Shown here in pieces: positions 1 through 64,000 of a stretch of 64,000 nucleotides of DNA. Position numbers and translations under genes: made by a program. Each line of letters begins with the position of its first letter. The stretch's first letter is position 1. The notes beneath the pieces are model-generated. The model made no database searches. It saw only the letters and a list, made by a program, of their open reading frames with translations, and was not told the DNA's origin. Origin of the DNA: Gimesia algae (lineage in GTDB: Bacteria > Planctomycetota > Planctomycetia > Planctomycetales > Planctomycetaceae); contig NZ_CP036343.1 of the NCBI RefSeq assembly GCF_007746795.1, positions 1,864,531 through 1,928,530 of the forward strand, written 5' to 3'.

Positions 1-1946
1 AAGTCATATCTGCTCCTGGACGAGATCAACGAAAGTGGCGTTTGAAAACTGCTGCCGCAGTAGTTGTTACTTTGTTACTGACAGTTTTCGCACTTCAACT
101 GGCAACAAATAACGGCAAAATCACGATCACTTCGTTCGATCCAGCACTGGAAATTATTATCAAACGAAACGGTCGTATCGTGGATAATTTTGCATTACGA
201 CAGCGACCTCAATCAACGTCCTACTTTGCAGGCGAATATGAAGTGGAAATCAAAGGGGGAGCACCAGACGGCGCAACTATTAAGAACGGAAGGTTCAAAC
301 TCACCCGTGGTAAGTCAGTTCTGGTAGAAATCGTTCATGCCAAGACAGTCGACACTGCTCAGTCCACACACTCCGACCGCGCTGCAGCCGAATGGGTGTT
401 GTCGGTTGGCGGCATATTATCTTTGAAGAAAATATCGAGCAATGCTAAACGTCGAATCGAGGTGAAATTGAAAAACATGTTGCCCGCAGAGCGATTCGAA
501 GTTCGGGCTGTGGGTTTCGGAGATCTGTATAATCGTAAAAAAGTGAACGATGACAACATTATCAACTTGAAAGGTTTGTCTGAATTGACGTCCCTTAGTT
601 TAACTCAGACAGAAGTCACCAGGCATGGAATCTCGCAACTCGCGTCATTGCCCAGCCTCAATAGAATCATGATGCCCTATAAGTTCGATGAGAAGGAACT
701 CGGCTGTCTCTCACAACTGAAAGGCCTCAAACATGTTGAATTATCCACGCCGAACTATACTGATGCGTGTATTATCCATCTGAATAAGCTACCCCAACTC
801 ATACGTCTCGAACTTGTGAAGACCGCGATTACTGAAAAGGGGTTCAAGCAACTTTCCGCGCAGCAACTCAGTTCGATTAGATTATGTGAAAATTTCGAGC
901 TATATGAAGTGGCTCTTAAGCATTTTCAGAATTTACAGAATTTTCCGAAATTGATAGACATTACCATAATCGGAAATCGCACTGGTCGCGTTCTCACAGA
1001 TTCAGGCCTCATGCATCTGCAAAAGATCAAGCAGTTGCGACAAGTGAGCCTGATCAACACTAATGTAACAGTCGCTGGAATTGCTGCCCTCAAACAAGCG
1101 TTACCAGCTTGTAAGGTCGATTGGAACGGCCCGCCTCAGGTTAAATTATCGGCCGATCCCGAACGTGCAGTTGCAGTATGGGTTTTGCAAATCGGGGGAA
1201 AATTAGAAATCGATGTAGATGGGAGTATCCGAGACATCGACATCGAGAAACTGGAAGATCTCCCAGACGAAAATTTTCGTGTGACACAAGTTGGGTTTGA
1301 TCAGAATTCTTATATCGATGACGAAAGCCTCTCTAATCTTAGCCAGCTACAATACCTTGATAGATTATTAATCGTTCACAAGAAAGTCTCGGGCGCGGGA
1401 TTTAAGTATCTCTCTGCAATGCAAGGACTACAGAGCCTTGATTGTTCCGGGTCTCTGGTGACAAACCAAAGTCTTTCCATAGTAAAAAAATTACACGACC
1501 TGGTGTATCTCAATCTTCATAGTACCAGAGTCACCGACGAGGGAATACAATCAATTCTCCCAATGAAGAAGCTGCTGTATTTGAATCTCAGTGGGGTCAG
1601 CGATACCGGGGTGCGCCATCTGACTAAGATGACTCAACTCCAATTCCTTGTGATAGAAAGTAGAAATGTCACAGACGACGGGTTGAAGCACCTTGGCACG
1701 ATGAAAAACCTGGTTAATCTTGCACTTACACAAGCTCAACTTACCGATCAAGGATTAGTGCACCTGACAGATTGTCACAATCTCAGAATGCTTGATCTTT
1801 CACAAACGCCGATTTCCGATTTAGGATTAAAACAACTCTCTAAATTAAAGTCTCTCACTAAACTCAGACTTCTAAGCACAAAAGTAACGGCCAAGGGAGT
1901 CGCTGAGCTGAAGAAATCCGTGCCTCAATGCACCATCGTTTACTAA
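1..1946 (+). CDS. Membrane-anchored leucine-rich-repeat protein, 5' end beyond the window
   Basis: The frame is open to the left edge, so the TTG at 42 is only the first start inside the window. Residues just upstream (RDQRKWR) followed by a hydrophobic stretch (residues about 4-22 from that TTG) look like a cytoplasm-to-membrane junction. Planctomycete Ser/Thr kinases often have this layout (kinase, membrane helix, short beta domain, repeats), so the missing part could be a kinase; that is inference. Two similar halves follow, each opening with a WVLxxGGxL segment (near residues 115 and 376) and continuing with LRRs containing TDxGLxxL-type units. The halves end at CKVDW and CTIVY. Function is unknown; LRRs usually bind protein. 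The stop at 1944-1946 is followed in frame by another LRR unit (next entry). Confidence 0.8.
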   Translation, partial: VISAPGRDQRKWRLKTAAAVVVTLLLTVFALQLATNNGKITITSFDPALEIIIKRNGRIVDNFALRQRPQSTSYFAGEYEVEIKGGAPDGATIKNGRFKLTRGKSVLVEIVHAKTVDTAQSTHSDRAAAEWVLSVGGILSLKKISSNAKRRIEVKLKNMLPAERFEVRAVGFGDLYNRKKVNDDNIINLKGLSELTSLSLTQTEVTRHGISQLASLPSLNRIMMPYKFDEKELGCLSQLKGLKHVELSTPNYTDACIIHLNKLPQLIRLELVKTAITEKGFKQLSAQQLSSIRLCENFELYEVALKHFQNLQNFPKLIDITIIGNRTGRVLTDSGLMHLQKIKQLRQVSLINTNVTVAGIAALKQALPACKVDWNGPPQVKLSADPERAVAVWVLQIGGKLEIDVDGSIRDIDIEKLEDLPDENFRVTQVGFDQNSYIDDESLSNLSQLQYLDRLLIVHKKVSGAGFKYLSAMQGLQSLDCSGSLVTNQSLSIVKKLHDLVYLNLHSTRVTDEGIQSILPMKKLLYLNLSGVSDTGVRHLTKMTQLQFLVIESRNVTDDGLKHLGTMKNLVNLALTQAQLTDQGLVHLTDCHNLRMLDLSQTPISDLGLKQLSKLKSLTKLRLLSTKVTAKGVAELKKSVPQCTIVY

Positions 1947-2075
1947 TTCTCCCAGTTGAGTGTTTTGATGTTCTACTCGACACAAATCACTTCTGAAGGT
2001 GCTAAGAAACTGGCCGATGGCCTTCCCAATTGCAAAATCTATCTTTCTGGTATCGCACAATTGGCAAGTCACTGA
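1947..2075 (+). pseudogene. Extra LRR unit in frame behind the stop codon of the preceding gene
   Basis: Reading on past the TAA at 1944-1946 without changing frame gives about 42 residues that resemble a further terminal LRR: LSVLMFYSTQITSEGAKKLA, then GLPNCKI, ending at a TGA at 2073-2075. This matches the ends of the two LRR halves upstream (GIAALKQALPACKV and GVAELKKSVPQCTI). Either the gene once ended here and a point mutation shortened it by one repeat, or the unit is a decayed duplicate. Translation of this segment is not expected unless the stop is read through. Confidence 0.55.
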
Positions 2076-2543
2076 CGCTACTGCTTTCTACACTCTGCCT
2101 CCCCCCTTGTCTCACTCTGTTGTGTTTCTGCAACGTGTTTTTGTGAAACGGTTTATGGATGATTTGATTGCATTAATCCGGATTTCATTGCAAATCTCGT
2201 AAACATGCGTTAGGCGCATTCGTTCTTGGAATTAAGAGAACCGCTTCGGCTGAATATTCTGCCGATTTCCCCCAGTTGCTCTTATTGACAGCCTGACTCC
2301 ACACAACTCAGAGAATCATAATGACACACAAAAATTTCATGAAGAATCTCCGTAAACGTAGCCGCCGACATGCCAACAAACGTAACCGCAGGAATGCTGG
2401 CAGACAGCAGGTTCAGATTGAACAGCTTGAACCAAGGTTGTTACTGACGGCCGACTTATCGGCCAATCGGCTTGAAATGCTTCTAGATCAACATAGCCCG
2501 GAAGATTTCACTGAGGGGCTCAACGCATTTATTGGCGGCCTTG

Positions 2544-2549
2544 AGAACT
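2544..2549. repeat. Left target-site duplication of the IS21 element (AGAACT)
   Basis: AGAACT directly precedes the TG end of the element and is repeated exactly after its CA end. Six base pairs is within the 4-8 bp usual for IS21 insertions. Confidence 0.9.
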
Positions 2550-2582
2550 TGGAGATTGGCGTGCAAAGCGGACCCACTTTGG
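2550..2582. repeat. Left terminal inverted repeat of IS21 element
   Basis: Matches the reverse complement of 5078-5110 at 32 of 33 positions by my hand alignment; the core is AAAGCGGACCCACTTTGG. Confidence 0.88.
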
Positions 2583-2665
2583 GGGAGTTATTGGCGCGTA
2601 AAATGGACCCATCGTAGCAAGTTCCTGATACTGGAGGCTTTTGACCTTCAGTTTCGGGGTGAAGG

Positions 2666-4369
2666 ATGCTTACGGTGGACGATTACGGACGTATACGGCG
2701 TGCTCATCGCGACGGGATGAGCATCCGGGAAATCGCTCGGACATTTCATCATTCACGGCGAAAGATCCGCGAAGTATTACACGGTGCAGGGCAACCGCAA
2801 CAATATTCGCAGCGCCAGACTCAGGCGGCTCCCCGACTGGGCCCCTTCCATGAGACCATCCGACAGATTCTCGCCGATGATGAATCGCAACCACCCAAAC
2901 AGCGGCACACAGCACAACGAATCTTTGAGCGACTGCGGGACGAGCACGGCTATCTCGGCGGTTACGATGCAGTTTGTCGATTCGTGCGGAAGCACCGAAC
3001 CAATAAACGTGAAACATTCATCCCGCTTGATCACCAACCGGGCCAACGGCTGGAAGCCGACTTCGGCAAGATTTATGTCGATTTTCCCGACGGACGACGA
3101 CGGGTTTCAGTGTTGATTCTGGTCTGGTCGTATTCCAACGCCCCCTTTGTGATCGCTCTACCGACGGAACGGACCGAAGCGATTCTGGAAGGCATGGTGC
3201 AGGCGTTCGAGTATTTTGATCGCGTTCCCAAAGAAGTCTGGTGGGACAACCCGAAAACGGTAGCCGACGCGGTGCTCAGCGGGCGGAGTCGCAAAATCAA
3301 CCAACGTTATGCAGCCCTGGCAAGTCATTATGTCTTTGAACCACTGTTCTGCCTGCCGGCCAGCGGGAACGAAAAACCGGTCGTTGAGAATCGCGTGAAG
3401 ACGTTGCAGCGGAAATGGTCGACTCCGGTTCCCAAGATGGAAGATTTCGAGGAACTCAACAACTATCTTCGGCAATGCTGCCTCCAGGAACAGCAGCGTC
3501 TCAGTAGTGGTAAGACAGAAACCATCGGCACACGATTGGAACAGGACAAACAAAACGCCGCCGGGTTGCCCAGGCACCGCTTTGATCCGTGCATCCGCCG
3601 GGAAGTAAAGGTCAACAAGTATCAGTTCGCCCGGTTTGAGAACGTGGATTACAGCGTGCCGCGACAGTGTGCGTTTCAGACGGTGAGCGTCAAAGGTTAC
3701 GTTGACCGTGTGGAAATGGTCTTTAAGGGAACTGTGGTGGCAACCCATCAAAGAAGCTATGAGAAAGGGTGTCAGATTCTTAACCCGTTGCATTACCTCG
3801 CAGCTTTGGGGCGGCGACCGGCTGCGTTAGATCATTCCAACGTCTACCGTCAGTGGAAGCTACCGCCGGTGTTTGACGAACTTCGCGAACGGCTGGAAAA
3901 CCGGCATGGCTTATGTGCGGGAGCAAAACAATATGTACGAGTGCTACAGCTATTGTCCGCACATCCAGTCCAGCGCGTCCAGAAAACCATCGAACAGTTG
4001 CGTGGCCCCGAAGGAGCGGATGCCGACCGGATCATTCGCCGGGTCAAACGCAGTACCGCGCATGCCCGCAATCAGCCTGATTTCTCTCCGGCAACTCTGA
4101 GCAAAGAAGAATTGAGTCGTCCGGAGGTCTTGTCGGTACAGGTTCCCTGTCCGAGCCTGAACCATTTTGATTTGTTTCTTTCTACGTCAACACAAGGAGA
4201 TCATCGTGCCCCCACAAACAATACAGAAGAAAAACGATCCGAATCTACTGCTGCAGAGCAATCTCAAGCAGTTAAGGTTACCGGCCATGAATGCGGAGTT
4301 CGAGAAGTTGGCCCACGAAGCGGCCAACTCAAATCAGACGTTCGAGCAATATCTGCTGCAGTTGACTGA
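2666..4369 (+). CDS. istA: IS21-family transposase IstA
   Basis: DDE transposase that cuts and joins the element ends with help from the IstB ATPase. The N-terminus has a helix-turn-helix (SIREIARTFHHSRRKIREVL, residues about 19-38). The integrase core shows the acidic residues in ADFG (about 132), WWDNPKT (about 192) and the E in NEKPVVE (about 231-237). A basic Mu-type C-terminal region follows. The 567-aa length exceeds the usual roughly 500-520. The frame runs 164 bp into istB and its last 50 or so residues look unrelated to IstA, so a stop near the istB start may have been lost. No disabling lesion was seen in the catalytic region. Confidence 0.93.
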   Translation: MLTVDDYGRIRRAHRDGMSIREIARTFHHSRRKIREVLHGAGQPQQYSQRQTQAAPRLGPFHETIRQILADDESQPPKQRHTAQRIFERLRDEHGYLGGYDAVCRFVRKHRTNKRETFIPLDHQPGQRLEADFGKIYVDFPDGRRRVSVLILVWSYSNAPFVIALPTERTEAILEGMVQAFEYFDRVPKEVWWDNPKTVADAVLSGRSRKINQRYAALASHYVFEPLFCLPASGNEKPVVENRVKTLQRKWSTPVPKMEDFEELNNYLRQCCLQEQQRLSSGKTETIGTRLEQDKQNAAGLPRHRFDPCIRREVKVNKYQFARFENVDYSVPRQCAFQTVSVKGYVDRVEMVFKGTVVATHQRSYEKGCQILNPLHYLAALGRRPAALDHSNVYRQWKLPPVFDELRERLENRHGLCAGAKQYVRVLQLLSAHPVQRVQKTIEQLRGPEGADADRIIRRVKRSTAHARNQPDFSPATLSKEELSRPEVLSVQVPCPSLNHFDLFLSTSTQGDHRAPTNNTEEKRSESTAAEQSQAVKVTGHECGVREVGPRSGQLKSDVRAISAAVD

Positions 4370-4997
4370 ACTGGAAGTGGCGGCACGGTCCACGAATGCG
4401 CTGACCAGCCGGATCAAACAGGCTCAGTTCCCAGTGGAAAAAGGGCTGGAAGATTACGACTTCGCGGCCATGAAATCAGTCAACAAACAGAAGGTGTTGG
4501 AGCTGGCCCGTGGTGAATGGGTCCGGCAACATACCAATCTCTGTCTGCTTGGTCAGCCGGGAACGGGCAAAACCCATCTGGCGATTGCACTGGGCCTGGC
4601 CGCCTGTCGTGAAGGAATCCGAACGAAATTCTTCACCGCTGCGGCACTCGTCAATCAACTGGAAACCGCGCAACAGCAATACAGTCTGGAGCGTCTCCTG
4701 AACAGGCTCGACAAGCTCGATCTGCTGATTGTCGACGAGCTGGGTTATCTGTCTTTCAGCCGTGCTGGTGCGGAACTACTGTTCCAGGTGTTTGCTGATC
4801 GTTATGAAAGACGAAGTCTGCTGATCACCAGCAACCTCGCCTTCAGCGACTGGGGCCAGATCTTTCAGGGCGAACGGATGACGGCAGCACTTTTGGATCG
4901 ATTAACGCACCATTGTGAAATATTTGAGATGAATGGTGAAAGCTATCGGTTCAAAGAGTCGATGAAACAAAAGAAGCCACCTCGCAAAAAAGCCTGA
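4206..4997 (+). CDS. istB: IS21-family helper ATPase IstB
   Basis: AAA+ ATPase related to DnaC that selects targets and activates IstA. Walker A is GQPGTGKTHLA and Walker B LLIVDELGYL, followed by the sensor region LLITSNLAFSDW. I place the start at the GTG at 4206, because AAGGAG (4194-4199) is well spaced before it and family homology begins about there; an upstream start at 4167 would add 13 unlikely residues. This gives 263 aa, a normal IstB size. It overlaps the 3' part of istA. Confidence 0.93.
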   Translation: MPPQTIQKKNDPNLLLQSNLKQLRLPAMNAEFEKLAHEAANSNQTFEQYLLQLTELEVAARSTNALTSRIKQAQFPVEKGLEDYDFAAMKSVNKQKVLELARGEWVRQHTNLCLLGQPGTGKTHLAIALGLAACREGIRTKFFTAAALVNQLETAQQQYSLERLLNRLDKLDLLIVDELGYLSFSRAGAELLFQVFADRYERRSLLITSNLAFSDWGQIFQGERMTAALLDRLTHHCEIFEMNGESYRFKESMKQKKPPRKKA

Positions 4998-5077
4998 GTC
5001 GCTTCCACACTTTGGCATACTGACCACCACGTTACCCCACGTGGTTAACCCAACCCCAGGTGGGTCCCATTTCCGCG

Positions 5078-5110
5078 CCAAAGTGGGTCCGCTTTACACG
5101 CCAATCTCCA
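5078..5110. repeat. Right terminal inverted repeat of IS21 element
   Basis: Inverted partner of 2550-2582. A second, inner repeat of the same type sits at about 5058-5077, giving tandem terminal repeats. Confidence 0.88.
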
Positions 5111-5116
5111 AGAACT
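5111..5116. repeat. Right target-site duplication of the IS21 element (AGAACT)
   Basis: Second exact copy of AGAACT, straight after the element. Deleting the element and one copy restores the reading frame of the interrupted gene. Confidence 0.9.
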
Positions 5117-8100
5117 CTTTGGATGCTGTCATCGACAATGTCAGCGAATTGCCTTTGATTGGTGACCGCCTGGCTGACACCTTTGATCCTTTATTTGTCA
5201 CGTTAAGCAATTTACAAGAAGAACTACAGACCCAAATCAGTAATGCATTTAGCGATTCTGAATTAGATCCGACTTCCAGTCTGCTGGAGTTGTACGAATC
5301 GAGCTTATTTCGCGTGCTTGGTCCAGATGGGTTAGACATCCTGCAGGATGGTTCGGACCCGGATAATAAAATTGAAGTTTCTGATATCGTCCGTACCTCC
5401 GGTGTTGATACCACCGACGAGGGATTGGAACTTGAAACTACAGATTGGGTCCAATGGGATGTGCATCTGGGGCAAGAGTTCTCGGTTGATCTGCCTTTTG
5501 AGATTGGTTTTGATGTCGGGAATTTGCTCAATTCCGATTTGTTCTCTAACCTTGGGCTGCAAATTGATGCCAGTGAAGGAGTGCGTGCAGATGTTTTTTG
5601 GGATCTGCGTCTAGGGTTTGGGGTCACTTTGGGAAATGTGACAACGGAAGTTGATACCGGCTTTTTTGTCAATAGTGGCGCCGTTGATCTGTTTGGAGAT
5701 GGTGTAGAAGAATTCCGAGCCGGAATCGACGTGTATTCGGCGCCCCCGAAAGACGCGTTTGGACAAGACATCCTTTCAGATGAAGCTGGGATTTCCGGTG
5801 ATATTGCCTTGGGGCTGGTCAATGGACATGTTGAAGACGGCACTGTCGCCCGGGCACAGGTTTCGGCAGGTGGTGAAGCCGTTCTCGCCACTGATACGAT
5901 CAGTTCATTGAACTATGACACAGAGTTCACGCTCACTCTCCAAAAAGAAAATGGAACCACCGAATCAAAGCTCATACAACATGCTGTTAACGGTGGTGAA
6001 ACTTTTGCCGAATTTCTGGCCAATTTAAATCTCGATCTACTTGGTGCGTTTGGCCCGTTGCCTGAAGTCATTGCCTCGGCAGATTTCTCAGGTATCAACG
6101 GATTATTTGATCAGGAAGAAGGACAAGGCGGGCCTTCGCTAATCTTCACAGCCACGTCACCAGAGATTCAATCGATGACGATTGAATTTGCCACTCCACC
6201 GAACGACGTGGAAATTGGCACTCCCAGCAACACACTCGGATTTCTGCAAACGCAGTTTGAAGACGGTCGGTCGCAGGCCATTGGATTTACCGGCAACGAA
6301 TCCATGTCAGGCAACGTGTTAAGCGCAGAAACCTTGGCCCCGGCTGATGGCATGATCGCTGAGGACATTGACTTTACATTGCTCGTGAACGGCACAAAAG
6401 TTCCGATCATCCTCCGCACGACCCTTGCGGAAGGAGAAGTAGAGAGTCTCGAAGATTTGCAGGCGTCGCTGGCTGAAAGGTTGAGCGATTCACTCTCGCA
6501 AGCGGGAATCCTTCCCCAGGACTTTGGACTCCCTCCAGACAGTGAAGTTATCGAACTCAGGCTGACCGGCGATACATTCGAATTCGTCTCCAATGCTCCT
6601 GGAGTGACTCTCTCTGTTCACGCAGACGGGCTCGAGAAATCGCGGCTTTCTGTGGTCTTCACTGTTGATATCGTAAATCCGGATGAAAACTTTGATCCGG
6701 ACCCCGATCCTGTTGACGGTGATCAGTCGACACGGGACCGACTGACGTTTCAGCAGATAAACGAAAAAATCAACGATAACAGAGTCTTCGACGTGTTTAC
6801 ACCTGAATTGAAGGCAACGGGAGAAGCTCGATTTCATGTCAGTACCGATACCGATGATCTCAGCGGTTACGCAGAGCAGTCACTAGGCCTGACTGGTGGT
6901 TCGCTCGGATTGCCGGAAGTCGCATTCGACCTCAAAGTGGATGCATCTACCAGCCTGACATACGACCAGGATTCGGGCTTCGAAAGCGATGCGAGCATCG
7001 AAAGCCTGATCTTTGACAACATCACCCTTGACATTGGCTCCTTATTAGCGACTGTGGCTGCTCCCGTTGCCAACGTGGCGGGAACGACACTGGGGCCGGT
7101 CTTCGGTGTGTTGGGTGATGGTGTCGGAGCGGCGGGTGGATTTCTCAATTCACCGATTCCGCTGCTGAATATCATCGGCCCCGCCATGGGATTTGGCACA
7201 CCGAGTATTCTTGACCTTTCGGGTAACACAGAGAATCTGAACAAGTTCTTCAACGCGACCGAAGGCCTGTTCAATTTCGGTAGTCAGATGAGTTCCTTCC
7301 TTTCCACTTACGATGGTCGCCCTATCAGTTTTGGCGGGCTAGAGTACGATTTCGATCTCGAAATACTCGTCCCTACCGAATTAGCGAGCATGGTCGATTC
7401 GATTGACGTGGATGAATTTCTGGCATTGCCCGATGCTGATTATGACCAGGGCGGATTTTCATACGATATTTTTGAGCCAGAATCAATCACCAACATGATT
7501 CTAGGAAACCCATTCGATATCGTCAGCTTCGTCCTGCCGAGTGCTGATTTGAGTCTGGGGGGAGATTTCGGTTTTGACTTCAAGGCACTGAATTTCAATC
7601 TCCATGCGAATGCAAATCTGCATTTGGGGGAACTGGCATTTGTTTACGATTCCACAGGACTCGAACAAATAGTAAGCGCAGCACGCGCTGGGGTGAATCC
7701 TGACTATCGCGATCTCCTGGATGGATTTTATATCGGCAATGAGGAAGGCGATGGTAAAGAACTTTCACTGACGATTGACGTTGGCGGAGGTGGTGGGGTG
7801 GATATTGAAGTATTCTTCGCCAACGCGTTAGCAAATCTGGGCGGCGAGGTCTTCTTTGATCTACAAGACCCCAACAATGACGGCCAATTACGGCTCAACG
7901 AGATTTTCGAAGTCACAGATGGATTCTCGAATCCACAGAAGATCATCAATTTATTCGATGCGGGTGTCGACATCGAAGGCAACTTTGATTTTGCGGGTGG
8001 CTTTCGCATCTTTTTGCTACTTAAGACAATCACACAGAGTGTTTCGCTCGGTGGAGTGGGAATTCCAGACAACTTTGACATCAGTTTGTCTCTCAGCGAT

Positions 8101-11100
8101 ATCCTGGGATATTCCGTTGATGAAACTCAAACTGCCGAGCCCCCTGCCCTGGCGACCGAAGTCATTGAAAATGGCGAACGTGTGTTGCGAATCAACACTG
8201 GCTCATTTGCTACCGACCGTATTTACGGTGACACAGATGACTCTGGTGGCATCACGGTTAGCGGCAACGATGGCAGTATTATCGTCACGGTTAACGTGCC
8301 AGGCGAAGGGGAAGTGGTCGAGACTTTCTCGAACAACTTTGATCGTGTTTTGATTGTCGGAACAGAAGCCGACGACAACATAGATTTTTCGGGTCTGAGT
8401 AACGTAGCCGTCGAAGTACATGCGCTCGGTGGTAACGACACGATCAAAACCGGCGGTGGAAATGATCTCATCTTCACTGGTACGGGAAATGACACCGTCT
8501 ACGCGGGCACAGGGGATGACATCGTCCTGGGTGAAGATGGTGACGACACAATTTTTGGCGAAACAGGCGCTGATGTTATCGATGGTGGTCACGGTAATGA
8601 CACGATTAATAGCGGCTCGGGTAACGACTTCATCACCGGCGGGTGGGATGACGACCTGTTGATCAGCGTCGCGGGGATTGACCAGGTTTTTGGAGATCGG
8701 GGTGAGGATACCATTCAAATTGACCACCGGTCTCAAGCCACTATTGATGGTGGACGTGGCTTCAACACATTATTGATCAATGATGCTCAGAACGATTTCA
8801 ATAGCGATCGTCCACTTACCGCGACTCTCACTGCGAATACATTCGACGTCATCGGTGGCAGCACATCGACTTATTCAGATATCGACTTCGTTGACGTTTC
8901 GCTCGGATCTCTCGCTGACGTCTTGACGATTCATTCTACCTCATCATCGGTCCGAGTCGATGGAATTGTCGGCCTCACCGAATCCGATTCCCTGATCATC
9001 GATCGCACACACGACACAGTCGATAGAAATGGCGTACTCACAGGCGATACGATCACTGGCCTGGGACTCCATGATATCACTTATACCAACATTGAAAACC
9101 TCGCGATCAACCTTGGTAGCGGTTCTGACCATTTTACTGTCGAAAGTACTTCCGAATTAACGGCTACCACAATCAATAGCGGTTCAGGCGATGATACGAT
9201 CACACTCAAATCAGTCGGCAGCACAAAGCTAACTCAGATCATCGGTAATGATGGAAGCGATGAAGCGATTCTACTCATTCCAGATAATCCATCAGAATTT
9301 GGGCAACTCGGCGTCGGCGTCGAACGGCTGGTGATTGACAATTCCACTGCGGGTGACTCGGTCTCTTGGGAATACAGCGATGGTCGAATTCAGGCAAATG
9401 GTAATCCCATTGTTGACGCCCTTGGGGCGGAGCTGGTTGTTTTCACTGCTGGCCTGGGCGGAGCCGATTCGCTGGTCGTGGAAGACAACGTTGACAATCC
9501 GCAGTTCATCACAATCAAAAACGATCAGGTTCAAATTCTGGAAGGGATCAACCTGCTTCAACAAAACGCAGCTCAGAATTTTTCGTTTGACACCACACAA
9601 TTTCCAACTTCCGCACAAGGTATTGCAGGAGCCCGGGGGATCATCGATAGCCCAGATGGAAATCACGTCTATGTTACAGGTGGTTCACACATCGCAGTTT
9701 ATCGACGGCAACTGGATGTCAACGGTAACAGAACTCAAAACCTGGAGTTCATCCAGGTTCTCGTCGACGGGATTAACGGTGTTGATGGACTCCATGGGGC
9801 GCAGGATGTGGTCGTCAGCCCGGACGGACGCCACGTCTATGTTGCAAGTTTCAACGACCAGAAGATTGCCATTTTTGAACGCGTTTCAGAAACCGGTCGG
9901 CTGATGTATAGAAGTCGGCTACACATGCCCGGTCAATCATTTACCGGCATTACCATGGGACTCAATTCGCGGGTTTATGCGATTGCTGGCGGGTTCTTGA
10001 CTTGGTTCGAACGCGACCCCACAGACGGTCAGATCAGGGTTGGGGGGCTCCAAGTCCCCGGGGGCACGCTTACTGACATTACCGTCACGCCTGACGGTGG
10101 CGAAGTGTACGTGACGACACAAAATGGTATTCACCGTTACGACGTCCACTTGAACGGCCATATCCTCGTCGATTCACAATTAACCCCCGGCGAGAGCTTA
10201 TTCCTGGGTCAGTCAATTTACTCTCCGAACGGTGCTGTACGGCTTACTCTGCAACATGATGGAAACCTGGTGCTGCATGACGTGAGTTTCCCTGCTCCCC
10301 GGTTACTATGGCAGCTCGTCACGCAAAATACGGGTGTTGTGCGCGCCACGATGCAGACAGACGGGAACTTTGTGCTCTATAGAGCCGATGGTTTCGCCGT
10401 CTGGGATTCCCAAACGGCGGGTCATAATGGACTTCGTGCGGTTGTCGAAGACGATGGAATCTTCAAGTTTCGTAACCCAGCCAATGTGGAGATCGTATCT
10501 GCTCGTGGTCGTTTAGGCCAGGAGTATTCATTTGCCGACAGGGCCGACAGTTTTCCTTACAAATCGGTGACTGCAACAAACCAATATGTGTATGTCGGAA
10601 CGTCCACAGGAATTCGCCGCTACGATCGCAATTTGAATTTAATCAATACTAAATTTAGCGTACGAGGAACAGACGTTAGCACACTTGATATTCACGAGCC
10701 TTCCGGAACCCTGGTAGCCGGTTTCGACACTCGAACGACGCGGCCAATTGGAACTGATCAATTGATTGGCAACCAGGATTTACATCTGGGGCAGTCGATC
10801 TACTCTCCGAACGGTGCTGTGCGACTCACCTTGCAACCCGATGGGAACCTGGTGATCTATAATCTGAGAGACACCACTGGAAACCCGTTAATCTGGAGTC
10901 TCGGAACACAGGGCAGCGGCGCTGCTTTCCTCAGGATGCAGACGGACGGGAACCTTGTCCTCTATAGAGCTGGCGGCGCCTCCGTAGTTTGGAATGCCGG
11001 TACTTTCAATAGTGGTGCGGTACGTGCAAACATACAAGACGACGGAAACTTCGTACTGTATCGATCGAACAATACGATAGCCTGGGTAACGAATAGCGTG

Positions 11101-14100
11101 ATTCCCCCAGCACCATATGAACCTCTCATTCCTGCTGAGATTCAAGTGTTCGACGGGGCGCTCAACCCAAGCATATTCAATCGTTCTGATCCTGGGGGAA
11201 TTAACGGACCGACCACAATTCAAGACATCACTATGACAAGCGACGGCGTCAGCTACAGCATCGATCCTTCTCTCGCTTCGCTCTATGTGAATCACGCTCC
11301 TAACTCTGGTGACACTCTTAGAGAGGGACAGCCCCAAAATCAAAGTCTGTATAAAGCAGGCGAAGCGGACGCCAAAACTGTCGTTTTTGGAAACACGGCT
11401 TACACGCTCAGTTCAAAATTGGGCACGCTAACGATTACTGATGCCAACACCGGTGCGAACAGAGGACGTGTGATTATTTCCGGCATTCTGACCGCGGGAT
11501 CAATTGCAGTCTCCGATAACGGGCAATTTCTCTACATCACGAATCCCACCGAAGACTCGTTGCTGATCTATAACCTGGATTCCGCCGGTAACGTCAGCGG
11601 GGCTCCGCGTATCCTGGCTGATGGTGTCAGTGGTGTCGACGGTTTGGACGGCGTGAACCAAATCGAAATCGTCGGCGATCGTCTCTTCGTTTCCAGTCCG
11701 GTGGAAAATACACTGGCGATCTATTCTGGTGCCAATAGTGGCGCGCTAACATTTCACTCGAAAACATCCACTGGTCTAAACGGACCGACTCATATAACAA
11801 CCTCAGCCGATGGCTTACATGTTTATGTTTCCAGTGAGCACAATCACATTTTGGCAATGTTCCAAGTCGCAGGCAACTCGCTAGTGCCCGTGCAGTTCAT
11901 CACCAACGGCGTCGATGACATTGTCAACATGGGTAGCCCGCAAACTTCCATTTTGACCCATGACGAGCGGTTCCTGTACGTAGGTAGTGGAGACGACTCG
12001 ATCGCAATTTTTGCACGAGATACGGCCACCGGTCAGCTGACGTTCGTCGATTCGATTCGCAACGGCGTGAAGGGCATTCAAGGTCTCGACGGTTTGAGTT
12101 CGCTGGCACTGAGTGGTGACGACGACTATCTGTTTGCTGCAGGTGCTGACGCAGACACAATCGCAGTTTTCACCCGCGATACCGGTACCGGTAAAATTCG
12201 TTTTGTGCAGCGCGTACGTAATGGATCAGCGGGCGTCATTGGTCTCAATAATCCGACGGATCTGAGCATAGTCGGTAACCAGCTTCTGATAACGACTGGA
12301 GGAGAAGCCGGTCCTCTCAATGAAAATGGTGGTCTGGCCTATCTTCAGATTGACACTTCGCTTCCCAAACCAAACGCATATAGAGCCACATACACGGGTG
12401 TTGAAAGCTTGACTGTTCGCTCAGCCGATGCTCCTGATCAGGTAAGTATTCGTGATATCGTGATCGAAACCACCGTCGAAACCAAAGGAGGCAACGACGA
12501 TGTCGTGATTCACCATGCCCCGGCAGGACTGAGCACGACCGTGAACCTAGGTGCCGATAAAGACAGCGTTGTTCTTCGAGAGAGCGGCGACGGGGCTCAA
12601 GTCTATCTCAACGGAGAATCAGGCGACGACACACTGACAGTCTTCTCCGTTGGTAGCGGCACCACAACGGTTTTAGATTCGGGAACAGGAACGAACCTGT
12701 TTGTGGTCGATGGTACAACTCTCGGAGCAGCCCTTCAGCTTGATGGGCATGAAAGTGGTATCGATACTCTACAGCTCGACACCAAAGGAATCACTCCCCC
12801 CTCAAATCCGAATCGTGTGGACGGTCCTACCAGCGACGATGGTATCCACTTCGAACCGAATGGATCAATCGTCGTGACAGGTGAAAGCTTCGGTATTAAC
12901 TATACATCCATAAACGAAATAAGTCGGGTCGCTGCACCAACGGCTGCAGTGGATGGTCCCTACTCCATCGTTGAAGGAAATGGACTTTCTCTCGACGCGA
13001 GCGGTACGATTGCCCCCGCCCTGGGTGGTTCCGTCTCTTATAGCTGGGACATTAATGGTGATGGTCAGTTTGGTGACGTGATCGGACTTAGTCCTGTAAT
13101 CAACTGGGCGACACTGATCGAATTTGGAATTGACGACAATGAAACTTATCAGATCGCCGTACAGGCAACCAACTCGGAAGGTTCTGATGAAGCGTTCACA
13201 ACACTCATAGTGCATAACACCGATCCCATACTTAATTTAGTGGGTGGCAGCTCATCAACGCAGTACGTCTCCTATGTATTAGACCTTTCTGCAACTGACC
13301 CTGGCGATGACACAATCAGCGAGTATATGGTTGACTGGGGAGACGGCTCAAGCACCACTTTAACAAACGAAGCAACAACCAGATTGTTACACACCTATAC
13401 GACAAGTGGAAACTTCACAATCACCGTCAACGCCATCGACGAAGACGGGGGCCCTTACACGGCAACGAACGATGTCAACGTGATCGCCGGACCGCCACCA
13501 ACACGGACATTGAGCGGTGCTGCCAGCTTGAATGAAAGTGAATCCTTTGCGTTAACATTAACCTCCGCGGGACCAGGTACTGTGGCAAGTTGGCGGGTGA
13601 ACTGGGGTGATGGAACCACATCCACGCTGAATAGCGCAAGCGGCTTACTCAACCATCTTTATGCCGATGACGGAGTTTACCAGGTTTCGGCGATTGTCAC
13701 CGATAGCAATGGCGCCACAGCACTGGCTACGAATTCTCTGAGCGTTCGCGTGGAGAACATCGCGCCAACAGTAACCTATAGCGGCACCAGTTCTGCTGTT
13801 GAAGGTTCGCAATACTCGATCCAAAACATTTCAGCGACCGATCCCGGAGTAGACACCATTAATCAATGGATCGTTGAATGGGGCGATGGTCAGATAAGTC
13901 TGGTGAATCCCAATGAAACGAATGTGGCTCATATCTATCTTGATAATGGCAGCTATACCGTACGAGTGGGTGCCCGAGACGAGGATGGCATTTTTGTCAG
14001 CACAAATGAAGTCACGGTCACAGTCAATAATGTGACACCAACTTTGACACTGAGTGGAGACAGTCTGGTAGATGAAGGCTCGGTCTATACACTGAATCTC

Positions 14101-17037
14101 TCGGATATCGACCCCGGCAATGATACCATTAATGAATGGCACATCGATTGGGGTGATGGCACCTCGACCAACGGAGTGCCTGGTGAAATCGTTTCCGGTA
14201 ACCCCGCCTCAATCACACATGTGTATGCCGATGGCGATAACCAGTATACGATTACGGCAACCGCAGTTGATGAAGATGGCACACATACCGCCGGCAATAC
14301 CGTGACTGTGAACGTTCAAGATGTGTCTCCGACACCAACGGTCAATGGTAACACATGGATTACGGAAGGGTCTCAAATCGAGATTAACCTGACATCCAAT
14401 GACCCCGGGCCCGATCTGATCAACTCCTGGACGATTGATTGGGGCGACGGCACCACGGCAGACGTGTTATCTGGTGATGCACTTTCAGCCGTCCATACTT
14501 ATGCGGACGACGGCGAGTACAACATCGTGGCAACGGTCAACAACAACGATGGTTCGTTTGCTTCTGATCCACATGTTGTGACGGTCTTTAACGTCGCTCC
14601 CACAATCACAATCGCGGGTGAAGTGCAGAGCGACTCGACTCTACCATTCATGCTGACTCTGGGTAATGTCGTCGATCCTGGTGATGATACCGTGCTCGAA
14701 TACCGCGTTGATTGGGACGATGGTTCGATCTTCCCCGACAGCGACGGCGATGGCGACGACGATACATTTGAAACCTTTATCACAAACGGCGTCATCGAGC
14801 ACACGTTTGAAGATGGCAATGGCGCTCACTTGATTGTCGTTACGCTGGTTGACGAAGATGGAACGTTTCCGGTTGCGGCAACTTTGCTGACTGTCAATGA
14901 AGGCAGCCCGGCACCACTGCGGTTAAGTGCGTTGACTGCCCCAGAGAATCCAGGCGACCCTGAGAGCAGCTACATCATCGAATGGGGCGATGGCACTTCT
15001 AACACATACACAAACGCTGACGCCCTTCCGAACGGAGACGGTCTCCTGCTGATTGATGTGGACCATATTTTTGACAATAACGGTATCTATAGCGCAAAGG
15101 TCTTTATCAAGCATCCCAATAGTAGTGATCCCATTTTGGTGCATGAACTTCCTGTGGTAGTCAACAACGTTAACCCGGTAATAGATAATGTAATTATTGT
15201 CACGAGTACCCCTCAAGAAGGAGCTCCTGTTCAACTGGAAGTTAATGCTTCGGTCCAGGGAAGTCTGGACGTGCTAACTTATGAGTTTGATTTTGATAAT
15301 GATGGTGTATTTGAAATCAGTGCCAGTGCCAACACAGCAAGCCACATTTTTGCAGACAATGGGTCGTTTCCCGTTGGAGTCCGCGTTGTTGATTCAAGCG
15401 GAGGTAGTAGTTCCCAAGTCATTTCGATTGATGTCGCCAATGTTGATCCCAAAATCAACTTGATCACGGAAAGCCCGCAAATCAATGAGAGTGCTTCGTT
15501 TTCCGTAACGGTTCAAGCAACTGATGCTGCCGGTGTTTTCGATCCGCTGACTTACGAATTCGATTTCGACAACGACGGCACTTTTGAAACCAGCAACACC
15601 AGTGGACTTGCCGAACATACCTATGCCGATGATGGACTGTTTATCGTCGGAATCAGAGTCTCTGACTATGACGGGGGTAGCGTGACAACAACGAAAGAAA
15701 TCTCCATAGAGAATGTCGCTCCCATAATTGTATTCACGGGAAATTCCACAGCAACAGAAGGGACTGATTACAATCTCCAGCTGGGAGACATTGTCGATCC
15801 CGGAAATGATACTGTGATTGCCTATACCGTACTCTGGGGAGACGGTCAAACAGATCAGTTCCTGGGTTCTCCTGTATCCGGTAGTTTCGTCACTCACACT
15901 TACCTTGAGGGGCCCAATAATCACACGATTCAGATCATGCTCGAAGATGAAGACGGGACGCATCTGGTACCGACTGAAGTCAATGTGTCAGTTCAAAATA
16001 TCTCTCCCGTGATTACACGACTCGAGACCAACGCGTTTGAATTGGGAGAAGTTGTTCTGACTGAGCAAACTACGATTTCCGCTGATTTCACAGACCTCGG
16101 GATTCTAGACGCCCATTCCGCCAGCATTGACTGGGGCGATGGCTCAGATCCGGAACTGGTTCCTGTTAATGGACTAGACGGGGCCGGCACACTGAATGGA
16201 AATCATGTCTATGCTCTTCCTGGTACATACACGATTACCCTCACGCTTACCGATGATGATGGTGGTACAACACAGGCGGAAGTCACTGCAATCATCGCTG
16301 GCACAGGTCTTTTCAATGGTACTTTGAGCCTGGTTGGTACTAACGGCAATGATAACATTCATGTGTTTCGTTTTTTCCATAAATATGTGGTGATTGGCAA
16401 TATCTTCTCCGGGTTCCCAGTACGATTTTTCAATGTATCTGACGTTCAGAAAATCAGTGTCGTGGCCAGGGATGGCAATGATCATGTTCATATCAGCAAT
16501 AATGTCTCAGTACCTGCCATTCTCAGGGGCGGCAATGGCCACGATTCCCTGATTGGTGGCTCTGGTAATGACACTTTGTTAGGAGAGAACGGCAACGATT
16601 ATTTATCGGGTGAAAATGGGGACAACATTTTGGTGGGAGGTGATGGCAACGACTGGATCCGAAGTGGACGTGGTCGGGATATACTGATTGGTGGTCAAGG
16701 CAGGGATGATATCAAAGGTGGTTCAGAAGACGATATCCTCATCGGTGGATTCACCAGTTTCGATACGAACCTGGATGCCCTCAATGCTATTTCCACTGAA
16801 TGGAATTCGGGAGCCAGCTATCAGTCGCGTATTAACAATCTACAAACTGGCGTCGGATCAAATTTCATCGCATTAAAAGCCAACGGTCCCGATGCCACCG
16901 TTTTCGACGATGGTGAGCGCGACACGCTCAAAGGAGAAAGAGGACGCGATTGGTTCCTGGGTGATAGTAACGATGATCGAATTAGAAACAGACGGGATGA
17001 AGTTTTCACTCACATTGATATCTTGGACCTCATTTGA
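5116..17037 (+). pseudogene. 3' piece of giant LEPR-XLL surface protein: RTX, beta-propeller, B-lectin and PKD repeats
   Basis: The open frame actually begins at a GTG at 5041 inside the IS21 end, with no ribosome-binding site; native coding resumes at 5116. Residues are counted from 5041. About 25-1100: beta-rich region with an EF-hand-like loop (DPNNDGQLRLNE, about 940). 1125-1200: Ca-binding GGxGND nonapeptides. 1530-1710 and 2050-2435: YVTN/lactonase-like propeller repeats (SPDGxHVYV). 1717-1820 and 1914-2020: two bulb-type lectin domains with QxDGNxVxY motifs (LQPDGNLVIY, MQTDGNLVLY, IQDDGNFVLY). 2630-3755: about a dozen PKD-type repeats (WGDG). 3829-3905: a second Ca-binding block. The domains suggest a secreted, Ca-stabilised adhesion protein. 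No further stop or frameshift occurs over 11.9 kb, which suggests a recent break. Confidence 0.85.
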
Positions 17038-17226
17038 CGTTCAGAACAGATTCGTGTACTTCGCAGGCTATTTTGAGAACGTCCGTTACTGAAGTCATGA
17101 AGATATGCGGTCAGGATTTAATTCGGTAGTGTTAAACGCTAAATCGCGTAAGGTCAATATATTCAGCCAAGCGATACACGCTATAATGATTTGATTTCAT
17201 ACTCAGTATGAAAATTGAAACCACTT
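17038..17226. other. Non-coding gap after the giant gene
   Basis: No credible gene and no hairpin with a T-run was seen, so I cannot point to a terminator for the giant gene. Confidence 0.4.
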
Positions 17227-17440
17227 CCCAATAAGCGCTCGGGTGGCACTGTTGGCTCGCTGTAAATACTCGCCCAACAGTCATGGTGTGACTATCACAT
17301 CTCACGTTTCACGAAGCATTCTAAATGATGTGCTTCTCCCCCCGCAGATGAAAATCCCGAACCCCTAAACACAGATCACGGGTAGCCCTGGATGCAATCC
17401 GGGGTGAGCGCAGCGAACAGGAAACCGTCAGGGCAAACGC
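17227..17440. repeat. Dispersed repeat, copy 1 (214 bp), ending in a REP-like hairpin
   Basis: Closely matches 33209-33409, from CCCAATxAGCGCTCGGGTGG to GGGCAAACGC. The main difference is 13 extra bases here, after GTTGGCTCG. The 3' part holds the palindrome CCxGGAT-GCA-ATCCGGGG and the tail GTGAGCGCAGCGAACAGG, which also occurs alone at 33578 and, diverged, at 33903. Small frames across it on either strand are probably not genes. Confidence 0.85.
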
Positions 17441-17483
17441 ACATTTCAGAGCCCCCCACCTGTTCAATGCAAAGGAACCGCGG

Positions 17484-17729
17484 GTGCGTGACTGGCTCCG
17501 TTGGGTCGAAGTGAAGACCATGTCCATTGAATCCTGCAACGGAAAGCTGAGAGTTGAATTGTTCAACGGGGAAATCTTCGATACGTTATGGGAAGCCAAA
17601 GTACTGATCGAATGCTGGAAAAGAGACTACAACTCCATCAGGCCACACAGTTCACCGGGCTACAGAGCCCCGGTGCCGGAAGCGAACAGAACAGCTATTG
17701 AAACAACAGAATACGAAGCGGCTGCGTAA
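17484..17729 (+). pseudogene. IS3-family transposase remnant (integrase C-terminus)
   Basis: The 81-residue frame has the tail of an IS3-type integrase: SIESCNGKLRVELFNGEIFD, LLxAKxLIExW-like spacing and YNSIRPHSSPGYRAPVPEA. The usual segment between VKT and the SFNGKLR block (typically EPGSPWENGYIE) is missing, and most of the protein is absent. It is a relic without catalytic competence, next to a dispersed repeat. Confidence 0.85.
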
Positions 17730-17798
17730 CAGTCAGGCGTTAAGAGAGCAGGTAGCGTCACAGATGACTATGGTTCAATCCAGTCTGGATCAGTTACT

Positions 17799-17824
17799 GG
17801 TGGACCGTTTCCGATAGGTCCACC
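17799..17824. other. Perfect 8-bp-stem hairpin downstream of the ASST-like gene
   Basis: GGTGGACC and GGTCCACC are separated by 10 bases, about 50 bp beyond the stop of the reverse-strand gene ending at 17876. There is no T-run on either side. It could be a weak transcription end or part of the neighbouring IS3 relic. Confidence 0.35.
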
Positions 17825-17875
17825 TCACAGTGACCGGAAGTTAATCTGAAGGTTGCCGATTCTCCAGAGAGTCGT

Positions 17876-19264
17876 TTACTCCTGCAATACAAACTCTGAC
17901 CCACTCTTGAGATATAAACGCGCCCAGTTTGGACTCATGGCGTTTGAAGGTTCGTTGTGGTACGGGATATAGAATTGGCAGCGAACGGTGCCAAAAGAAT
18001 CTATGAAGAGGTATCTTCCCTTATTTGTCTCTTCGACCAGAATCCAATCGTCTACAGTTTGCGTTTGCCGCCCCTCTGTTTTCGAAGCGAAGAGACCTTT
18101 GCCGAAGTACTCTGTGGTCTTATCAGAGAAGTTAAAAAAGGCAATATTACTACCCCCTCCTTGAATGTCCGACCAGTCCCAGGACGTAAAGCTCACATTA
18201 TTATTGAAAACCGAAATGGTCGACTCGTTCACGATGTTGATATCATGTTGTGCAAGCCACGGCCCCTGTTGGTACCACACAATCGAGCCATCTTGGGGCC
18301 GAAACTGAACGATCGCACTCTTATCGCGAAGACTTAAAAACAAATCTCCCTTCCTCCAAAACTTGCCATCACTCTTGACGGGCAACACATTATTCAGATG
18401 GTACGGATCCCGGTAGGGACCGTCTGGCATTATCGTCGCCGGCGTCGCCTCCAACAGCGTCTGAAGCAAACCGTTGTTTGAAAACATGTCGCTCAGTGAG
18501 TAGAAATGGAGCCTCTTGCCCTCCGCATCAAGGCATAACACTGCGTCCTCACGAAATCGCAAGTCTTTGGCGAGTGAGTGCCTCAAATCAACTGAGCAAG
18601 TCCAGATATTGCCGTCGTCGTCCAGTTCAATCGAATGATGAACAAGCTCCTCACTTTTCCAGAGCAGGTCTGATTTCTTGTCAAGCTTGTACATGTACCC
18701 CAGTACTCCGCAGTGGAATATCAGGGACAAGTCATCTCCGATAATCGGCGAAAGAATTCGAATCGCGGCGAGATTGTTCGGTAACCGCTTATGTAAGGAG
18801 ACTGAGATTTCCTGTGCTTCGAAATCGGCCTTCACATCTTGTTTTAACCCCTGTATGTCTTCGAAGATCTTCCGTAGCGGAACGTGCCAGGTATGTGCCA
18901 CTTCACCGGTCTTGATGTTCTGCAGATAAACGCTACCTTTATCGGTCCCTTCGTAGCGGTAGTAAAGCAGGTAGAGGTGGTTGTTCAGGTATTGAATATC
19001 AGAGAGTTCCCCCAGCCTGGCAAGACCAGGTTCTGTATTCATCACGAATTCCTGATGCTCCAGACCGGTCGATTTTACAGAGAACCAGAGTTTCACAGTT
19101 TCAGGGACGCTTGCGGCGGCCAGCAAGCCTTTATCCAGGACGTTTCGGTCGTTTGGCTGTTTTTCGACAGCTCTTATACTCAGCCAGACAAGCCCCCAAA
19201 GACAAAAGAACAGAGCCAGAAGGCGTCGAAGAACTCTGATTGCCTGGTCGCGATTAAACTTCAT
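17876..19264 (-). CDS. Arylsulfotransferase (ASST)-like beta-propeller protein with N-terminal anchor
   Basis: 462 aa with an uncleaved-looking hydrophobic helix at residues 13-30. The remainder is repeat-rich and matches my memory of the ASST_2 family: DPYHLNNVLPV near 290, LFLSLRDKSAIVQF, then GSIVWYQQGPWLAQHDINIV and VFNNN, consistent with a six-bladed propeller. Classical ASSTs move sulfate from one phenolic ester to another without PAPS; whether this one does is unknown. The start ATG (19262-19264) overlaps the end of the upstream sulfotransferase gene by 11 bp, so the two are probably coupled in translation. A sulfotransferase and an ASST-like protein in one operon suggests joint work on a sulfated surface molecule (inference). 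Confidence 0.75.
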   Translation of the reverse strand: MKFNRDQAIRVLRRLLALFFCLWGLVWLSIRAVEKQPNDRNVLDKGLLAAASVPETVKLWFSVKSTGLEHQEFVMNTEPGLARLGELSDIQYLNNHLYLLYYRYEGTDKGSVYLQNIKTGEVAHTWHVPLRKIFEDIQGLKQDVKADFEAQEISVSLHKRLPNNLAAIRILSPIIGDDLSLIFHCGVLGYMYKLDKKSDLLWKSEELVHHSIELDDDGNIWTCSVDLRHSLAKDLRFREDAVLCLDAEGKRLHFYSLSDMFSNNGLLQTLLEATPATIMPDGPYRDPYHLNNVLPVKSDGKFWRKGDLFLSLRDKSAIVQFRPQDGSIVWYQQGPWLAQHDINIVNESTISVFNNNVSFTSWDWSDIQGGGSNIAFFNFSDKTTEYFGKGLFASKTEGRQTQTVDDWILVEETNKGRYLFIDSFGTVRCQFYIPYHNEPSNAMSPNWARLYLKSGSEFVLQE

Positions 19265-20726
19265 GATTGATGGCCACCTTTACCAGCTTGTCATAGAGTT
19301 GTCTGGAGTCTGAAAGAACAGTGGATTCATCCTGGTCGGAGCGAGTGCGTCGCCATTCCTTGACTTCAATAGTTTCGAATCGTTTGGCATCAATATCGAG
19401 AAACGGGCACAGACTCAACAACGACTCGCATGGATTTGCTAAATATTTCTCATAGCAAAAGAAACAGAAGTCGGGTTCGCCCGCGTAGAGATCGAATGCG
19501 TCGCGGTAGAAAACGTGCCAGATACGAAGCCAATTCTCAAGGCAACTCGGGTCAGAGGCTGTAAGCGATTCGTCATCACATTCGCCGAGTATCAGAGTTT
19601 TCGAATGGAGTCCGAACTCGTGGTGGACAAGGAGATCCATGTAGTCGAGGGCGAAATCGTCTTCCTTCTGCAATTTGGATAAAATATTGTGCTGCTCAAG
19701 TAGTGATTTTGCTTGAGCATACGGTTCTCTAAATGGGATCACGGTCCTCGTGGTCAGCCCGTTCCCTGCATCAAGTCGATGGAGTGACTTGGCACGCAGG
19801 AGATGATTGTTGTTCTTCATCAGATAGGTTTTGCCACCTGCAACCATGCTCCGAAACTTCTGATATTCAGCGTGGGTGTCTTCGGCAACGTGATGTTGAA
19901 TCAAGCGTTCCTCTTGAATAAAGTCGGGCCCGGCGAAGTGTAGCCAAAATGGCTCCTCTAACGCTTCATAGGTGCTGAGGCGATGCAGCATTCCGTCCTT
20001 ATGTGACCGCTCCCTCTCCTTGTCTGTCTTGCGTGAGATCAGTTTTGGGCCAGTACGAGGCATCAACACAAATGGCATGTTTCGATAGGAAAGGCTCACA
20101 AATTCTGGCAACTGACCCAGGTGCTGCATCAACGAGGTAGAGCCAGACCGTGCCAGCCCGGCGATGTAGACGTGTTGCAAAGGCGGAACGAGTTCCTTCC
20201 TGTTCATTATGCACTCGAACCGCCATTGGAGTCTCACAAACCCTCTGTTGCCGAGGAAGAGGTAGTGAAGAAATTTGTCCAGGGCAGAGTATTCCCAGCT
20301 ACCAGATGTTTTCGGAAGAAAGGGCAATAAGATGAGTGGTAGCAAAGTCCCGGCGATGAAAGGCCAGTGCAGCAAGTATTGCGGGAAGGCCGACTCTCTC
20401 CAGAGCTCAGGAGAAAAAAAAGATTTTTGGTTTTCCCCTCTGGCCGACTCCAAAGTAATGGCCAATAGAGCGATCGTCGCGCTGACAAGCAGGACGATCA
20501 ATACAATCCTGAAAAGCACCTGCAAAAAAGAGAGGACCACCGGTTTGTATGCCTGCTTAGCAAGTCTAAACCGTTGATCATCGTCAAACAGGGGATGACC
20601 GCTATGGTAGGCGAATTTCGCAATCGAAAGAATCCAACGGTCGACGGAACGACGGATCTTGAGCCCCTTGAGCACAATCAATAGAATCAGGGAGACCACA
20701 ACGCCGAAAAGGAATTCATAAATCAT
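19254..20726 (-). CDS. Membrane-anchored PAPS-type sulfotransferase
   Basis: 490 aa. It has about three N-terminal membrane segments (residues 2-22, about 60-90 and about 115-140) and then a soluble sulfotransferase domain. The 5'-phosphosulfate loop is GLARSGSTSLM (about 187-197) and a 3'-phosphate-binding-like segment PFREPYAQAKSLL follows. Expected activity is transfer of sulfate from PAPS to a sugar, lipid or protein acceptor. I choose the ATG at 20726 (MIYEFLF) because it overlaps the stop of the preceding 50-aa gene as ATGA. A frame open further upstream would run through that gene. Confidence 0.8.
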   Translation of the reverse strand: MIYEFLFGVVVSLILLIVLKGLKIRRSVDRWILSIAKFAYHSGHPLFDDDQRFRLAKQAYKPVVLSFLQVLFRIVLIVLLVSATIALLAITLESARGENQKSFFSPELWRESAFPQYLLHWPFIAGTLLPLILLPFLPKTSGSWEYSALDKFLHYLFLGNRGFVRLQWRFECIMNRKELVPPLQHVYIAGLARSGSTSLMQHLGQLPEFVSLSYRNMPFVLMPRTGPKLISRKTDKERERSHKDGMLHRLSTYEALEEPFWLHFAGPDFIQEERLIQHHVAEDTHAEYQKFRSMVAGGKTYLMKNNNHLLRAKSLHRLDAGNGLTTRTVIPFREPYAQAKSLLEQHNILSKLQKEDDFALDYMDLLVHHEFGLHSKTLILGECDDESLTASDPSCLENWLRIWHVFYRDAFDLYAGEPDFCFFCYEKYLANPCESLLSLCPFLDIDAKRFETIEVKEWRRTRSDQDESTVLSDSRQLYDKLVKVAINHEV

Positions 20727-20875
20727 GAATTCCTTTTCTCCGAGATCCGCTTCAGCAATCGTTTCATCGGGAACCACAGGAATGTGAATAGTGTAATTGC
20801 AATGAGTGAGAAAACTCCGATTACCACCAGTAGCGCTCCTGCGCCGAGACCAGGTCCGAGATATGCGAAGATCAT
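20723..20875 (-). CDS. 50-residue membrane peptide, first gene of the sulfotransferase operon
   Basis: Reads MIFAYLGPGLGAG, then a single hydrophobic helix (about residues 13-35), WFPMKRLLKR and a basic tail. Short proteins with this AYLGPGLGAG...W(F/Y)PxKRL pattern occur in planctomycetes and related bacteria, often beside surface-polysaccharide or sulfotransferase-type genes, but I know of no assigned function. AAGGAC lies upstream of the ATG at 20873-20875. Its TGA overlaps the next ATG by ATGA, which strongly suggests translation. It may anchor or help assemble the membrane sulfotransferase (inference). Confidence 0.7.
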   Translation of the reverse strand: MIFAYLGPGLGAGALLVVIGVFSLIAITLFTFLWFPMKRLLKRISEKRNS

Positions 20876-21303
20876 TTTCAACAAGTCCTTTGTTTGGTTC
20901 CCGCGATGACAAAGAGTCAAAGCTGTGAAAAACGAACGCGATTCTTCGACTTCAATTCAGATGCGAATCAAGTCTTTCACATCCCATTCGACGCCTGCAG
21001 GTCTGCCATCGCAGAGTTTATCGAGTCAATCCTAGACAGATACTTAAAATACAATGGCTGAATCGACCTTTAAGGTTGGTAGATTTAGGAGATTTATAAT
21101 ATCTCATGTCAACGATGGGAGTCAAGAAAAGTCAGGGCACTTGCCCTGCTGAGAGTCGCCTTTTTTATGTGAAATAAGATTTCAGGAGCGAAAGCTGATG
21201 GCAAAGTCGGTGAACGGATCGTCGCTGGCGGCGTCGTATCCCGTTCAAGTCAGTTTCAATGCGTTCCTGCCATTGAAGAACCCCGACAGTTTGGTTGCAT
21301 GGT
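20876..21303. other. Non-coding gap upstream of the sulfotransferase operon
   Basis: Holds the presumed promoter region of the reverse-strand operon. The right part (from about 21165) seems to be degraded sequence continuing from the IS630-type relic. No full gene was seen. Confidence 0.4.
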
Positions 21304-21471
21304 TTATCCCTGCTCTCGAAACTCTTGTTTGATCCGTCTAATCCACGATTCACTGCATTGAACTTGCAATGCAATCTCACGGGTTGTTAAACCGGCTGCA
21401 TACGCTTTCAAAACTTTGAGACGCCTTCTTTTGAATACATCAGTATGTGAAATCCTCCCTGAATTGAGATT
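21304..21471 (-). pseudogene. IS630-type transposase remnant (N-terminal helix-turn-helix)
   Basis: A 55-codon reverse-strand frame without a clear start reads FKRRRLKVLKAYAAGLTTRE, then IALQVQCSESWIRRIKQEFREQG and a stop. This is the Tnp helix-turn-helix seen at the start of IS630-like transposases. No catalytic DDE region follows in any frame; sequence beyond the stop continues only briefly (TMQPNCRGSSM) before further stops. Confidence 0.7.
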
Positions 21472-21786
21472 TCACTAATTTACCTGCTCTCGAGCTCGAG
21501 CTGCGACCAAGCTTGCTTTAGTTCTTTCTTGTATAAGCCGTCGCTCGAATTGGGAGGGAGCAGAGAAGACGTGAAAGTTTAGTTCTCCTCAAGGTGTTGT
21601 AGTATCGATGACTCTATCGCAATCGTCCTCTGCACTTGCATGGGTTCACGTTAGATGGTTACACAATTCGATAAAATGATAGAATTCCAAATACGATACT
21701 GGCGAATATCTGAATAAGACATCGGTATGAGAAATACGTGATCTGATCTCTGAGATTGTAGACTGGAATTTCTTCATCTGCCTGAC

Positions 21787-22257
21787 TTGCTCCCAGCAGG
21801 GATCAGACTGAAAAGGACGCCAATGTTCTTTGGGTTCTGCTTCATTTTCTCCAGACAGCAAATACGTCAGGTTGGGAAGCCCATTCCCCGACAGCGTTTC
21901 CCCGAAAAATACAGGAGCCAGACCGGCCTGGCGCTATACGGGATCAACGAAGATCCTACCGATGGCTTTGGACATCAGTGCCTCCTCGCTCGACAATTCG
22001 CGGAAGCTGGTATGCGGTTCATCGAACCGGGCCATGGTAGCTGGGATCAGTACAGCAATATTCAAACTGCACTCGCCAATAACTGTGCCGAATCTGACAA
22101 GCCGATCGCTGGACTGTTTGCCGATCTCAAACGTCACGATCTACTCAAAGATACGCTATTCCTCTGGGGATGCGAATTCGGCCGCACACCTTACTATGAT
22201 TCCAGCCAGTCACAACTCGAATCTTCATGCGGTTTGCGTGCTTTTTTGAGTAGTTGA
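21787..22257 (+). pseudogene. DUF1501 gene remnant
   Basis: Only the middle of this frame (about 21934-22197) resembles a known protein: LALYGINEDPTDGFGHQCLL, EAGMRFIEPGHGSWDQY, DLKRHDLLKDTLFLWGCEFGRTP. That is the region before the C-terminus of DUF1501 proteins (alkaline-phosphatase-like fold). Compare the full copy at 31055-32464. Both ends are lost. The 3' end runs into the opposite-strand MarR gene, whose coding overlaps the last 60 bp, so the DUF1501 gene was cut off here. Confidence 0.8.
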
Positions 22258-22691
22258 ATCAGACTATTGTGTTCTTTTTTACTCAGATGTCCCAGTTGCC
22301 GACGATGCATTTCAACGACAGCCTTTTCCATTTTCTTGAGCAATGCCAGCCCCTGCTTTGTGATGGCAATTTCGACCACACGGCGGTTTTCAGGAAGCCG
22401 ACTGCGTTTCACAAGTAATCGTTTCTCTAACCGGTCCAGCATCCTGGTGGTATCAGGGCAGCGGGAAATCAACCGACGCCCCAGTTCCATGGTCTGCAGG
22501 GTTTTCGGAGAATACATTTGCAGCAGTCGCAGGACATTATACTGCTGCGGGGAGAGTTCGAATTGCAGAAAAAGCGAGTCTTCCAACACCTTCAGGCAAT
22601 CATATGTACGCCACAAGTGTAAAAAGGACTCCTGTTCCTTTGAGTCGAAATTCATTGGTTGAGAATCGGTAATTTTGTTTGATAATTCCAT
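22194..22691 (-). CDS. MarR-family transcriptional regulator
   Basis: 165 aa with the winged-helix layout of MarR: helix LSPQQYNVLRLLQMY, recognition region MELGRRLISRCPDTTRMLDR, wing LPENRRVVEIAITKQG and a long dimer helix LLKKMEKAVVEMHRRQL. MarR proteins are usually dimeric repressors released by small phenolic or oxidising ligands. It is transcribed away from a flavin-dependent halogenase-like gene, and a 26-bp inverted repeat lies between them. It probably controls that gene and itself (inference). The ATG at 22689-22691 is the first in frame; MNFDSKEQES, 12 residues on, is another possible start. Confidence 0.88.
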   Translation of the reverse strand: MELSNKITDSQPMNFDSKEQESFLHLWRTYDCLKVLEDSLFLQFELSPQQYNVLRLLQMYSPKTLQTMELGRRLISRCPDTTRMLDRLEKRLLVKRSRLPENRRVVEIAITKQGLALLKKMEKAVVEMHRRQLGHLSKKEHNSLIQLLKKARKPHEDSSCDWLES

Positions 22692-22713
22692 ATTGCCAAC
22701 TATGTGCGTTTAA

Positions 22714-22739
22714 ACAATACTTGTAAAGACATATATTGT
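22714..22739. promoter_or_regulatory. Candidate MarR operator in the divergent promoter region
   Basis: Inverted repeat with arms ACAATA (22714-22719) and TATTGT (22734-22739) in an AT-rich gap. It sits directly before a TTGACA box and about 20 bp from the MarR start, the position expected for an autoregulated MarR site. Confidence 0.45.
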
Positions 22740-22740
22740 C

Positions 22741-22767
22741 TTGACATTTATTTAGATATTATATTAA
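22741..22767 (+). promoter_or_regulatory. Possible promoter of the halogenase-like gene
   Basis: TTGACA at 22741-22746 matches the -35 consensus. The best -10 candidate is TATTAA, only 15 bases downstream, so the spacing is short and the call uncertain. The upstream operator-like repeat abuts it. Confidence 0.35.
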
Positions 22768-22820
22768 GGTTTATGGCGGTTACTACTGATTCAAACTCTC
22801 CTCTGCATCGTGAGTCGAAA

Positions 22821-24065
22821 ATGAATTCTACAAATCACAGTGATGTTATTGTTATCGGAGGCGGACCGGGTGGGACTACTGCCTCTACGCTAATCGCACA
22901 GCGGGGTTTTTCCGTTACATTATTGGAACGTGAGCTTACGCCACAATACAGGGTCGGTGAATCATTGATCCCCGAAACTTATTGGACGTTTAAACGACTT
23001 AAAATGTTGGATATTTTAAAGTCCAGTCACTTCGTGAAAAAGCATGGTGTTCAGTTTGTGAATTCATCCGGGCAGCTTTCAGCCCCATTTTATTTCCATG
23101 AACATAAACCAGGTGAATGTTCCCAGACATGGCAAATTCGTCGAATCGAGTTTGATTCAATGATGATACAAAATGCCAGAGAGCAAGGAGTCGCCGTCAA
23201 TCAGGGAATACGAGTTCTGGATATTCTTTTTAATGGTGATCGGGCGGTGGGAGTCCTGGTGAAAGATGCTGATGGTAATCGAAAAGAATTATTTGCAGAC
23301 GTGATCGTTGATGCCAGCGGACAAAGCTCCATGATCATCAACAAGTTTAAATTACGAGAACCGGACCCGTCTCTAAATAAGGGAGCCATCTGGACATACT
23401 ACGAGGGCGCATTCCGAGATGAAGGAAAGAATGAAGGAGCAACAATTGTACTCAGCTTAAAAAACTCAAATGGATGGTTTTGGTATATTCCATTGCACGA
23501 TGATATCGTAAGCGTTGGAGTGGTTGCTGACTTCGACTATTTATTCAAAGGGAGGCAGGATCATGAAACAACCTTTCATGAAGAATTACAAAATTGTCCT
23601 GTCGTTAAAAAACGAATTGCAACCGGAAAACAGGTAGCGACGATGAGAGCAACGAAAGACTTTACATACCGAACTAAACAGGCAGCAGGAAATGGTTGGG
23701 TCTTAGTTGGTGACGCATTAGGGTTCCTTGATCCACTTTATTCTTCAGGAATCCTGTTAGCTCTCAAGTCGGGAGAACTGGCTGCAGATGCGATCATCGA
23801 TGGTCTCAACAGAAATGACACTTCGGAGAAACAGCTCGGAATATGGGCAAAAGAGTATTTCGAGGGAATGGACCGGATGCGGCGATTGGTCGTTGAATTC
23901 TATAATGGTTTTAATTTTGGAGATTTTGTGAGACGTTTCCCACATCATAAAGGCAATATCACAGATTTGCTGATTGGTGATTTATTCAAAGCTGATCTTG
24001 ATCAAGTGTTTTTAGATATTGATCAAATGAAATCTGAGGAAAAATCAACCGCAAACAAACACTGA
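22821..24065 (+). CDS. Flavin-dependent halogenase-like FAD protein
   Basis: 414 aa from the chosen ATG. The FAD dinucleotide motif GGGPGGTTAS is at about residues 13-22. RVGESLIPETYW follows. The GWFWYIPL segment (about 218-225) fits the WxWxIP signature used to tell flavin-dependent halogenases from plain monooxygenases. GDALGFLDPLYSSG (about 297-310) is the second FAD site. The size and the GWFWYIPLxDDxVSVG context recall the group acting on carrier-bound phenolic or pyrrole substrates; the substrate here is unknown and no biosynthetic cluster is adjacent. Start: the ATG at 22821 puts the FAD motif at the usual distance. An ATG at 22773 is possible, while the GTG at 22704 lies upstream of the promoter. 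The divergent MarR gene probably regulates it. Confidence 0.78.
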   Translation: MNSTNHSDVIVIGGGPGGTTASTLIAQRGFSVTLLERELTPQYRVGESLIPETYWTFKRLKMLDILKSSHFVKKHGVQFVNSSGQLSAPFYFHEHKPGECSQTWQIRRIEFDSMMIQNAREQGVAVNQGIRVLDILFNGDRAVGVLVKDADGNRKELFADVIVDASGQSSMIINKFKLREPDPSLNKGAIWTYYEGAFRDEGKNEGATIVLSLKNSNGWFWYIPLHDDIVSVGVVADFDYLFKGRQDHETTFHEELQNCPVVKKRIATGKQVATMRATKDFTYRTKQAAGNGWVLVGDALGFLDPLYSSGILLALKSGELAADAIIDGLNRNDTSEKQLGIWAKEYFEGMDRMRRLVVEFYNGFNFGDFVRRFPHHKGNITDLLIGDLFKADLDQVFLDIDQMKSEEKSTANKH

Positions 24066-24236
24066 CAGATAAGGGAGTAATTTCGACTTCCCTCTTGAAG
24101 ATAATGTGGATGTTGCTGGAAGTTAAAATATGTACGTTATAAAAGATAAACAGGCATGAATGAAACACATCTGCCACGCTCCGGCGACAGGCGTTTTACT
24201 CAACGTCTGTTGCCGAACATGATTATTATAGGATCT

Positions 24237-24265
24237 CTGATTTCTAAGATTCTATTTGAAATCAG
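24237..24265. other. Inverted repeat between the halogenase-like and GlcG genes
   Basis: CTGATTTC and GAAATCAG separated by 13 bases, about 60 bp before the next start. No T-run follows, so a regulatory site or mRNA hairpin is more likely than a terminator. Confidence 0.35.
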
Positions 24266-24324
24266 AAACCCAGAGATTCAGGTAGTATCGTTCAAATATT
24301 GACTGAAATTTAAAGGAACACCTG

Positions 24325-25272
24325 ATGTTAAAAAATGCCCTACAGAGCTATCCCGTTTCCCCTTGGCCCCTCGTTTTGACTCTTCTGATTGGAGTCAACA
24401 TGGCATCGGCACAACCGGACCAGGCAAAGGTCTTATTCGAAAATGAGCAGCCACTCCCACTCGTGCGAACCAATCGCGCACAATTGACGCTGGCGGGAGC
24501 TGAGCGGGCAATTGTTGCGAGTCGCAAACAAGCGGATGCGATGAGTATTCAGGTCAACATTGCTGTCGTCGATGATGGCGGACATCTATTGGCATTCGCA
24601 CGCATGGATGGGGCCAGACCGGGAAGCGTTTACACGTCGATCACGAAAGCGACATCGGCGGCTACCAAACGAGGGCCGACTGGACCATTGCCAAACGCAG
24701 ATGCAGTGAATACGCAGTTGAGTCTGGCTGTGGAGAACGCGGCAGCAGTCAGCGGCGGAAAGTTTACGACGCTAAAGGGTGGCCTTCCAATCATTTACGA
24801 CGGACAAGTCATTGGCGCGATCGGCGTGGGCGGCGCCACTGGAGAACAAGACGCAGAAGTGGCAGCAGTTGGTGTGAAGGAATTGTCAAACGCTTTAGAG
24901 AGTGTCGAAAACTCGCAAGCACCGACGGAAGAAAAAGCAATCTTTGGGAAATGGCTGATCGAAGATATTGAAGGTCATGGTGTGATCGACAATGCTCAAA
25001 CAACAATTCAGATAGCTGAAGATCGTTCTGTAACCGGCAACACTGGAGTGAATCGGTATATGGCTAAGGCGAAGCTTGACGGCCAGAACATTGAAATAGA
25101 GCCAGGACCAAGAACAACGCGCGCCGCCGGCCCGCCAGCGCTGATGGATCAGGAATCCAGGTTCCTGACAACGTTACAGAAAGTGAAAAAGTTTCACATC
25201 GACGTCAAAGGCTTGCTGTATCTGGTCGATGACAAAGAGAAAATACTTCTGCGCGCATCCAGAATAAAGTAA
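24325..25272 (+). CDS. Secreted GlcG/HbpS-like protein fused to a META domain
   Basis: 315 aa. A signal peptide is likely (hydrophobic residues about 12-27, then ASAQPD). Residues about 45-190 are a GlcG/HbpS (DUF336) domain: LTLAGAERAIVASRKQA, NIAVVDDGGHLLAFARMDGA, GGLPIIYDGQVIGAIGVGGA. Members bind haem or act near glycolate genes. Residues about 205-312 match the META/HslJ fold: FGKWLIEDIEG, GNTGVNRYMAKAKLDGQ, PALMDQESRFLTTLQKV. The pairing suggests an exported stress or cofactor-binding protein. A ribosome-binding site AAGGAA (24314-24319) precedes the ATG. Confidence 0.82.
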   Translation: MLKNALQSYPVSPWPLVLTLLIGVNMASAQPDQAKVLFENEQPLPLVRTNRAQLTLAGAERAIVASRKQADAMSIQVNIAVVDDGGHLLAFARMDGARPGSVYTSITKATSAATKRGPTGPLPNADAVNTQLSLAVENAAAVSGGKFTTLKGGLPIIYDGQVIGAIGVGGATGEQDAEVAAVGVKELSNALESVENSQAPTEEKAIFGKWLIEDIEGHGVIDNAQTTIQIAEDRSVTGNTGVNRYMAKAKLDGQNIEIEPGPRTTRAAGPPALMDQESRFLTTLQKVKKFHIDVKGLLYLVDDKEKILLRASRIK

Positions 25273-25515
25273 TTTCTCGTGGTTGATGCGAATCGGGCTC
25301 TGCAACAGTTTTCCAGCTTGTTAATAAAGCCGAATCCGGTCGGGTTGGAAGACTTGCCCATACAAACAGTAATTCAGAAATCACAATGCGCGTCGGGGAA
25401 TCCTACCTCAGATAATTCGAAAGCAGTTATTTCATCCGAGGCATCACAGAGGCTTCAATCTATTATGGTGGTAAGAGATTATCAACATATCATTTTACGC
25501 GGGTATTGAGAACTT

Positions 25516-25719
25516 GTGCGAATCTGCCTGAAAAATATGGCAGGACCTGATCTGGTGAAATGCACTGTCTATGCGGAAGTTCCTCCCCACGTGGAATATG
25601 GACTGACAGAAGCAGAGGAATCACTCAATCCCCTCTTGGTGGCTCTTAAGAACTGGGAAGAAACCTACACAATTATATTACGGGAAACGCGGGCAGTTAA
25701 TCCCGGGAATGAAACCTGA
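25516..25719 (+). pseudogene. HxlR-family regulator remnant (C-terminal half)
   Basis: From about 25555 the frame reads VKCTVYAEVPPHVEYGLTEA, then SLNPLLVALKNWEE. This is the wing and last helix of HxlR-type winged-helix regulators (VxRxxYxxVPPxVEYxLT...LxP.L..L..W). The DNA-binding helices that should precede it are absent; the frame upstream (25279-25509) shows no HxlR features. Confidence 0.75.
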
Positions 25720-25960
25720 GAATATCACTTTGATATATGAGGTTTGTTGCTCTCCTTCGAATTTCTATTAAAACATCGAGAAAGAAATAGGAACCATCCG
25801 TCAATTAGAACCATTGCAAAATCCAATTAGTACTGCCTGTCCCTCTCCCGGAACAGAGTCTTTGCCACCGGATTTCCGATTTTCTATCAAAATTTCAGAT
25901 GTCTGCCAGTTTTTTTGTAACCAACTGCATACTCGCGGTAAGTACCTCTGGAGAGTATTT

Positions 25961-26488
25961 ATGGACCAGACTCAAAACACCGAATTTTTTGTCAAACTCC
26001 TGACCGAGCATCAGAACCGACTTTACGGATACATCTATTCATTACTTGGAGATCGCAGCCGGACAGCGGACGTCGTACAGGAAACGAATCTGGTGCTTTG
26101 GAGAAAGTTCGCTGAATTCGATCCAGAGCGTCCTTTTCTGCCTTGGGCTTTCTCGATTGCCCGTTTCCAGGTACTGGCGCATCTACGCGATCACAAACGG
26201 GATCGCATGCTGTTGAACGAAGAACTGATTCAGACGCTCGCCGAAGAAACAGAAAAAGAAGCCGAACGACTCGGTTCCTTTCAGGCTGCCCTTCGCCAAT
26301 GTCTGCAACAGCTACCCGAGTCTCACCAAAGCCTGATCGAACAACGTTACTTAAAGTCGCAACCAGTAAACTCGATTGCAGAGACATTAAACCGGTCGGC
26401 AGGAACCATCAAAGTTTCGTTATTACGTATTCGCAGACAGCTGGCTGAGTGCGTCGAAAAGCGACTGGTGGAGGGCTCAAATGGTTGA
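25961..26488 (+). CDS. ECF sigma factor (planctomycete type)
   Basis: 175 aa. Region 2 is RLYGYIYSLLGDRSRTADVV with QETNLVLWRKF, and region 4 is LPESHQSLIEQRYL followed by a helix-turn-helix (VNSIAETLNRSAGTIKVSLL). The ATG at 25961 follows GGAGAG (25951-25956); longer frames upstream lack homology. It overlaps the next gene by 8 bp. Sigma factors of this class sit beside FecR/LamG membrane proteins and DUF1549/DUF1501 genes in planctomycetes and are thought to answer a signal sensed by the membrane partner. Confidence 0.9.
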   Translation: MDQTQNTEFFVKLLTEHQNRLYGYIYSLLGDRSRTADVVQETNLVLWRKFAEFDPERPFLPWAFSIARFQVLAHLRDHKRDRMLLNEELIQTLAEETEKEAERLGSFQAALRQCLQQLPESHQSLIEQRYLKSQPVNSIAETLNRSAGTIKVSLLRIRRQLAECVEKRLVEGSNG

Positions 26489-28145
26489 TGTCAACGAGAT
26501 CGACTCACTGTTGCTCGAATGGGAATGTGGTACGCTTGACGACCACGGAATCGAGTGTTTGCGCACCTTGCTCAAAACGAGCTCCGCTGCCCGCACCCGC
26601 TTTATCCAGATGCAGTTGTTGACGACGGCCCTGCATCTGGAGGCTGATACTGGAGCTGCAGAAATCGACACAAACATCGCTCCGGTTGGATCTACTGTAA
26701 TTCCTGCAGCCCAGCCACGTTTCCGACAGAAGCGTGGCTGGAATCAACTGGCTTTATCCCTGCTGCTGATCGTCGTCTGCCTGTTGACAGGTTGGATTTT
26801 CTATCGGGAGACAGGCAGTCGGTTAACACGAAAAACACAACCAGTGTCCCCCTCGATGCCGAGCCAGCGTGACCCGGCTGCAGAAGCAACTTCTGAAGGC
26901 GTCGCACTGTTGACACGACTGGTCGATGTGCGCTGGTCTGACTCGCAGGCTCCAATCGAAGTGGGACAGGCACTCCCGCGCGGTTCGTTTCAGTTTGATC
27001 AGGGACACGCCCAGATTGAGTTTCTCTGTGGTGCCACCCTGATTGTAGAAGGACCGGCGCAGCTTGAGCTGGAATCGCCGACACAGGCGCGTGTTCATCA
27101 GGGACGACTCAGGGCTCATGTTCCTCCAGCTGCTCGCGGCTTTACACTGCAGATGGATGACCTGACGGTGGTGGATCTCGGAACTGAATTCGGGCTTTCC
27201 GTGACTGACGAGGGCACCGATGTGGAAGTCTTTGACGGCGAAGTCGAACTGCACGATCCTTCTAGCAGAATACAACGCTTAACGACTGGGCAGGCACTGC
27301 TCCTGACTGACGGAGGAGAATATCGAGAGAAGAAACCGGAACCGGAGAAATTTCTCGATATCTCTTCTCTGGAAGTCAAAGATCAACAGCTTCAGTCTGC
27401 CCGCTATGAAAGGTGGCACGCCTGGTCAAAGTCGCTGCGTAACGATTCGCGACTAATCGCTTATTACTCGTTTGCAGAACCGGGGGACTGGGAACGGCGG
27501 CTCGTCTGCAGCAAACTTCCTCTTGAAACGGACCTCGACGGCGCCATTGTTGGAGCACGCGAAGTCCCCGGACGCTGGGATGCCAAACGGGCACTGGAGT
27601 TCAAACAGCCTGCAGATCGTGTCCGCGTTCAGATCCCCGGAGAGTACGAGTCACTCACCTTTGCGGCCTGGGTTAAGATCGACAGCCTCGACCGCTGGTA
27701 CAATTCTCTGTTCCTGACAGACAGCTACGACAAGGGAGAGCCCCATTGGCAGATTCTGGATACCGGTCAGCTTTACTTCTCTATTCGCCCGGTCGATCGT
27801 GGAGAAAAAGGACCTACCGATTTCAAAGCCTTGTCCCCCACGTTCTGGAACCCGTCACTGAACGGGAAATGGATTCATCTGGCCGTAACCTGTGATCTCG
27901 CGACCAGCACCATTACTCACTATCTGAACGGCACCATCCTGAGCAGACACAAAGTACCGCCGGAACAACTACCTGAAACAACCCGCTTCGGAGCAGCCTC
28001 TATCGGGAACTGGTCTTCGCCAACACTCCCCGGTCAGCGTTTCGCGATCCGCAATCTGAATGGTGCGCTGGATGAGTTAATCCTCTTCGCGAGCGCATTA
28101 TCACCGGAAGAGATTAAGGAGATGTACGAACATGGAAAGCCTTAG
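26481..28145 (+). CDS. FecR-domain, LamG-domain membrane protein (likely anti-sigma-type partner)
   Basis: 554 aa. The cytoplasmic N-terminus resembles a short anti-sigma-like segment (SLLLEWECGTLDD...LLKTSSAARTRFIQMQLL). A membrane helix follows at about 90-108. The outer part starts with a FecR domain at about 155-255 (ATLIVEGPAQLELESPTQAR, VVDLGTEFGLSVTDEGTDVE), then a LamG/concanavalin-like domain at about 320-550 (LTFAAWVKIDSLDRWYNSLF, WIHLAVTCD, GALDELILFASALSPEEI). It probably senses an extracellular ligand, perhaps a glycan, and holds or releases the sigma factor encoded just before it (inference from layout). The gene overlaps both neighbours. Confidence 0.88.
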   Translation: MVDVNEIDSLLLEWECGTLDDHGIECLRTLLKTSSAARTRFIQMQLLTTALHLEADTGAAEIDTNIAPVGSTVIPAAQPRFRQKRGWNQLALSLLLIVVCLLTGWIFYRETGSRLTRKTQPVSPSMPSQRDPAAEATSEGVALLTRLVDVRWSDSQAPIEVGQALPRGSFQFDQGHAQIEFLCGATLIVEGPAQLELESPTQARVHQGRLRAHVPPAARGFTLQMDDLTVVDLGTEFGLSVTDEGTDVEVFDGEVELHDPSSRIQRLTTGQALLLTDGGEYREKKPEPEKFLDISSLEVKDQQLQSARYERWHAWSKSLRNDSRLIAYYSFAEPGDWERRLVCSKLPLETDLDGAIVGAREVPGRWDAKRALEFKQPADRVRVQIPGEYESLTFAAWVKIDSLDRWYNSLFLTDSYDKGEPHWQILDTGQLYFSIRPVDRGEKGPTDFKALSPTFWNPSLNGKWIHLAVTCDLATSTITHYLNGTILSRHKVPPEQLPETTRFGAASIGNWSSPTLPGQRFAIRNLNGALDELILFASALSPEEIKEMYEHGKP

Positions 28146-31044
28146 GCAATGCCTGCAGATGAATACTGTGAGCCTCAGGGGAATCTCAAAATTCCTGAAG
28201 CCTTTGATCTGCCTCTTCGTACTCCTGTCGGCAGCATATTTAACAGCTGGTGAGACTCCCGATGCAGTAGACAAACACTTTACACTCAAGGTCCTGCCCC
28301 TGCTGCAGACAAAATGCTTCGGTTGCCATGGAAAAGATCCTCAGGACATTAGTGGTGAATACAACATGTTATCCCGCGCGGGGCTACTCACAGGAGGCGA
28401 ATCGGGAGAGACATCGCTGATTCCAGGTAAACCTCAGCAGAGCTCGCTGTACCAGGCTGTCCTGTGGGAAGGCCTGGAGATGCCCCCTAAGGAAAATGAT
28501 CGTCTGACGGCCGTGGAAACGGAACAGATCCGCAAGTGGATCGCAGCCGGAGCCCCGTGGCCCAGTCTCGAGAGACAGAACCAGATTCGTAAAGCAGCAG
28601 CGGCTGTTGTCAGTAATGCAGAAGGGCGAATTATCTCTACCAGCGGGGGAACCTCCGCGGAATGGACCAATCGACGCTATCAACCGGAGGACTTATGGGC
28701 CTTTGAAAAAGTCAGACCCGTCTCTGAGCTGCTGCCTGCAGAACTCACAGCAAATCAGGCCATTGATTATTTCATTAAACAGAAACTGGCAGAGGCAGAT
28801 CTTCCCCCTGCAGCGGAAGCGTCACCGCGTCAGCTGATCATCCGCGCTGCTTATGATCTGACCGGCTTGCCCCCTGCTCCTTCTGAAATCGATGACTTTA
28901 TCGCCGCTTACTCCCAGGATGCAGAGCACGCCTGGGAAGCGCTCATCGACCGCCTGCTGGCAAGTCCGCGTTACGGAGAACATTGGGGGCGTCATTGGCT
29001 GGATGTGACCCGCTATGCTGACACGGGGGGAATGTCGAACGACTTTGAACGCTCCAATATGTGGCGTTATCGGGATTACGTCATCCGTGCCTTCAATAAT
29101 GATAAACCATATCACGACTTCATTATCGAACAACTGGCCGGCGACGAACTGGCAGACAGGTCCGTGGCAACGCGAACCGCTGGAGACCGGAAGACGGTGC
29201 ATCAAACCCAGCTCTCGGGTAAGTATACGGTTCAGGAAGCTGAGTGGATTATCGCAACCGGGTTTCTACGGCTGGGGCCCTGGGATAATGCGATGGTCGA
29301 ACCGGAAGAAGCCCGGCAGATGTATCTTGACGATCTTGTGAATAACACCGGACAGACATTCCTGGCACAGACCCTTCGCTGCTGTAAGTGTCACGATCAC
29401 AAGTTTGATCCGATTCCCACCCGCGATTATTACCGGATTTATGCCGCCTTCTCCACAACACACATGGCGGAGCGTCCCGTCCCTCTGCTCTCCTGCGAAA
29501 ACCGAGAAGGCTTTGAAAATGGGAAAGCGCATGTGGAGCGTATGCTTCAGTTCGCTGTTCAGGAGAAGAACCGGCTCATCCAAAAACGGGAAAACGCAGC
29601 ACGTGCCTGGTTCAGGGAGCATGACCTGCCATACAAAAATGAAGCAGAACGACATAGTCTCTCCGACGACGCCAAACCGCCTCGGCACGTTGGCCTGGAT
29701 CACGTCGAGCAGGGACAGCTCAAGGTGCGCGAACAGGATGAGTGGATCTGGACCCGCCGACTCGAACGGTATCAGCCTATTGCACAGAGTGTCTTTAATG
29801 CAGAGCATTATACCATGCCCTGGAACGGTGCTCGTAAGCTGCGTATCAAACGCAAGCCAGTAAAACAGCAGGTCGTCAATCATATTCTGACAGGTGGTAC
29901 TCTGGATGCTCGCGGCGATGTCGTGCAGCCGGGAGTCCTCAGTGCCGTTTCTATTCCGGCAGGCAGTTCCAGTTCAGACCCCGGTCTGGTGACGGCAGCT
30001 ACGGAAGGTCGGCGGACGGAACTCGCCCGCTGGATCGCTCACCCCGATAATGGCTTGACGACACGTGCCATTGTGAATCGGATCTGGCAATATCATTTCG
30101 GAAGCGGCCTGGCTGCGAATGCGAACAACTTTGGTGCCAAGGGAGCCAAACCGACTCACCCCGAATTGCTGGACTGGCTCGCTGACGATTTTGTAACGAA
30201 TGGCTGGCGCATCAAACGCCTCCATCGCCTGATCATGCTGTCCGATGCCTATCGGCGGAGCTCCATCCCGGCTGATTCACAGCAACTGACACAGGCAGAC
30301 CCGAATAATCGACTCCTCTCCTGCTTTCCGCGCCGGCGTCTGAGTGCAGAAGAACTGCGAGACGGAATCCTGAAAATCACTGGCGAACTGGTGCACTCAG
30401 CGGGAGGTGTCCCCGTCATGCCAGAAATCAACATGGAAGTCGCGCTGCAACCGCGGATGATTCAGTTCTCACTGGCACCCGCGTATCAGCCATCACCCAC
30501 ACCGGCAGAACGAAATCGACGCACAATTTACTCCTACCACGTTCGTGGCCAGGCCGATCCGTTTACGGAACTGTTCAATCAACCGAATCCCAACGAGTCC
30601 TGCGAACTGCGTGAATCAGCGGCGGTCACTCCCCAGGTATTTACCCTGCTCAACAGTGACCAGATGATTGATCGTTCCATCGCATTCGCCCTGAGGCTGC
30701 AGCTGGAACGCCCGACTCTGACCGAACAGATTAACCGGGCCTTTCGCCTGACACTGGGTCGATCTGCTTCGAAGCAGGAACTGAGTCGACTCCAGCAGTA
30801 TGTCACAGACATGAGGGAATATCATGCGGATGTGGTTCCTGAACCAAACCGTTACCCCCAGACAATTACACGATCGCTGGTCGAAGAGTTTTCGGGTCAG
30901 CCTTTCGAATATCAGGAAATCCTGCCTGTCTTCACCCACTACCAGTCAGACAAAAAACCGGCAGATGTTTCCACAGAGACACGGGCGCTGGCAGATCTCT
31001 GCCTGTTATTGTTCAATTCTAACGAGTTCATGTACGTAGAATAG
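28132..31044 (+). CDS. PSCyt1-DUF1549-DUF1553 (planctomycete cytochrome) protein
   Basis: 970 aa with a hydrophobic signal segment at about 20-37. A class I cytochrome-like domain (PSCyt1) carries the haem-c motif CFGCH at 63-67. DUF1549 runs over about 200-430 (LTGLPPAPSEIDDFI, RYGEHWGRHWLDVTRYADT), including CKCHDHKFDP near 420. DUF1553 lies at about 620-900 (LARWIAHPDNGLTTRAIVNR, HPELLDWLADDFV, RRLSAEELRDGIL). The family is very common in planctomycetes and occurs with DUF1501 proteins; its role is not settled, with polysaccharide breakdown or electron transfer at the cell surface suggested. The ATG at 28132 overlaps the previous gene by 14 bp; an ATG at 28159 is a possible alternative. 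Confidence 0.92.
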   Translation: MESLRQCLQMNTVSLRGISKFLKPLICLFVLLSAAYLTAGETPDAVDKHFTLKVLPLLQTKCFGCHGKDPQDISGEYNMLSRAGLLTGGESGETSLIPGKPQQSSLYQAVLWEGLEMPPKENDRLTAVETEQIRKWIAAGAPWPSLERQNQIRKAAAAVVSNAEGRIISTSGGTSAEWTNRRYQPEDLWAFEKVRPVSELLPAELTANQAIDYFIKQKLAEADLPPAAEASPRQLIIRAAYDLTGLPPAPSEIDDFIAAYSQDAEHAWEALIDRLLASPRYGEHWGRHWLDVTRYADTGGMSNDFERSNMWRYRDYVIRAFNNDKPYHDFIIEQLAGDELADRSVATRTAGDRKTVHQTQLSGKYTVQEAEWIIATGFLRLGPWDNAMVEPEEARQMYLDDLVNNTGQTFLAQTLRCCKCHDHKFDPIPTRDYYRIYAAFSTTHMAERPVPLLSCENREGFENGKAHVERMLQFAVQEKNRLIQKRENAARAWFREHDLPYKNEAERHSLSDDAKPPRHVGLDHVEQGQLKVREQDEWIWTRRLERYQPIAQSVFNAEHYTMPWNGARKLRIKRKPVKQQVVNHILTGGTLDARGDVVQPGVLSAVSIPAGSSSSDPGLVTAATEGRRTELARWIAHPDNGLTTRAIVNRIWQYHFGSGLAANANNFGAKGAKPTHPELLDWLADDFVTNGWRIKRLHRLIMLSDAYRRSSIPADSQQLTQADPNNRLLSCFPRRRLSAEELRDGILKITGELVHSAGGVPVMPEINMEVALQPRMIQFSLAPAYQPSPTPAERNRRTIYSYHVRGQADPFTELFNQPNPNESCELRESAAVTPQVFTLLNSDQMIDRSIAFALRLQLERPTLTEQINRAFRLTLGRSASKQELSRLQQYVTDMREYHADVVPEPNRYPQTITRSLVEEFSGQPFEYQEILPVFTHYQSDKKPADVSTETRALADLCLLLFNSNEFMYVE

Positions 31045-31054
31045 AATTCAGATC

Positions 31055-32464
31055 ATGCACACGATACCACACCAGACACGTCGGGAAGCACTCTTCAGCC
31101 TGGGTGCCTCACTGGGGAGCCTCGCTTTCACTTCACTACTGGGCGCAGAACAGACTGCGGCTGCCAGCGATGTGGGACCGTTGACTCAGAAAACGCCCCA
31201 GCGCCGCGCCCGGGCTAAAAACGTGATCATGCTCTTCATGGAAGGAGGACCCGGGCAGATGGATACATTCGATCCCAAGCCCGAACTGACCCGGCTGCAC
31301 AAACAGGAATCCAAACTGACCGGCGGCCTGGAAAAAGGCTTCAAGTTTTTCGTCGGCAGCCCATTTGGATTTCAAAAGCCCGCTGAGACGGGAATCGAAA
31401 TGTGTGATCAATGGAAATACCTGTCCGATCCATTCGTCGCCAATGAACTCTGTAATTTCCGTGGTTGTCAGGCCGAATCGCTGAACCATCCGGAAGCCCT
31501 GTTTCACATGAATACCGGCAGTCGACTGGGCGGCGATCCTGCTCTCGGCTCCTGGGCGACTTACGGACTGGGAACCGAGAACCAAAATCTGCCCGGTTAC
31601 GTCGTGATGACCGAACTCGCACTGCCTCAGGGTGGCCCCACCAACTGGAGTAACGGATTTCTGCCTCCCCATTTCCAGGGTACGCGTCTGCGTCCGGAAG
31701 GTTCTCCAATTCTCGACCTCGCCGCTCCGGGATATAAATCGCGACAACACCAGCTCCGCGCACTGGAGGAACTATCGCGTCTGAACGCAGACCATCTGCA
31801 ATCGCTCGGCGTGCAGGATCAGAAACTACAGGCCCGTATGGAGAGCTATGAACTTGCCTTTCGCATGCAAACTGAAGTCCCGGATGTCCTGAATCTTTCA
31901 CGCGAAACAGCCCGGACACAGGAAATGTACGGGTTAACTGAACCAGAAACCAGTGGCTTTGGGCGCCAATGCCTGATGGCGCGACGACTGGTCGAAAACG
32001 GGGTTCGCTTCGTGCAGATCTTCAGTGGCGGCTGGGACAGTCATGACTACCTGGAACGGGGCCACTCCGCGCGGATTAAAAGTGTCGACAAACCGATGGC
32101 TGCCTTGATCCGCGATCTGAAAAGCCGTGGCATGCTCGACGATACACTCGTCATCTGGACGGGAGAATTTGGTCGAACCCCGGACAATAATAAACGGGGC
32201 GGCGTCTATTCCCTGGGACGCGGACACAACAATCAGGCGATGACCATGCTGCTCGCTGGCGGAGGAGTGAAACCGGGAGTCGTCGGGGCCACCGATGAAC
32301 TCGGCGCCCGCGCAGTGGAATGCGTACACCCAATTCGTGATCTCCACGTCACGCTACTGCATCTCCTCGGCCTGGATGACAATAAGCTGACCTATTTCCA
32401 CGCAGGTCGCTTCAAACAGCTCAGCCAGTTTGGCGGCCAGATGATTCAGGAAATGATTGCCTGA
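31055..32464 (+). CDS. DUF1501 protein with Tat-like signal
   Basis: 469 aa. The N-terminus TRREALFSLGASLGSLAF has a twin arginine (residues 9-10) and a hydrophobic stretch, suggesting Tat export. The body follows the DUF1501 pattern (alkaline-phosphatase-like superfamily): IMLFMEGGPGQMDTFDPKP, GFGRQCLMARRLVENGVRF, GWDSHDY, LVIWTGEFGRTPDNN, GRGHNNQAMTMLLAGGGVK. It lies 10 bp after the DUF1549/1553 gene and is the last gene of the operon, ahead of a strong terminator. It is the intact counterpart of the relics at 21787 and 44250. Confidence 0.92.
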   Translation: MHTIPHQTRREALFSLGASLGSLAFTSLLGAEQTAAASDVGPLTQKTPQRRARAKNVIMLFMEGGPGQMDTFDPKPELTRLHKQESKLTGGLEKGFKFFVGSPFGFQKPAETGIEMCDQWKYLSDPFVANELCNFRGCQAESLNHPEALFHMNTGSRLGGDPALGSWATYGLGTENQNLPGYVVMTELALPQGGPTNWSNGFLPPHFQGTRLRPEGSPILDLAAPGYKSRQHQLRALEELSRLNADHLQSLGVQDQKLQARMESYELAFRMQTEVPDVLNLSRETARTQEMYGLTEPETSGFGRQCLMARRLVENGVRFVQIFSGGWDSHDYLERGHSARIKSVDKPMAALIRDLKSRGMLDDTLVIWTGEFGRTPDNNKRGGVYSLGRGHNNQAMTMLLAGGGVKPGVVGATDELGARAVECVHPIRDLHVTLLHLLGLDDNKLTYFHAGRFKQLSQFGGQMIQEMIA

Positions 32465-32589
32465 TGACTCAATCTTGATCTTTCTTCATGGCAGCTGTCT
32501 CAGCCCAAATGTCGAATTCAATGGAACTTACTGTGATATTTATCAGCCCGTAAAACTGCCTCAAGAGCGACACCCGCCGCCTCCACTTT

Positions 32590-32630
32590 CAGGCTGCTTA
32601 TCTGTCACGGTAAGCAGCCTGTTTTCATTT
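32590..32630 (+). terminator. Intrinsic terminator of the sigma-FecR-DUF1549-DUF1501 operon
   Basis: Perfect 11-bp stem CAGGCTGCTTA / TAAGCAGCCTG with a 10-base loop, followed by TTTTCATTT, about 125 bp after the DUF1501 stop. Confidence 0.85.
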
Positions 32631-33208
32631 CCGGTTCTCAGTGTTCACACTCTACCTCCCCTGCTCTTGCTCTGTTCCTGAAATGAACGCTTCTCTCATA
32701 GAGATCACCCACTGAAAAAATTCGACTTGACTCCCCCCTGCACCCAAACAGAATAAGCGTCTAAATGAGTCGCGCGCGTGACCAGTTTACAGTGCACCGA
32801 AACACACGCCACTTGTTCCCGATCTTCACCGCAAAACAGCCTGTTTTTTCCCGATTTGCACTGCCTGAAACCACACCTGTTCGTGATGTATGCCTGCGGG
32901 TCGCCGCACTTCGCAGTCTTTCGTCTCGGCATCGCCACTGCTCACCCCAGCATCGTGCCCGTATCAACATACATCGCCATATCGTTCTGAAATCCCCCTT
33001 GCTCCCCTCACGCCACTCCCTAAGATGATCCTCGAACATGACAAACCATCTGAATCCCAAATATTCCAACATCACAACCCTCGGCAATTAATCAGTAAAA
33101 CGAGTTCCATCTCAAGGTGTCCCAGTTTGATACAACAACCGATTCCCTGTTCGTGTCCTTGCGTGTTTTTCATGGTAGCAATATTCAACGATGCGCGACG
33201 CACCAGCC

Positions 33209-33409
33209 CCCAATGAGCGCTCGGGTGGCACTGTTGGCTCGCCCAACAGTCATGGTGTGACGATCACATCTCACGTTTCACGAAACATTATAAATGATGT
33301 GCCTCTATCCCCGCAGATGAAAATCATGAACCACTAAACACAGATCACGGGTAGCCCCGGATGCAATCCGGGGTGAACACAGCGAACAGGAAACCGTCAG
33401 GGCAAACGC
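33209..33409. repeat. Dispersed repeat, copy 2 (201 bp)
   Basis: Counterpart of 17227-17440, same orientation, lacking 13 bases. It ends with the hairpin CCCCGGAT-GCA-ATCCGGGG and the tail up to GGGCAAACGC. Confidence 0.85.
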
Positions 33410-33577
33410 TCAAGCCATCTTTCATGTCACCAACCTGCCCCGCCGGAATGGCAGTCCTCAACTGTCCGCTCGACGCGCGATGATCGAACCAGTATCACAC
33501 AGCATCGGAAACCAGTGACATACGTAATCGAGAATTTTCTACCACGAAAGACACGAAACCGCACGAATGCAAAAAAT

Positions 33578-33639
33578 GGGTAGCCCCGGATGCAATCCGG
33601 GGTGAGCGCAGCGAACAGGAAACTGTCAGAGCAATCGCA
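33578..33639. repeat. REP-like unit, isolated copy
   Basis: Contains GGGTAGCCCCGGATGCAATC with its palindromic partner, then GGTGAGCGCAGCGAACAGG. This is the same as the 3' third of the 200-bp repeat. Confidence 0.75.
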
Positions 33640-33902
33640 CAATAAAATCTAATCTTCCGACCACACTTGCGGTAGGGGCGGTCTTATGTGTCCGCCCGCC
33701 TGGCGAATATCAAACCCATTTCGCATCACATCGCAAACCGATCAAACTCTCGAACTGGAATTATCTACCGCGAAAAGCACGAAGTGACACGAAAGTAAAA
33801 TCAGCCGCACGGCGTTAGCCGCGGTTAACTGTGATTCAAAGAAAATCGCCAGTTACCACAGTTCGCTCACCCCAATATGCCCGAGCAACCAGCCCCCAGA
33901 AA

Positions 33903-33950
33903 GGGTAAGCCCGGATGCAATCCGGGCCGAGCGCAGCGAGCAGGAGGTCG
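33903..33950. repeat. REP-like unit, diverged copy
   Basis: GGGTAAGCCCGGATGCAATC with CGGGCCGAGCGCAGCGAGCA following; the stem is preserved with altered bases (CCCGGAT / ATCCGGG). Confidence 0.65.
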
Positions 33951-34022
33951 CAGTTACCCCGTTCAATCCAATACCAGGCAGCCCACTCACCCGGCTCAAT
34001 CCAAAACCGATCCGCGAAATAA

Positions 34023-34379
34023 TCAGTCCTCGTCGCGGTCTCCCTGGTACTTCTTGAAATTCTCCGCCTGTTCGAAGATTTCTTTGTAGACCTCGTCCCG
34101 GTCGATCGGCGGGTAGCCGTTACCAGCCAGTAGAATGATCTGATCCACCTTCAGCTCGGCTTTGATGTCGCTCCACTGGCTCCAGTCGGTGAACCGGGCC
34201 TTGTCGTCGACGATGATTTTTACCTTCTTCGCCAAATCGAGCAGCTTCTCTTCGGGGTATTCGAAATCATACTTCACCGTCAGGGATTTCAGGATGTCGT
34301 AAAACGCCTTCTCTTCGAAATCGATGCCCAGGTCGGGGGCGCCCCCCTTCATCAATTTGAAGCTGATCGAATGGATCAA
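34023..34379 (-). pseudogene. Remnant of an older type I hsdR (C-terminal DUF3387 part)
   Basis: 118 codons match the end of a different HsdR subfamily: FEEKAFYDILKSLTVKYDFE, LDLAKKVKIIVDDKARFTDW, then LKVDQIILLAGNGYPPIDRDEVYK in two steps and IFEQAENFKKYQ near the end. The nuclease and helicase parts are missing, and the complete hsdR just upstream (34430-37528) has its own, different C-terminus. I read this as the 3' stub of an earlier system. Its partner is the hsdM stub at 42128-42700 on the same strand, on the far side of the complete cassette. Confidence 0.82.
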
Positions 34380-34429
34380 TGGTATCTAAATTGCCCTGAG
34401 TTTTCAGCAGCGAGTTATATTTGAGATCC

Positions 34430-37400
34430 TCAGACCTTGTCACCAACTTCTTTATACTTTTCTACAAACACAGCGATCTTCTGAAAAACGCTTTGCTTCT
34501 TCGTCAGGTACTGAGGATTGAGCGGGCTCATTTTAGGGAGAACGGCGTTGAGCTCGGTACCATTTTCGCTGGCATACCTTCGTTTTAGCGAGGCACTGAT
34601 ATATCGCCTGGCCGCTTCTAAGTTCAGGTTTTCGTCAGCAATCAGTTCCCCAACCTCGCGCTGTTGCTCTGCCCGTGCAAAGCTGTAAAAGGCATCCATC
34701 ACGCTGGATTTATCGGGAAGTTCATCCAGATCCGCCTGGTTAATAAAATCAACTACCAGACTTTCCGTGGCGCGTATGTCAAAACTGGCACGAATCAAGC
34801 GACGCATTTCATCAACCAAATCCGCTTTGTTCTTAGTTTTCTTATTGTGCTCGAAAATCAGTTCCAGAATATAATCCAGATTGATCTCCTGTGACTTCAG
34901 CAGGTCGATCTCAAATACCACGTCAGTCCAATCAATCTTGGACTGCTCATTTTCACTGCCCGCCTTTTCACGCCGCAGCCAGTCCCGGATGTCGTTGTAA
35001 GTGGAGCGGTAATCCTGAATTTTACGATCGGCAGGTAGCGTAATACTCTGCAATGTGGCCAGATCATCATCGCTCAAGTGATGCTCAGCTTTGAATTCTT
35101 CGACTTGCTCTGGGCTATCCCAGTCGATGCTTTGCAACGCTTTCAGGCTGGCAAATTCGTCGTAATTTTGCAGGATATTTTCAACCCGCAAATACTGGCC
35201 AAACAGCTTCACGAATTCCTTCTTGTCTTTCTCTTTAACGATTTCTTCCGGGGCGGGAAACCGTTGTTCCAACTCCGCGACGACCTCCTTAAAACCACGC
35301 CGCGCTTCGCCGGTTACCAGATCGGTGAAGCCCTCCATGTATTCCTTGTAGCTTTTTTCAAGCACCACGTTCTTTGTGTTGCTGTCTCCAAACATAGTGA
35401 TCGCGTCGATGGTGGCCGTTTCCAAATCGCGAAAGGTAACAATATTGCCAAACGTTTTGGTGGCGTTATAAATCCGGTTCGTTCGCGAATAAGCTTGAAT
35501 CAAACCGTGATAACGGAGGTTTTTATCGACGAATAGAGTGTTCAGTGTCGGTGCGTCGAAACCGGTCAGGAACATGCCCACTACAATCAGCAAATCAATG
35601 TCCTGGGATTTCACCCGTTTGGCCAAATCACGGTAGTAATTCTGAAAGCCCTTGCTGTCCACACTGAAGCTGGTTTTGAAGTGGTTGTTGTAATCATTAA
35701 TCGCCGCATTCAGGAACTCCTTAAAGCTGCTGTTCATTGCCGATACTTCAAAGCTCTCATCCTCAATATCGCCTACCGCATCCTGCTCTTCGTTAGCAGC
35801 AAACGAAAAGATAGTGGCAATTTTCAGACGTCTATCGCTGCCTGCTTGCAGATCGTTCAACTTTTCGTAATACAGCTTCGCCGCGTCCACGCTGCTGACC
35901 GCAAACATCGCATTGAACCCAGTCCCGTTCGCCCCTAAACGGTGCGTTTTCTGTCGGAAGTGGGTCAGGATGTATTGTGAGATCTCTCGAATGCGTTCCG
36001 GGTGCAGGAGTGCCTCACGGTTCTCTGCCGCGGTTAGCTTCTTCTCGTCCTGTTCGGTTTCAATCGACTTGAACTGTGGACGGACATCGTTGTAGTCCAC
36101 TTTGAACTTGAGTACCTTTTCATCCCGAATTGCGTCGGTGATCACATATGTATGTAACTGTTGGCCAAACACGCTGGCAGTGGTATCAGCACCTGACGCG
36201 TTTTCCGGAAAAATTGGGGTGCCGGTAAAGCCGAACTGATAATACCGTTTGAATTTTTTCTGGAGATTCTTTTGGGCTTCACCAAATTGGCTGCGATGGC
36301 ATTCGTCAAAAATAAAGACGACTTGCTTCTGGTATATCGGCAGCTCAGATTCGCTCTTCATCAGGTTGTTGAGCTTTTGGATCGTGGTAACAACGATCTT
36401 GTTGTCGTCCTTGTCCAGGTTGCGTTTAAGGCCAGCGGTACTGTCTGAACCGTTGACACTGTCGGGTGAAAAACGCTGGTACTCCTTCATCGTCTGATAG
36501 TCCAGGTCTTTACGGTCGACGACGAAAAACACCTTGTCGATAAAATCCAACTCGGTTGCCAGGCGGGCTGCTTTGAAACTGGTCAAGGTCTTGCCCGAGC
36601 CAGTAGTGTGCCAGACATAACCGCCGCTTTCCGGTTTGCTCCAGGTTTTAGCAACATAGGAGCTTTTGATTTTCCACATGATCCGCTCGGTAGCGGCAAT
36701 CTGATAGGGCCGCATCACCAGCAGGGTGTTGCTGGCATCAAATACCGAGTAGTTAAGTAGCACTTCGAACAAGGTCTTCTTTTCAAAGAAAGTCGCGGTG
36801 AAATCCTTTAGATCCTTGAGCAGACTATTATCCGACTTTGCCCAGTTCATGGTGAAGTCAAAACTGTTCTTATCCCGCTGGGTGGTGTTAGCGAAGTAGC
36901 GGGTATCGGTTCCGTTCGAAATGACAAACAGTTGCAGATATTTAAATAGAGAGTTCTCGCTGTTAAAGCTTTCCTTACTATAGCGATGCACTTGATTAAA
37001 GGCCTCGCGAATCGCCACGCCTCGTCTTTTCAGCTCCACCTGTACCATCGGTAGTCCGTTTACCAGAATCGTGACATCGTAGCGGTTGGCATGGCTGCCG
37101 GTCTGCTCGAATTGCCCGATTACCTGCAGCTTGTTACGAGTCAGTTTTTTTTTGTCCAGCAGGTAAATGTTCTGGATGTGTCCATCATCAAAGACAAAAT
37201 CGAGGATATGGTCATCGTGGATCTTGCGGGTCTTATCGACGATGCTCTCGCTGGGTTTATCGAGATAAGTCTCGACAAACCGCAGCCATTCCCCATCAGC
37301 AAATTCCACGTTGTTCAACTTCTGTAAGTGCGTGCGTACATTAGCAAGCAATGCCTCTTGAGAATTCAAGTCGGTCCGGTACTCATAGCCTTGGTTCCCC

Positions 37401-37528
37401 AGATCCTGAATGAGTTCCCGTTCCAGATCAGCTTCGCTTTGGTAGCTTTCGGGAACAATCCTTTCCCGATCGTATTTCTCCAGTATGATGAAATTTTTCG
37501 ATTCGGCTATGGGGTTGTAATCAATCAT
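34430..37528 (-). CDS. hsdR: Type I restriction enzyme R subunit (type IC-like)
   Basis: 1,032 aa, close to the EcoR124I R subunit (about 1,038 from memory). Nuclease core: D near 150 (YDVTILVNG) and VELK near 163-166. Helicase: Walker [11 protein letters not shown] near 307-316, DECH box near 410, motif [12 protein letters not shown]. It translocates DNA and cuts away from the recognition site when that site is unmethylated. I use the ATG at 37528 ([13 protein letters not shown]) because homology starts there; it overlaps the stop of the ATPase gene by 8 bp. Last gene of hsdM-hsdS-ATPase-hsdR. Confidence 0.95.
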
Positions 37529-39134
37529 CTGATTCTTGCTCCTGCCAGAACCGGTGTGTACTAACAATATGGTCTATTAACTGCTTCAGCACTTTTTGAT
37601 CCTGTGGCTCAAGATCAGGTACTTCTTCTGCAGAATGTTTGGAATGACTTGAGAAATTCAAGATCCGCTTGGCATACGGATTGGGCCGACCATCTTCAGA
37701 GGACGGGAGTAGATGCTCCCACCGTTTATGTCCAAGAAATGTCGCCGTTTTTTCGAGGATATTCCTCAACAAACTGAAGTGATACTTTTCGACCTGTCCT
37801 GAATCAATCACTGCCTTGAGTTTTGCTAAAAGATGAAGATGGTATGAAAACGGAGAATCATTTGGTTGTGGAACAAGTAGATACCCACCTTCTTCTGATC
37901 GTTCCAGTCTTGATTTGCCAAACCACTTGCCTCGCCAGTAAGGTCGCCTCGACTTGTCATCACTTACAAGTTCATTGCAGAGTACGTTGTAGAAAACAGG
38001 ATTGTGGGTTGATATGATAAACTTGACGCTTGATTCGTTCAATCGGATAAGCTCGGCAAGGTCAACGGCCAATTCAATCACATGGTTGTCATCTAATGAG
38101 CTGACCGGATCGTCGATAAAAATGTACTCCAGCTTATCAAAAACATTTGTCTCTCGCTCGTCTGGTTCGGGTACGTTAAGAATGGATACGACTTGCTCCA
38201 GCAGAGTATAAAAGACACTCCAGATAAAATTGCTTTCTTCACCCTTTGACAGTTTCAGATTACCTGAATCAACATTGTCACCAGTCTCAATGCTGAAGGT
38301 TACCTCTACGATTGATTGGACGACAATCTTCTTGCCGTTTTGGTGTCGCTCTCTGGATTCGGAATGAAATCGCGGTGTGAGTTTGTCAGAAGTGTAACGC
38401 TGAAAGTTGGCGATGACGTTTTGATCTTGCCCCTGGTCAACGAGAATCCAATCCGTGAACGAGTTCGGCTGAATCTTCAATTTGGGCTCGGCATCGAGGG
38501 TCAAATCGTTGTCCCAATAGAACAAGTCTTCGGTAAACGCGTTGTAGTAGAGAATCTTATCCCGCGACAACACTGTTTCGTCAACGTCATTCTTAGGTGA
38601 AATGAGTTGTTTGAACTCCCGAGACAAGCGGGTTTTTCCTGTGCCATTGAAGGCGTAAATCAGCTGCACCTTTTGGTCGGCACCTTTTAGTTGATGGACA
38701 ATGCCTGTGAGGGTTTTTAAATACGCTTTATAAAAATTCAGGATATCACATTCTTTAATAGCCCAGTGGGTTCTATAAAATTCAAAATCAGACTCGTTAA
38801 TGTTCAATTCCTGCCAATTCTTTTGTAGAACCCCTTTAGTAAGAGGATAATTCTCTTCACTGAGTTTGAAATAAATTCGCAATCTATTTGGCTGAACCTC
38901 AATGTTCGTGATTTTTCCTATTCTGGTGTCAGCATTTTCATGCTCAACAGAGAAAAGTGTTGGTAGTGTTTTTAGCTTATTACGAGCATCTTGATCTAAT
39001 GTCTGGAATTGTTCTTTGAGATGATCTTCCGTGTATTCAAGAAATCTGTCTCTCGGGAAGTCCACATAACCACTATCGCCTGACCAAAATTTAGGGTCGC
39101 TATGCATAATGAGATTGTATAGTTTCTGGCTCAT
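37521..39134 (-). CDS. PrrC-like AAA ATPase, candidate anticodon nuclease guard of the type I system
   Basis: 537 aa ABC/RecF-type ATPase: Walker A FNGTGKT (about 161-168), signature LSKGEE (about 292), Walker [13 protein letters not shown] (about 336-347), H-loop STHNP (about 374). The C-terminal region contains R457-x3-E461 (RNILE) and H497 in NFSSHSKH. PrrC anticodon nuclease uses an Arg-x3-Glu and a His about 32 residues on. In the E. coli prr locus, prrC also lies between hsdS and hsdR of a type IC system. PrrC is held inactive by the restriction complex and cuts tRNA-Lys when a phage protein disables that complex. ATGA overlap with hsdS, 8-bp overlap with hsdR. The R/E/H pattern also occurs in other AAA_13 proteins, so nuclease activity is inferred. 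Confidence 0.68.
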
Positions 39135-40342
39135 ACCTCTGCCACCTTCACCGGTTTCTGGAAACTCAGCAGTAGATCACGATAGTATTCGTATTGCTGT
39201 TGACGCAATTCAATTTCACTCGGCAAGTCTTCGCTGATCGAGTTGGTCAGGGCGTCGAATTTGTCAAGGATATTAACGATGCGATTTTGTTCTGCAATTG
39301 ATTTCTTAGGATTATTGGGATGCGGTATTGGTATTCGCACCTTAGACATCCCGTCCATTAGAAGTCTTTTAACTTTTCCTCTTGATACATGCTTTGCTTT
39401 CTCTGAAATGAACGTTTCTGTTTGCATGCAGTAAGATACAAATTTCGGGTTCAATGAGTGACGGAAAGCATAGCTATCATCGTGAATGGCAACGTTCTTA
39501 TTTCCTAGCCACGCGACTGCCTTGCCGACGTCTTCGACCGTTTCACCCACACCTGCAATAACTACGTCCTCTGGATGAGCATAGCTCAATGAATCAGCCA
39601 ATTCAGAGCGAACCTGGGACAGTGCTCTTTCGGCTGAAACACCGTAGTGTGTGTAGATCTCACCATAATGGATCACGTCAATTCCATCATGATCCACATA
39701 GTCGCGTTTGGTAAACCGTTTCCCACGTATGAATTCTCCTAGCTCCCCCAGCGGTTTCCATTCGACTTCGCCATCTTCAAAACTCAACAGATGATCGCGA
39801 TAGTAGTTGTATTGTTTCTTGCGGGCGGTCAACTCGGCGGTCAGTTCGGCGGTCAGTTCGGCGGTCAACTCGGTAAACGTGTCCAGAATGCGGACAATTT
39901 CGGCCTGGATCTCAAGCGATTTTGTTTGATTTGACGGGCACGGGACTGGGATTGGTGTCTCTCGCGCCGTTGACCAGTGCCGTTTATAACTCAATTCTTT
40001 TTTGTAGAAATTTTGAAAAGCGTAATAGACGTACTTGGCGTTAGCGGAAATTGGCCTGAGCACCTTCAATCCATCGGCACCTTGGATGAATGGAAAATCT
40101 ACGTACTTTATATGCTCAGAATGGTCGCCAAAGATTACATATTTACCAGTTTCAATTGGGGTTAAGTTTTCATCGGTGTAGCCAGCAATATATTCCACGC
40201 CCTGGTCAACGATTGGAAGTTTTCCTGTGTCGCGATAGGCATCTCGTTTAACCTTTGAAGGCGCTGTTATAGTTTTAATCAACTCCCCTAGCGGCTTCCA
40301 TTCCACTGGTGCCCCATTCAGTAGCTTGTCCATAAAACTCAT
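39131..40342 (-). CDS. hsdS: Type I specificity subunit with TAEL repeats (type IC-like)
   Basis: 403 aa, the size of EcoR124I HsdS (about 404 from memory). There are two target-recognition domains, each led by VEWKPLGEL (about residues 15 and 200) and followed by a conserved helix ending in [11 protein letters not shown] or [11 protein letters not shown]. Between them the central helix carries TAEL three times after FTEL. In the EcoR124 family the number of TAEL copies sets the spacing between the two half-sites. I start at the ATG at 40342 (MSFMDKLL), 5 bp after the hsdM stop; a TTG at 40351 is less likely. The two half-site sequences cannot be read from the protein by eye. Confidence 0.95.
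39827..39874 (-). repeat. 12-bp tandem repeat, 4 units, in hsdS
   Basis: Four units of GGTC(AACT/AGTT)CGGC: outer units have AACT, inner two have AGTT. On the coding strand they encode [15 protein letters not shown]. Gain or loss of one unit keeps the frame and lengthens or shortens the central helix by four residues. Confidence 0.92.
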
Positions 40343-40347
40343 GTTTC

Positions 40348-41910
40348 TCAAGCCTCGACCTCCACTCCATCAATCTCCGCGACAATTGAATCGATCTCCG
40401 CACGCAATTGATCGATCCTGGCCATGGTTGTTTTGAGCTCGGCGTTGAGTTGAACAATATCCACCTTCTCGCGTGTATCATTGGGTTCGACATAGCTGCT
40501 GACCGACAGGTTATAATCGTTTCCAGCAATGGTTTCGAAAGAGACCGATTGGGCAAAGTGATCGATGTTCTCCTTGCTATCGAAGGCCTGCATGATGGCT
40601 TCGATGTGCTCGTCGGTCAGGATGTTGGTGTTGGTGGCTTTTTTAAAATAGTCCTCTCCACTCGCATCAATGAACTGAATGTTCGAATCGGTTTTGTGTT
40701 TGGATAACACCAGAATATTGACCGCGATGGTGGTGCCATAAAACAGGTTCGGAGCCAGTGAGATCACCGTTTCCACGTAATCGTTATCCACCAGATACTT
40801 TCTGATTTTCTGCTCGGCTCCCCCGCGGTAAAAAATGCCGGGGAAGCAGACAATGGCCGCGCGACCTTTGCTGGACAGGTAACTGAGGGCGTGCAGCACA
40901 AAGGCGAAGTCGGCTTTGGATTTGGGAGCCAGTACACCGGCAGGAGCAAAGCGATCGTCGTTGATCAGGGTGGGGTCGTCGCTTCCCTTCCATTTCACTG
41001 AGTAGGGAGGATTAGAGACGATGGCGTCAAAGGGTTTCTCGTCGCCGAAATGCGGTTCGGTCAGGGTATTTCCCAGTTGGATGTTGAACTTGTCATAGTT
41101 GATATTGTGCAAGAACATGTTCATCCGGGCCAGGTTGTAGGTCGTGTGGTTGATCTCCTGGCCGAAAAAGCCCTCTTCAATGACATGGTCGTCAAAATGT
41201 TTTTTGGATTGCAGCAACAGCGAACCGGAACCACAGGCAGGATCGTAGATCTTATTAACGCTGTCCTGTTTATGCATGGCCAGCCTGGCAATCAGTTTAG
41301 ACACATGCTGCGGCGTAAAGAATTCACCCCCTGATTTGCCCGCGTTGGCCGCGTAGTTGGAGATCAGGAACTCGTAGGCATCGCCGAATAAATCGATCTG
41401 GTTACTCTGAAAGTCACCAAAATCCAGACCAGCCACTCCTTTCAGTACGTCCGCCAATCGGGAGTTTTTGTCCTTCACTGTGTTGCCCAGGCGGTTACTG
41501 GTAGTATCAAAATCGGCAAACAGGCCTTTGATATCCCCTTCAGACGGGTAGCCGTGGGCCGAAGCTTCAATGGCGGCAAAGATGGATGCTAAGTCTGTGT
41601 TCAAACTTTCGTTAGTGTTGGCAGCTTTGGCAATGTTCACGAAGAGCTGGCTGGGGTAGATGAAGTATCCCTTGGTTTTGATGGCATCGTCTTTGATCTC
41701 GGGGGTGATCACTGTATCGGGAAGTTCAGCATAATGAATGCTCTCATCGTCGGCTTCGATGTAAAGGGCAAAGTTCTCACTGATAAAGCGGTAAAACAGT
41801 GTGCCCAGGACATACTGTTTGAAGTCCCATCCATCCACGGCACCACGTACGTCATTGGCAATTTGCCAGATCTGGCGTTGCAGGGCGGCACGTTGTTGGG
41901 AAGCGTTCAT
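40348..41910 (-). CDS. hsdM: Type I DNA adenine methyltransferase subunit (type IC-like)
   Basis: 520 aa, identical in size to EcoR124I HsdM as I recall it. N-terminal HsdM domain ([27 protein letters not shown]), then the SAM site [12 protein letters not shown] near 226 and the catalytic NPPY near 300, giving N6-adenine methylation. The ATG is at 41908-41910, with AAGGA about 11 bases upstream. It is the first gene of the cassette; the hsdS ATG follows its TGA by 5 bp. Confidence 0.95.
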
Positions 41911-41959
41911 ACGATTGTTGTTCCTTCTTAATTATCTGACCTGTCACATGGGACATGGC

Positions 41960-42113
41960 TTACGTTTTGGGCTTGGCTGCCTTCTTCAAAAAAACGTCGA
42001 GGTCGCTCCGTTTGAACAGTCGATAGCCGTACGCCGGATTCCGATGCATCGGAAAGTCTCTATGAACCGCCCAGCATTTCGGCTGTCTTCATGTAATCGC
42101 TCAATTTTGGCAT
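41960..42113 (-). pseudogene. Broken excisionase-like (MerR-type HTH) gene from the older type I locus
   Basis: The reverse strand starts MPKLSDYMKTAEMLGG and then loses frame. In the next frame it continues HRDFPMHRNPAYGYRLFKRS, then DLDVFLKKAAKPKT and a stop. Together these are the two ends of a small DNA-binding protein of the excisionase family (typically MPKLSDYLKT...AEYLG...IPxHRNPxNGYRLFxRxDL); the middle helix region is deleted. Such genes often sit between hsdM and hsdS in another subgroup of type I loci, which fits an origin in the older system. Confidence 0.75.
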
Positions 42114-42127
42114 TTCAGTTTCCTGGG

Positions 42128-42700
42128 TTAATTCCAGTTGGTTAAATGCGACCGCTCATAGTCTACAAAAGCCTGCACGCCTGCGATACGCATTGAGTCT
42201 GATTTAACTGATGAAAAACCACTGCTGGAGAAAGGAAGTTCACTTCGACAATCAAGTTCCCAATGTTGATGCCACCGCGTGCACGAAGTAAACGCTGCAA
42301 AGTCGAGGCCCAGACGCGAGAAGTAGTTGTCCGGCAGGGCACCTTTGAGCGAGGCGTTGCTCTTTTCGACGGCGGTCAGAGCCGAGTCGATCTTGATGGC
42401 GATATCCCCCTGCTTGGCCTGCTGCTGGATATAGCTCCAGCGGGAGGTCTCGGGCAGGAAGAAGACGTTTTTCATGGCGTAGAATTCGACGAGGTCGGTG
42501 TATTGCGCTTTCCCCTCCGCGATGAGTTCCGCACGGCGTTCTTCGAATTGATCGGACACGAACTTGAGGAAGATCAGGCTGAGGACGACGTGTTTGTATT
42601 CGGAAGACTCCACACTGCCCCGCAGCCGATTCGCGGAATCCCAGAGGGACTCCTCAAACCCTTTATCACTCTTCTTGGGGGCTGCTTTTTTCTTCGCCAT
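42128..42700 (-). pseudogene. Remnant of an older type I hsdM (N-terminal part)
   Basis: 190 codons, of which about the first 133 match the N-terminus of a different HsdM subfamily: GFEESLWDSANRLRGSVESS, EYKHVVLSLIFLKFVSDQFE, EFYAMKNVFFLPETSRWSYI, LKGALPDNYFSRLGLDFAAF. After that homology stops and no SAM or NPPY motif follows. AAGGAAC precedes the ATG, so a truncated peptide could still be made. It pairs with the hsdR stub at 34023-34379 as the two ends of one earlier operon. Confidence 0.87.
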
Positions 42701-42798
42701 GGGGGTTCCTTGATGTTGCTCTCTGTAACTACTGCGAAAGGTTCAAAACGATTTCTACCACGAAATTCACGAAAAGACACGAAAGGCTGGCTGACTTA

Positions 42799-43950
42799 TC
42801 AGACGGTGTTGACTGGTTCCTGCAGGGTTTTCTTCATCTGTTCTGCGGCTTCGAGCAGTGGCTGTTTAAAGGTTTTTTCCAGTCGGCTCATATGCTTGAT
42901 CATCCAGTCAATCAGTTCCGGCCAGTTTTCTTTGTCGTAGCCATCAATCTCGAGCGGGTACTGGATACGCGAGACTTTTTTATCATCATTGCGATACCAG
43001 GTTAACGGATACCCGAACTTATCTTCCAGGATTTCTTTTTGCGAGGCTAACGCATCAAAGATCAATTTGTTTTCTTTCAAATCAGAACGTCCCATGATAA
43101 CTTCAACGCGTGATTCCGATTTTCCAAAGATCAGGGTAAAGGTGCAACCACTGACACCTGAGCCGGCACTGATCCATTGGTCTTTACTGGGGCTGACATT
43201 TTCGAACAGGTGGCAATCACTTTTGTGTAAGGCATTGACTGCCTGCTCCCAGTATTGGAGACGAATACGATAGCGACTGTGCTGTTTACCGACCGTCTCT
43301 TTTTCCTCCTTGGCTTTCGCGTTGATGCTGATCATCAACTCTTCGGCTTCCGGCGTGGGGATGATCTGTTCGACGTTGAGGTACAGGTCGTTGTCATGGC
43401 GATAAGGAGTGACTTTCATGCACTGCAGCGAGATACCGTTACCCAGCAGCCAGAGTGCCGTGCTGGTGACCTCTTTACGGAAATTCGCGGCGACAAACAT
43501 CAGCCGCTGTGTATTCGTGCTGTTGAGCACTACTTCTTCCAAATCGGAGAACTCCAGAAATTCGACGACATTTGCGGCGGCGTCTTCGTTGCTGCGGCCG
43601 CTTTTGCTTAAGTATTCCTGGTAGGCCTTGATGATTTGTTCTTTGGTGAAGGTGGAACAGTAGCTGGCGTATTTGAGGGCCTGCCAGACGACGTCGCGGC
43701 CGGAATCGTCCAGTTTGTTTTCGATGATGACCAGGTTGCCGTCTTTGTCGAGTGCCAGCAGATCCAGACGTTCTTTGGTGTCGTCGAAGCCGTCAAACTC
43801 TTTCTGGATGATCAGCAACTCTTCCCCCAACGCGGCGGGCGTGTGGGCCAGCCATTCCTGCAGGTGGTGCCGTTCGGTAAAACCGAGTTCTGAGAATTTG
43901 GGGGAGTCGACTTCAATAATCCGGTTCGCTGCCTGGTCGATCTTATACAT
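42799..43950 (-). CDS. DUF4268 protein with PD-(D/E)xK-type nuclease domain
   Basis: 383 aa. Residues about 20-100 look like a NucS/DUF91-type nuclease fold: RLDLLALDKDGNLVIIENKL, where the D and the ExK (ENK, about 77-80) would be catalytic, then QALKYASYC. The C-terminal part (about 215-370) matches DUF4268: RYRIRLQYWEQAVNALHKS, FGKSESRVEVIMGR, LTWYRNDDKKVSRI. Proteins like this are often found near restriction or other defence genes; the role is unproven. It lies upstream of the old hsdM stub on the same strand, separated by 98 bp containing a TACCACGAAA...CACGAAA repeat motif. Confidence 0.8.
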   Translation of the reverse strand: MYKIDQAANRIIEVDSPKFSELGFTERHHLQEWLAHTPAALGEELLIIQKEFDGFDDTKERLDLLALDKDGNLVIIENKLDDSGRDVVWQALKYASYCSTFTKEQIIKAYQEYLSKSGRSNEDAAANVVEFLEFSDLEEVVLNSTNTQRLMFVAANFRKEVTSTALWLLGNGISLQCMKVTPYRHDNDLYLNVEQIIPTPEAEELMISINAKAKEEKETVGKQHSRYRIRLQYWEQAVNALHKSDCHLFENVSPSKDQWISAGSGVSGCTFTLIFGKSESRVEVIMGRSDLKENKLIFDALASQKEILEDKFGYPLTWYRNDDKKVSRIQYPLEIDGYDKENWPELIDWMIKHMSRLEKTFKQPLLEAAEQMKKTLQEPVNTV

Positions 43951-44249
43951 GGGCCATCTCTGCTACTGCATCTACGAAAAATTCATCGGAGAGCCAATGA
44001 GGAGTCAAAGGTTGTGTGCACGAATCCCCAGTGTAGCAAATGGTTACCTGATAGCAAGTTAGCGGTTGTAAAGTGGTCGGTAGTGAGTACCACAGACAAC
44101 GAGTTTCGCGAACAGAATTAAGAGTAAGATCCGCTCAGAGGACGTTTCAAAGTTGAGCGGAGATCTGAGTTGTCTTCACAAGAATTTCAATTGGACAAAC
44201 GACCTAAAGTAATTGTTCCAAAGCGTCACAAGCTATTGACGTGCTCCCT
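43951..44249. other. Non-coding gap
   Basis: No gene seen. Contains TTTCGCGAACAGAAT (44104-44118), a relic also found as TTTCACGAACAGAAT at 48413 and 50283. Confidence 0.4.
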
Positions 44250-44816
44250 TTAAACGAGATCCAACAGGACATGTCCCTTCCGGAACACCGGCAAGGGGCG
44301 GCCGGAACTCGTATATAACAGAGTGTCCGGGGCAATGCCCAGCTGGTTCAGAATTGTTGCATTCACATCGGCAGGCGAACACACTGCAGAGACAGGTTCC
44401 GAACCAGTCTGATCCGTCGCCCCGTAGACAGCCCCCTGTCGAAAGCCCCCACCGGCAACCAGGACACTCATCGTCCGCGCCCAGTGATCGCGTCCCCCCT
44501 GGCAGTTGACCACCGGAGTCCGACCGAACTCGCCGGCGCAGTACACAATCGTTTCCGACAACAGTCCGCGCGTCTTCAGATCCGAAATCAAAGCAGCTAA
44601 CGCCCGGTCAAGCTGTGGCAGTAGCGATTCACGCAACTGGGCAAAGTAGGGATTCTGTTCCGATACCAGCCAGTCGTAAAACTGTTTCCGCAGATCCTCC
44701 TGCGGGTTGAAAGCATCGCTACCCAGTGCGCGTGGCGGCACGGACGTCCCCGCTGCCTGCCAGCACTGCGAGCACAATCCGTATTCGGCAGCGGCCAGAA
44801 ATCTGAAATGAATCAT
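44250..44816 (-). pseudogene. Fused remnant of DUF1553 and DUF1501 genes
   Basis: One frame carries pieces of two families. Residues about 25-62 (VPPRALGSDAFNPQEDLRKQ, FYDWLVSEQNPYFAQ) match the start of DUF1553 (PPRxLGGxA...D.R..LADWL.S..NP.FA). From about residue 63 (LRESLLPQLDRALAALISDL, TIVYCAGEFGRTP, GGRDHWARTMSVLVAGGGF) it is the C-terminal third of a DUF1501 protein. The haem, DUF1549 and most DUF1501 parts are gone. The natural order would be DUF1549/1553 then DUF1501, so a deletion of several kb joined them. The 5' end overlaps the truncated M56 gene. Confidence 0.8.
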
Positions 44817-45816
44817 TCAGCAGCATTTCCACCCTTCGATACAGACTCGATCGGGTTTCCGCCATCGTGAGTGCTCCCATGGATAGTTTGACTTTCTGTT
44901 GTGAGAAAGCCACCAAAGTCGCCGCGTATTCCGCAGGCTGGTCTGTCTGACAGGCGGCAAACTGATCTGCTATCTGGTCCTGGCTGAGCCGCAGCTCCCG
45001 TTTCAGTTTCCAGAAGAAAGGTTGTGGCCACAATAGAATCTGGCACAGACTGGCCAGCTGCCAGGTCATCAGGTCACGTCTCTGAATATGTGACCATTCA
45101 TATGCCAGGCTGTGCTGGAGTACCAGCTCATCAGGGCCTTCGACCACGCTTCGCGGCAGCAGAATGGTGGGGCGGAAGACACCGCAGACCAGGGGCACCT
45201 GGATCCGGTCCGACATGCTAAAGCGAATATCGATACGCGATAAGAACGCGGCAAACAATGTCCGGACACGTGTACTGCTCGATCCTGTCAGCGGTGTTGA
45301 CTGAGAGAGCAGTCGCCAGGTCAGAGCCAGACCTGTCAGGAGGTAAACCAGTTGCACTGCAGAAATGAAAACGAATCCCGCGACCGTCCATAGCTGGACC
45401 GTCTGCCACACTCCCCGGGCTGACTTCACTCGAGGAACGCTGGCCTGAGCAGTGCTGGCCGGCAGTGAAGCCCCCTCGTTCACATCAGCAATTGTGGTTT
45501 CAGCAGTAACAGCAGGAGGTATGTTATGTGCAATATGGACTCCCTCAGGTTCGATGCTGCTGACATCCGGTGCGGGAGTTTTGAGAGTTTCCACAGTCGT
45601 CTCAGCCGGCAAGATCGGCACCAGGATAGCTGGTAGCCAGCTGAAGTTGATCAGCAGCAGCACGGCCAACAGAATCGAAAGCGACAGCTGAATCAGCCGC
45701 ACACGTTCCAGTGGCTGCGTTATCCGCTGGAGCAGCAGCAGGCTCACCCCCAGCAGACAGAATGCAGGCAGTGAGAATCGTACAATCAAATCAAACAGAA
45801 ACTCGACCGATATCAT
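44719..45816 (-). pseudogene. Truncated BlaR1/M56-type membrane peptidase
   Basis: Membrane helices lie at about 5-28, 40-65 and 145-170. The M56 domain follows: VCGVFRPTILLPRSVVE, then LAYEWSHIQRRDLMTW (about 236-250), and LRLSQDQIADQFA. The zinc motif HExxH reads YEWSH here, so the first histidine is lost (TAT instead of CAT, one base change). After about residue 340 the frame enters DUF1553/DUF1501-derived DNA and is no longer M56-like, so the sensor region and C-terminus are missing. The start overlaps the blaI stop as ATGA. It is probably not a working protease. Confidence 0.78.
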
Positions 45817-46202
45817 GAGTCTTTCTCCCTGTTTTCCTGCTTGGCCTTACGGGCTTTTGCGATCAGTTTTTCCAGATCACGCATTTCTTCAGGCGAGACA
45901 TTCTCTGCCGAAAGCATGCTGAGTACGAATTTATCGAGGGCACCATCAAACACTTTTTCCACAAACCGGCTGGTCGCCTTCTCCAGCGTATACACTGGAG
46001 TGTAGTAGTCTGTGCGTCCTTCACTCCGCTTTTTGACGAAGCCTTTTCTGCACATGATGCGCACCAACGTCTGCACCGTTGTAAACGCACATTCTCCCCC
46101 CGGGCAAAGAGCCTCGTGAATGTCGCGGACCTTAGCTTCGCCCAGATTCCACATCACTTTCAGCAGATCGAGCTCACGATCACTTGGCGTGAGGGTTGTC
46201 AT
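45813..46202 (-). CDS. blaI: BlaI/MecI-type repressor
   Basis: 129 aa from the ATG at 46202, which follows GGAGG with good spacing; an upstream start would bury that site. Winged helix: LTPSDRELDLLKVMWNLGEA, VRDIHEAL, FTTVQTLVRIMCRKGFVKK. Dimer tail: FVEKVFDGALDKFVLSMLS. BlaI-type repressors are inactivated by cleavage through their M56 partner. As the adjacent M56 gene is truncated, this repressor may now be uninducible. A perfect palindrome lies 32 bp upstream. Confidence 0.9.
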   Translation of the reverse strand: MTTLTPSDRELDLLKVMWNLGEAKVRDIHEALCPGGECAFTTVQTLVRIMCRKGFVKKRSEGRTDYYTPVYTLEKATSRFVEKVFDGALDKFVLSMLSAENVSPEEMRDLEKLIAKARKAKQENREKDS

Positions 46203-46233
46203 CAGGAACCTCCATTTGAAATCTCCACACACA

Positions 46234-46252
46234 ACTAAACTAATAGTTTAGT
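46234..46252. promoter_or_regulatory. Candidate BlaI operator (perfect palindrome)
   Basis: Nine-base arms ACTAAACTA and TAGTTTAGT around one central base, in the promoter region of blaI. Position and symmetry fit an autoregulatory site; the sequence itself is not one I can match to a published operator. Confidence 0.7.
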
Positions 46253-46866
46253 TTAGCAAGACCAGGTACTCTGTCAATACGGCATTTTGAGAAAATCTCA
46301 AAGACATCAGCAACAAATACCATCTCAGATACGAAGATGCGTGTGTCGCTTTGGACTTTGTATTGTCCGTCAGCAATCCACAGAACTTGCAGTTGAAATC
46401 CTGGGAGAAGAGGAAACCAAAATACAAGACAAGGGTCAGCCCGCGAATATGTGTGAGTTTCACTAGCGCATAGGGAGTCCACGAATTTGGTCGTATTAAG
46501 ACACGTACCGGAATACATATGAGTTGACAGGATTACAAAAGCGACCGGGATAACGGGGGGCGAGGAGAGGAGCATGACTTCAGGACCGACTGCGCCGAGC
46601 CATCCCGTTGATCCCATTGTTATGTGCCGTTTCGAAACAGTTCAGGCTCGCATACAGCAATAAGCAGGGTACGAGGAGAGTGAGGAAATCACCAATGCGA
46701 TCACAGTCCCTGCAGCTCAACTGAGTTTGGGATGTTCTATGAGTTCCGTGAGCAAGAGACTTTATTGATTTTACTCCGCAGAGAGACGCAGATGTTTCAG
46801 ATGGTTTTCAATATAGAATATTTAATATGAATTGCCCCTGCATCGACATAACTGGTTTGTAAAGCG
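46253..46866. other. Non-coding region, 0.6 kb
   Basis: Short overlapping frames on one strand show no family features. Around 46455-46495 it carries a partial copy of the 96-bp repeat (GGAGTCCACGAATTTGGT at 46474-46491). CCGCAGAGAGACGCAGA occurs near 46776. Confidence 0.5.
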
Positions 46867-47949
46867 CTACTTCTCCGTCTCAAACATCTTCCGATAATCT
46901 ACCGCCGCAAACTCATCAGACAACTCATCAGCAGTCTTCCCTGCTAACGCACCGTCATGAGCAACGAAGCGTGCAGCAAATTGTAATGGTTTGTCTTTGG
47001 TAACACGCACGTCGTGACCGAGTGTCGGTGAGAGAATCATCAGTCCCCAGCCGCGGCTGTAGAATTCATTGCGGGTATTGTTGGGGTGGCTAAACAGAGC
47101 GATCCCCGCTGTCTGATTGCCGATGCGTCCAGTGCAGTCGATCCAGCGAGGGGCTTTACGATTACCTGAGATATCCCAATAATTGCCATCAGGATTCTTA
47201 CGTTTTTCAGAATCGTGCATCATGCCACCATCATCGGGATCGATTAAATCGTTCACGCGCACCCCCATTAGCGAATGTCGATCTGCTTTCAATGTGAGTG
47301 ATTGTGAATGCGGGCTGAGTTGAGTGAATTGATCAATAATTGTATAGGGACCACGTTGGAACAGTTTGTACCGGCGTTGTTCGCTGATGACGGACTTGCC
47401 TCCAGAACTTTCTTTATCGCGTAATTGCCAATCAAGTATCAAACGCAGTTGAATTTGGTCTGTCACCTTCCAGTCTGCTTTTACAATCTTCTGAATGCCC
47501 GAAGGGCCCATCTGGAACAGGTTGTGTGTCTTGTGAAATTTGTCTATGCGTTCTGTATTGGGATAGGGCAATTGTCGATAAAAATCGACAGCATGATCAG
47601 TTCCGTCAACATGCACCTTGCCGTGACCGGTCATGATCGACTGATGGTGAATGAAGCAATACTGGTGCGTATCGGTCACTGGAACTCCTGATGGTGTGCA
47701 GACAGGATACAGTTCCGGTTTCAATCGAAAGTGCGTGGGATAATCGGTGGGGAAAATCAATGCAGCCATGTAGCGGTCACCCTGCATCAGTTTCAATCGA
47801 CGCGTCTGCCCACGGAAGGCAACCTCATCAACTACGGCATATTTTTTCTCACTAACAGGTGCATCACCCCGCGTAAGTGATGTGAGCATCGCAGTCGAAA
47901 CACCCGCTGCCCCCTGAGAAAGAAAATTGCGTCGTGATAGTTCAAACAT
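46867..47949 (-). CDS. DUF6807 (PmoA-like) protein with Tat-like signal
   Basis: 360 aa. The N-terminus SRRNFLSQGAAGVSTAML (twin arginine at 6-7) suggests Tat export. The body fits the DUF6807 family, wrongly called PmoA in many annotations: TDTHQYCFIHHQSIMTGHGK, VHVDGTDHAVDF, LGVRVND-like LMGVRVNDLI, IGNQTAGIALFSHPNN and WGLMILSPTLG. Members occur beside carbohydrate-use genes in planctomycetes; the activity is unknown. It stands alone, with no close same-strand neighbours. Confidence 0.8.
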   Translation of the reverse strand: MFELSRRNFLSQGAAGVSTAMLTSLTRGDAPVSEKKYAVVDEVAFRGQTRRLKLMQGDRYMAALIFPTDYPTHFRLKPELYPVCTPSGVPVTDTHQYCFIHHQSIMTGHGKVHVDGTDHAVDFYRQLPYPNTERIDKFHKTHNLFQMGPSGIQKIVKADWKVTDQIQLRLILDWQLRDKESSGGKSVISEQRRYKLFQRGPYTIIDQFTQLSPHSQSLTLKADRHSLMGVRVNDLIDPDDGGMMHDSEKRKNPDGNYWDISGNRKAPRWIDCTGRIGNQTAGIALFSHPNNTRNEFYSRGWGLMILSPTLGHDVRVTKDKPLQFAARFVAHDGALAGKTADELSDEFAAVDYRKMFETEK

Positions 47950-48430
47950 GTAATCTCCTTAAACTGTGTTCTGGACCACGGATTACACGGATTGTATTTA
48001 GCCACAGAGATCACAGACCATACTCACGCTGTTCGCAGGATTTGCTGAACGCGTTGTTGGGGGTCACCATGCCAATGTGCTATGAGCTTACAATTTCAAA
48101 CTACGTTCAACCATGAACGTCGTCGAGTACAAATAGACTGTCGAACCTTGAGTCTAACAGTCAATTGATCTTTGACAACAAAAATCAGGTAAAATAAGTA
48201 ACGCGGATCGCGCGACTTTTTTACGAACAGAGTTGGGAATGGGGAGCCTTAAATTTGGGTGCGGAATAACATTGGGTTGAACGGGAACGCCGACAGGGAT
48301 TCTGATCGACATCTTCGCGTGCCCCCTGATTCCGCGAAAAGGAATGGGTTCAGTTATCGCGTTGGGAGTCCGCGAATTGGGTATTTTTTCCGGAATCCAG
48401 TAATCGTATGAGTTTCACGAACAGAATCGC
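47950..48430. other. Non-coding region holding one copy of a 96-bp repeat
   Basis: No gene seen. The region separates two reverse-strand genes and must hold the DUF6807 promoter, which I cannot place. The repeat is at 48287-48382. Confidence 0.45.
48287..48382. repeat. 96-bp dispersed repeat, copy A
   Basis: Aligns without gaps to 52765-52860, from ACGCCGACAGG to GGAGTCCGCxAATTGGGT. Both include TTCGCGTG, CCTGATTCC and CGAAAAGGAATGGGTT. Confidence 0.8.
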
Positions 48431-49861
48431 TCACTTCGTCCCGTCCCAGTCAATCTTGCAGTTCGGCAACGCTCGCTGGAGTTTATTGATACCTTCGTCG
48501 GCAACCGCTGAGCCGCGGAGGTCCAGCTTCCGGAGGCTGGCAAGCCCGGCCAGGTGCTTCAGGCCGGCGCTGGAAATCTGCGTGTTGGAAATCCGTAGCG
48601 TTCGCAAATCTTCGAACCCCCCGAGGTTCGCCAGGCCTTCGTCCATCAATGCGATTCCGTCCAGATCTAAGTAAGCCGGAGCCCGAACGGTTCCGAAGAG
48701 TTGAAACAGATCTCCTGTAATCGCAGAACTGCTCAGCTTCAACTGAAACCCGTGCGAGTTTTCGAGCTTCCACCCCCACCCTCCGGGGAACACAATCTGC
48801 ATAGAATCTGACGAGGCGATCAATTCCAGCACACCACGAGGGGAAACTTGTGTGCCGCGGAGATTGACGGAATGCAGCTCAGGCAGCCCCTTTAGGTGCT
48901 CCAGGGCTGCGTCGGTCACTTCGGTACCGCTCAGGTTCAGCGAATAGAGATGTGTTGCCCCCCGCAGGTACTTGATGCCTGCATCCGTGACCTTGGAGCG
49001 ACTGAGCCAGAGACCGCTAACCTTGTTCCAGTAGCTGAAGTCTCGCAGAATCTGATCGGTGACCGCACTGTGACCAAGACTCTCAAATCCGGTGTCGAGA
49101 AACTCCACCATGGAAATCTCATCGCCCGCCGCAATTGTGGTGAACGCCCTGAGTGTCTCGGGGGCGAGATTCCGACTCAAGGAATGAGAAGTGATGGGAC
49201 CGGCCGTGTTCACACGCGGCCCTCGGCGGCGCGCACTGGAAATGCTCGGCAGCGATTCGTGGTTGACGGTAGAGCTCATGGTGTCGGCCGCGAGGTCGCG
49301 GGGCTCGGTCCAGAGGATATCTGAGTCGGCGATCTCAGCCACAAGAATGGTGTTTTCACGCCCGTCACGAAAGTCCTCAGATGACGTCGGCTGGTCGAAC
49401 GGGAACGCCGTGTCCTTCCCAACAATGACAACGTAGCTCGTCACCGAGTCCGATTCTGGCTCGCTGGGACAATGATAGGTCTCGGGCATCTTGTGGGCCA
49501 GGCGGATGTTGTTCGGCCCATTCCATGGCTCGTCGAAACTGTAAGCATCGTAGAGCTGTTGTTCATCCATATACGGTAGGAGGAGGACCCGCCAGCTGTG
49601 AATGGGTGTGCCATCCTCGTCAGCCAAGTAGGCGGGTGGAAAGTGGCCGTGGACTGCATGATAGTTGTGCATCGCGAGGTGCAACTTGCCCACGGGCCAA
49701 CTGCAACTGGAGTGAAGTGCCGCTTGGCGCGCGATGTCAACAGAGTGCCACAGGACGCCGACAAGCACTGCGAGTCCTATGCCGCTGACGACGATCACGA
49801 TCCAATGCACACGCCGGGAAGCCTCACGGCCGGTCTTCTTGGTTCGTTTCGGTGCGGCCAC
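48431..49861 (-). CDS. DUF1559-type membrane protein fused to LRRs
   Basis: 476 aa. Membrane helix at about 21-42. A DUF1559-like region follows (LHLAMHNYHAVHGHFPPAYL, HSWRVLLLPYMDEQQLYDAY, DEPWNGPNN), then HCPSEPESDSVTSYVVIVGK. From about 255 on there are LRRs: GLWLSRSKVTDAGIKYLRGA, LNLSGTEVTDAALEHL, LRISNTQISSAGLKHLAGLA, ending with LQRALPNCKIDWDGTK, like the gene at the left edge. DUF1559 proteins are usually type-II-secretion-like substrates of about 300 aa; joining to LRRs suggests a surface recognition role (inference). No recognisable ribosome-binding site was checked further upstream. Confidence 0.8.
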   Translation of the reverse strand: MAAPKRTKKTGREASRRVHWIVIVVSGIGLAVLVGVLWHSVDIARQAALHSSCSWPVGKLHLAMHNYHAVHGHFPPAYLADEDGTPIHSWRVLLLPYMDEQQLYDAYSFDEPWNGPNNIRLAHKMPETYHCPSEPESDSVTSYVVIVGKDTAFPFDQPTSSEDFRDGRENTILVAEIADSDILWTEPRDLAADTMSSTVNHESLPSISSARRRGPRVNTAGPITSHSLSRNLAPETLRAFTTIAAGDEISMVEFLDTGFESLGHSAVTDQILRDFSYWNKVSGLWLSRSKVTDAGIKYLRGATHLYSLNLSGTEVTDAALEHLKGLPELHSVNLRGTQVSPRGVLELIASSDSMQIVFPGGWGWKLENSHGFQLKLSSSAITGDLFQLFGTVRAPAYLDLDGIALMDEGLANLGGFEDLRTLRISNTQISSAGLKHLAGLASLRKLDLRGSAVADEGINKLQRALPNCKIDWDGTK

Positions 49862-49984
49862 GTCAGTAGATCCTCTCTTAGTTTCGTTCTGCTCGCAGGC
49901 TGAACTGATACCAACGGCATCTGGCTCTCGGTTCTGCCATGATTTCTCTCATGGGGCAAATCAGTTTCTCTGGAAGGCTGTTTC

Positions 49985-50185
49985 TTGAAAAGGTTCCGTT
50001 GTATTTATACAGCTCAAATTTCACGACTCTTCGACACATTGTACCATCAAGACAGCACTTGCAATATCTGGATGGCAAATTCTCAGGGCGGCTCAGAAAA
50101 GCCGTTTCCCGAGTTGTGCGAACAATGGTCGCCTTGGCAAAACGGTTACGCGGAAAGTTTTAATAGTCGTTTCCGGGATGAATGA
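49985..50185 (+). pseudogene. IS3-family transposase fragment
   Basis: Only the last part (about 50126-50185) is recognisable: SPWQNGYAESFNSRFRDE, the conserved block around the third acidic residue of IS3-type integrases, followed at once by a stop. The rest of the transposase is absent on both sides. Confidence 0.72.
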
Positions 50186-50557
50186 CGTTTCGTGGGCGTA
50201 TTCGCCTCCTTTTTAATTATCCAGAAACCTGAATTGTTTATCAATTTCTGGATTCGGTTAAAGGGAGCATATCAGCGAACGTTTTCACGAACAGAATCAC
50301 TCTAGACGGTTAGTCCTGGGCACCAATTGTTATCTATGGCCTGCTCTTTCCGCGGCCAGTTGTGGAGCAAGAAAAGGTCTTCATCGGCAAAGTAGTAAGG
50401 ACCAGCCCGGGTTGAACAGCGTCAAATGTCGAAGTTCTCCGACAGTCGTTTCAGCCCGATAATGGCGACAGATCACTTTCCGCGAAGAACAAACCTCTGA
50501 CCGAAAAAAGTCTGTCAATCGGGATCGTTCATGGCCATCCCAAACTTCGATGACTGA
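50186..50557. other. Non-coding gap
   Basis: No gene seen. It contains TTTCACGAACAGAAT at 50283-50297, the same 15-mer as at 48413-48427. Confidence 0.4.
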
Positions 50558-50875
50558 CTAATCCAGTAAGGATTTCTCTATTTCTTCGATCTGCTGCGTT
50601 GTGATGTGTTGAACCTGACATGCCGGCAATGCCGTCTGCAATTGCGTAAGAAGCTCGTCAGACAGATCACAGTCGATGAACGTTAACAGAGACAATTTTG
50701 GAATGGCCTTGAATGACGTCAAGCTTTTCTTGGAAAGCTGTGTATTGCGAAGCGTGAGGAATTTCAGTCCCGGCAACCGGTGCAGCTGTGCAACGTTGTC
50801 AGCGTTCGCGTCATACAAATTCACTATCTCAAGCTTCGGACACTTTGCAAGATGCGCTATACCAGTTTGGGTTGG
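50558..50875 (-). pseudogene. LRR protein fragment
   Basis: The frame is open from a stop at 50876-50878 and shows LRR units TGIAHLAKCPKLEIVNLYDA, LPGLKFLTLRNTQLSKKSLT and FKAIPKLSLLTFIDCDLSD, then a terminal LQTALPACQVQ. Homology extends upstream of the only ATG (50822-50824), so this is probably the C-terminal end of a longer LRR gene. The closing motif is shared with the LRR proteins at 1-1946 and 48431-49861. Confidence 0.65.
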
Positions 50876-50878
50876 CTA

Positions 50879-51094
50879 CTGAAAAATAATACGCTCGGCT
50901 GCGATTCCCGGGTCTCAACAACAGAGGTACAAAAAAAGTGATGAAAAATCACTTTGTTTTAGACACGGAAACCGCAGCGGTTACAATTAACGGTGATCCA
51001 TACCTGGAGCGGTTCCAGGCTGATTCATATGGGAAATCTCAGTCTGGCTCAGCTTTCCAGAAAATTGATTGAATTGAGTATACAGGAGCTATGA
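50879..51094. promoter_or_regulatory. Upstream region of the propeller-like gene
   Basis: Holds the ribosome-binding site AGGAG about 8 bases before the ATG at 51095. No convincing promoter boxes were identified. Confidence 0.3.
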
Positions 51095-52177
51095 ATGTCT
51101 GATCTCACTGACTCGGATTCAGAAAATAAGTCGACGACAAAGGGTACCCGATCCCGAACTTTCTGGTATGCAGGGCTCTGCTGTACTCTCTTGATTTCGG
51201 CCTGTTATATTAACCGCCATCGATGGCCATTTTTTGTTTTTCACGTAGCGATATCTCCATCTGGAGAACAACTACTCGTCTTCCACAATACAAATTTCTT
51301 CATTCCCACTCTTGTTCCTTCCAAGCATCAGGTGTCCCTCTGCAACATCCGCAACCAGGAGGTACTATGGACAGCGACCATTCAAAGACGTTTTGTTTAT
51401 CGACTGATGTTCTCACCCGAAGGGGCTCCGGTTGTCCTGCATCAGTCAGGGTATTACTCCGTCTATAATCAGGATGGTCAGGAAACAACGAAAAAGCTTG
51501 AAATAGGAGGAGCCATGCGTGATGCCATTATGGTCGGCAATGAAGTCTTTGCAATTAATCGACATGGCAAATGGTGTATTGGTAATCGGGTGGGGATATT
51601 TGAACCACAGTCACTGTTTGACTCAGAACGGGTGACCGCCTCTATCGCCCCGGGGGGTGAAATGATCGCGGCAATGGACCCATATTCTCGGCAATTGCAC
51701 ATCCAACTGATGGAGACCAACAAGACTCAAATGGTAGACTTTCCGGACAAGATAGAAGATATCGCTTCAATTGAGCATCGCCAAATTCTGGTCCTGACAG
51801 TATCTGGAGACTGTTTCCTGGTCGCCCTTGGAGAGGATGGGGAAGCAGCCGAAGTGACAAAGCTGATTTCCATTGATGACTATAACCCGGTCGGAACAGA
51901 AGGAATAAAAAGGATTGACAGTGTAAATGACGGCTCTCTATTCATACTTTATACATTACGTCAAAAGCCGATATTAAACATCTTTGAAAAAGAAGGGGGA
52001 AAGTATAAAGTGACGCGCGTCGACTGCCGTCCACAGCTTGACAGAGATGAGCACTCTGGGTTCAGTGAAGTAGTCTGTTCTGAAACGAAAGACTTATGTG
52101 CCTGGGCATCTTCTTTCAGAAAATTGGGCATTGTCAAAAAGAAAGAGGGGGCATGGGTCAGTGAATCCAGTTTCTGA
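51095..52177 (+). CDS. Membrane-anchored propeller-like protein of unknown function
   Basis: 360 aa. A hydrophilic N-terminus of about 23 residues, one membrane helix (about 24-41, WYAGLCCTLLISACYI), then an extracytoplasmic domain. Repeated segments suggest WD40/PQQ-like blades: FHVAISPSGEQLLVFHNTNF, LMFSPEGAPVVLHQSGYYSV, ASIAPGGEMIAAMD, HRQILVLTVSGDCFLVALGE. I do not recognise a specific family. The ATG follows AGGAG. The next gene is 130 bp away on the same strand. Confidence 0.72.
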   Translation: MSDLTDSDSENKSTTKGTRSRTFWYAGLCCTLLISACYINRHRWPFFVFHVAISPSGEQLLVFHNTNFFIPTLVPSKHQVSLCNIRNQEVLWTATIQRRFVYRLMFSPEGAPVVLHQSGYYSVYNQDGQETTKKLEIGGAMRDAIMVGNEVFAINRHGKWCIGNRVGIFEPQSLFDSERVTASIAPGGEMIAAMDPYSRQLHIQLMETNKTQMVDFPDKIEDIASIEHRQILVLTVSGDCFLVALGEDGEAAEVTKLISIDDYNPVGTEGIKRIDSVNDGSLFILYTLRQKPILNIFEKEGGKYKVTRVDCRPQLDRDEHSGFSEVVCSETKDLCAWASSFRKLGIVKKKEGAWVSESSF

Positions 52178-52307
52178 TTCAGTTTTACCTGTTTTTCTCA
52201 GTGAGAAGTACTCTTTCAATTTCATACCGTTCTGGTAGATTAATAAATGGTGACACCTCTTCCATTTCCGGGAATCATCCAGAGCTGAATTCGAAAGGAA
52301 TTCCATC

Positions 52308-52619
52308 ATGTCCCCCACCAAAATATTCACCTGGCTCTGTATCGGTAGCCTGTGCTTCAGCACGCTCTCGTCGTCGAAAGGAAACCAGGGGGGAGCCCAG
52401 ATCCCTAAAGAATCAGCCACGTTAAGTGTTGTGCAAACTCCGGATGGTCCCCAATTGAAAATCAAAGTGGGTGATCTGGTCTGCACAACCCCGCAGCTGA
52501 CAGCCCGCCGTAATAATGGGGAGCCGTGGACGATTAAACCTGTCGGTGGCCAGATCGAGATGCGACGCGGCACGGAGGTCACTGCAGGCCCCATCATCAA
52601 AGTATTATTACGATTTTGA
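52308..52619 (+). CDS. Small secreted protein, unknown
   Basis: 103 aa with a likely signal peptide (MSPTKIFTWLCIGSLCFSTL, then SSS). The remainder is short and beta-rich (ATLSVVQTPDGPQLKIKVGD, RRGTEVTAGPIIKVLLRF). AAAGGA precedes the ATG. No known domain was recognised. Confidence 0.6.
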   Translation: MSPTKIFTWLCIGSLCFSTLSSSKGNQGGAQIPKESATLSVVQTPDGPQLKIKVGDLVCTTPQLTARRNNGEPWTIKPVGGQIEMRRGTEVTAGPIIKVLLRF

Positions 52620-53005
52620 TTATCGTCACGATCTGACTTAGCGCCGATGATTTACGACTCAGTTCCCGCATCGACTTCGTCGATAAACTGCCCCTGACCT
52701 TCAGAGGGCATTTCATAAAATGTTCACATAGCTTCTCATCGACACAGGGAACCACTTCCTGGACACGCCGACAGGCATGCTGACCGACGTTTTCGCGTGA
52801 TCCCTGATTCCACGAAAAGGAATGGGTTTGACGAGCGCGTATGGAGTCCGCAAATTGGGTCGTTTAAAAACGCAAACGCATTTGAGAAAACCGAACGAAG
52901 GCAAGAGTAACGTCTGGCATAACCAGGCCGACGCGGTTGTTGCTCCATTTGAAAACGCGCTTTCGGCGGCTCCGCGTTCATGCCTTTGTTATGCCACCCG
53001 CTCTA
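52620..53005. other. Non-coding gap with 96-bp repeat copy B
   Basis: No gene seen apart from the repeat at 52765-52860. Confidence 0.45.
52765..52860. repeat. 96-bp dispersed repeat, copy B
   Basis: Same length and orientation as 48287-48382. It starts ACGCCGACAGG and ends GGAGTCCGCAAATTGGGT. Confidence 0.8.
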
Positions 53006-53665
53006 CTATCGCCAATAGTAGAACAGGTTGCCCTTGTAGTTGTTGTCCAGATTCTCTTTGCTGTCAAACCGCAACCGAAACGAGTCGGCTGTAAGGTAGT
53101 CGAATTCATCGTATGGTTTTAAGGCGTTGAAGCACTGTTGGGATATCCGTTTGCATGTGTCGTCGGCCGAACATTTTTTGATTTCATCATCAGTGTACAG
53201 GAATACGACAAGTGCACGAGAGAAACCATCAATTTGCCATATCGTTTGCTTAAAGTCATTTGTGATTCGCTTGGCATCACGCTTTAGAAATGTGGAACAG
53301 GCCCTGCCAAGGCATTCGTCCGAAAAGTTGTCGAGTATTAGGTGTACGTTTTCAGATTCAAGGTCGGGATGAACGGAAGCAATCTTTTTGAAACGTCGTA
53401 CGACCTTATCGCGGACATCGGAACGAATCGTTATGGCGTCCGTCTTCCACGAATCAAAGTCCTTGTCGGTTTCCAGAATCACATTGAGACGCGGGCGGCC
53501 TTCTGCAGGACCGAGTTCGATGTGATCTAGGACAATGTGGACGACGCTGACATTGAATTCACACGAAATCCAATCGCGTAACTCAGCCAAGCCTGTATGG
53601 AGACTGTATTCGCCGACCTTGGCGGAACGGGCGACGGCGAAGAGTTCAGAGTCACCGAATAGCAT
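53006..53665 (-). CDS. Cytoplasmic protein of unknown function
   Basis: 219 aa, no signal peptide or membrane helix. Features include LAELRDWISCEFNVSVVHIV, RLNVILETDKDFDSW, and a Cys-containing central part (NFSDECLGRACSTFLKRDAK, KKCSADDTCKRISQQCF). I do not recognise the family. The protein-like composition and length make it a likely gene. It lies 57 bp beyond the end of another reverse-strand gene at 53723, so the two may share a transcript. Confidence 0.6.
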   Translation of the reverse strand: MLFGDSELFAVARSAKVGEYSLHTGLAELRDWISCEFNVSVVHIVLDHIELGPAEGRPRLNVILETDKDFDSWKTDAITIRSDVRDKVVRRFKKIASVHPDLESENVHLILDNFSDECLGRACSTFLKRDAKRITNDFKQTIWQIDGFSRALVVFLYTDDEIKKCSADDTCKRISQQCFNALKPYDEFDYLTADSFRLRFDSKENLDNNYKGNLFYYWR

Positions 53666-53722
53666 TGCGTCTTTCTTGTGGCATAACTGTTGTTAACCGG
53701 GCATGAACGGAAGACTTTGATA

Positions 53723-54343
53723 TCAGTTGCCGCGCGAATGAGTGTTCCGGTTCGCAGCTTTGTTATCCGAGGGTTGTTTAGCGTCAGCTCCGGATACGAA
53801 TGCAGCGAAGTGCTTTGCAGCGAGACGTTCTCTTGCCGGTAGCGTGAGCGAATCTGAGTCGGCGGCAATCCCTCCTTGTCTTGGGCGACTTGATATCGTG
53901 CGATCACGAATTCGGTGTATGTAAACAAATTTGCTGTCATCACGATCCGGGCGAGGGTAATACAGGTAGATGTCCACCCACCACACCGTGAATTCATAAT
54001 CCCCGTTTGGAATCCAGCTTTGAGTGAACATTATCGCGGAATCGGCGGGCAATGTTTGTGTTTCCGCAATCCGATGAAAGACGGCAAGCAACCCAGGTTC
54101 GATCGGATTCCGTTTGCGGTCCCATGCACGAATCGACGCAATGATTTCGTCGACCGTTAGCGGTGGCTGAGCACGGCCAACCTTGCTGATACGATTGACT
54201 TGAGCATTGAACCGCTCCACTGCATCGGAGAGATCCGTCGTTTCTGTGAACTCCGCGCCTCCAAGCTGGCTGTTGTCAGCATTTGCGAGCCCAGGCAGGA
54301 AAAGCACAACTAGGAATAGCGATACGAAACAGACTGGTTTCAT
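53723..54343 (-). CDS. Secreted protein of unknown function
   Basis: 206 aa from MKPVCFVSLF. I prefer this ATG to the one 12 bases upstream (54355), because GGAG within that upstream stretch is correctly spaced as its ribosome-binding site. A signal peptide spans about residues 1-22 (FLVVLFLPGLANA). The mature part has LTVDEIIASIRAWDRKRNPI and a beta-rich middle (DYEFTVWWVDIYLYYPRPDR) and ends in a low-complexity tail. Similar orphans are frequent in planctomycetes; no function is known to me. Confidence 0.65.
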   Translation of the reverse strand: MKPVCFVSLFLVVLFLPGLANADNSQLGGAEFTETTDLSDAVERFNAQVNRISKVGRAQPPLTVDEIIASIRAWDRKRNPIEPGLLAVFHRIAETQTLPADSAIMFTQSWIPNGDYEFTVWWVDIYLYYPRPDRDDSKFVYIHRIRDRTISSRPRQGGIAADSDSLTLPARERLAAKHFAAFVSGADAKQPSDNKAANRNTHSRGN

Positions 54344-54355
54344 GTCTTTCTCCAT

Positions 54356-54923
54356 TTTGGATAACTATTGATAGATAGAACCTGATTCTGTCTAAATCTA
54401 TCTGGCTTTCTTTCTGGTGTAAATGGGCACAATGCGCATGTGTATGCTATTTGACCGAATTATTCAGCAAAGACCGACATGACAGTGGATGTTGATCCTC
54501 TCCACTCTATTAGGATCACGCAGCATGACCACTGCCATTCAGTTACATCAACTTCGGCAGTTTGAAGGTCGATGTAAACTCGCTTCGGTGAAACGACCGA
54601 AAGATGTTTCCCAGGAAACATCTGGCTTCTTGGGACACTTGTATTGTCCGTTTTATTATTCGATTGAGGCGACACCAAACCGACGAATTGAAGTGGTCAG
54701 TGAACTTCCTGTCCCGGAATACTCCAGAACACCGTTTCTCAGAACATTCCGAGCAATACCGGAAAACGTTAAATGGGTGGTTTTTCGCATCAATTATGAA
54801 AAGATTTGAGTTTATGAGACAGAAGCGCGGTTAACGTCCAAAATCACCGGATTGCCGCCAGCGACGTTGATTTTAATTTCGGCCGGGTCGGCAACTCCTG
54901 TGCATTTATTTTTATCGGGCAAT
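54356..54923. other. Region without a convincing gene
   Basis: A frame at 54489-54809 (+, 106 codons) exists but shows no signal, domain or ribosome-binding site, and other frames overlap it on both strands. I leave it uncalled. Confidence 0.35.
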
Positions 54924-55178
54924 TCAAGTTGCAGAACCCAACTCGCAATTCCATACGAACGGGTAATGATAGTCAGTGTATTGATCGAGCTGTGATTCTG
55001 CCATTTCTTTCGTGTCGAACGGTCCAGCGAGAATCATTTTGTGAGCGCCCTGATTGTGCCGGACCATCTTTTCGATGTCCTCAACGTTAGGCGGACTGAA
55101 CATCGCCTTGAATCCCTCGCTGATATACCATTTGTCTTTCTCGAGGGTGATGTCTAAATAGGGCATATCATTTTCCAT
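54924..55178 (-). CDS. Small protein downstream of the retropepsin-like gene
   Basis: 84 aa, acidic and soluble: YLDITLEKDKWYISEGFKAM, IEKMVRHNQGAHKMILAGPF, then FDTKEMAESQLDQY. No family recognised. It begins 8 bp after the stop of the protease-like gene, so the two probably form one operon. Possible roles are inhibitor, substrate or unrelated passenger; there is no sequence evidence to choose. Confidence 0.62.
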   Translation of the reverse strand: MENDMPYLDITLEKDKWYISEGFKAMFSPPNVEDIEKMVRHNQGAHKMILAGPFDTKEMAESQLDQYTDYHYPFVWNCELGSAT

Positions 55179-55186
55179 TGAAATAG

Positions 55187-55594
55187 TTATGGGAAATTAA
55201 GTTGAAATGTGCCATTTAGTCCGTTGTGCGAAAGGACGCATAATTTGAGTACATCTTGGCCAATAAGTGCGACGCACCCGTGTGGTGCAATGCCTACAAC
55301 TCTGATTATGGAAGCAATCTGATTTGCGGCGGCACCAACGGCCCACAGGCTGACGTTGTATTCTGCGGCCCTGAGCGTGCCTCCTGCGGTCACCACTGGA
55401 GCTGGCGGACCACCGATAGGAGGCAAGCCGAGCGTAGTCATGACCGCTGGGCTTATTGCGGTACGACTGGCGCCGGTATCGACGAGGCAATTAATTCCGG
55501 GTGTTTGTGGTGCGGAAGCGGCCTGCGGTCCTGCGACTTGGATCGCGATTCTGGGGCCAGTGTTTCCAATGGTGCCGTGAAGTGTAAATGCCAT
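55187..55594 (-). CDS. Retropepsin-like aspartic protease
   Basis: 135 aa, one lobe of an aspartic protease (clan AA). The catalytic motif DTGAS is at 39-43 within NCLVDTGASRTAISPAVMTT, and the closing motif ALIGQDVLKLCVLSHNG is near 112-128. As in retropepsins, a dimer would form the active site. No signal peptide, so cytoplasmic. AAGGA lies about 8 bases before the ATG. Substrate unknown; paired with an 84-aa protein. Confidence 0.78.
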   Translation of the reverse strand: MAFTLHGTIGNTGPRIAIQVAGPQAASAPQTPGINCLVDTGASRTAISPAVMTTLGLPPIGGPPAPVVTAGGTLRAAEYNVSLWAVGAAANQIASIIRVVGIAPHGCVALIGQDVLKLCVLSHNGLNGTFQLNFP

Positions 55595-55708
55595 CGCAAG
55601 TTCCTTTGCGGGAGCGTCTGCCCGATAATTTATTATACACTTGCATGGAATTGTTCATATATGAATCTGATATGGAACAAATATATGCAAAATGACCGGT
55701 TTAAGTTC

Positions 55709-55737
55709 TGACATGATGCCCCTGAGGCATCATGTCA
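55709..55737. other. Perfect 12-bp-stem hairpin
   Basis: TGACATGATGCC and GGCATCATGTCA around a 5-base loop. It lies 115 bp upstream of the protease-like gene and about 390 bp beyond the SWIM gene. No T-run on either side; could be a protein-binding site, an mRNA structure or a REP-type element. Confidence 0.6.
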
Positions 55738-56124
55738 CACATGGATACTGGATATGATACCTAGCATCACTAACATTTCAACGTGTTACATCCCTGTAGT
55801 ATTGTATTTATAGTAAATCTATGCAGATATGAAAAAACAGAATACAGAACAAGGTGTAAAAACAGTATGAAACTCATTGAGCAACTCAAACAGAAAACGT
55901 TCGTTTTTGCGGACAGATTGAAATTAACAGATTCTGCATTTTAATCTATCCATATTAATTCCGTTATTGCTGTATGTGAAATCTAAGTGACACAAATTGG
56001 TCAGCGGAAACGAATACCGGAATAGTTTCGAGCATCGCTTCCAGCCCAAGATCAATCTCCAGCCAATTTCTTCAGCCGCCCGTTAAACTCTTTCACGACT
56101 GGGCTTTCTACTTAGCGAACAATA
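55738..56124. other. AT-rich non-coding gap
   Basis: Markedly AT-rich compared with its neighbours (notably 55740-55990). No gene or clear terminator identified. Confidence 0.45.
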
Positions 56125-57900
56125 TCAGTCCTCAGATGCCAGTCGTTCAAACGCTACTGATTTAATCAACTCGTGTTGAGCATGCTTCAGGTAAACAGCC
56201 GTCGCCAGAAAGACATCGACGATAGACGGTCCTTCTCCCGAAGCAACTCGGGAAAATTGATCTAATAAAGCGGCTGCCGTTTCGAAACCATTCTGCTGCA
56301 ACAGTCTGATCTCGTCTCTGGAAGTACTCTGGGTTATTTTTCGCTGCGCTGCAACTCCCCCGATCATCAGTGCCACCCAGCGGCGTTGCAGTCTGCTTAG
56401 ATCATCAGATTCCTCAGCCTGCGGATACTTGTGAAAAAGGAATTCGTGGGCTTCTGCATTCACCAGATGACTTCTCTGTAACTCATCAAAACCCAGCAAA
56501 AGACACCCCTGCAGTTTCTCAGGCAACTCCAACCGAGGTTCCTGCGCTGCAGGAGCCGGGTCAATATGCTGCGTGACTGCCAGCGGAAATATTCTGTCAG
56601 GTTCCTGTAACCTGACTCGCGCGATGATCTGTAAACGCAGGCCGGGTGCATGACTGAGCATACGCAGATTCTCCCGATAAAAAAGGGCCGGATGCTCATT
56701 TTCGATCGCCAGTTTCAGCACTGCTCCGTTCTCCGCAAGCTGAAACAGAAGCGCCGAGCCATACGCCCCCTGTACGCTACCTGTAAGAAATACCAGATCC
56801 CAGCCGGCAGGTTGCTCCACTTCAGGAAGTACACCTCTCTGAAACACGACATTCCACTGGTCAAGCACTGGTCGCTGAAACAGAGCCTGGACCTCCCGAG
56901 TCTGCCACGACGCTGTCCCCTGCTCAATGATCTTCACTTTTTTTCCACGTCCCAGTCGTCCCTGTAGCGATGCCGTGAGATCGGTTCCTACATAAAGATT
57001 CCGTGCCAGTTTGTGTGCAGGCTGGATCAATGAACCCATTTCAACTCCACCTCGATAGGCGTCCCGCGCCAGTTGCTCATCGCCGGGACGGACCTCACCA
57101 ACAGAATAAAATCGACCATCTCCTCCAAGAAGTACTACAGTCGCCCCCGCGTAGCCACTGCGAGTCAACACAGGTTCGGCCAGCAGCCCCTGTAATTTTC
57201 CGGGATCAACCGGAAATTGTGTGCGACGAGAGCTCCCCACCCAATAGGGGGCAACCGAATTTTCATTCTGCAGCCGCCGTGTGGTCTCCAATGCGTCTGC
57301 AAGATCCAACGCCAGTTGCAATGGATCAGACTCGGGTGAACGCTTACGGAATTCCAGCGTGCCGGTCATAATCCTTAACCCGGTCGCGGCAGCGCGGTGC
57401 AGACCTTCGGCGCGGCACTGATGCACGGAACGTAGTAGCTGTGAATGCAGCAGTACGCCGGTATTGCTCACCCCCGTTTCCAGAATCCCAGTGAGGGCTC
57501 GCGCGAACTCTGAAGCGGCTCGCCAGTGACGGGGACTGAGCTCCATTTCTACGACCTCCCCCTGCTCTTCGGAAGGCTCAGTACTCTTCGCGGAAACGGG
57601 TTCAGCAGACGCGTCTGGTAAAACCACATCCAGGCTGGTCAGGCAGGCCGCAATATGAAAACAGTTCGGTGCCAACAGACAGGAGCAGACCACCTGCTCC
57701 ATAGTTTCCAGATGAATTCCAGAGAGAACGACCGTTTCGTTTCCAGCTTCCACTTGCCAGGTATTCTGTATCCACTGCCAGCTCCATTCCTCGGCGGCTT
57801 GGGGATTTCGATCCAGGCGTCTCCGGACCCGGTCCGGCGTTGCATCAATGATTGCAGAAACGACATGGGGGGCAACAGTGGGGCGCGGGGCTTTGGTCAT
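56125..57900 (-). CDS. SWIM zinc-finger protein of the MoxR-vWA cluster
   Basis: 591 aa. The SWIM motif CxCx5CxH is at C72, C74, C80, H82 (VVCSCLLAPNCFHIAACL), with ETVVLSGIHLETMEQ before it. The rest is a large alpha/beta region without a domain known to me. SWIM motifs bind zinc and may contact nucleic acid or protein. The ATG overlaps the stop of the vWA gene as ATGA, so the two are translationally coupled. SWIM proteins of this kind are found with DUF5682/vWA and MoxR genes in many bacteria; the cluster's function is not established. Confidence 0.8.
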   Translation of the reverse strand: MTKAPRPTVAPHVVSAIIDATPDRVRRRLDRNPQAAEEWSWQWIQNTWQVEAGNETVVLSGIHLETMEQVVCSCLLAPNCFHIAACLTSLDVVLPDASAEPVSAKSTEPSEEQGEVVEMELSPRHWRAASEFARALTGILETGVSNTGVLLHSQLLRSVHQCRAEGLHRAAATGLRIMTGTLEFRKRSPESDPLQLALDLADALETTRRLQNENSVAPYWVGSSRRTQFPVDPGKLQGLLAEPVLTRSGYAGATVVLLGGDGRFYSVGEVRPGDEQLARDAYRGGVEMGSLIQPAHKLARNLYVGTDLTASLQGRLGRGKKVKIIEQGTASWQTREVQALFQRPVLDQWNVVFQRGVLPEVEQPAGWDLVFLTGSVQGAYGSALLFQLAENGAVLKLAIENEHPALFYRENLRMLSHAPGLRLQIIARVRLQEPDRIFPLAVTQHIDPAPAAQEPRLELPEKLQGCLLLGFDELQRSHLVNAEAHEFLFHKYPQAEESDDLSRLQRRWVALMIGGVAAQRKITQSTSRDEIRLLQQNGFETAAALLDQFSRVASGEGPSIVDVFLATAVYLKHAQHELIKSVAFERLASED

Positions 57901-60900
57901 GCTGTCCCTCCGCGAATTTGGTCACCAACCCACTCTGCCAGACGTTCCGGGCTGACAGCTGCGACAGGCATTCCCGCCTGTACTACTGCTGCGGCTGTTC
58001 CTGTATGATAACGGGGCTTCGCCTCGTCATTCAGAGCCGCCAGTCCGATCAGCTTTGCACCGGAACTGGACAACATGACGACCTCAGACAACAACTCAGG
58101 CACCGACACACCCTCTTCAAAATCGGTCACAAGTACCACCAGCGTCCGAGACGGATTTTTAATCGATTCGCGCGCCGCACGCAGTCCCAGCCCGATATGC
58201 GTCCCACCCCCGATCTGGATCTCCATCAGAAGCGACAGAGGATCTTCTACTCTGCCGGAAAAATCAATCACCTGTGTGCTGAAGGCAAAGAACTTTACAT
58301 CAATGGCGGGTAAAGCTGAAAATATCGCGGCCATCATCGAACTGTATATCACGGAAGCTTCCATCGATCCGGAAACATCCACCACAAAAATCAGATGCCA
58401 GTCCATCTGTCTTTTGGCAGGCAGGCGATAAACCAGACGCGTCGGAGCAACCGAGACCCGGCCATCACTTTTGCGATAGGCGGTATGTAAATTCGAATTC
58501 AATGTTCGGGCGAAATCCAGACGCGGACTGCGACGACGGGTTGGGCGTGCGGTACTCAGTCCATACAAAGCCGGTCGCAGACGATTCGCCAGCTGTTTTG
58601 CCATCCGCTCGGTAATGTTTCGGGCCAGTTTCCGTAACAGCCCCAGTTCACGTTCTGAAAGTGCGCCGCGCATTGAGAGCACCTGTTCCAGCAGTTCGAC
58701 CGAAGGTTTCACCGTAGTATGATTCAAGTGCTCCAGAACCGCAGCCCGACCATTGACAGCAGCCTCACCCAGAACTTCTTCACAAACATCTTTACCGAAT
58801 AGCCTTTCGACATCAGAAATCCACTCCCGAACGGAGGGTGCTGCAGCTTCAGTCCCTCCCCACTCAGATGCTAGATCTCCCTGCAAACCACGGTCCTCTC
58901 GCTCCGAACCGCCATACAGCTGATCCAGGGTCCCTGCCACCTGCTGGCTCTTGGGAGTCGAGCAGCCTTTCACTCCTAATATCAGCCGCCAGCGATCAGC
59001 CAGGGGAATCTCTCCAGGAGCTTCGGCCACTCGTATCGGTTTCGCAAAGGCATCATTTTTGTTTAACTCTCGCAATGGAAAATCCGGAAATAAATTCGCA
59101 ATTGCTTCACGACCTTTGCGATCGGCGACCAGTGCCTGAGCCAGACGTTCCGGATTATTCACACTTTGCAGTTGCGAGCCTCTCGGGCCATCCGGTTCTA
59201 AATTGAGCAGAAGATCCTTCAACAAGCGGACCCGGTCAGCCGGTGAAATCGAAAGAAAACCTTTCCGCAGGGCTGGCAGACGAACCAGAAATTCGTCATC
59301 TGCTGAATCGCCCAATCGCTCTGCTAAGCCTGACAACCAGGCCGGATCAACTGATATCAGCGGCAGCAGGGGTACGAGCAGGCCACTCAGCCTCAAACCG
59401 AATTGCGTTCGTCCTTCATGGGTACTCGCAGCATCATACCAGCCTGCCAGACAGGCCTGATAGGCATCCGCCGCAATCAGTTCTGCTGCAACCTGCGCCC
59501 CCCAGGCGGCGCCCTGCATCAGAGGTGATCCCTGCCTGCTCAGCCGTGCCAGCTGATTCCGTAACGCAGGAAGCAGTGAGGACAGTTCCTGATTCCCAGC
59601 CACACCGCCAGAAAGATTACCGGTAATCATCGCCGCCAGATCAGTCAGCAGGATGACATCGGCAGGGTCAGTAGAACCGAGCAGCCCTTTTAAATGCGAG
59701 AGTGCCGTTTCTACCAGTGGTCGCATATTCAATAAATCAGGTTGTACCTGAAACAGTTCCACATCCGGAGGCACTGCGTCATCCACATCCAGTGGTAAAC
59801 CAGAGATATGACCGGCAGAAATGCGCTGCAGGAGTGAGGCGGCTTCGATGAGTTGTGAAGGAGAAGCAGCCTGCATGAACGTTGCCTGCAACTCAGATAG
59901 TAGTAATTTCGTCATGTGCCCCAGCCCGCATTCGGCGGCAGCATTCAGACGTGCCAGCAAAGTCGCCGGATGCTGTGTCTCACTTTCGACCCCCTCTGCA
60001 GCCTGATTCTGAAGCCGTTGAATGAGCACCTCGCAGGCCTGGTCGAGGGTCGCCCCATTGATGCCGGATGCCTCGACCGTCGCAGAAGTCGCATGAGTCC
60101 ATTGCACGCGCCAGACTTCGGTCAGATTTTCCCGGTGTCCTGTTTGTGCCGAATCCTTTCGCTGGGCATAAGACAGGTTGAGCAGACATAAACGACGCAG
60201 CACAACTGCGCGAGCACGATCCAGGGGAGAACGCAGTGGATCAAGTCGCAATTCCCGAGGCTCATGACTCACAGAATCAGGGCCCGGCAGTTTCAATCGC
60301 TTGATCGCTGCTTCAATCTCCAATGCCAGACCGCTGCGTGGTGTCCCTGCGGGTAGTCGCCCTGTTTTCGATCCGACTAATACCGTCTGTGCCGCCGCCG
60401 CTACAGCCCGCCCCCGTCCCAGCAGTTCTCCCTGTACCAGAGCAGTCTCGACCGCTTCCAGAAATTCCGCTCGCCCCGGCACCTGGTACCCCCGAAGCCG
60501 TGATAAATCACGAGCGAAACGCACGACTTCCATCGCATCCGGCGTACCTGCCACATGTCCTGCCTCTCGAAGTTCGCGGCAAAGCTTCACTGCCAGATCG
60601 ACTACCAGTTCATTTCCTGCTGCTACCGTTTCCACCTGCAGCATACTCTGCTGCCAGACCGGATCTACAATCCCGGCAGGATAGCCACTCCGCTGATCGA
60701 GTTGGGGAAAAGAATAAGGAATCAGCGAAGTATCCAGCGTCTTGAGCGAGGCTCCTGCTGCCTGCGGTTTCAGAGGAGCAGGCGCTGACCAGAGAACCGG
60801 TTCGGGCAAGAGCGCTGCCGCATGAAACGCTCCTACGATCACCGCGGTACGGGTGGGAGCAGACTGGATTGCAGCGCGCATCGCCGCTTCGCGATGTGCA

Positions 60901-61490
60901 TCATGAAAAGAGGCGCCCCCGGAGGAATACCGGATCATCCAGCCAAACTGCAGGGCGGCCCGGCGAATCGACTCTGGTGTGGAACTGACAGCAGGCGTCT
61001 CCACCAATTTATCCCACAGTTCCCCGGTGTCGCGCATCCCCGTTTTGGCCAGCAGTCGTTCCAGCCAGTTGGCAGCTGTTGACTGGTTCTTATCCGGAAT
61101 TTCCTGCGAGTCAAGCAACGCCATCGAAGCCAGATCAAGATCACACAATGTCACCGGAACATCATGCCGATCAGCCCAGCGTATGGCTGCCAGTTCCGGG
61201 GAAAAATCCGCCAGCGGATAAAAGGATAACAGCTTCGCATCACCACAGGCAGCCAGCGCAACAGGCGCTTCCAGTTCTGGCAGGCCCAGGTAATGCAACC
61301 AGCGCTGGAAATCGGGTGGCATCTCCAACAGGATTGCTTCAGGCTGATACTGGTCCAGCAGGAAGGTCAGCCCCCGTGCCAGCGCAGCAGAATGGTGACG
61401 GACCCCAATCAGCCACGGGGTCGTGCAATCGGTCATCTGCTTGAGAACATTTTCAGGCAGGTCATCCCTGTTGGGTGGTGCACTTCCCAT
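57897..61490 (-). CDS. DUF5682-type protein with C-terminal vWA domain
   Basis: 1,197 aa. The N-terminal part matches DUF5682: PWLIGVRHHSAALARGLTFL (about 25-44), AILLEMPPDF, ALAACGDAKLLSFYPLADFS, IRWADRHDVPVTLCDL. A long middle follows, mostly helical. The C-terminal vWA domain has the MIDAS motif DVSGSM (about 1037-1042), a T in GGGTHIGLGLR and D in VTDFEEG. It may act with the MoxR ATPase, whose family partners bind vWA proteins through the MIDAS. The start ATG is at 61488-61490 without a clear ribosome-binding site, 131 bp after the moxR stop. Confidence 0.82.
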   Translation of the reverse strand: MGSAPPNRDDLPENVLKQMTDCTTPWLIGVRHHSAALARGLTFLLDQYQPEAILLEMPPDFQRWLHYLGLPELEAPVALAACGDAKLLSFYPLADFSPELAAIRWADRHDVPVTLCDLDLASMALLDSQEIPDKNQSTAANWLERLLAKTGMRDTGELWDKLVETPAVSSTPESIRRAALQFGWMIRYSSGGASFHDAHREAAMRAAIQSAPTRTAVIVGAFHAAALLPEPVLWSAPAPLKPQAAGASLKTLDTSLIPYSFPQLDQRSGYPAGIVDPVWQQSMLQVETVAAGNELVVDLAVKLCRELREAGHVAGTPDAMEVVRFARDLSRLRGYQVPGRAEFLEAVETALVQGELLGRGRAVAAAAQTVLVGSKTGRLPAGTPRSGLALEIEAAIKRLKLPGPDSVSHEPRELRLDPLRSPLDRARAVVLRRLCLLNLSYAQRKDSAQTGHRENLTEVWRVQWTHATSATVEASGINGATLDQACEVLIQRLQNQAAEGVESETQHPATLLARLNAAAECGLGHMTKLLLSELQATFMQAASPSQLIEAASLLQRISAGHISGLPLDVDDAVPPDVELFQVQPDLLNMRPLVETALSHLKGLLGSTDPADVILLTDLAAMITGNLSGGVAGNQELSSLLPALRNQLARLSRQGSPLMQGAAWGAQVAAELIAADAYQACLAGWYDAASTHEGRTQFGLRLSGLLVPLLPLISVDPAWLSGLAERLGDSADDEFLVRLPALRKGFLSISPADRVRLLKDLLLNLEPDGPRGSQLQSVNNPERLAQALVADRKGREAIANLFPDFPLRELNKNDAFAKPIRVAEAPGEIPLADRWRLILGVKGCSTPKSQQVAGTLDQLYGGSEREDRGLQGDLASEWGGTEAAAPSVREWISDVERLFGKDVCEEVLGEAAVNGRAAVLEHLNHTTVKPSVELLEQVLSMRGALSERELGLLRKLARNITERMAKQLANRLRPALYGLSTARPTRRRSPRLDFARTLNSNLHTAYRKSDGRVSVAPTRLVYRLPAKRQMDWHLIFVVDVSGSMEASVIYSSMMAAIFSALPAIDVKFFAFSTQVIDFSGRVEDPLSLLMEIQIGGGTHIGLGLRAARESIKNPSRTLVVLVTDFEEGVSVPELLSEVVMLSSSGAKLIGLAALNDEAKPRYHTGTAAAVVQAGMPVAAVSPERLAEWVGDQIRGGTA

Positions 61491-61598
61491 TGAATTTCTG
61501 TGTTCTTCCTTCGTTCATATCCGGTCCAGTCAGGCGTGCCTGTGCATAATCCTTTACGACTTTCAGACTATGACACCCGTATTATTGCCCCTGGAAAC

Positions 61599-61618
61599 GT
61601 GTTCAAAAACTTGAACAC
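61599..61618. other. Hairpin between the moxR-like gene and the vWA gene
   Basis: GTGTTCAA and TTGAACAC with a 4-base loop, right after the moxR-like stop. No T-run; may reduce read-through to the vWA gene or stabilise the upstream mRNA. Confidence 0.45.
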
Positions 61619-61621
61619 AGC

Positions 61622-62845
61622 TTAAATCTCCAGCTCTGCATCTTCCAGTACATGTCGCAATTCATACATCCGCTTCCAGAGCGCATCGCTCTCACTACGC
61701 CTGCGAACCGGCCCATCCCAATACGCCAGCAGTCGATCCCGGTCGTCCGAATTATCTTTGAAGACCACCCCCAGCAGATATCCGGGAACCAGCGAGACGG
61801 GATCTTTCTGAGAGGCAAAAAACGCACCTTGTCGAGTGATGGCCGCAGCAACGGTCACTGCCTCGGCTGTGCTCATCACAGCTGCTGGTCGTTCCACCGA
61901 CCAGCCTTCATCCGTTCGTCCGTCCCGGAGGTCACGAAAGGTCGTCACCAGAATCTCCAGCAACCGCCGATCCACTTCTGGAGTTATTCCGGATTCCTGC
62001 AGGACCGCCCTGGCTCGATCACCAACCAGTAGAACTTCCTGCTGCGGATCGGAAATCGGCATCACGGTTTCAAAATTAAACCGGCGTTTCAAGGCTGCCG
62101 ACATTTCTGAGACTCCCCGATCACGCAGATTGGCGGTCGCGATGAGATTAAAACCCGGAGCGGCAAAGACGCTGCCAGCTTCTCCACTAAGCTCGGGAAT
62201 CATCAGGCGACGTTCGCTGAGAATGCTGATCAGCGCATCCTGCACTTCAGGCAGACAACGGGTGATTTCTTCAATTCGCACGAGTGCCCCCTGCTTCATG
62301 CCTGTGAGTACAGGCGAAGGGACAAGCGCCTCTGGTCGCGGCCCCTGGTCGAGTAACATCGCATAATTCCAGCCGTACCGCAGATGATCTTCACTTGCCC
62401 CCGCGGTTCCCTGAATCGTGAGGGCGCTGGTTCCACTGATCGCCGCCGACAACAGTTCCCCCAGCATACTTTTCGCTGTACCTGGCTGCCCGACGAGTAA
62501 CAGTCCCCGTTCACCCGCCAGTGTGACCACACAGCGTTCTACCAGAGATCGCGGACCGACAAATTTCGCTTCCAGTTTCATGGATCTGGAAGTATCCGCG
62601 GGGAGTTGGGCAGCAGCCGGAGCACGAATCGATTCCCCATCAGTACCACATAGAAAATCGACAACCCGCTCCGGTGAGAGCTGCCAACCGGCAGGTCGGG
62701 GAGCTGAATCAATGGCGCGCAGAAATGCGAGCTCCTCCCCATAGCGTTCTTCCGCGGGCGCTTGCTGGCGTGCTGAGTCCTGTGGAGAAGCGGGAGATGC
62801 CGCTGTTTCCGCCTTTGTCTTCCTGACTGCCTTTTTCTTGGCCAT
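61622..62845 (-). CDS. MoxR-family AAA+ ATPase
   Basis: 407 aa. The N-terminal 60 residues are low-complexity (KKKAVRKTKAETAASPASPQ). Walker A is GQPGTAKSML (about 115-124), the Walker B region ALVRIEEITRCLPEVQDAL (EE where DE is usual), the sensor/arginine-finger region ATANLRDRGVSEMSAALKRR. MoxR ATPases remodel partner proteins, usually vWA proteins. It lies 9 bp after the upstream gene and 131 bp before the vWA gene, with a hairpin between. Confidence 0.88.
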   Translation of the reverse strand: MAKKKAVRKTKAETAASPASPQDSARQQAPAEERYGEELAFLRAIDSAPRPAGWQLSPERVVDFLCGTDGESIRAPAAAQLPADTSRSMKLEAKFVGPRSLVERCVVTLAGERGLLLVGQPGTAKSMLGELLSAAISGTSALTIQGTAGASEDHLRYGWNYAMLLDQGPRPEALVPSPVLTGMKQGALVRIEEITRCLPEVQDALISILSERRLMIPELSGEAGSVFAAPGFNLIATANLRDRGVSEMSAALKRRFNFETVMPISDPQQEVLLVGDRARAVLQESGITPEVDRRLLEILVTTFRDLRDGRTDEGWSVERPAAVMSTAEAVTVAAAITRQGAFFASQKDPVSLVPGYLLGVVFKDNSDDRDRLLAYWDGPVRRRSESDALWKRMYELRHVLEDAELEI

Positions 62846-62854
62846 ATTGTTCGC

Positions 62855-64000
62855 TTACTTTCTACTGCGTTTCCGTTTGACTTCTTGATAACGCGGTGCA
62901 TCACCTGCTTTAACCCGTTCCCAGGCGGCGGTAAACAGTTCGTCGAAAGGACGCAATACCAGCGGGCCACCAACAGGAAATAGTACCGGATGCTTCAGAG
63001 CCGGTTCAACCAGTTGCTCGATTTTCCAGGTTTCCAGAGGCAGCAAGGGTGCTTTCAATTCGGTCCATTCACCGGGCAGGAAGATGTTTCGCCCTGCTCG
63101 AGCCCGTTTGGCTTCCAGTACGAGTTCCTTGTCGATCAGTTCCGTTGCTGCCTTTTTAATCTGGGCCAGCTTCCAGCCATTCCAGGTCCGCAGATTCGCC
63201 GTCGAAGGATCGGGGAGTGCCAGCAGTTGAGCATACAAAACGGCGGCGTCTTCTGAAATCTTATATTTCTTCTGAATCTCTGCCACAACATCAGGAGCCG
63301 TCAACAGTGGATTCTGCAGCCACTGGTCCGCTTCATATCCGGAAGCAAGAATTGATTTTTCCAATTTTTTAAAGCCCGGGCTCAGTAAGAGGACCACAGT
63401 CTGCAGACTGTACTGCAGGCCTGAATAATATTCATCCTGTATTATCTGGTTTTCGATTGCGAGCAGTCGGTTCATCTCAGCAGGGCTGCTGAGCGCAGGA
63501 GGGTGAAAGGCAGTCAGCACCTGATGAATCGCATCACAGGACGCGGCAGAAATCAATTCATCATCATATCTGTAAATTGGATGTTTTTTATCTTTTTTTC
63601 CTTTTCCCAGATTCTGATTCAGCCACTCCTGGGGAGTCGGTATTTTTCTCTTCTCGTCATGATTGTGCAGATAAATAACGCGTAACGGGATCAACGTTTT
63701 AGAACTGTTTAATAACTTGTGAACCTGCTTGATCAAGGGAGGCATCATGCCGCGTGCTGCATGACCCGTTGGTGTGAAGTAATGCACCAGACCCACCAGC
63801 TGAGTAATCGATTTGAGCATATCAGGTGTGATCGTGATCTGCCGTTTCTTTGCGAAGACATCCAGGTCTGGAACATTCCCGTCTTCCGTATATTCGATAC
63901 GCATTTCCAGTAGCTGCAGCAATGGATCTCTCCCGGGATCAGCAGCCAGACTGAGCAGTTGCTCGTGGCTGACACGCTGCCATGTCGACGCTTTTGCCAG
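62855..64000 (-). CDS. C-terminal part of a large DUF4132/DUF5724-like protein, start beyond the window
   Basis: The reverse-strand frame is open to the right edge (LAKASTWQRVSHEQLLSLAA upstream of the TTG at 63922), so the window holds only about 380 residues of the end. Visible features: PDPSTANLRTWNGWKLAQIK, LVLEAKRARAGRNIFLPGEW, ELKAPLLPLETWK. This resembles the C-terminus of the DUF4132/DUF5724-type proteins encoded next to MoxR, DUF5682 and SWIM genes in other bacteria; the family name is from memory and should be checked. It is followed after 9 bp by the MoxR gene. Confidence 0.6.
   Translation of the reverse strand: MAKASTWQRVSHEQLLSLAADPGRDPLLQLLEMRIEYTEDGNVPDLDVFAKKRQITITPDMLKSITQLVGLVHYFTPTGHAARGMMPPLIKQVHKLLNSSKTLIPLRVIYLHNHDEKRKIPTPQEWLNQNLGKGKKDKKHPIYRYDDELISAASCDAIHQVLTAFHPPALSSPAEMNRLLAIENQIIQDEYYSGLQYSLQTVVLLLSPGFKKLEKSILASGYEADQWLQNPLLTAPDVVAEIQKKYKISEDAAVLYAQLLALPDPSTANLRTWNGWKLAQIKKAATELIDKELVLEAKRARAGRNIFLPGEWTELKAPLLPLETWKIEQLVEPALKHPVLFPVGGPLVLRPFDELFTAAWERVKAGDAPRYQEVKRKRSRK

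Follow-up and report, generated by a model that had tools for sequence, protein, structure and literature searches.

An EcoprrI-type operon has probably replaced the inner part of an older type I restriction-modification operon in Gimesia algae

In the EcoprrI system, an anticodon nuclease, PrrC, is embedded in a type IC restriction-modification (R-M) operon with the gene order hsdM-hsdS-prrC-hsdR and an EcoR124-type R subunit (PMC2610378, PMC3874165). PrrC combines an ABC-ATPase with a catalytic triad, which is defined as Arg-x3-Glu followed by a His (PMC2610378). The available descriptions of the immigration control region of enteric bacteria present it as a place where varied R-M and other defence systems replace each other between conserved anchors (PMC3874165, PMC12707154). 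In G. kaustophilus, the anticodon nuclease gene rloC was described as lying in a transposon next to a defunct 3' fragment of hsdR; this fragment shares 98% identity with a complete hsd locus of the same genome (PMC2610378). Small regulators are also known from related contexts. BldC is a small MerR-like protein that binds direct repeats (PMC5859096), and immune operons can be headed by the WYL-domain regulators BrxR and CapW (PMC9122601) or by the kinase and repressor pair CapK/CapS (PMC13373217).

Here, a stretch of 64,000 nucleotides from the Gimesia algae contig NZ_CP036343.1 (the window) was analyzed, in which a complete set of hsd genes lies between the two ends of another type I system. 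It is concluded, with a probability of about 0.78, that a self-contained operon of the EcoprrI type was horizontally acquired and now occupies the place of the inner part of an older type I R-M operon, which belongs to another subfamily. As in the enteric region, different defence systems would have occupied one chromosomal place with replacement, but in the window the cassette has, on either side, an end of the very operon that it would have replaced, which differs from the arrangement given in those descriptions. Similarly, an anticodon nuclease gene adjoins a dead 3' piece of hsdR both here and in the G. kaustophilus locus as described, whereas the relic in the window is foreign to the cassette and is accompanied by a 5' hsdM relic on the other side.

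The open reading frames and their coordinates could be confirmed as originally listed, and all genes of the cassette and both stubs are located on the minus strand in the order of one operon. The cassette consists of hsdM (40348-41910, 520 aa), hsdS (39131-40351, 406 aa), a gene originally listed as an ATPase (37521-39134, 537 aa) and hsdR (34430-37567, 1045 aa), and the expected motifs are present in HsdM and HsdR. The cassette is complete, as had been predicted, but the ATPase is specifically a PrrC anticodon nuclease (PADLOC, 471.9 bits), with an ABC ATPase domain and the triad R457-E461-H497, which was invariant in 80 of 80 relatives. The same gene order, with prrC between hsdS and hsdR, was found in all 75 of the 80 examined relatives in which the four genes were identified. 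HsdR matched the EcoR124 C-terminal family PF12008 (234.5 bits) and TIGR00348 (681.9 bits), which relates the cassette to type IC systems. Judged from gene order, motifs and family matches, the cassette is an EcoprrI-type operon. By analogy with EcoprrI, its R-M enzyme would restrict unmodified DNA and keep PrrC inactive, and inhibition of the enzyme by a phage would release PrrC, leading to tRNA cleavage and a stop of translation.

The cassette differs from EcoprrI in having an HTH leader gene upstream and an extra N-terminal domain of about 135 aa in PrrC (residues about 1-135). This domain is present in 7 of the 80 relatives and also occurs in TIR-like effectors, and it may serve as an additional means of triggering a classic suicide nuclease. 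No PDB relative of PrrC was found by sequence at E<=0.01, and a structure model built from 14 sequences (mean pLDDT 54.6, pTM 0.42) was too poor for a fold search. Scans for promoters and terminators returned fewer sites than in shuffled sequences.

The same cassette is found in Rubripirellula obstinata, with HsdM 88% and HsdR 86% identical. Directly upstream of it, R. obstinata carries an intact HTH gene of 73 aa (HTH_17, 50.7 bits; MerR, 37.6 bits), encoding a lone small MerR-related HTH protein. The corresponding gene in the window (41960-42113, minus strand) is broken by an internal deletion and an in-frame stop. A direct-repeat element (42160-42177, minus strand) is located 47-64 nt upstream of its start, and DNA homology with R. 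obstinata runs through the HTH gene and an element 73-75 nt upstream of it, with nearly equal spacing. The broken gene had originally been taken for an excisionase-like gene of the old system. This assignment was ruled out, since in R. obstinata the gene stands ahead of this same cassette, and tblastn (E<=1e-3) did not find it in the old loci of two relatives, G097 and G107; by homology, the broken HTH gene belongs to the new cassette. Its state suggests that the regulator of the operon has been lost here.

On the upstream side of the cassette, the open reading frame 42128-42700 matched PF12161 (HsdM_N, 82.1 bits) and on the downstream side the frame 34023-34379 matched PF11867, the C-terminal end of type I R subunits (92.6 bits). 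The hsdM stub showed 88% amino acid identity over 123 aa to HsdM of the congener G097, compared with 34% over 38 aa (E 7e-7) to the HsdM of the cassette, and the hsdR stub was 83% identical over 108 aa to HsdR of G097, compared with a best match of E 1.6 to the cassette HsdR. The best PADLOC models also differed, being PDLC03019 for the hsdM stub and PDLC03022 for the cassette HsdM, and PDLC03040 for the hsdR stub and PDLC03048 for the cassette HsdR. These comparisons of profiles and protein sequences bear out the prediction that both stubs are from another subfamily than the cassette which they enclose, and rule out decayed copies of the cassette's own subunits, as the close matches are to HsdM and HsdR of G097.

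Homology to the old hsdM comprises codons 1-133 (42302-42700) and ends at 42302, while the tail of the open reading frame (42128-42301), which had been included in the stub, is not hsdM. The junction is therefore at 42301/42302 and not within 41911-41960 as predicted, and filler (42189-42301, minus strand) separates the 5' flank of the cassette from the old hsdM. The other breakpoint does lie where it was predicted (34380-34430), with 52 bp (34378-34429, minus strand) between the stop of the cassette hsdR and the old hsdR, for which no match to the 3' flank of R. obstinata was found. The hsdR stub, representing the last ~108 codons and a short second piece, is itself a fusion of two pieces of HsdR. 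Positions 34026-34349 correspond to residues 960-1067 and positions 34328-34377 to residues 822-838 of the G097 protein, so that 121 residues are absent between them, and a 9-bp microhomology is present at the join. Inspection of the two main junctions by eye showed neither a shared target nor short homology, and illegitimate recombination, probably in more than one step, would therefore account for their formation. No tRNA genes that could serve as integration sites were found within the window.

No close match to the old hsdS, AAA or HNH genes or to residues 1-821 of HsdR is left in the window, and the only old interior DNA is a 172-bp transposon-like piece located elsewhere (50871-51040). 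This gives good support to a net replacement of the old interior. A unit consisting of the HTH leader with its upstream element, hsdM, hsdS, prrC and hsdR would have been brought in by horizontal transfer and taken the place of the old interior, leaving the 5' end of hsdM, the 3' end of hsdR and an upstream DUF4268 gene as landmarks. Such a replacement would also imply a switch in methylation; a second type I system, which would contribute a motif of its own, is located at about 4.42-4.43 Mb of the genome. None of the 80 other prrC loci had the old hsdM stub, the old hsdR stub or DUF4268 (E<=1e-8) in the DNA compared, which extends at least 2 kb past both hsdM and hsdR in 56 of the 80.

In congener G097, full-length HsdM (520 aa) and HsdR (1067 aa) bound one operon, which places the old system in the PF11867 / PDLC03019 subfamily of type I R-M systems. 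The expected uninterrupted operon in a relative was found in part: both full-length ends lie in the same orientation as in the window and near the same core block, but a transposase-like ORF is located inside. The S reading frame after this ORF has 400 aa and may have lost some of its 5' sequence; the S, AAA, HNH and transposase genes of this operon were named by reading and not by family scan. The core block (56124-64000), orthologous in G106 and G097, is the right-side anchor, at 16 kb from the operon in G097 and 13.4 kb from the stub in the window. The region between stub and core block (44250-56124) gave no blastn match to its counterpart in G097 and the left flank maps elsewhere in G106; the assignment to the same site is therefore supported from a single side. 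Likeness between G097 and the window is 83% for the old locus, against 68-77% for the flanking core block, so the old locus has itself moved. An intact DUF4268 gene (42799-43950, minus strand; PADLOC candidate PDC-S11) belongs with the hsdM stub to one old locus, because 42302-44070 is colinear with G107. In G107 the old operon has collapsed: hsdM (residues 1-519) runs directly into hsdR in a single frame of 1330 aa, and hsdS, AAA and HNH are gone from that place.

Within the net replacement, three routes were considered. A conceivable, still tentative course is that the cassette entered an intact old operon and the flanking old genes were later trimmed by deletions. Further deletions are indeed present in the hsdR stub and the HTH gene, and next door, at 44250-46255, a similar loss of interior sequence relative to G097 was observed. 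However, two independent trimmings would each have had to halt ~50-115 bp from the cassette, leaving it unharmed, and no intermediate piece remains. Rather more doubtful is an interior deletion that first joined the 5' hsdM to the 3' hsdR, with later insertion of the cassette at or near the scar. G107 shows a collapse of this kind and the hsdR stub has a separate microhomology deletion, but the insertion must have struck a short scar by chance or through an unknown preference, and the breakpoints are unlike those of G107. The original prediction of a single double-junction event that swapped the old interior appears unlikely in its one-step form, although its net outcome stands. The order and strand are clean, no old interior sequence lies between the stubs and the cassette is complete with its own 5' element, yet the two main junctions showed no shared target or homology, and a third junction, inside the hsdR stub, requires an additional event. 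A one-step swap is unproven because of this further deletion with its 9-bp microhomology. A history of several steps is no less likely, given this deletion, the decay of the leader gene, the interior collapse and scraps in relatives and a second stub in the G. algae genome.

Other relics of the old family were identified, namely a second hsdM stub in the G. algae genome (4262794-4262995), hsdR scraps in G106 (4124379-4124504) and G038 (3933589-3933663), and hsdM codons 14-107 in G059. The second stub and the hsdR scraps show that relics of this sort arise without this cassette as well. That unrelated relics came to lie side by side by chance in a junk-rich defence island, as this spread of the family might allow, is nevertheless very improbable, since the stubs complement each other as the two ends of a single operon, their order, strand and position are as expected, and the upstream DUF4268 neighbour is conserved in G107. 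A search with the whole HsdR in 17 genomes of the genus gave three short fragments of at least 70% identity (G000, G106 and G038), all C-terminal. The notion that stubs are always operon ends, true in this search, does not hold beyond the genus, as G014 and G506 carry interior or C-terminal hsdM pieces, and was dropped as evidence. In the sister species G106, the same 3' end of hsdR borders directly on a Druantia-like pair of genes; no matching hsdM stub was found on the far side of this pair (4116000-4218900 searched, E<=1e-3).

The locus makes the probable replacement of one restriction system by another readable; in a sister species, a version of the loser retains its two ends at full length, which makes the junctions comparable. 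More speculatively, defence operons of several kinds in this phylum might travel as header plus body, with a lone BldC-like HTH protein and a putative direct-repeat operator driving type I R-M, PrrC, Hma- and PglW-type bodies. Type I hsd operons would then be landing places whose interior is replaced by such units, leaving the hsdR 3' end as a common scar, with the PrrC cassette of the window and, in G106, the Druantia-like pair as examples; this picture is rather doubtful. Small HTH genes 5' of hsdM at the proteobacterial prrC loci L126 and L129 were rejected as counterparts, being 38-39% alike over 26-31 residues and without the element. Like BrxR/CapW and CapK/CapS as described, the leader is a putative regulator whose gene comes first in immune operons of diverse kinds, but it consists of a lone HTH_17 domain. 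With BldC it shares the lone small HTH protein and the direct-repeat element upstream; it differs from the published account of BldC in standing at the head of defence operons and in the repeat period of its predicted operator, which is 10 bp compared with the 9 bp sites of BldC. In related genomes of the phylum, the small HTH gene heads several unrelated kinds of defence operon, and the direct-repeat element was found upstream of the leader at 9 of 18 leader loci.

The genome to which the window belongs is a single contig of 7.93 Mb. Read along the minus strand (43950 to 34023), the window contains an intact DUF4268 gene, a 5' stub of hsdM, filler sequence, a direct-repeat element, an HTH gene that is broken, the genes hsdM, hsdS, prrC and hsdR, and a 3' stub of hsdR. 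The stubs could be compared with the congener G097, in which an older type I R-M operon, encoded on a single strand, carries HsdM (520 aa) and HsdR (1067 aa), both full-length, at its two ends and a transposase-like ORF, hsdS, an AAA-ATPase ORF and an HNH-like ORF in its interior (these four named by reading of the sequence). The hsdM stub corresponds to residues 1-133 of G097 HsdM (88% over 123 aa), where the homology ends sharply, and window 42302-42793 shows 83% DNA identity to G097. The hsdR stub corresponds to residues 960-1067 of G097 HsdR (83%) with residues 822-838 ahead of them, and the junction of these two pieces is a 9-bp sequence common to both. When compared with the cassette, the complete hsdM-hsdS-prrC-hsdR operon at 34430-41910 with its broken HTH leader, the hsdM stub matched HsdM at 34% over 38 aa (E 7e-7). 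No significant match to the cassette's subunits was obtained for the hsdR stub. Both results bear out the original prediction that the stubs come from a different subfamily. The full old and cassette systems share 30% (M) and 27% (R) identity over aligned parts. No further close pieces of the old operon were found within the window, except for 172 bp at 50871-51040 matching its transposase-like element; the other tblastn matches of the old subunits (27-30%) are the cassette's own genes. The two stubs are most probably the ends of one old operon. The dN/dS of the hsdM stub was 0.11 to G097 and 0.19 to G107, compared with 0.10 between G097 and G107 for the same codons, so the stub does not clearly show prolonged relaxed decay.

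The gene of the cassette that had been labelled 'ATPase' was identified as prrC (PADLOC, 471.9 bits). Among the best 80 of 500 confirmed prrC stretches, the complete set of four genes was found in 75, always in the order hsdM-hsdS-prrC-hsdR, with gaps of >500 bp, possibly containing additional genes, between hsdM and hsdS in 12 and between prrC and hsdR in 15. For the remaining five, hsdM was not found in the stretches examined, and in one of these hsdS was also missing. The triad Arg457-Glu461-His497 is invariant in all 80. All four genes of the cassette are open and catalytic motifs are present in M and R, and the genes are predicted to be functional. The closest of these 80 relatives in HsdM and HsdR is Rubripirellula obstinata (HsdM 88%, HsdR 86%, PrrC 72% and HsdS 46% over aligned parts).

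In R. obstinata, an HTH_17 protein (ORF of 73 aa) directly precedes hsdM in gene order. The HTH pseudogene of the window and its surrounding DNA align to this region (76% over 179 bp), and a conserved element is located 73-75 nt upstream of the HTH in both, at nearly equal spacing. Therefore, the cassette extends at least to 42188, and the left breakpoint, initially set at 41911-41960, was misplaced by about 340-390 bp; the right breakpoint (34380-34430) stands. The broken excisionase-like gene, taken before as part of the old operon, is thus the leader of the cassette.

Net replacement of the interior of the old operon is the best reading of this locus. That it took place in one step, as originally proposed, could not be established, because the hsdR stub requires a third junction, the HTH gene is decayed and the old family often decays elsewhere. 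Such decay was observed in G107, G106, G038 and G059, and as a second old-hsdM stub in the genome of the window. In G107 (C75:53186-57109), a deletion joins hsdM to hsdR in one 1330-aa open frame, with loss of hsdS and the intervening genes. Collapse followed by insertion, insertion followed by trimming and a single double-junction step split the probability of net replacement between them and are not alternatives to it. In the sister species G106 (C1:4124379-4131930), a DruE-like gene (138.7 bits) is followed by a UvrD-like gene, and immediately after the latter, on the same strand and overlapping with the final part of its frame, comes a segment for HsdR residues 1024-1065 (71%). The DruE/UvrD-like pair is a second defence operon adjoining the corresponding old-hsdR 3' end; an hsdM stub was not found on its far side. 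The second old-hsdM 5' stub (C1:4262794-4262995) covers residues 1-73 as two pieces that lie within another reading frame.

With the R. obstinata HTH as query, matches, many of them weak, were obtained in 76 of 294 genomes of the phylum, including that of the window. For the 10 best foreign loci, the same-strand downstream gene was scanned with PADLOC, and in nine a defence gene was found: HmaA (L191, L193, L195), HmaC and HmaA (L192), type I MTase (L190 and L194, the latter scanned only from mid-gene), type I REase (L196), PglW (L197) and DrmD (L198). The downstream gene of L189 had no PADLOC match. An 18-bp consensus of the upstream element, derived solely from those of the window and R. obstinata and searched with up to four mismatches, was identified in nine of 18 further leader loci (L189-L195, L197, L201; shuffle P ≤ 0.004), which leave out three further strong HTH matches; upstream regions had been compared side by side before the consensus was fixed, so the test was not blind, and shuffles preserved base composition only. 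It was borderline at L200 (P 0.04) and L207 (P 0.015), and nothing was found in the other seven (P 0.26 or more), including the defence-linked L196 and L198, or in 11 loci with weaker HTH matches. A stricter form occurred as one copy each in six of 243 loci examined, always before the HTH. The element repeats imperfectly in direct orientation with a period of 10 bp, a form reminiscent of BldC (PMC5859096). A lone HTH_17 gene stands at the head of defence operons of several kinds in this phylum (L189-L198, L201, R. obstinata and window 41960-42188, where it is broken). That the HTH and element form a common header of diverse defence operons, for which hsd operons are landing places, is rather unlikely, and slightly more so given that no element was identified at the DrmD and type I REase loci. 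In the available text of open-licence literature on PrrC, planctomycete type I R-M, hsd replacement or relics and planctomycete HTH/MerR/BldC defence operons, neither the arrangement nor the leader is reported, which is no proof of absence.

PrrC carries an N-terminal extension of ∼135 aa (residues 1-135, window 38730-39134), which is present in seven of the best 80 of 500 relatives (L109-L114, L124). Among the 294 phylum genomes it was found in three, that of the window and two others (L220, L221), there on other C-termini that weakly match TIR-type effectors in PADLOC (27.3 and 24.1 bits, respectively); the L221 C-terminus also matches PDC-S35 (124.3 bits). No Pfam family was found on the extension above cut-off, and the predicted structure was poor (mean pLDDT 54.6). 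The same domain appears fused to TIR-like effectors as well.

Window 42302-44070 is colinear with DUF4268 and hsdM of G107 (86.8% over 1816 bp), so DUF4268 belongs to the old locus; the gene is 94% identical in both (dN/dS 0.07). A core block at 56124-64000 is orthologous to G106 4208971-4216830 (91%) and, piecewise, to G097 3875186-3882791 (68-77%). The old operon of G097 is located 16 kb from this block in the same orientation as in the window, where the distance is 13.4 kb. The DNA between old locus and core block differs between the window and G097, and the left flank (30093-32489) has its G106 counterpart at 2.48 Mb; the place is therefore anchored by one side only. At 83% identity, the old locus resembles that of G097 more closely than the core block does, so this locus was itself exchanged. 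The match to G106, the closest relative, ends at window 32489, and in that genome the two flanks of the window are found at 2.48 Mb and at 4.21 Mb. Beside the cassette, window 44250-46255 contains BlaI/BlaR1-like and DUF1501 pieces (named by reading) that are joined to each other, with ∼3.3 kb and 1.6 kb absent relative to G097 4180242-4187130, and is another scar of interior loss. Short dispersed intergenic repeats at window 33357, 33586 and 33911, G097 3859438-3860225 and 3' of hsdR in G107 are common to the old loci of the three genomes.
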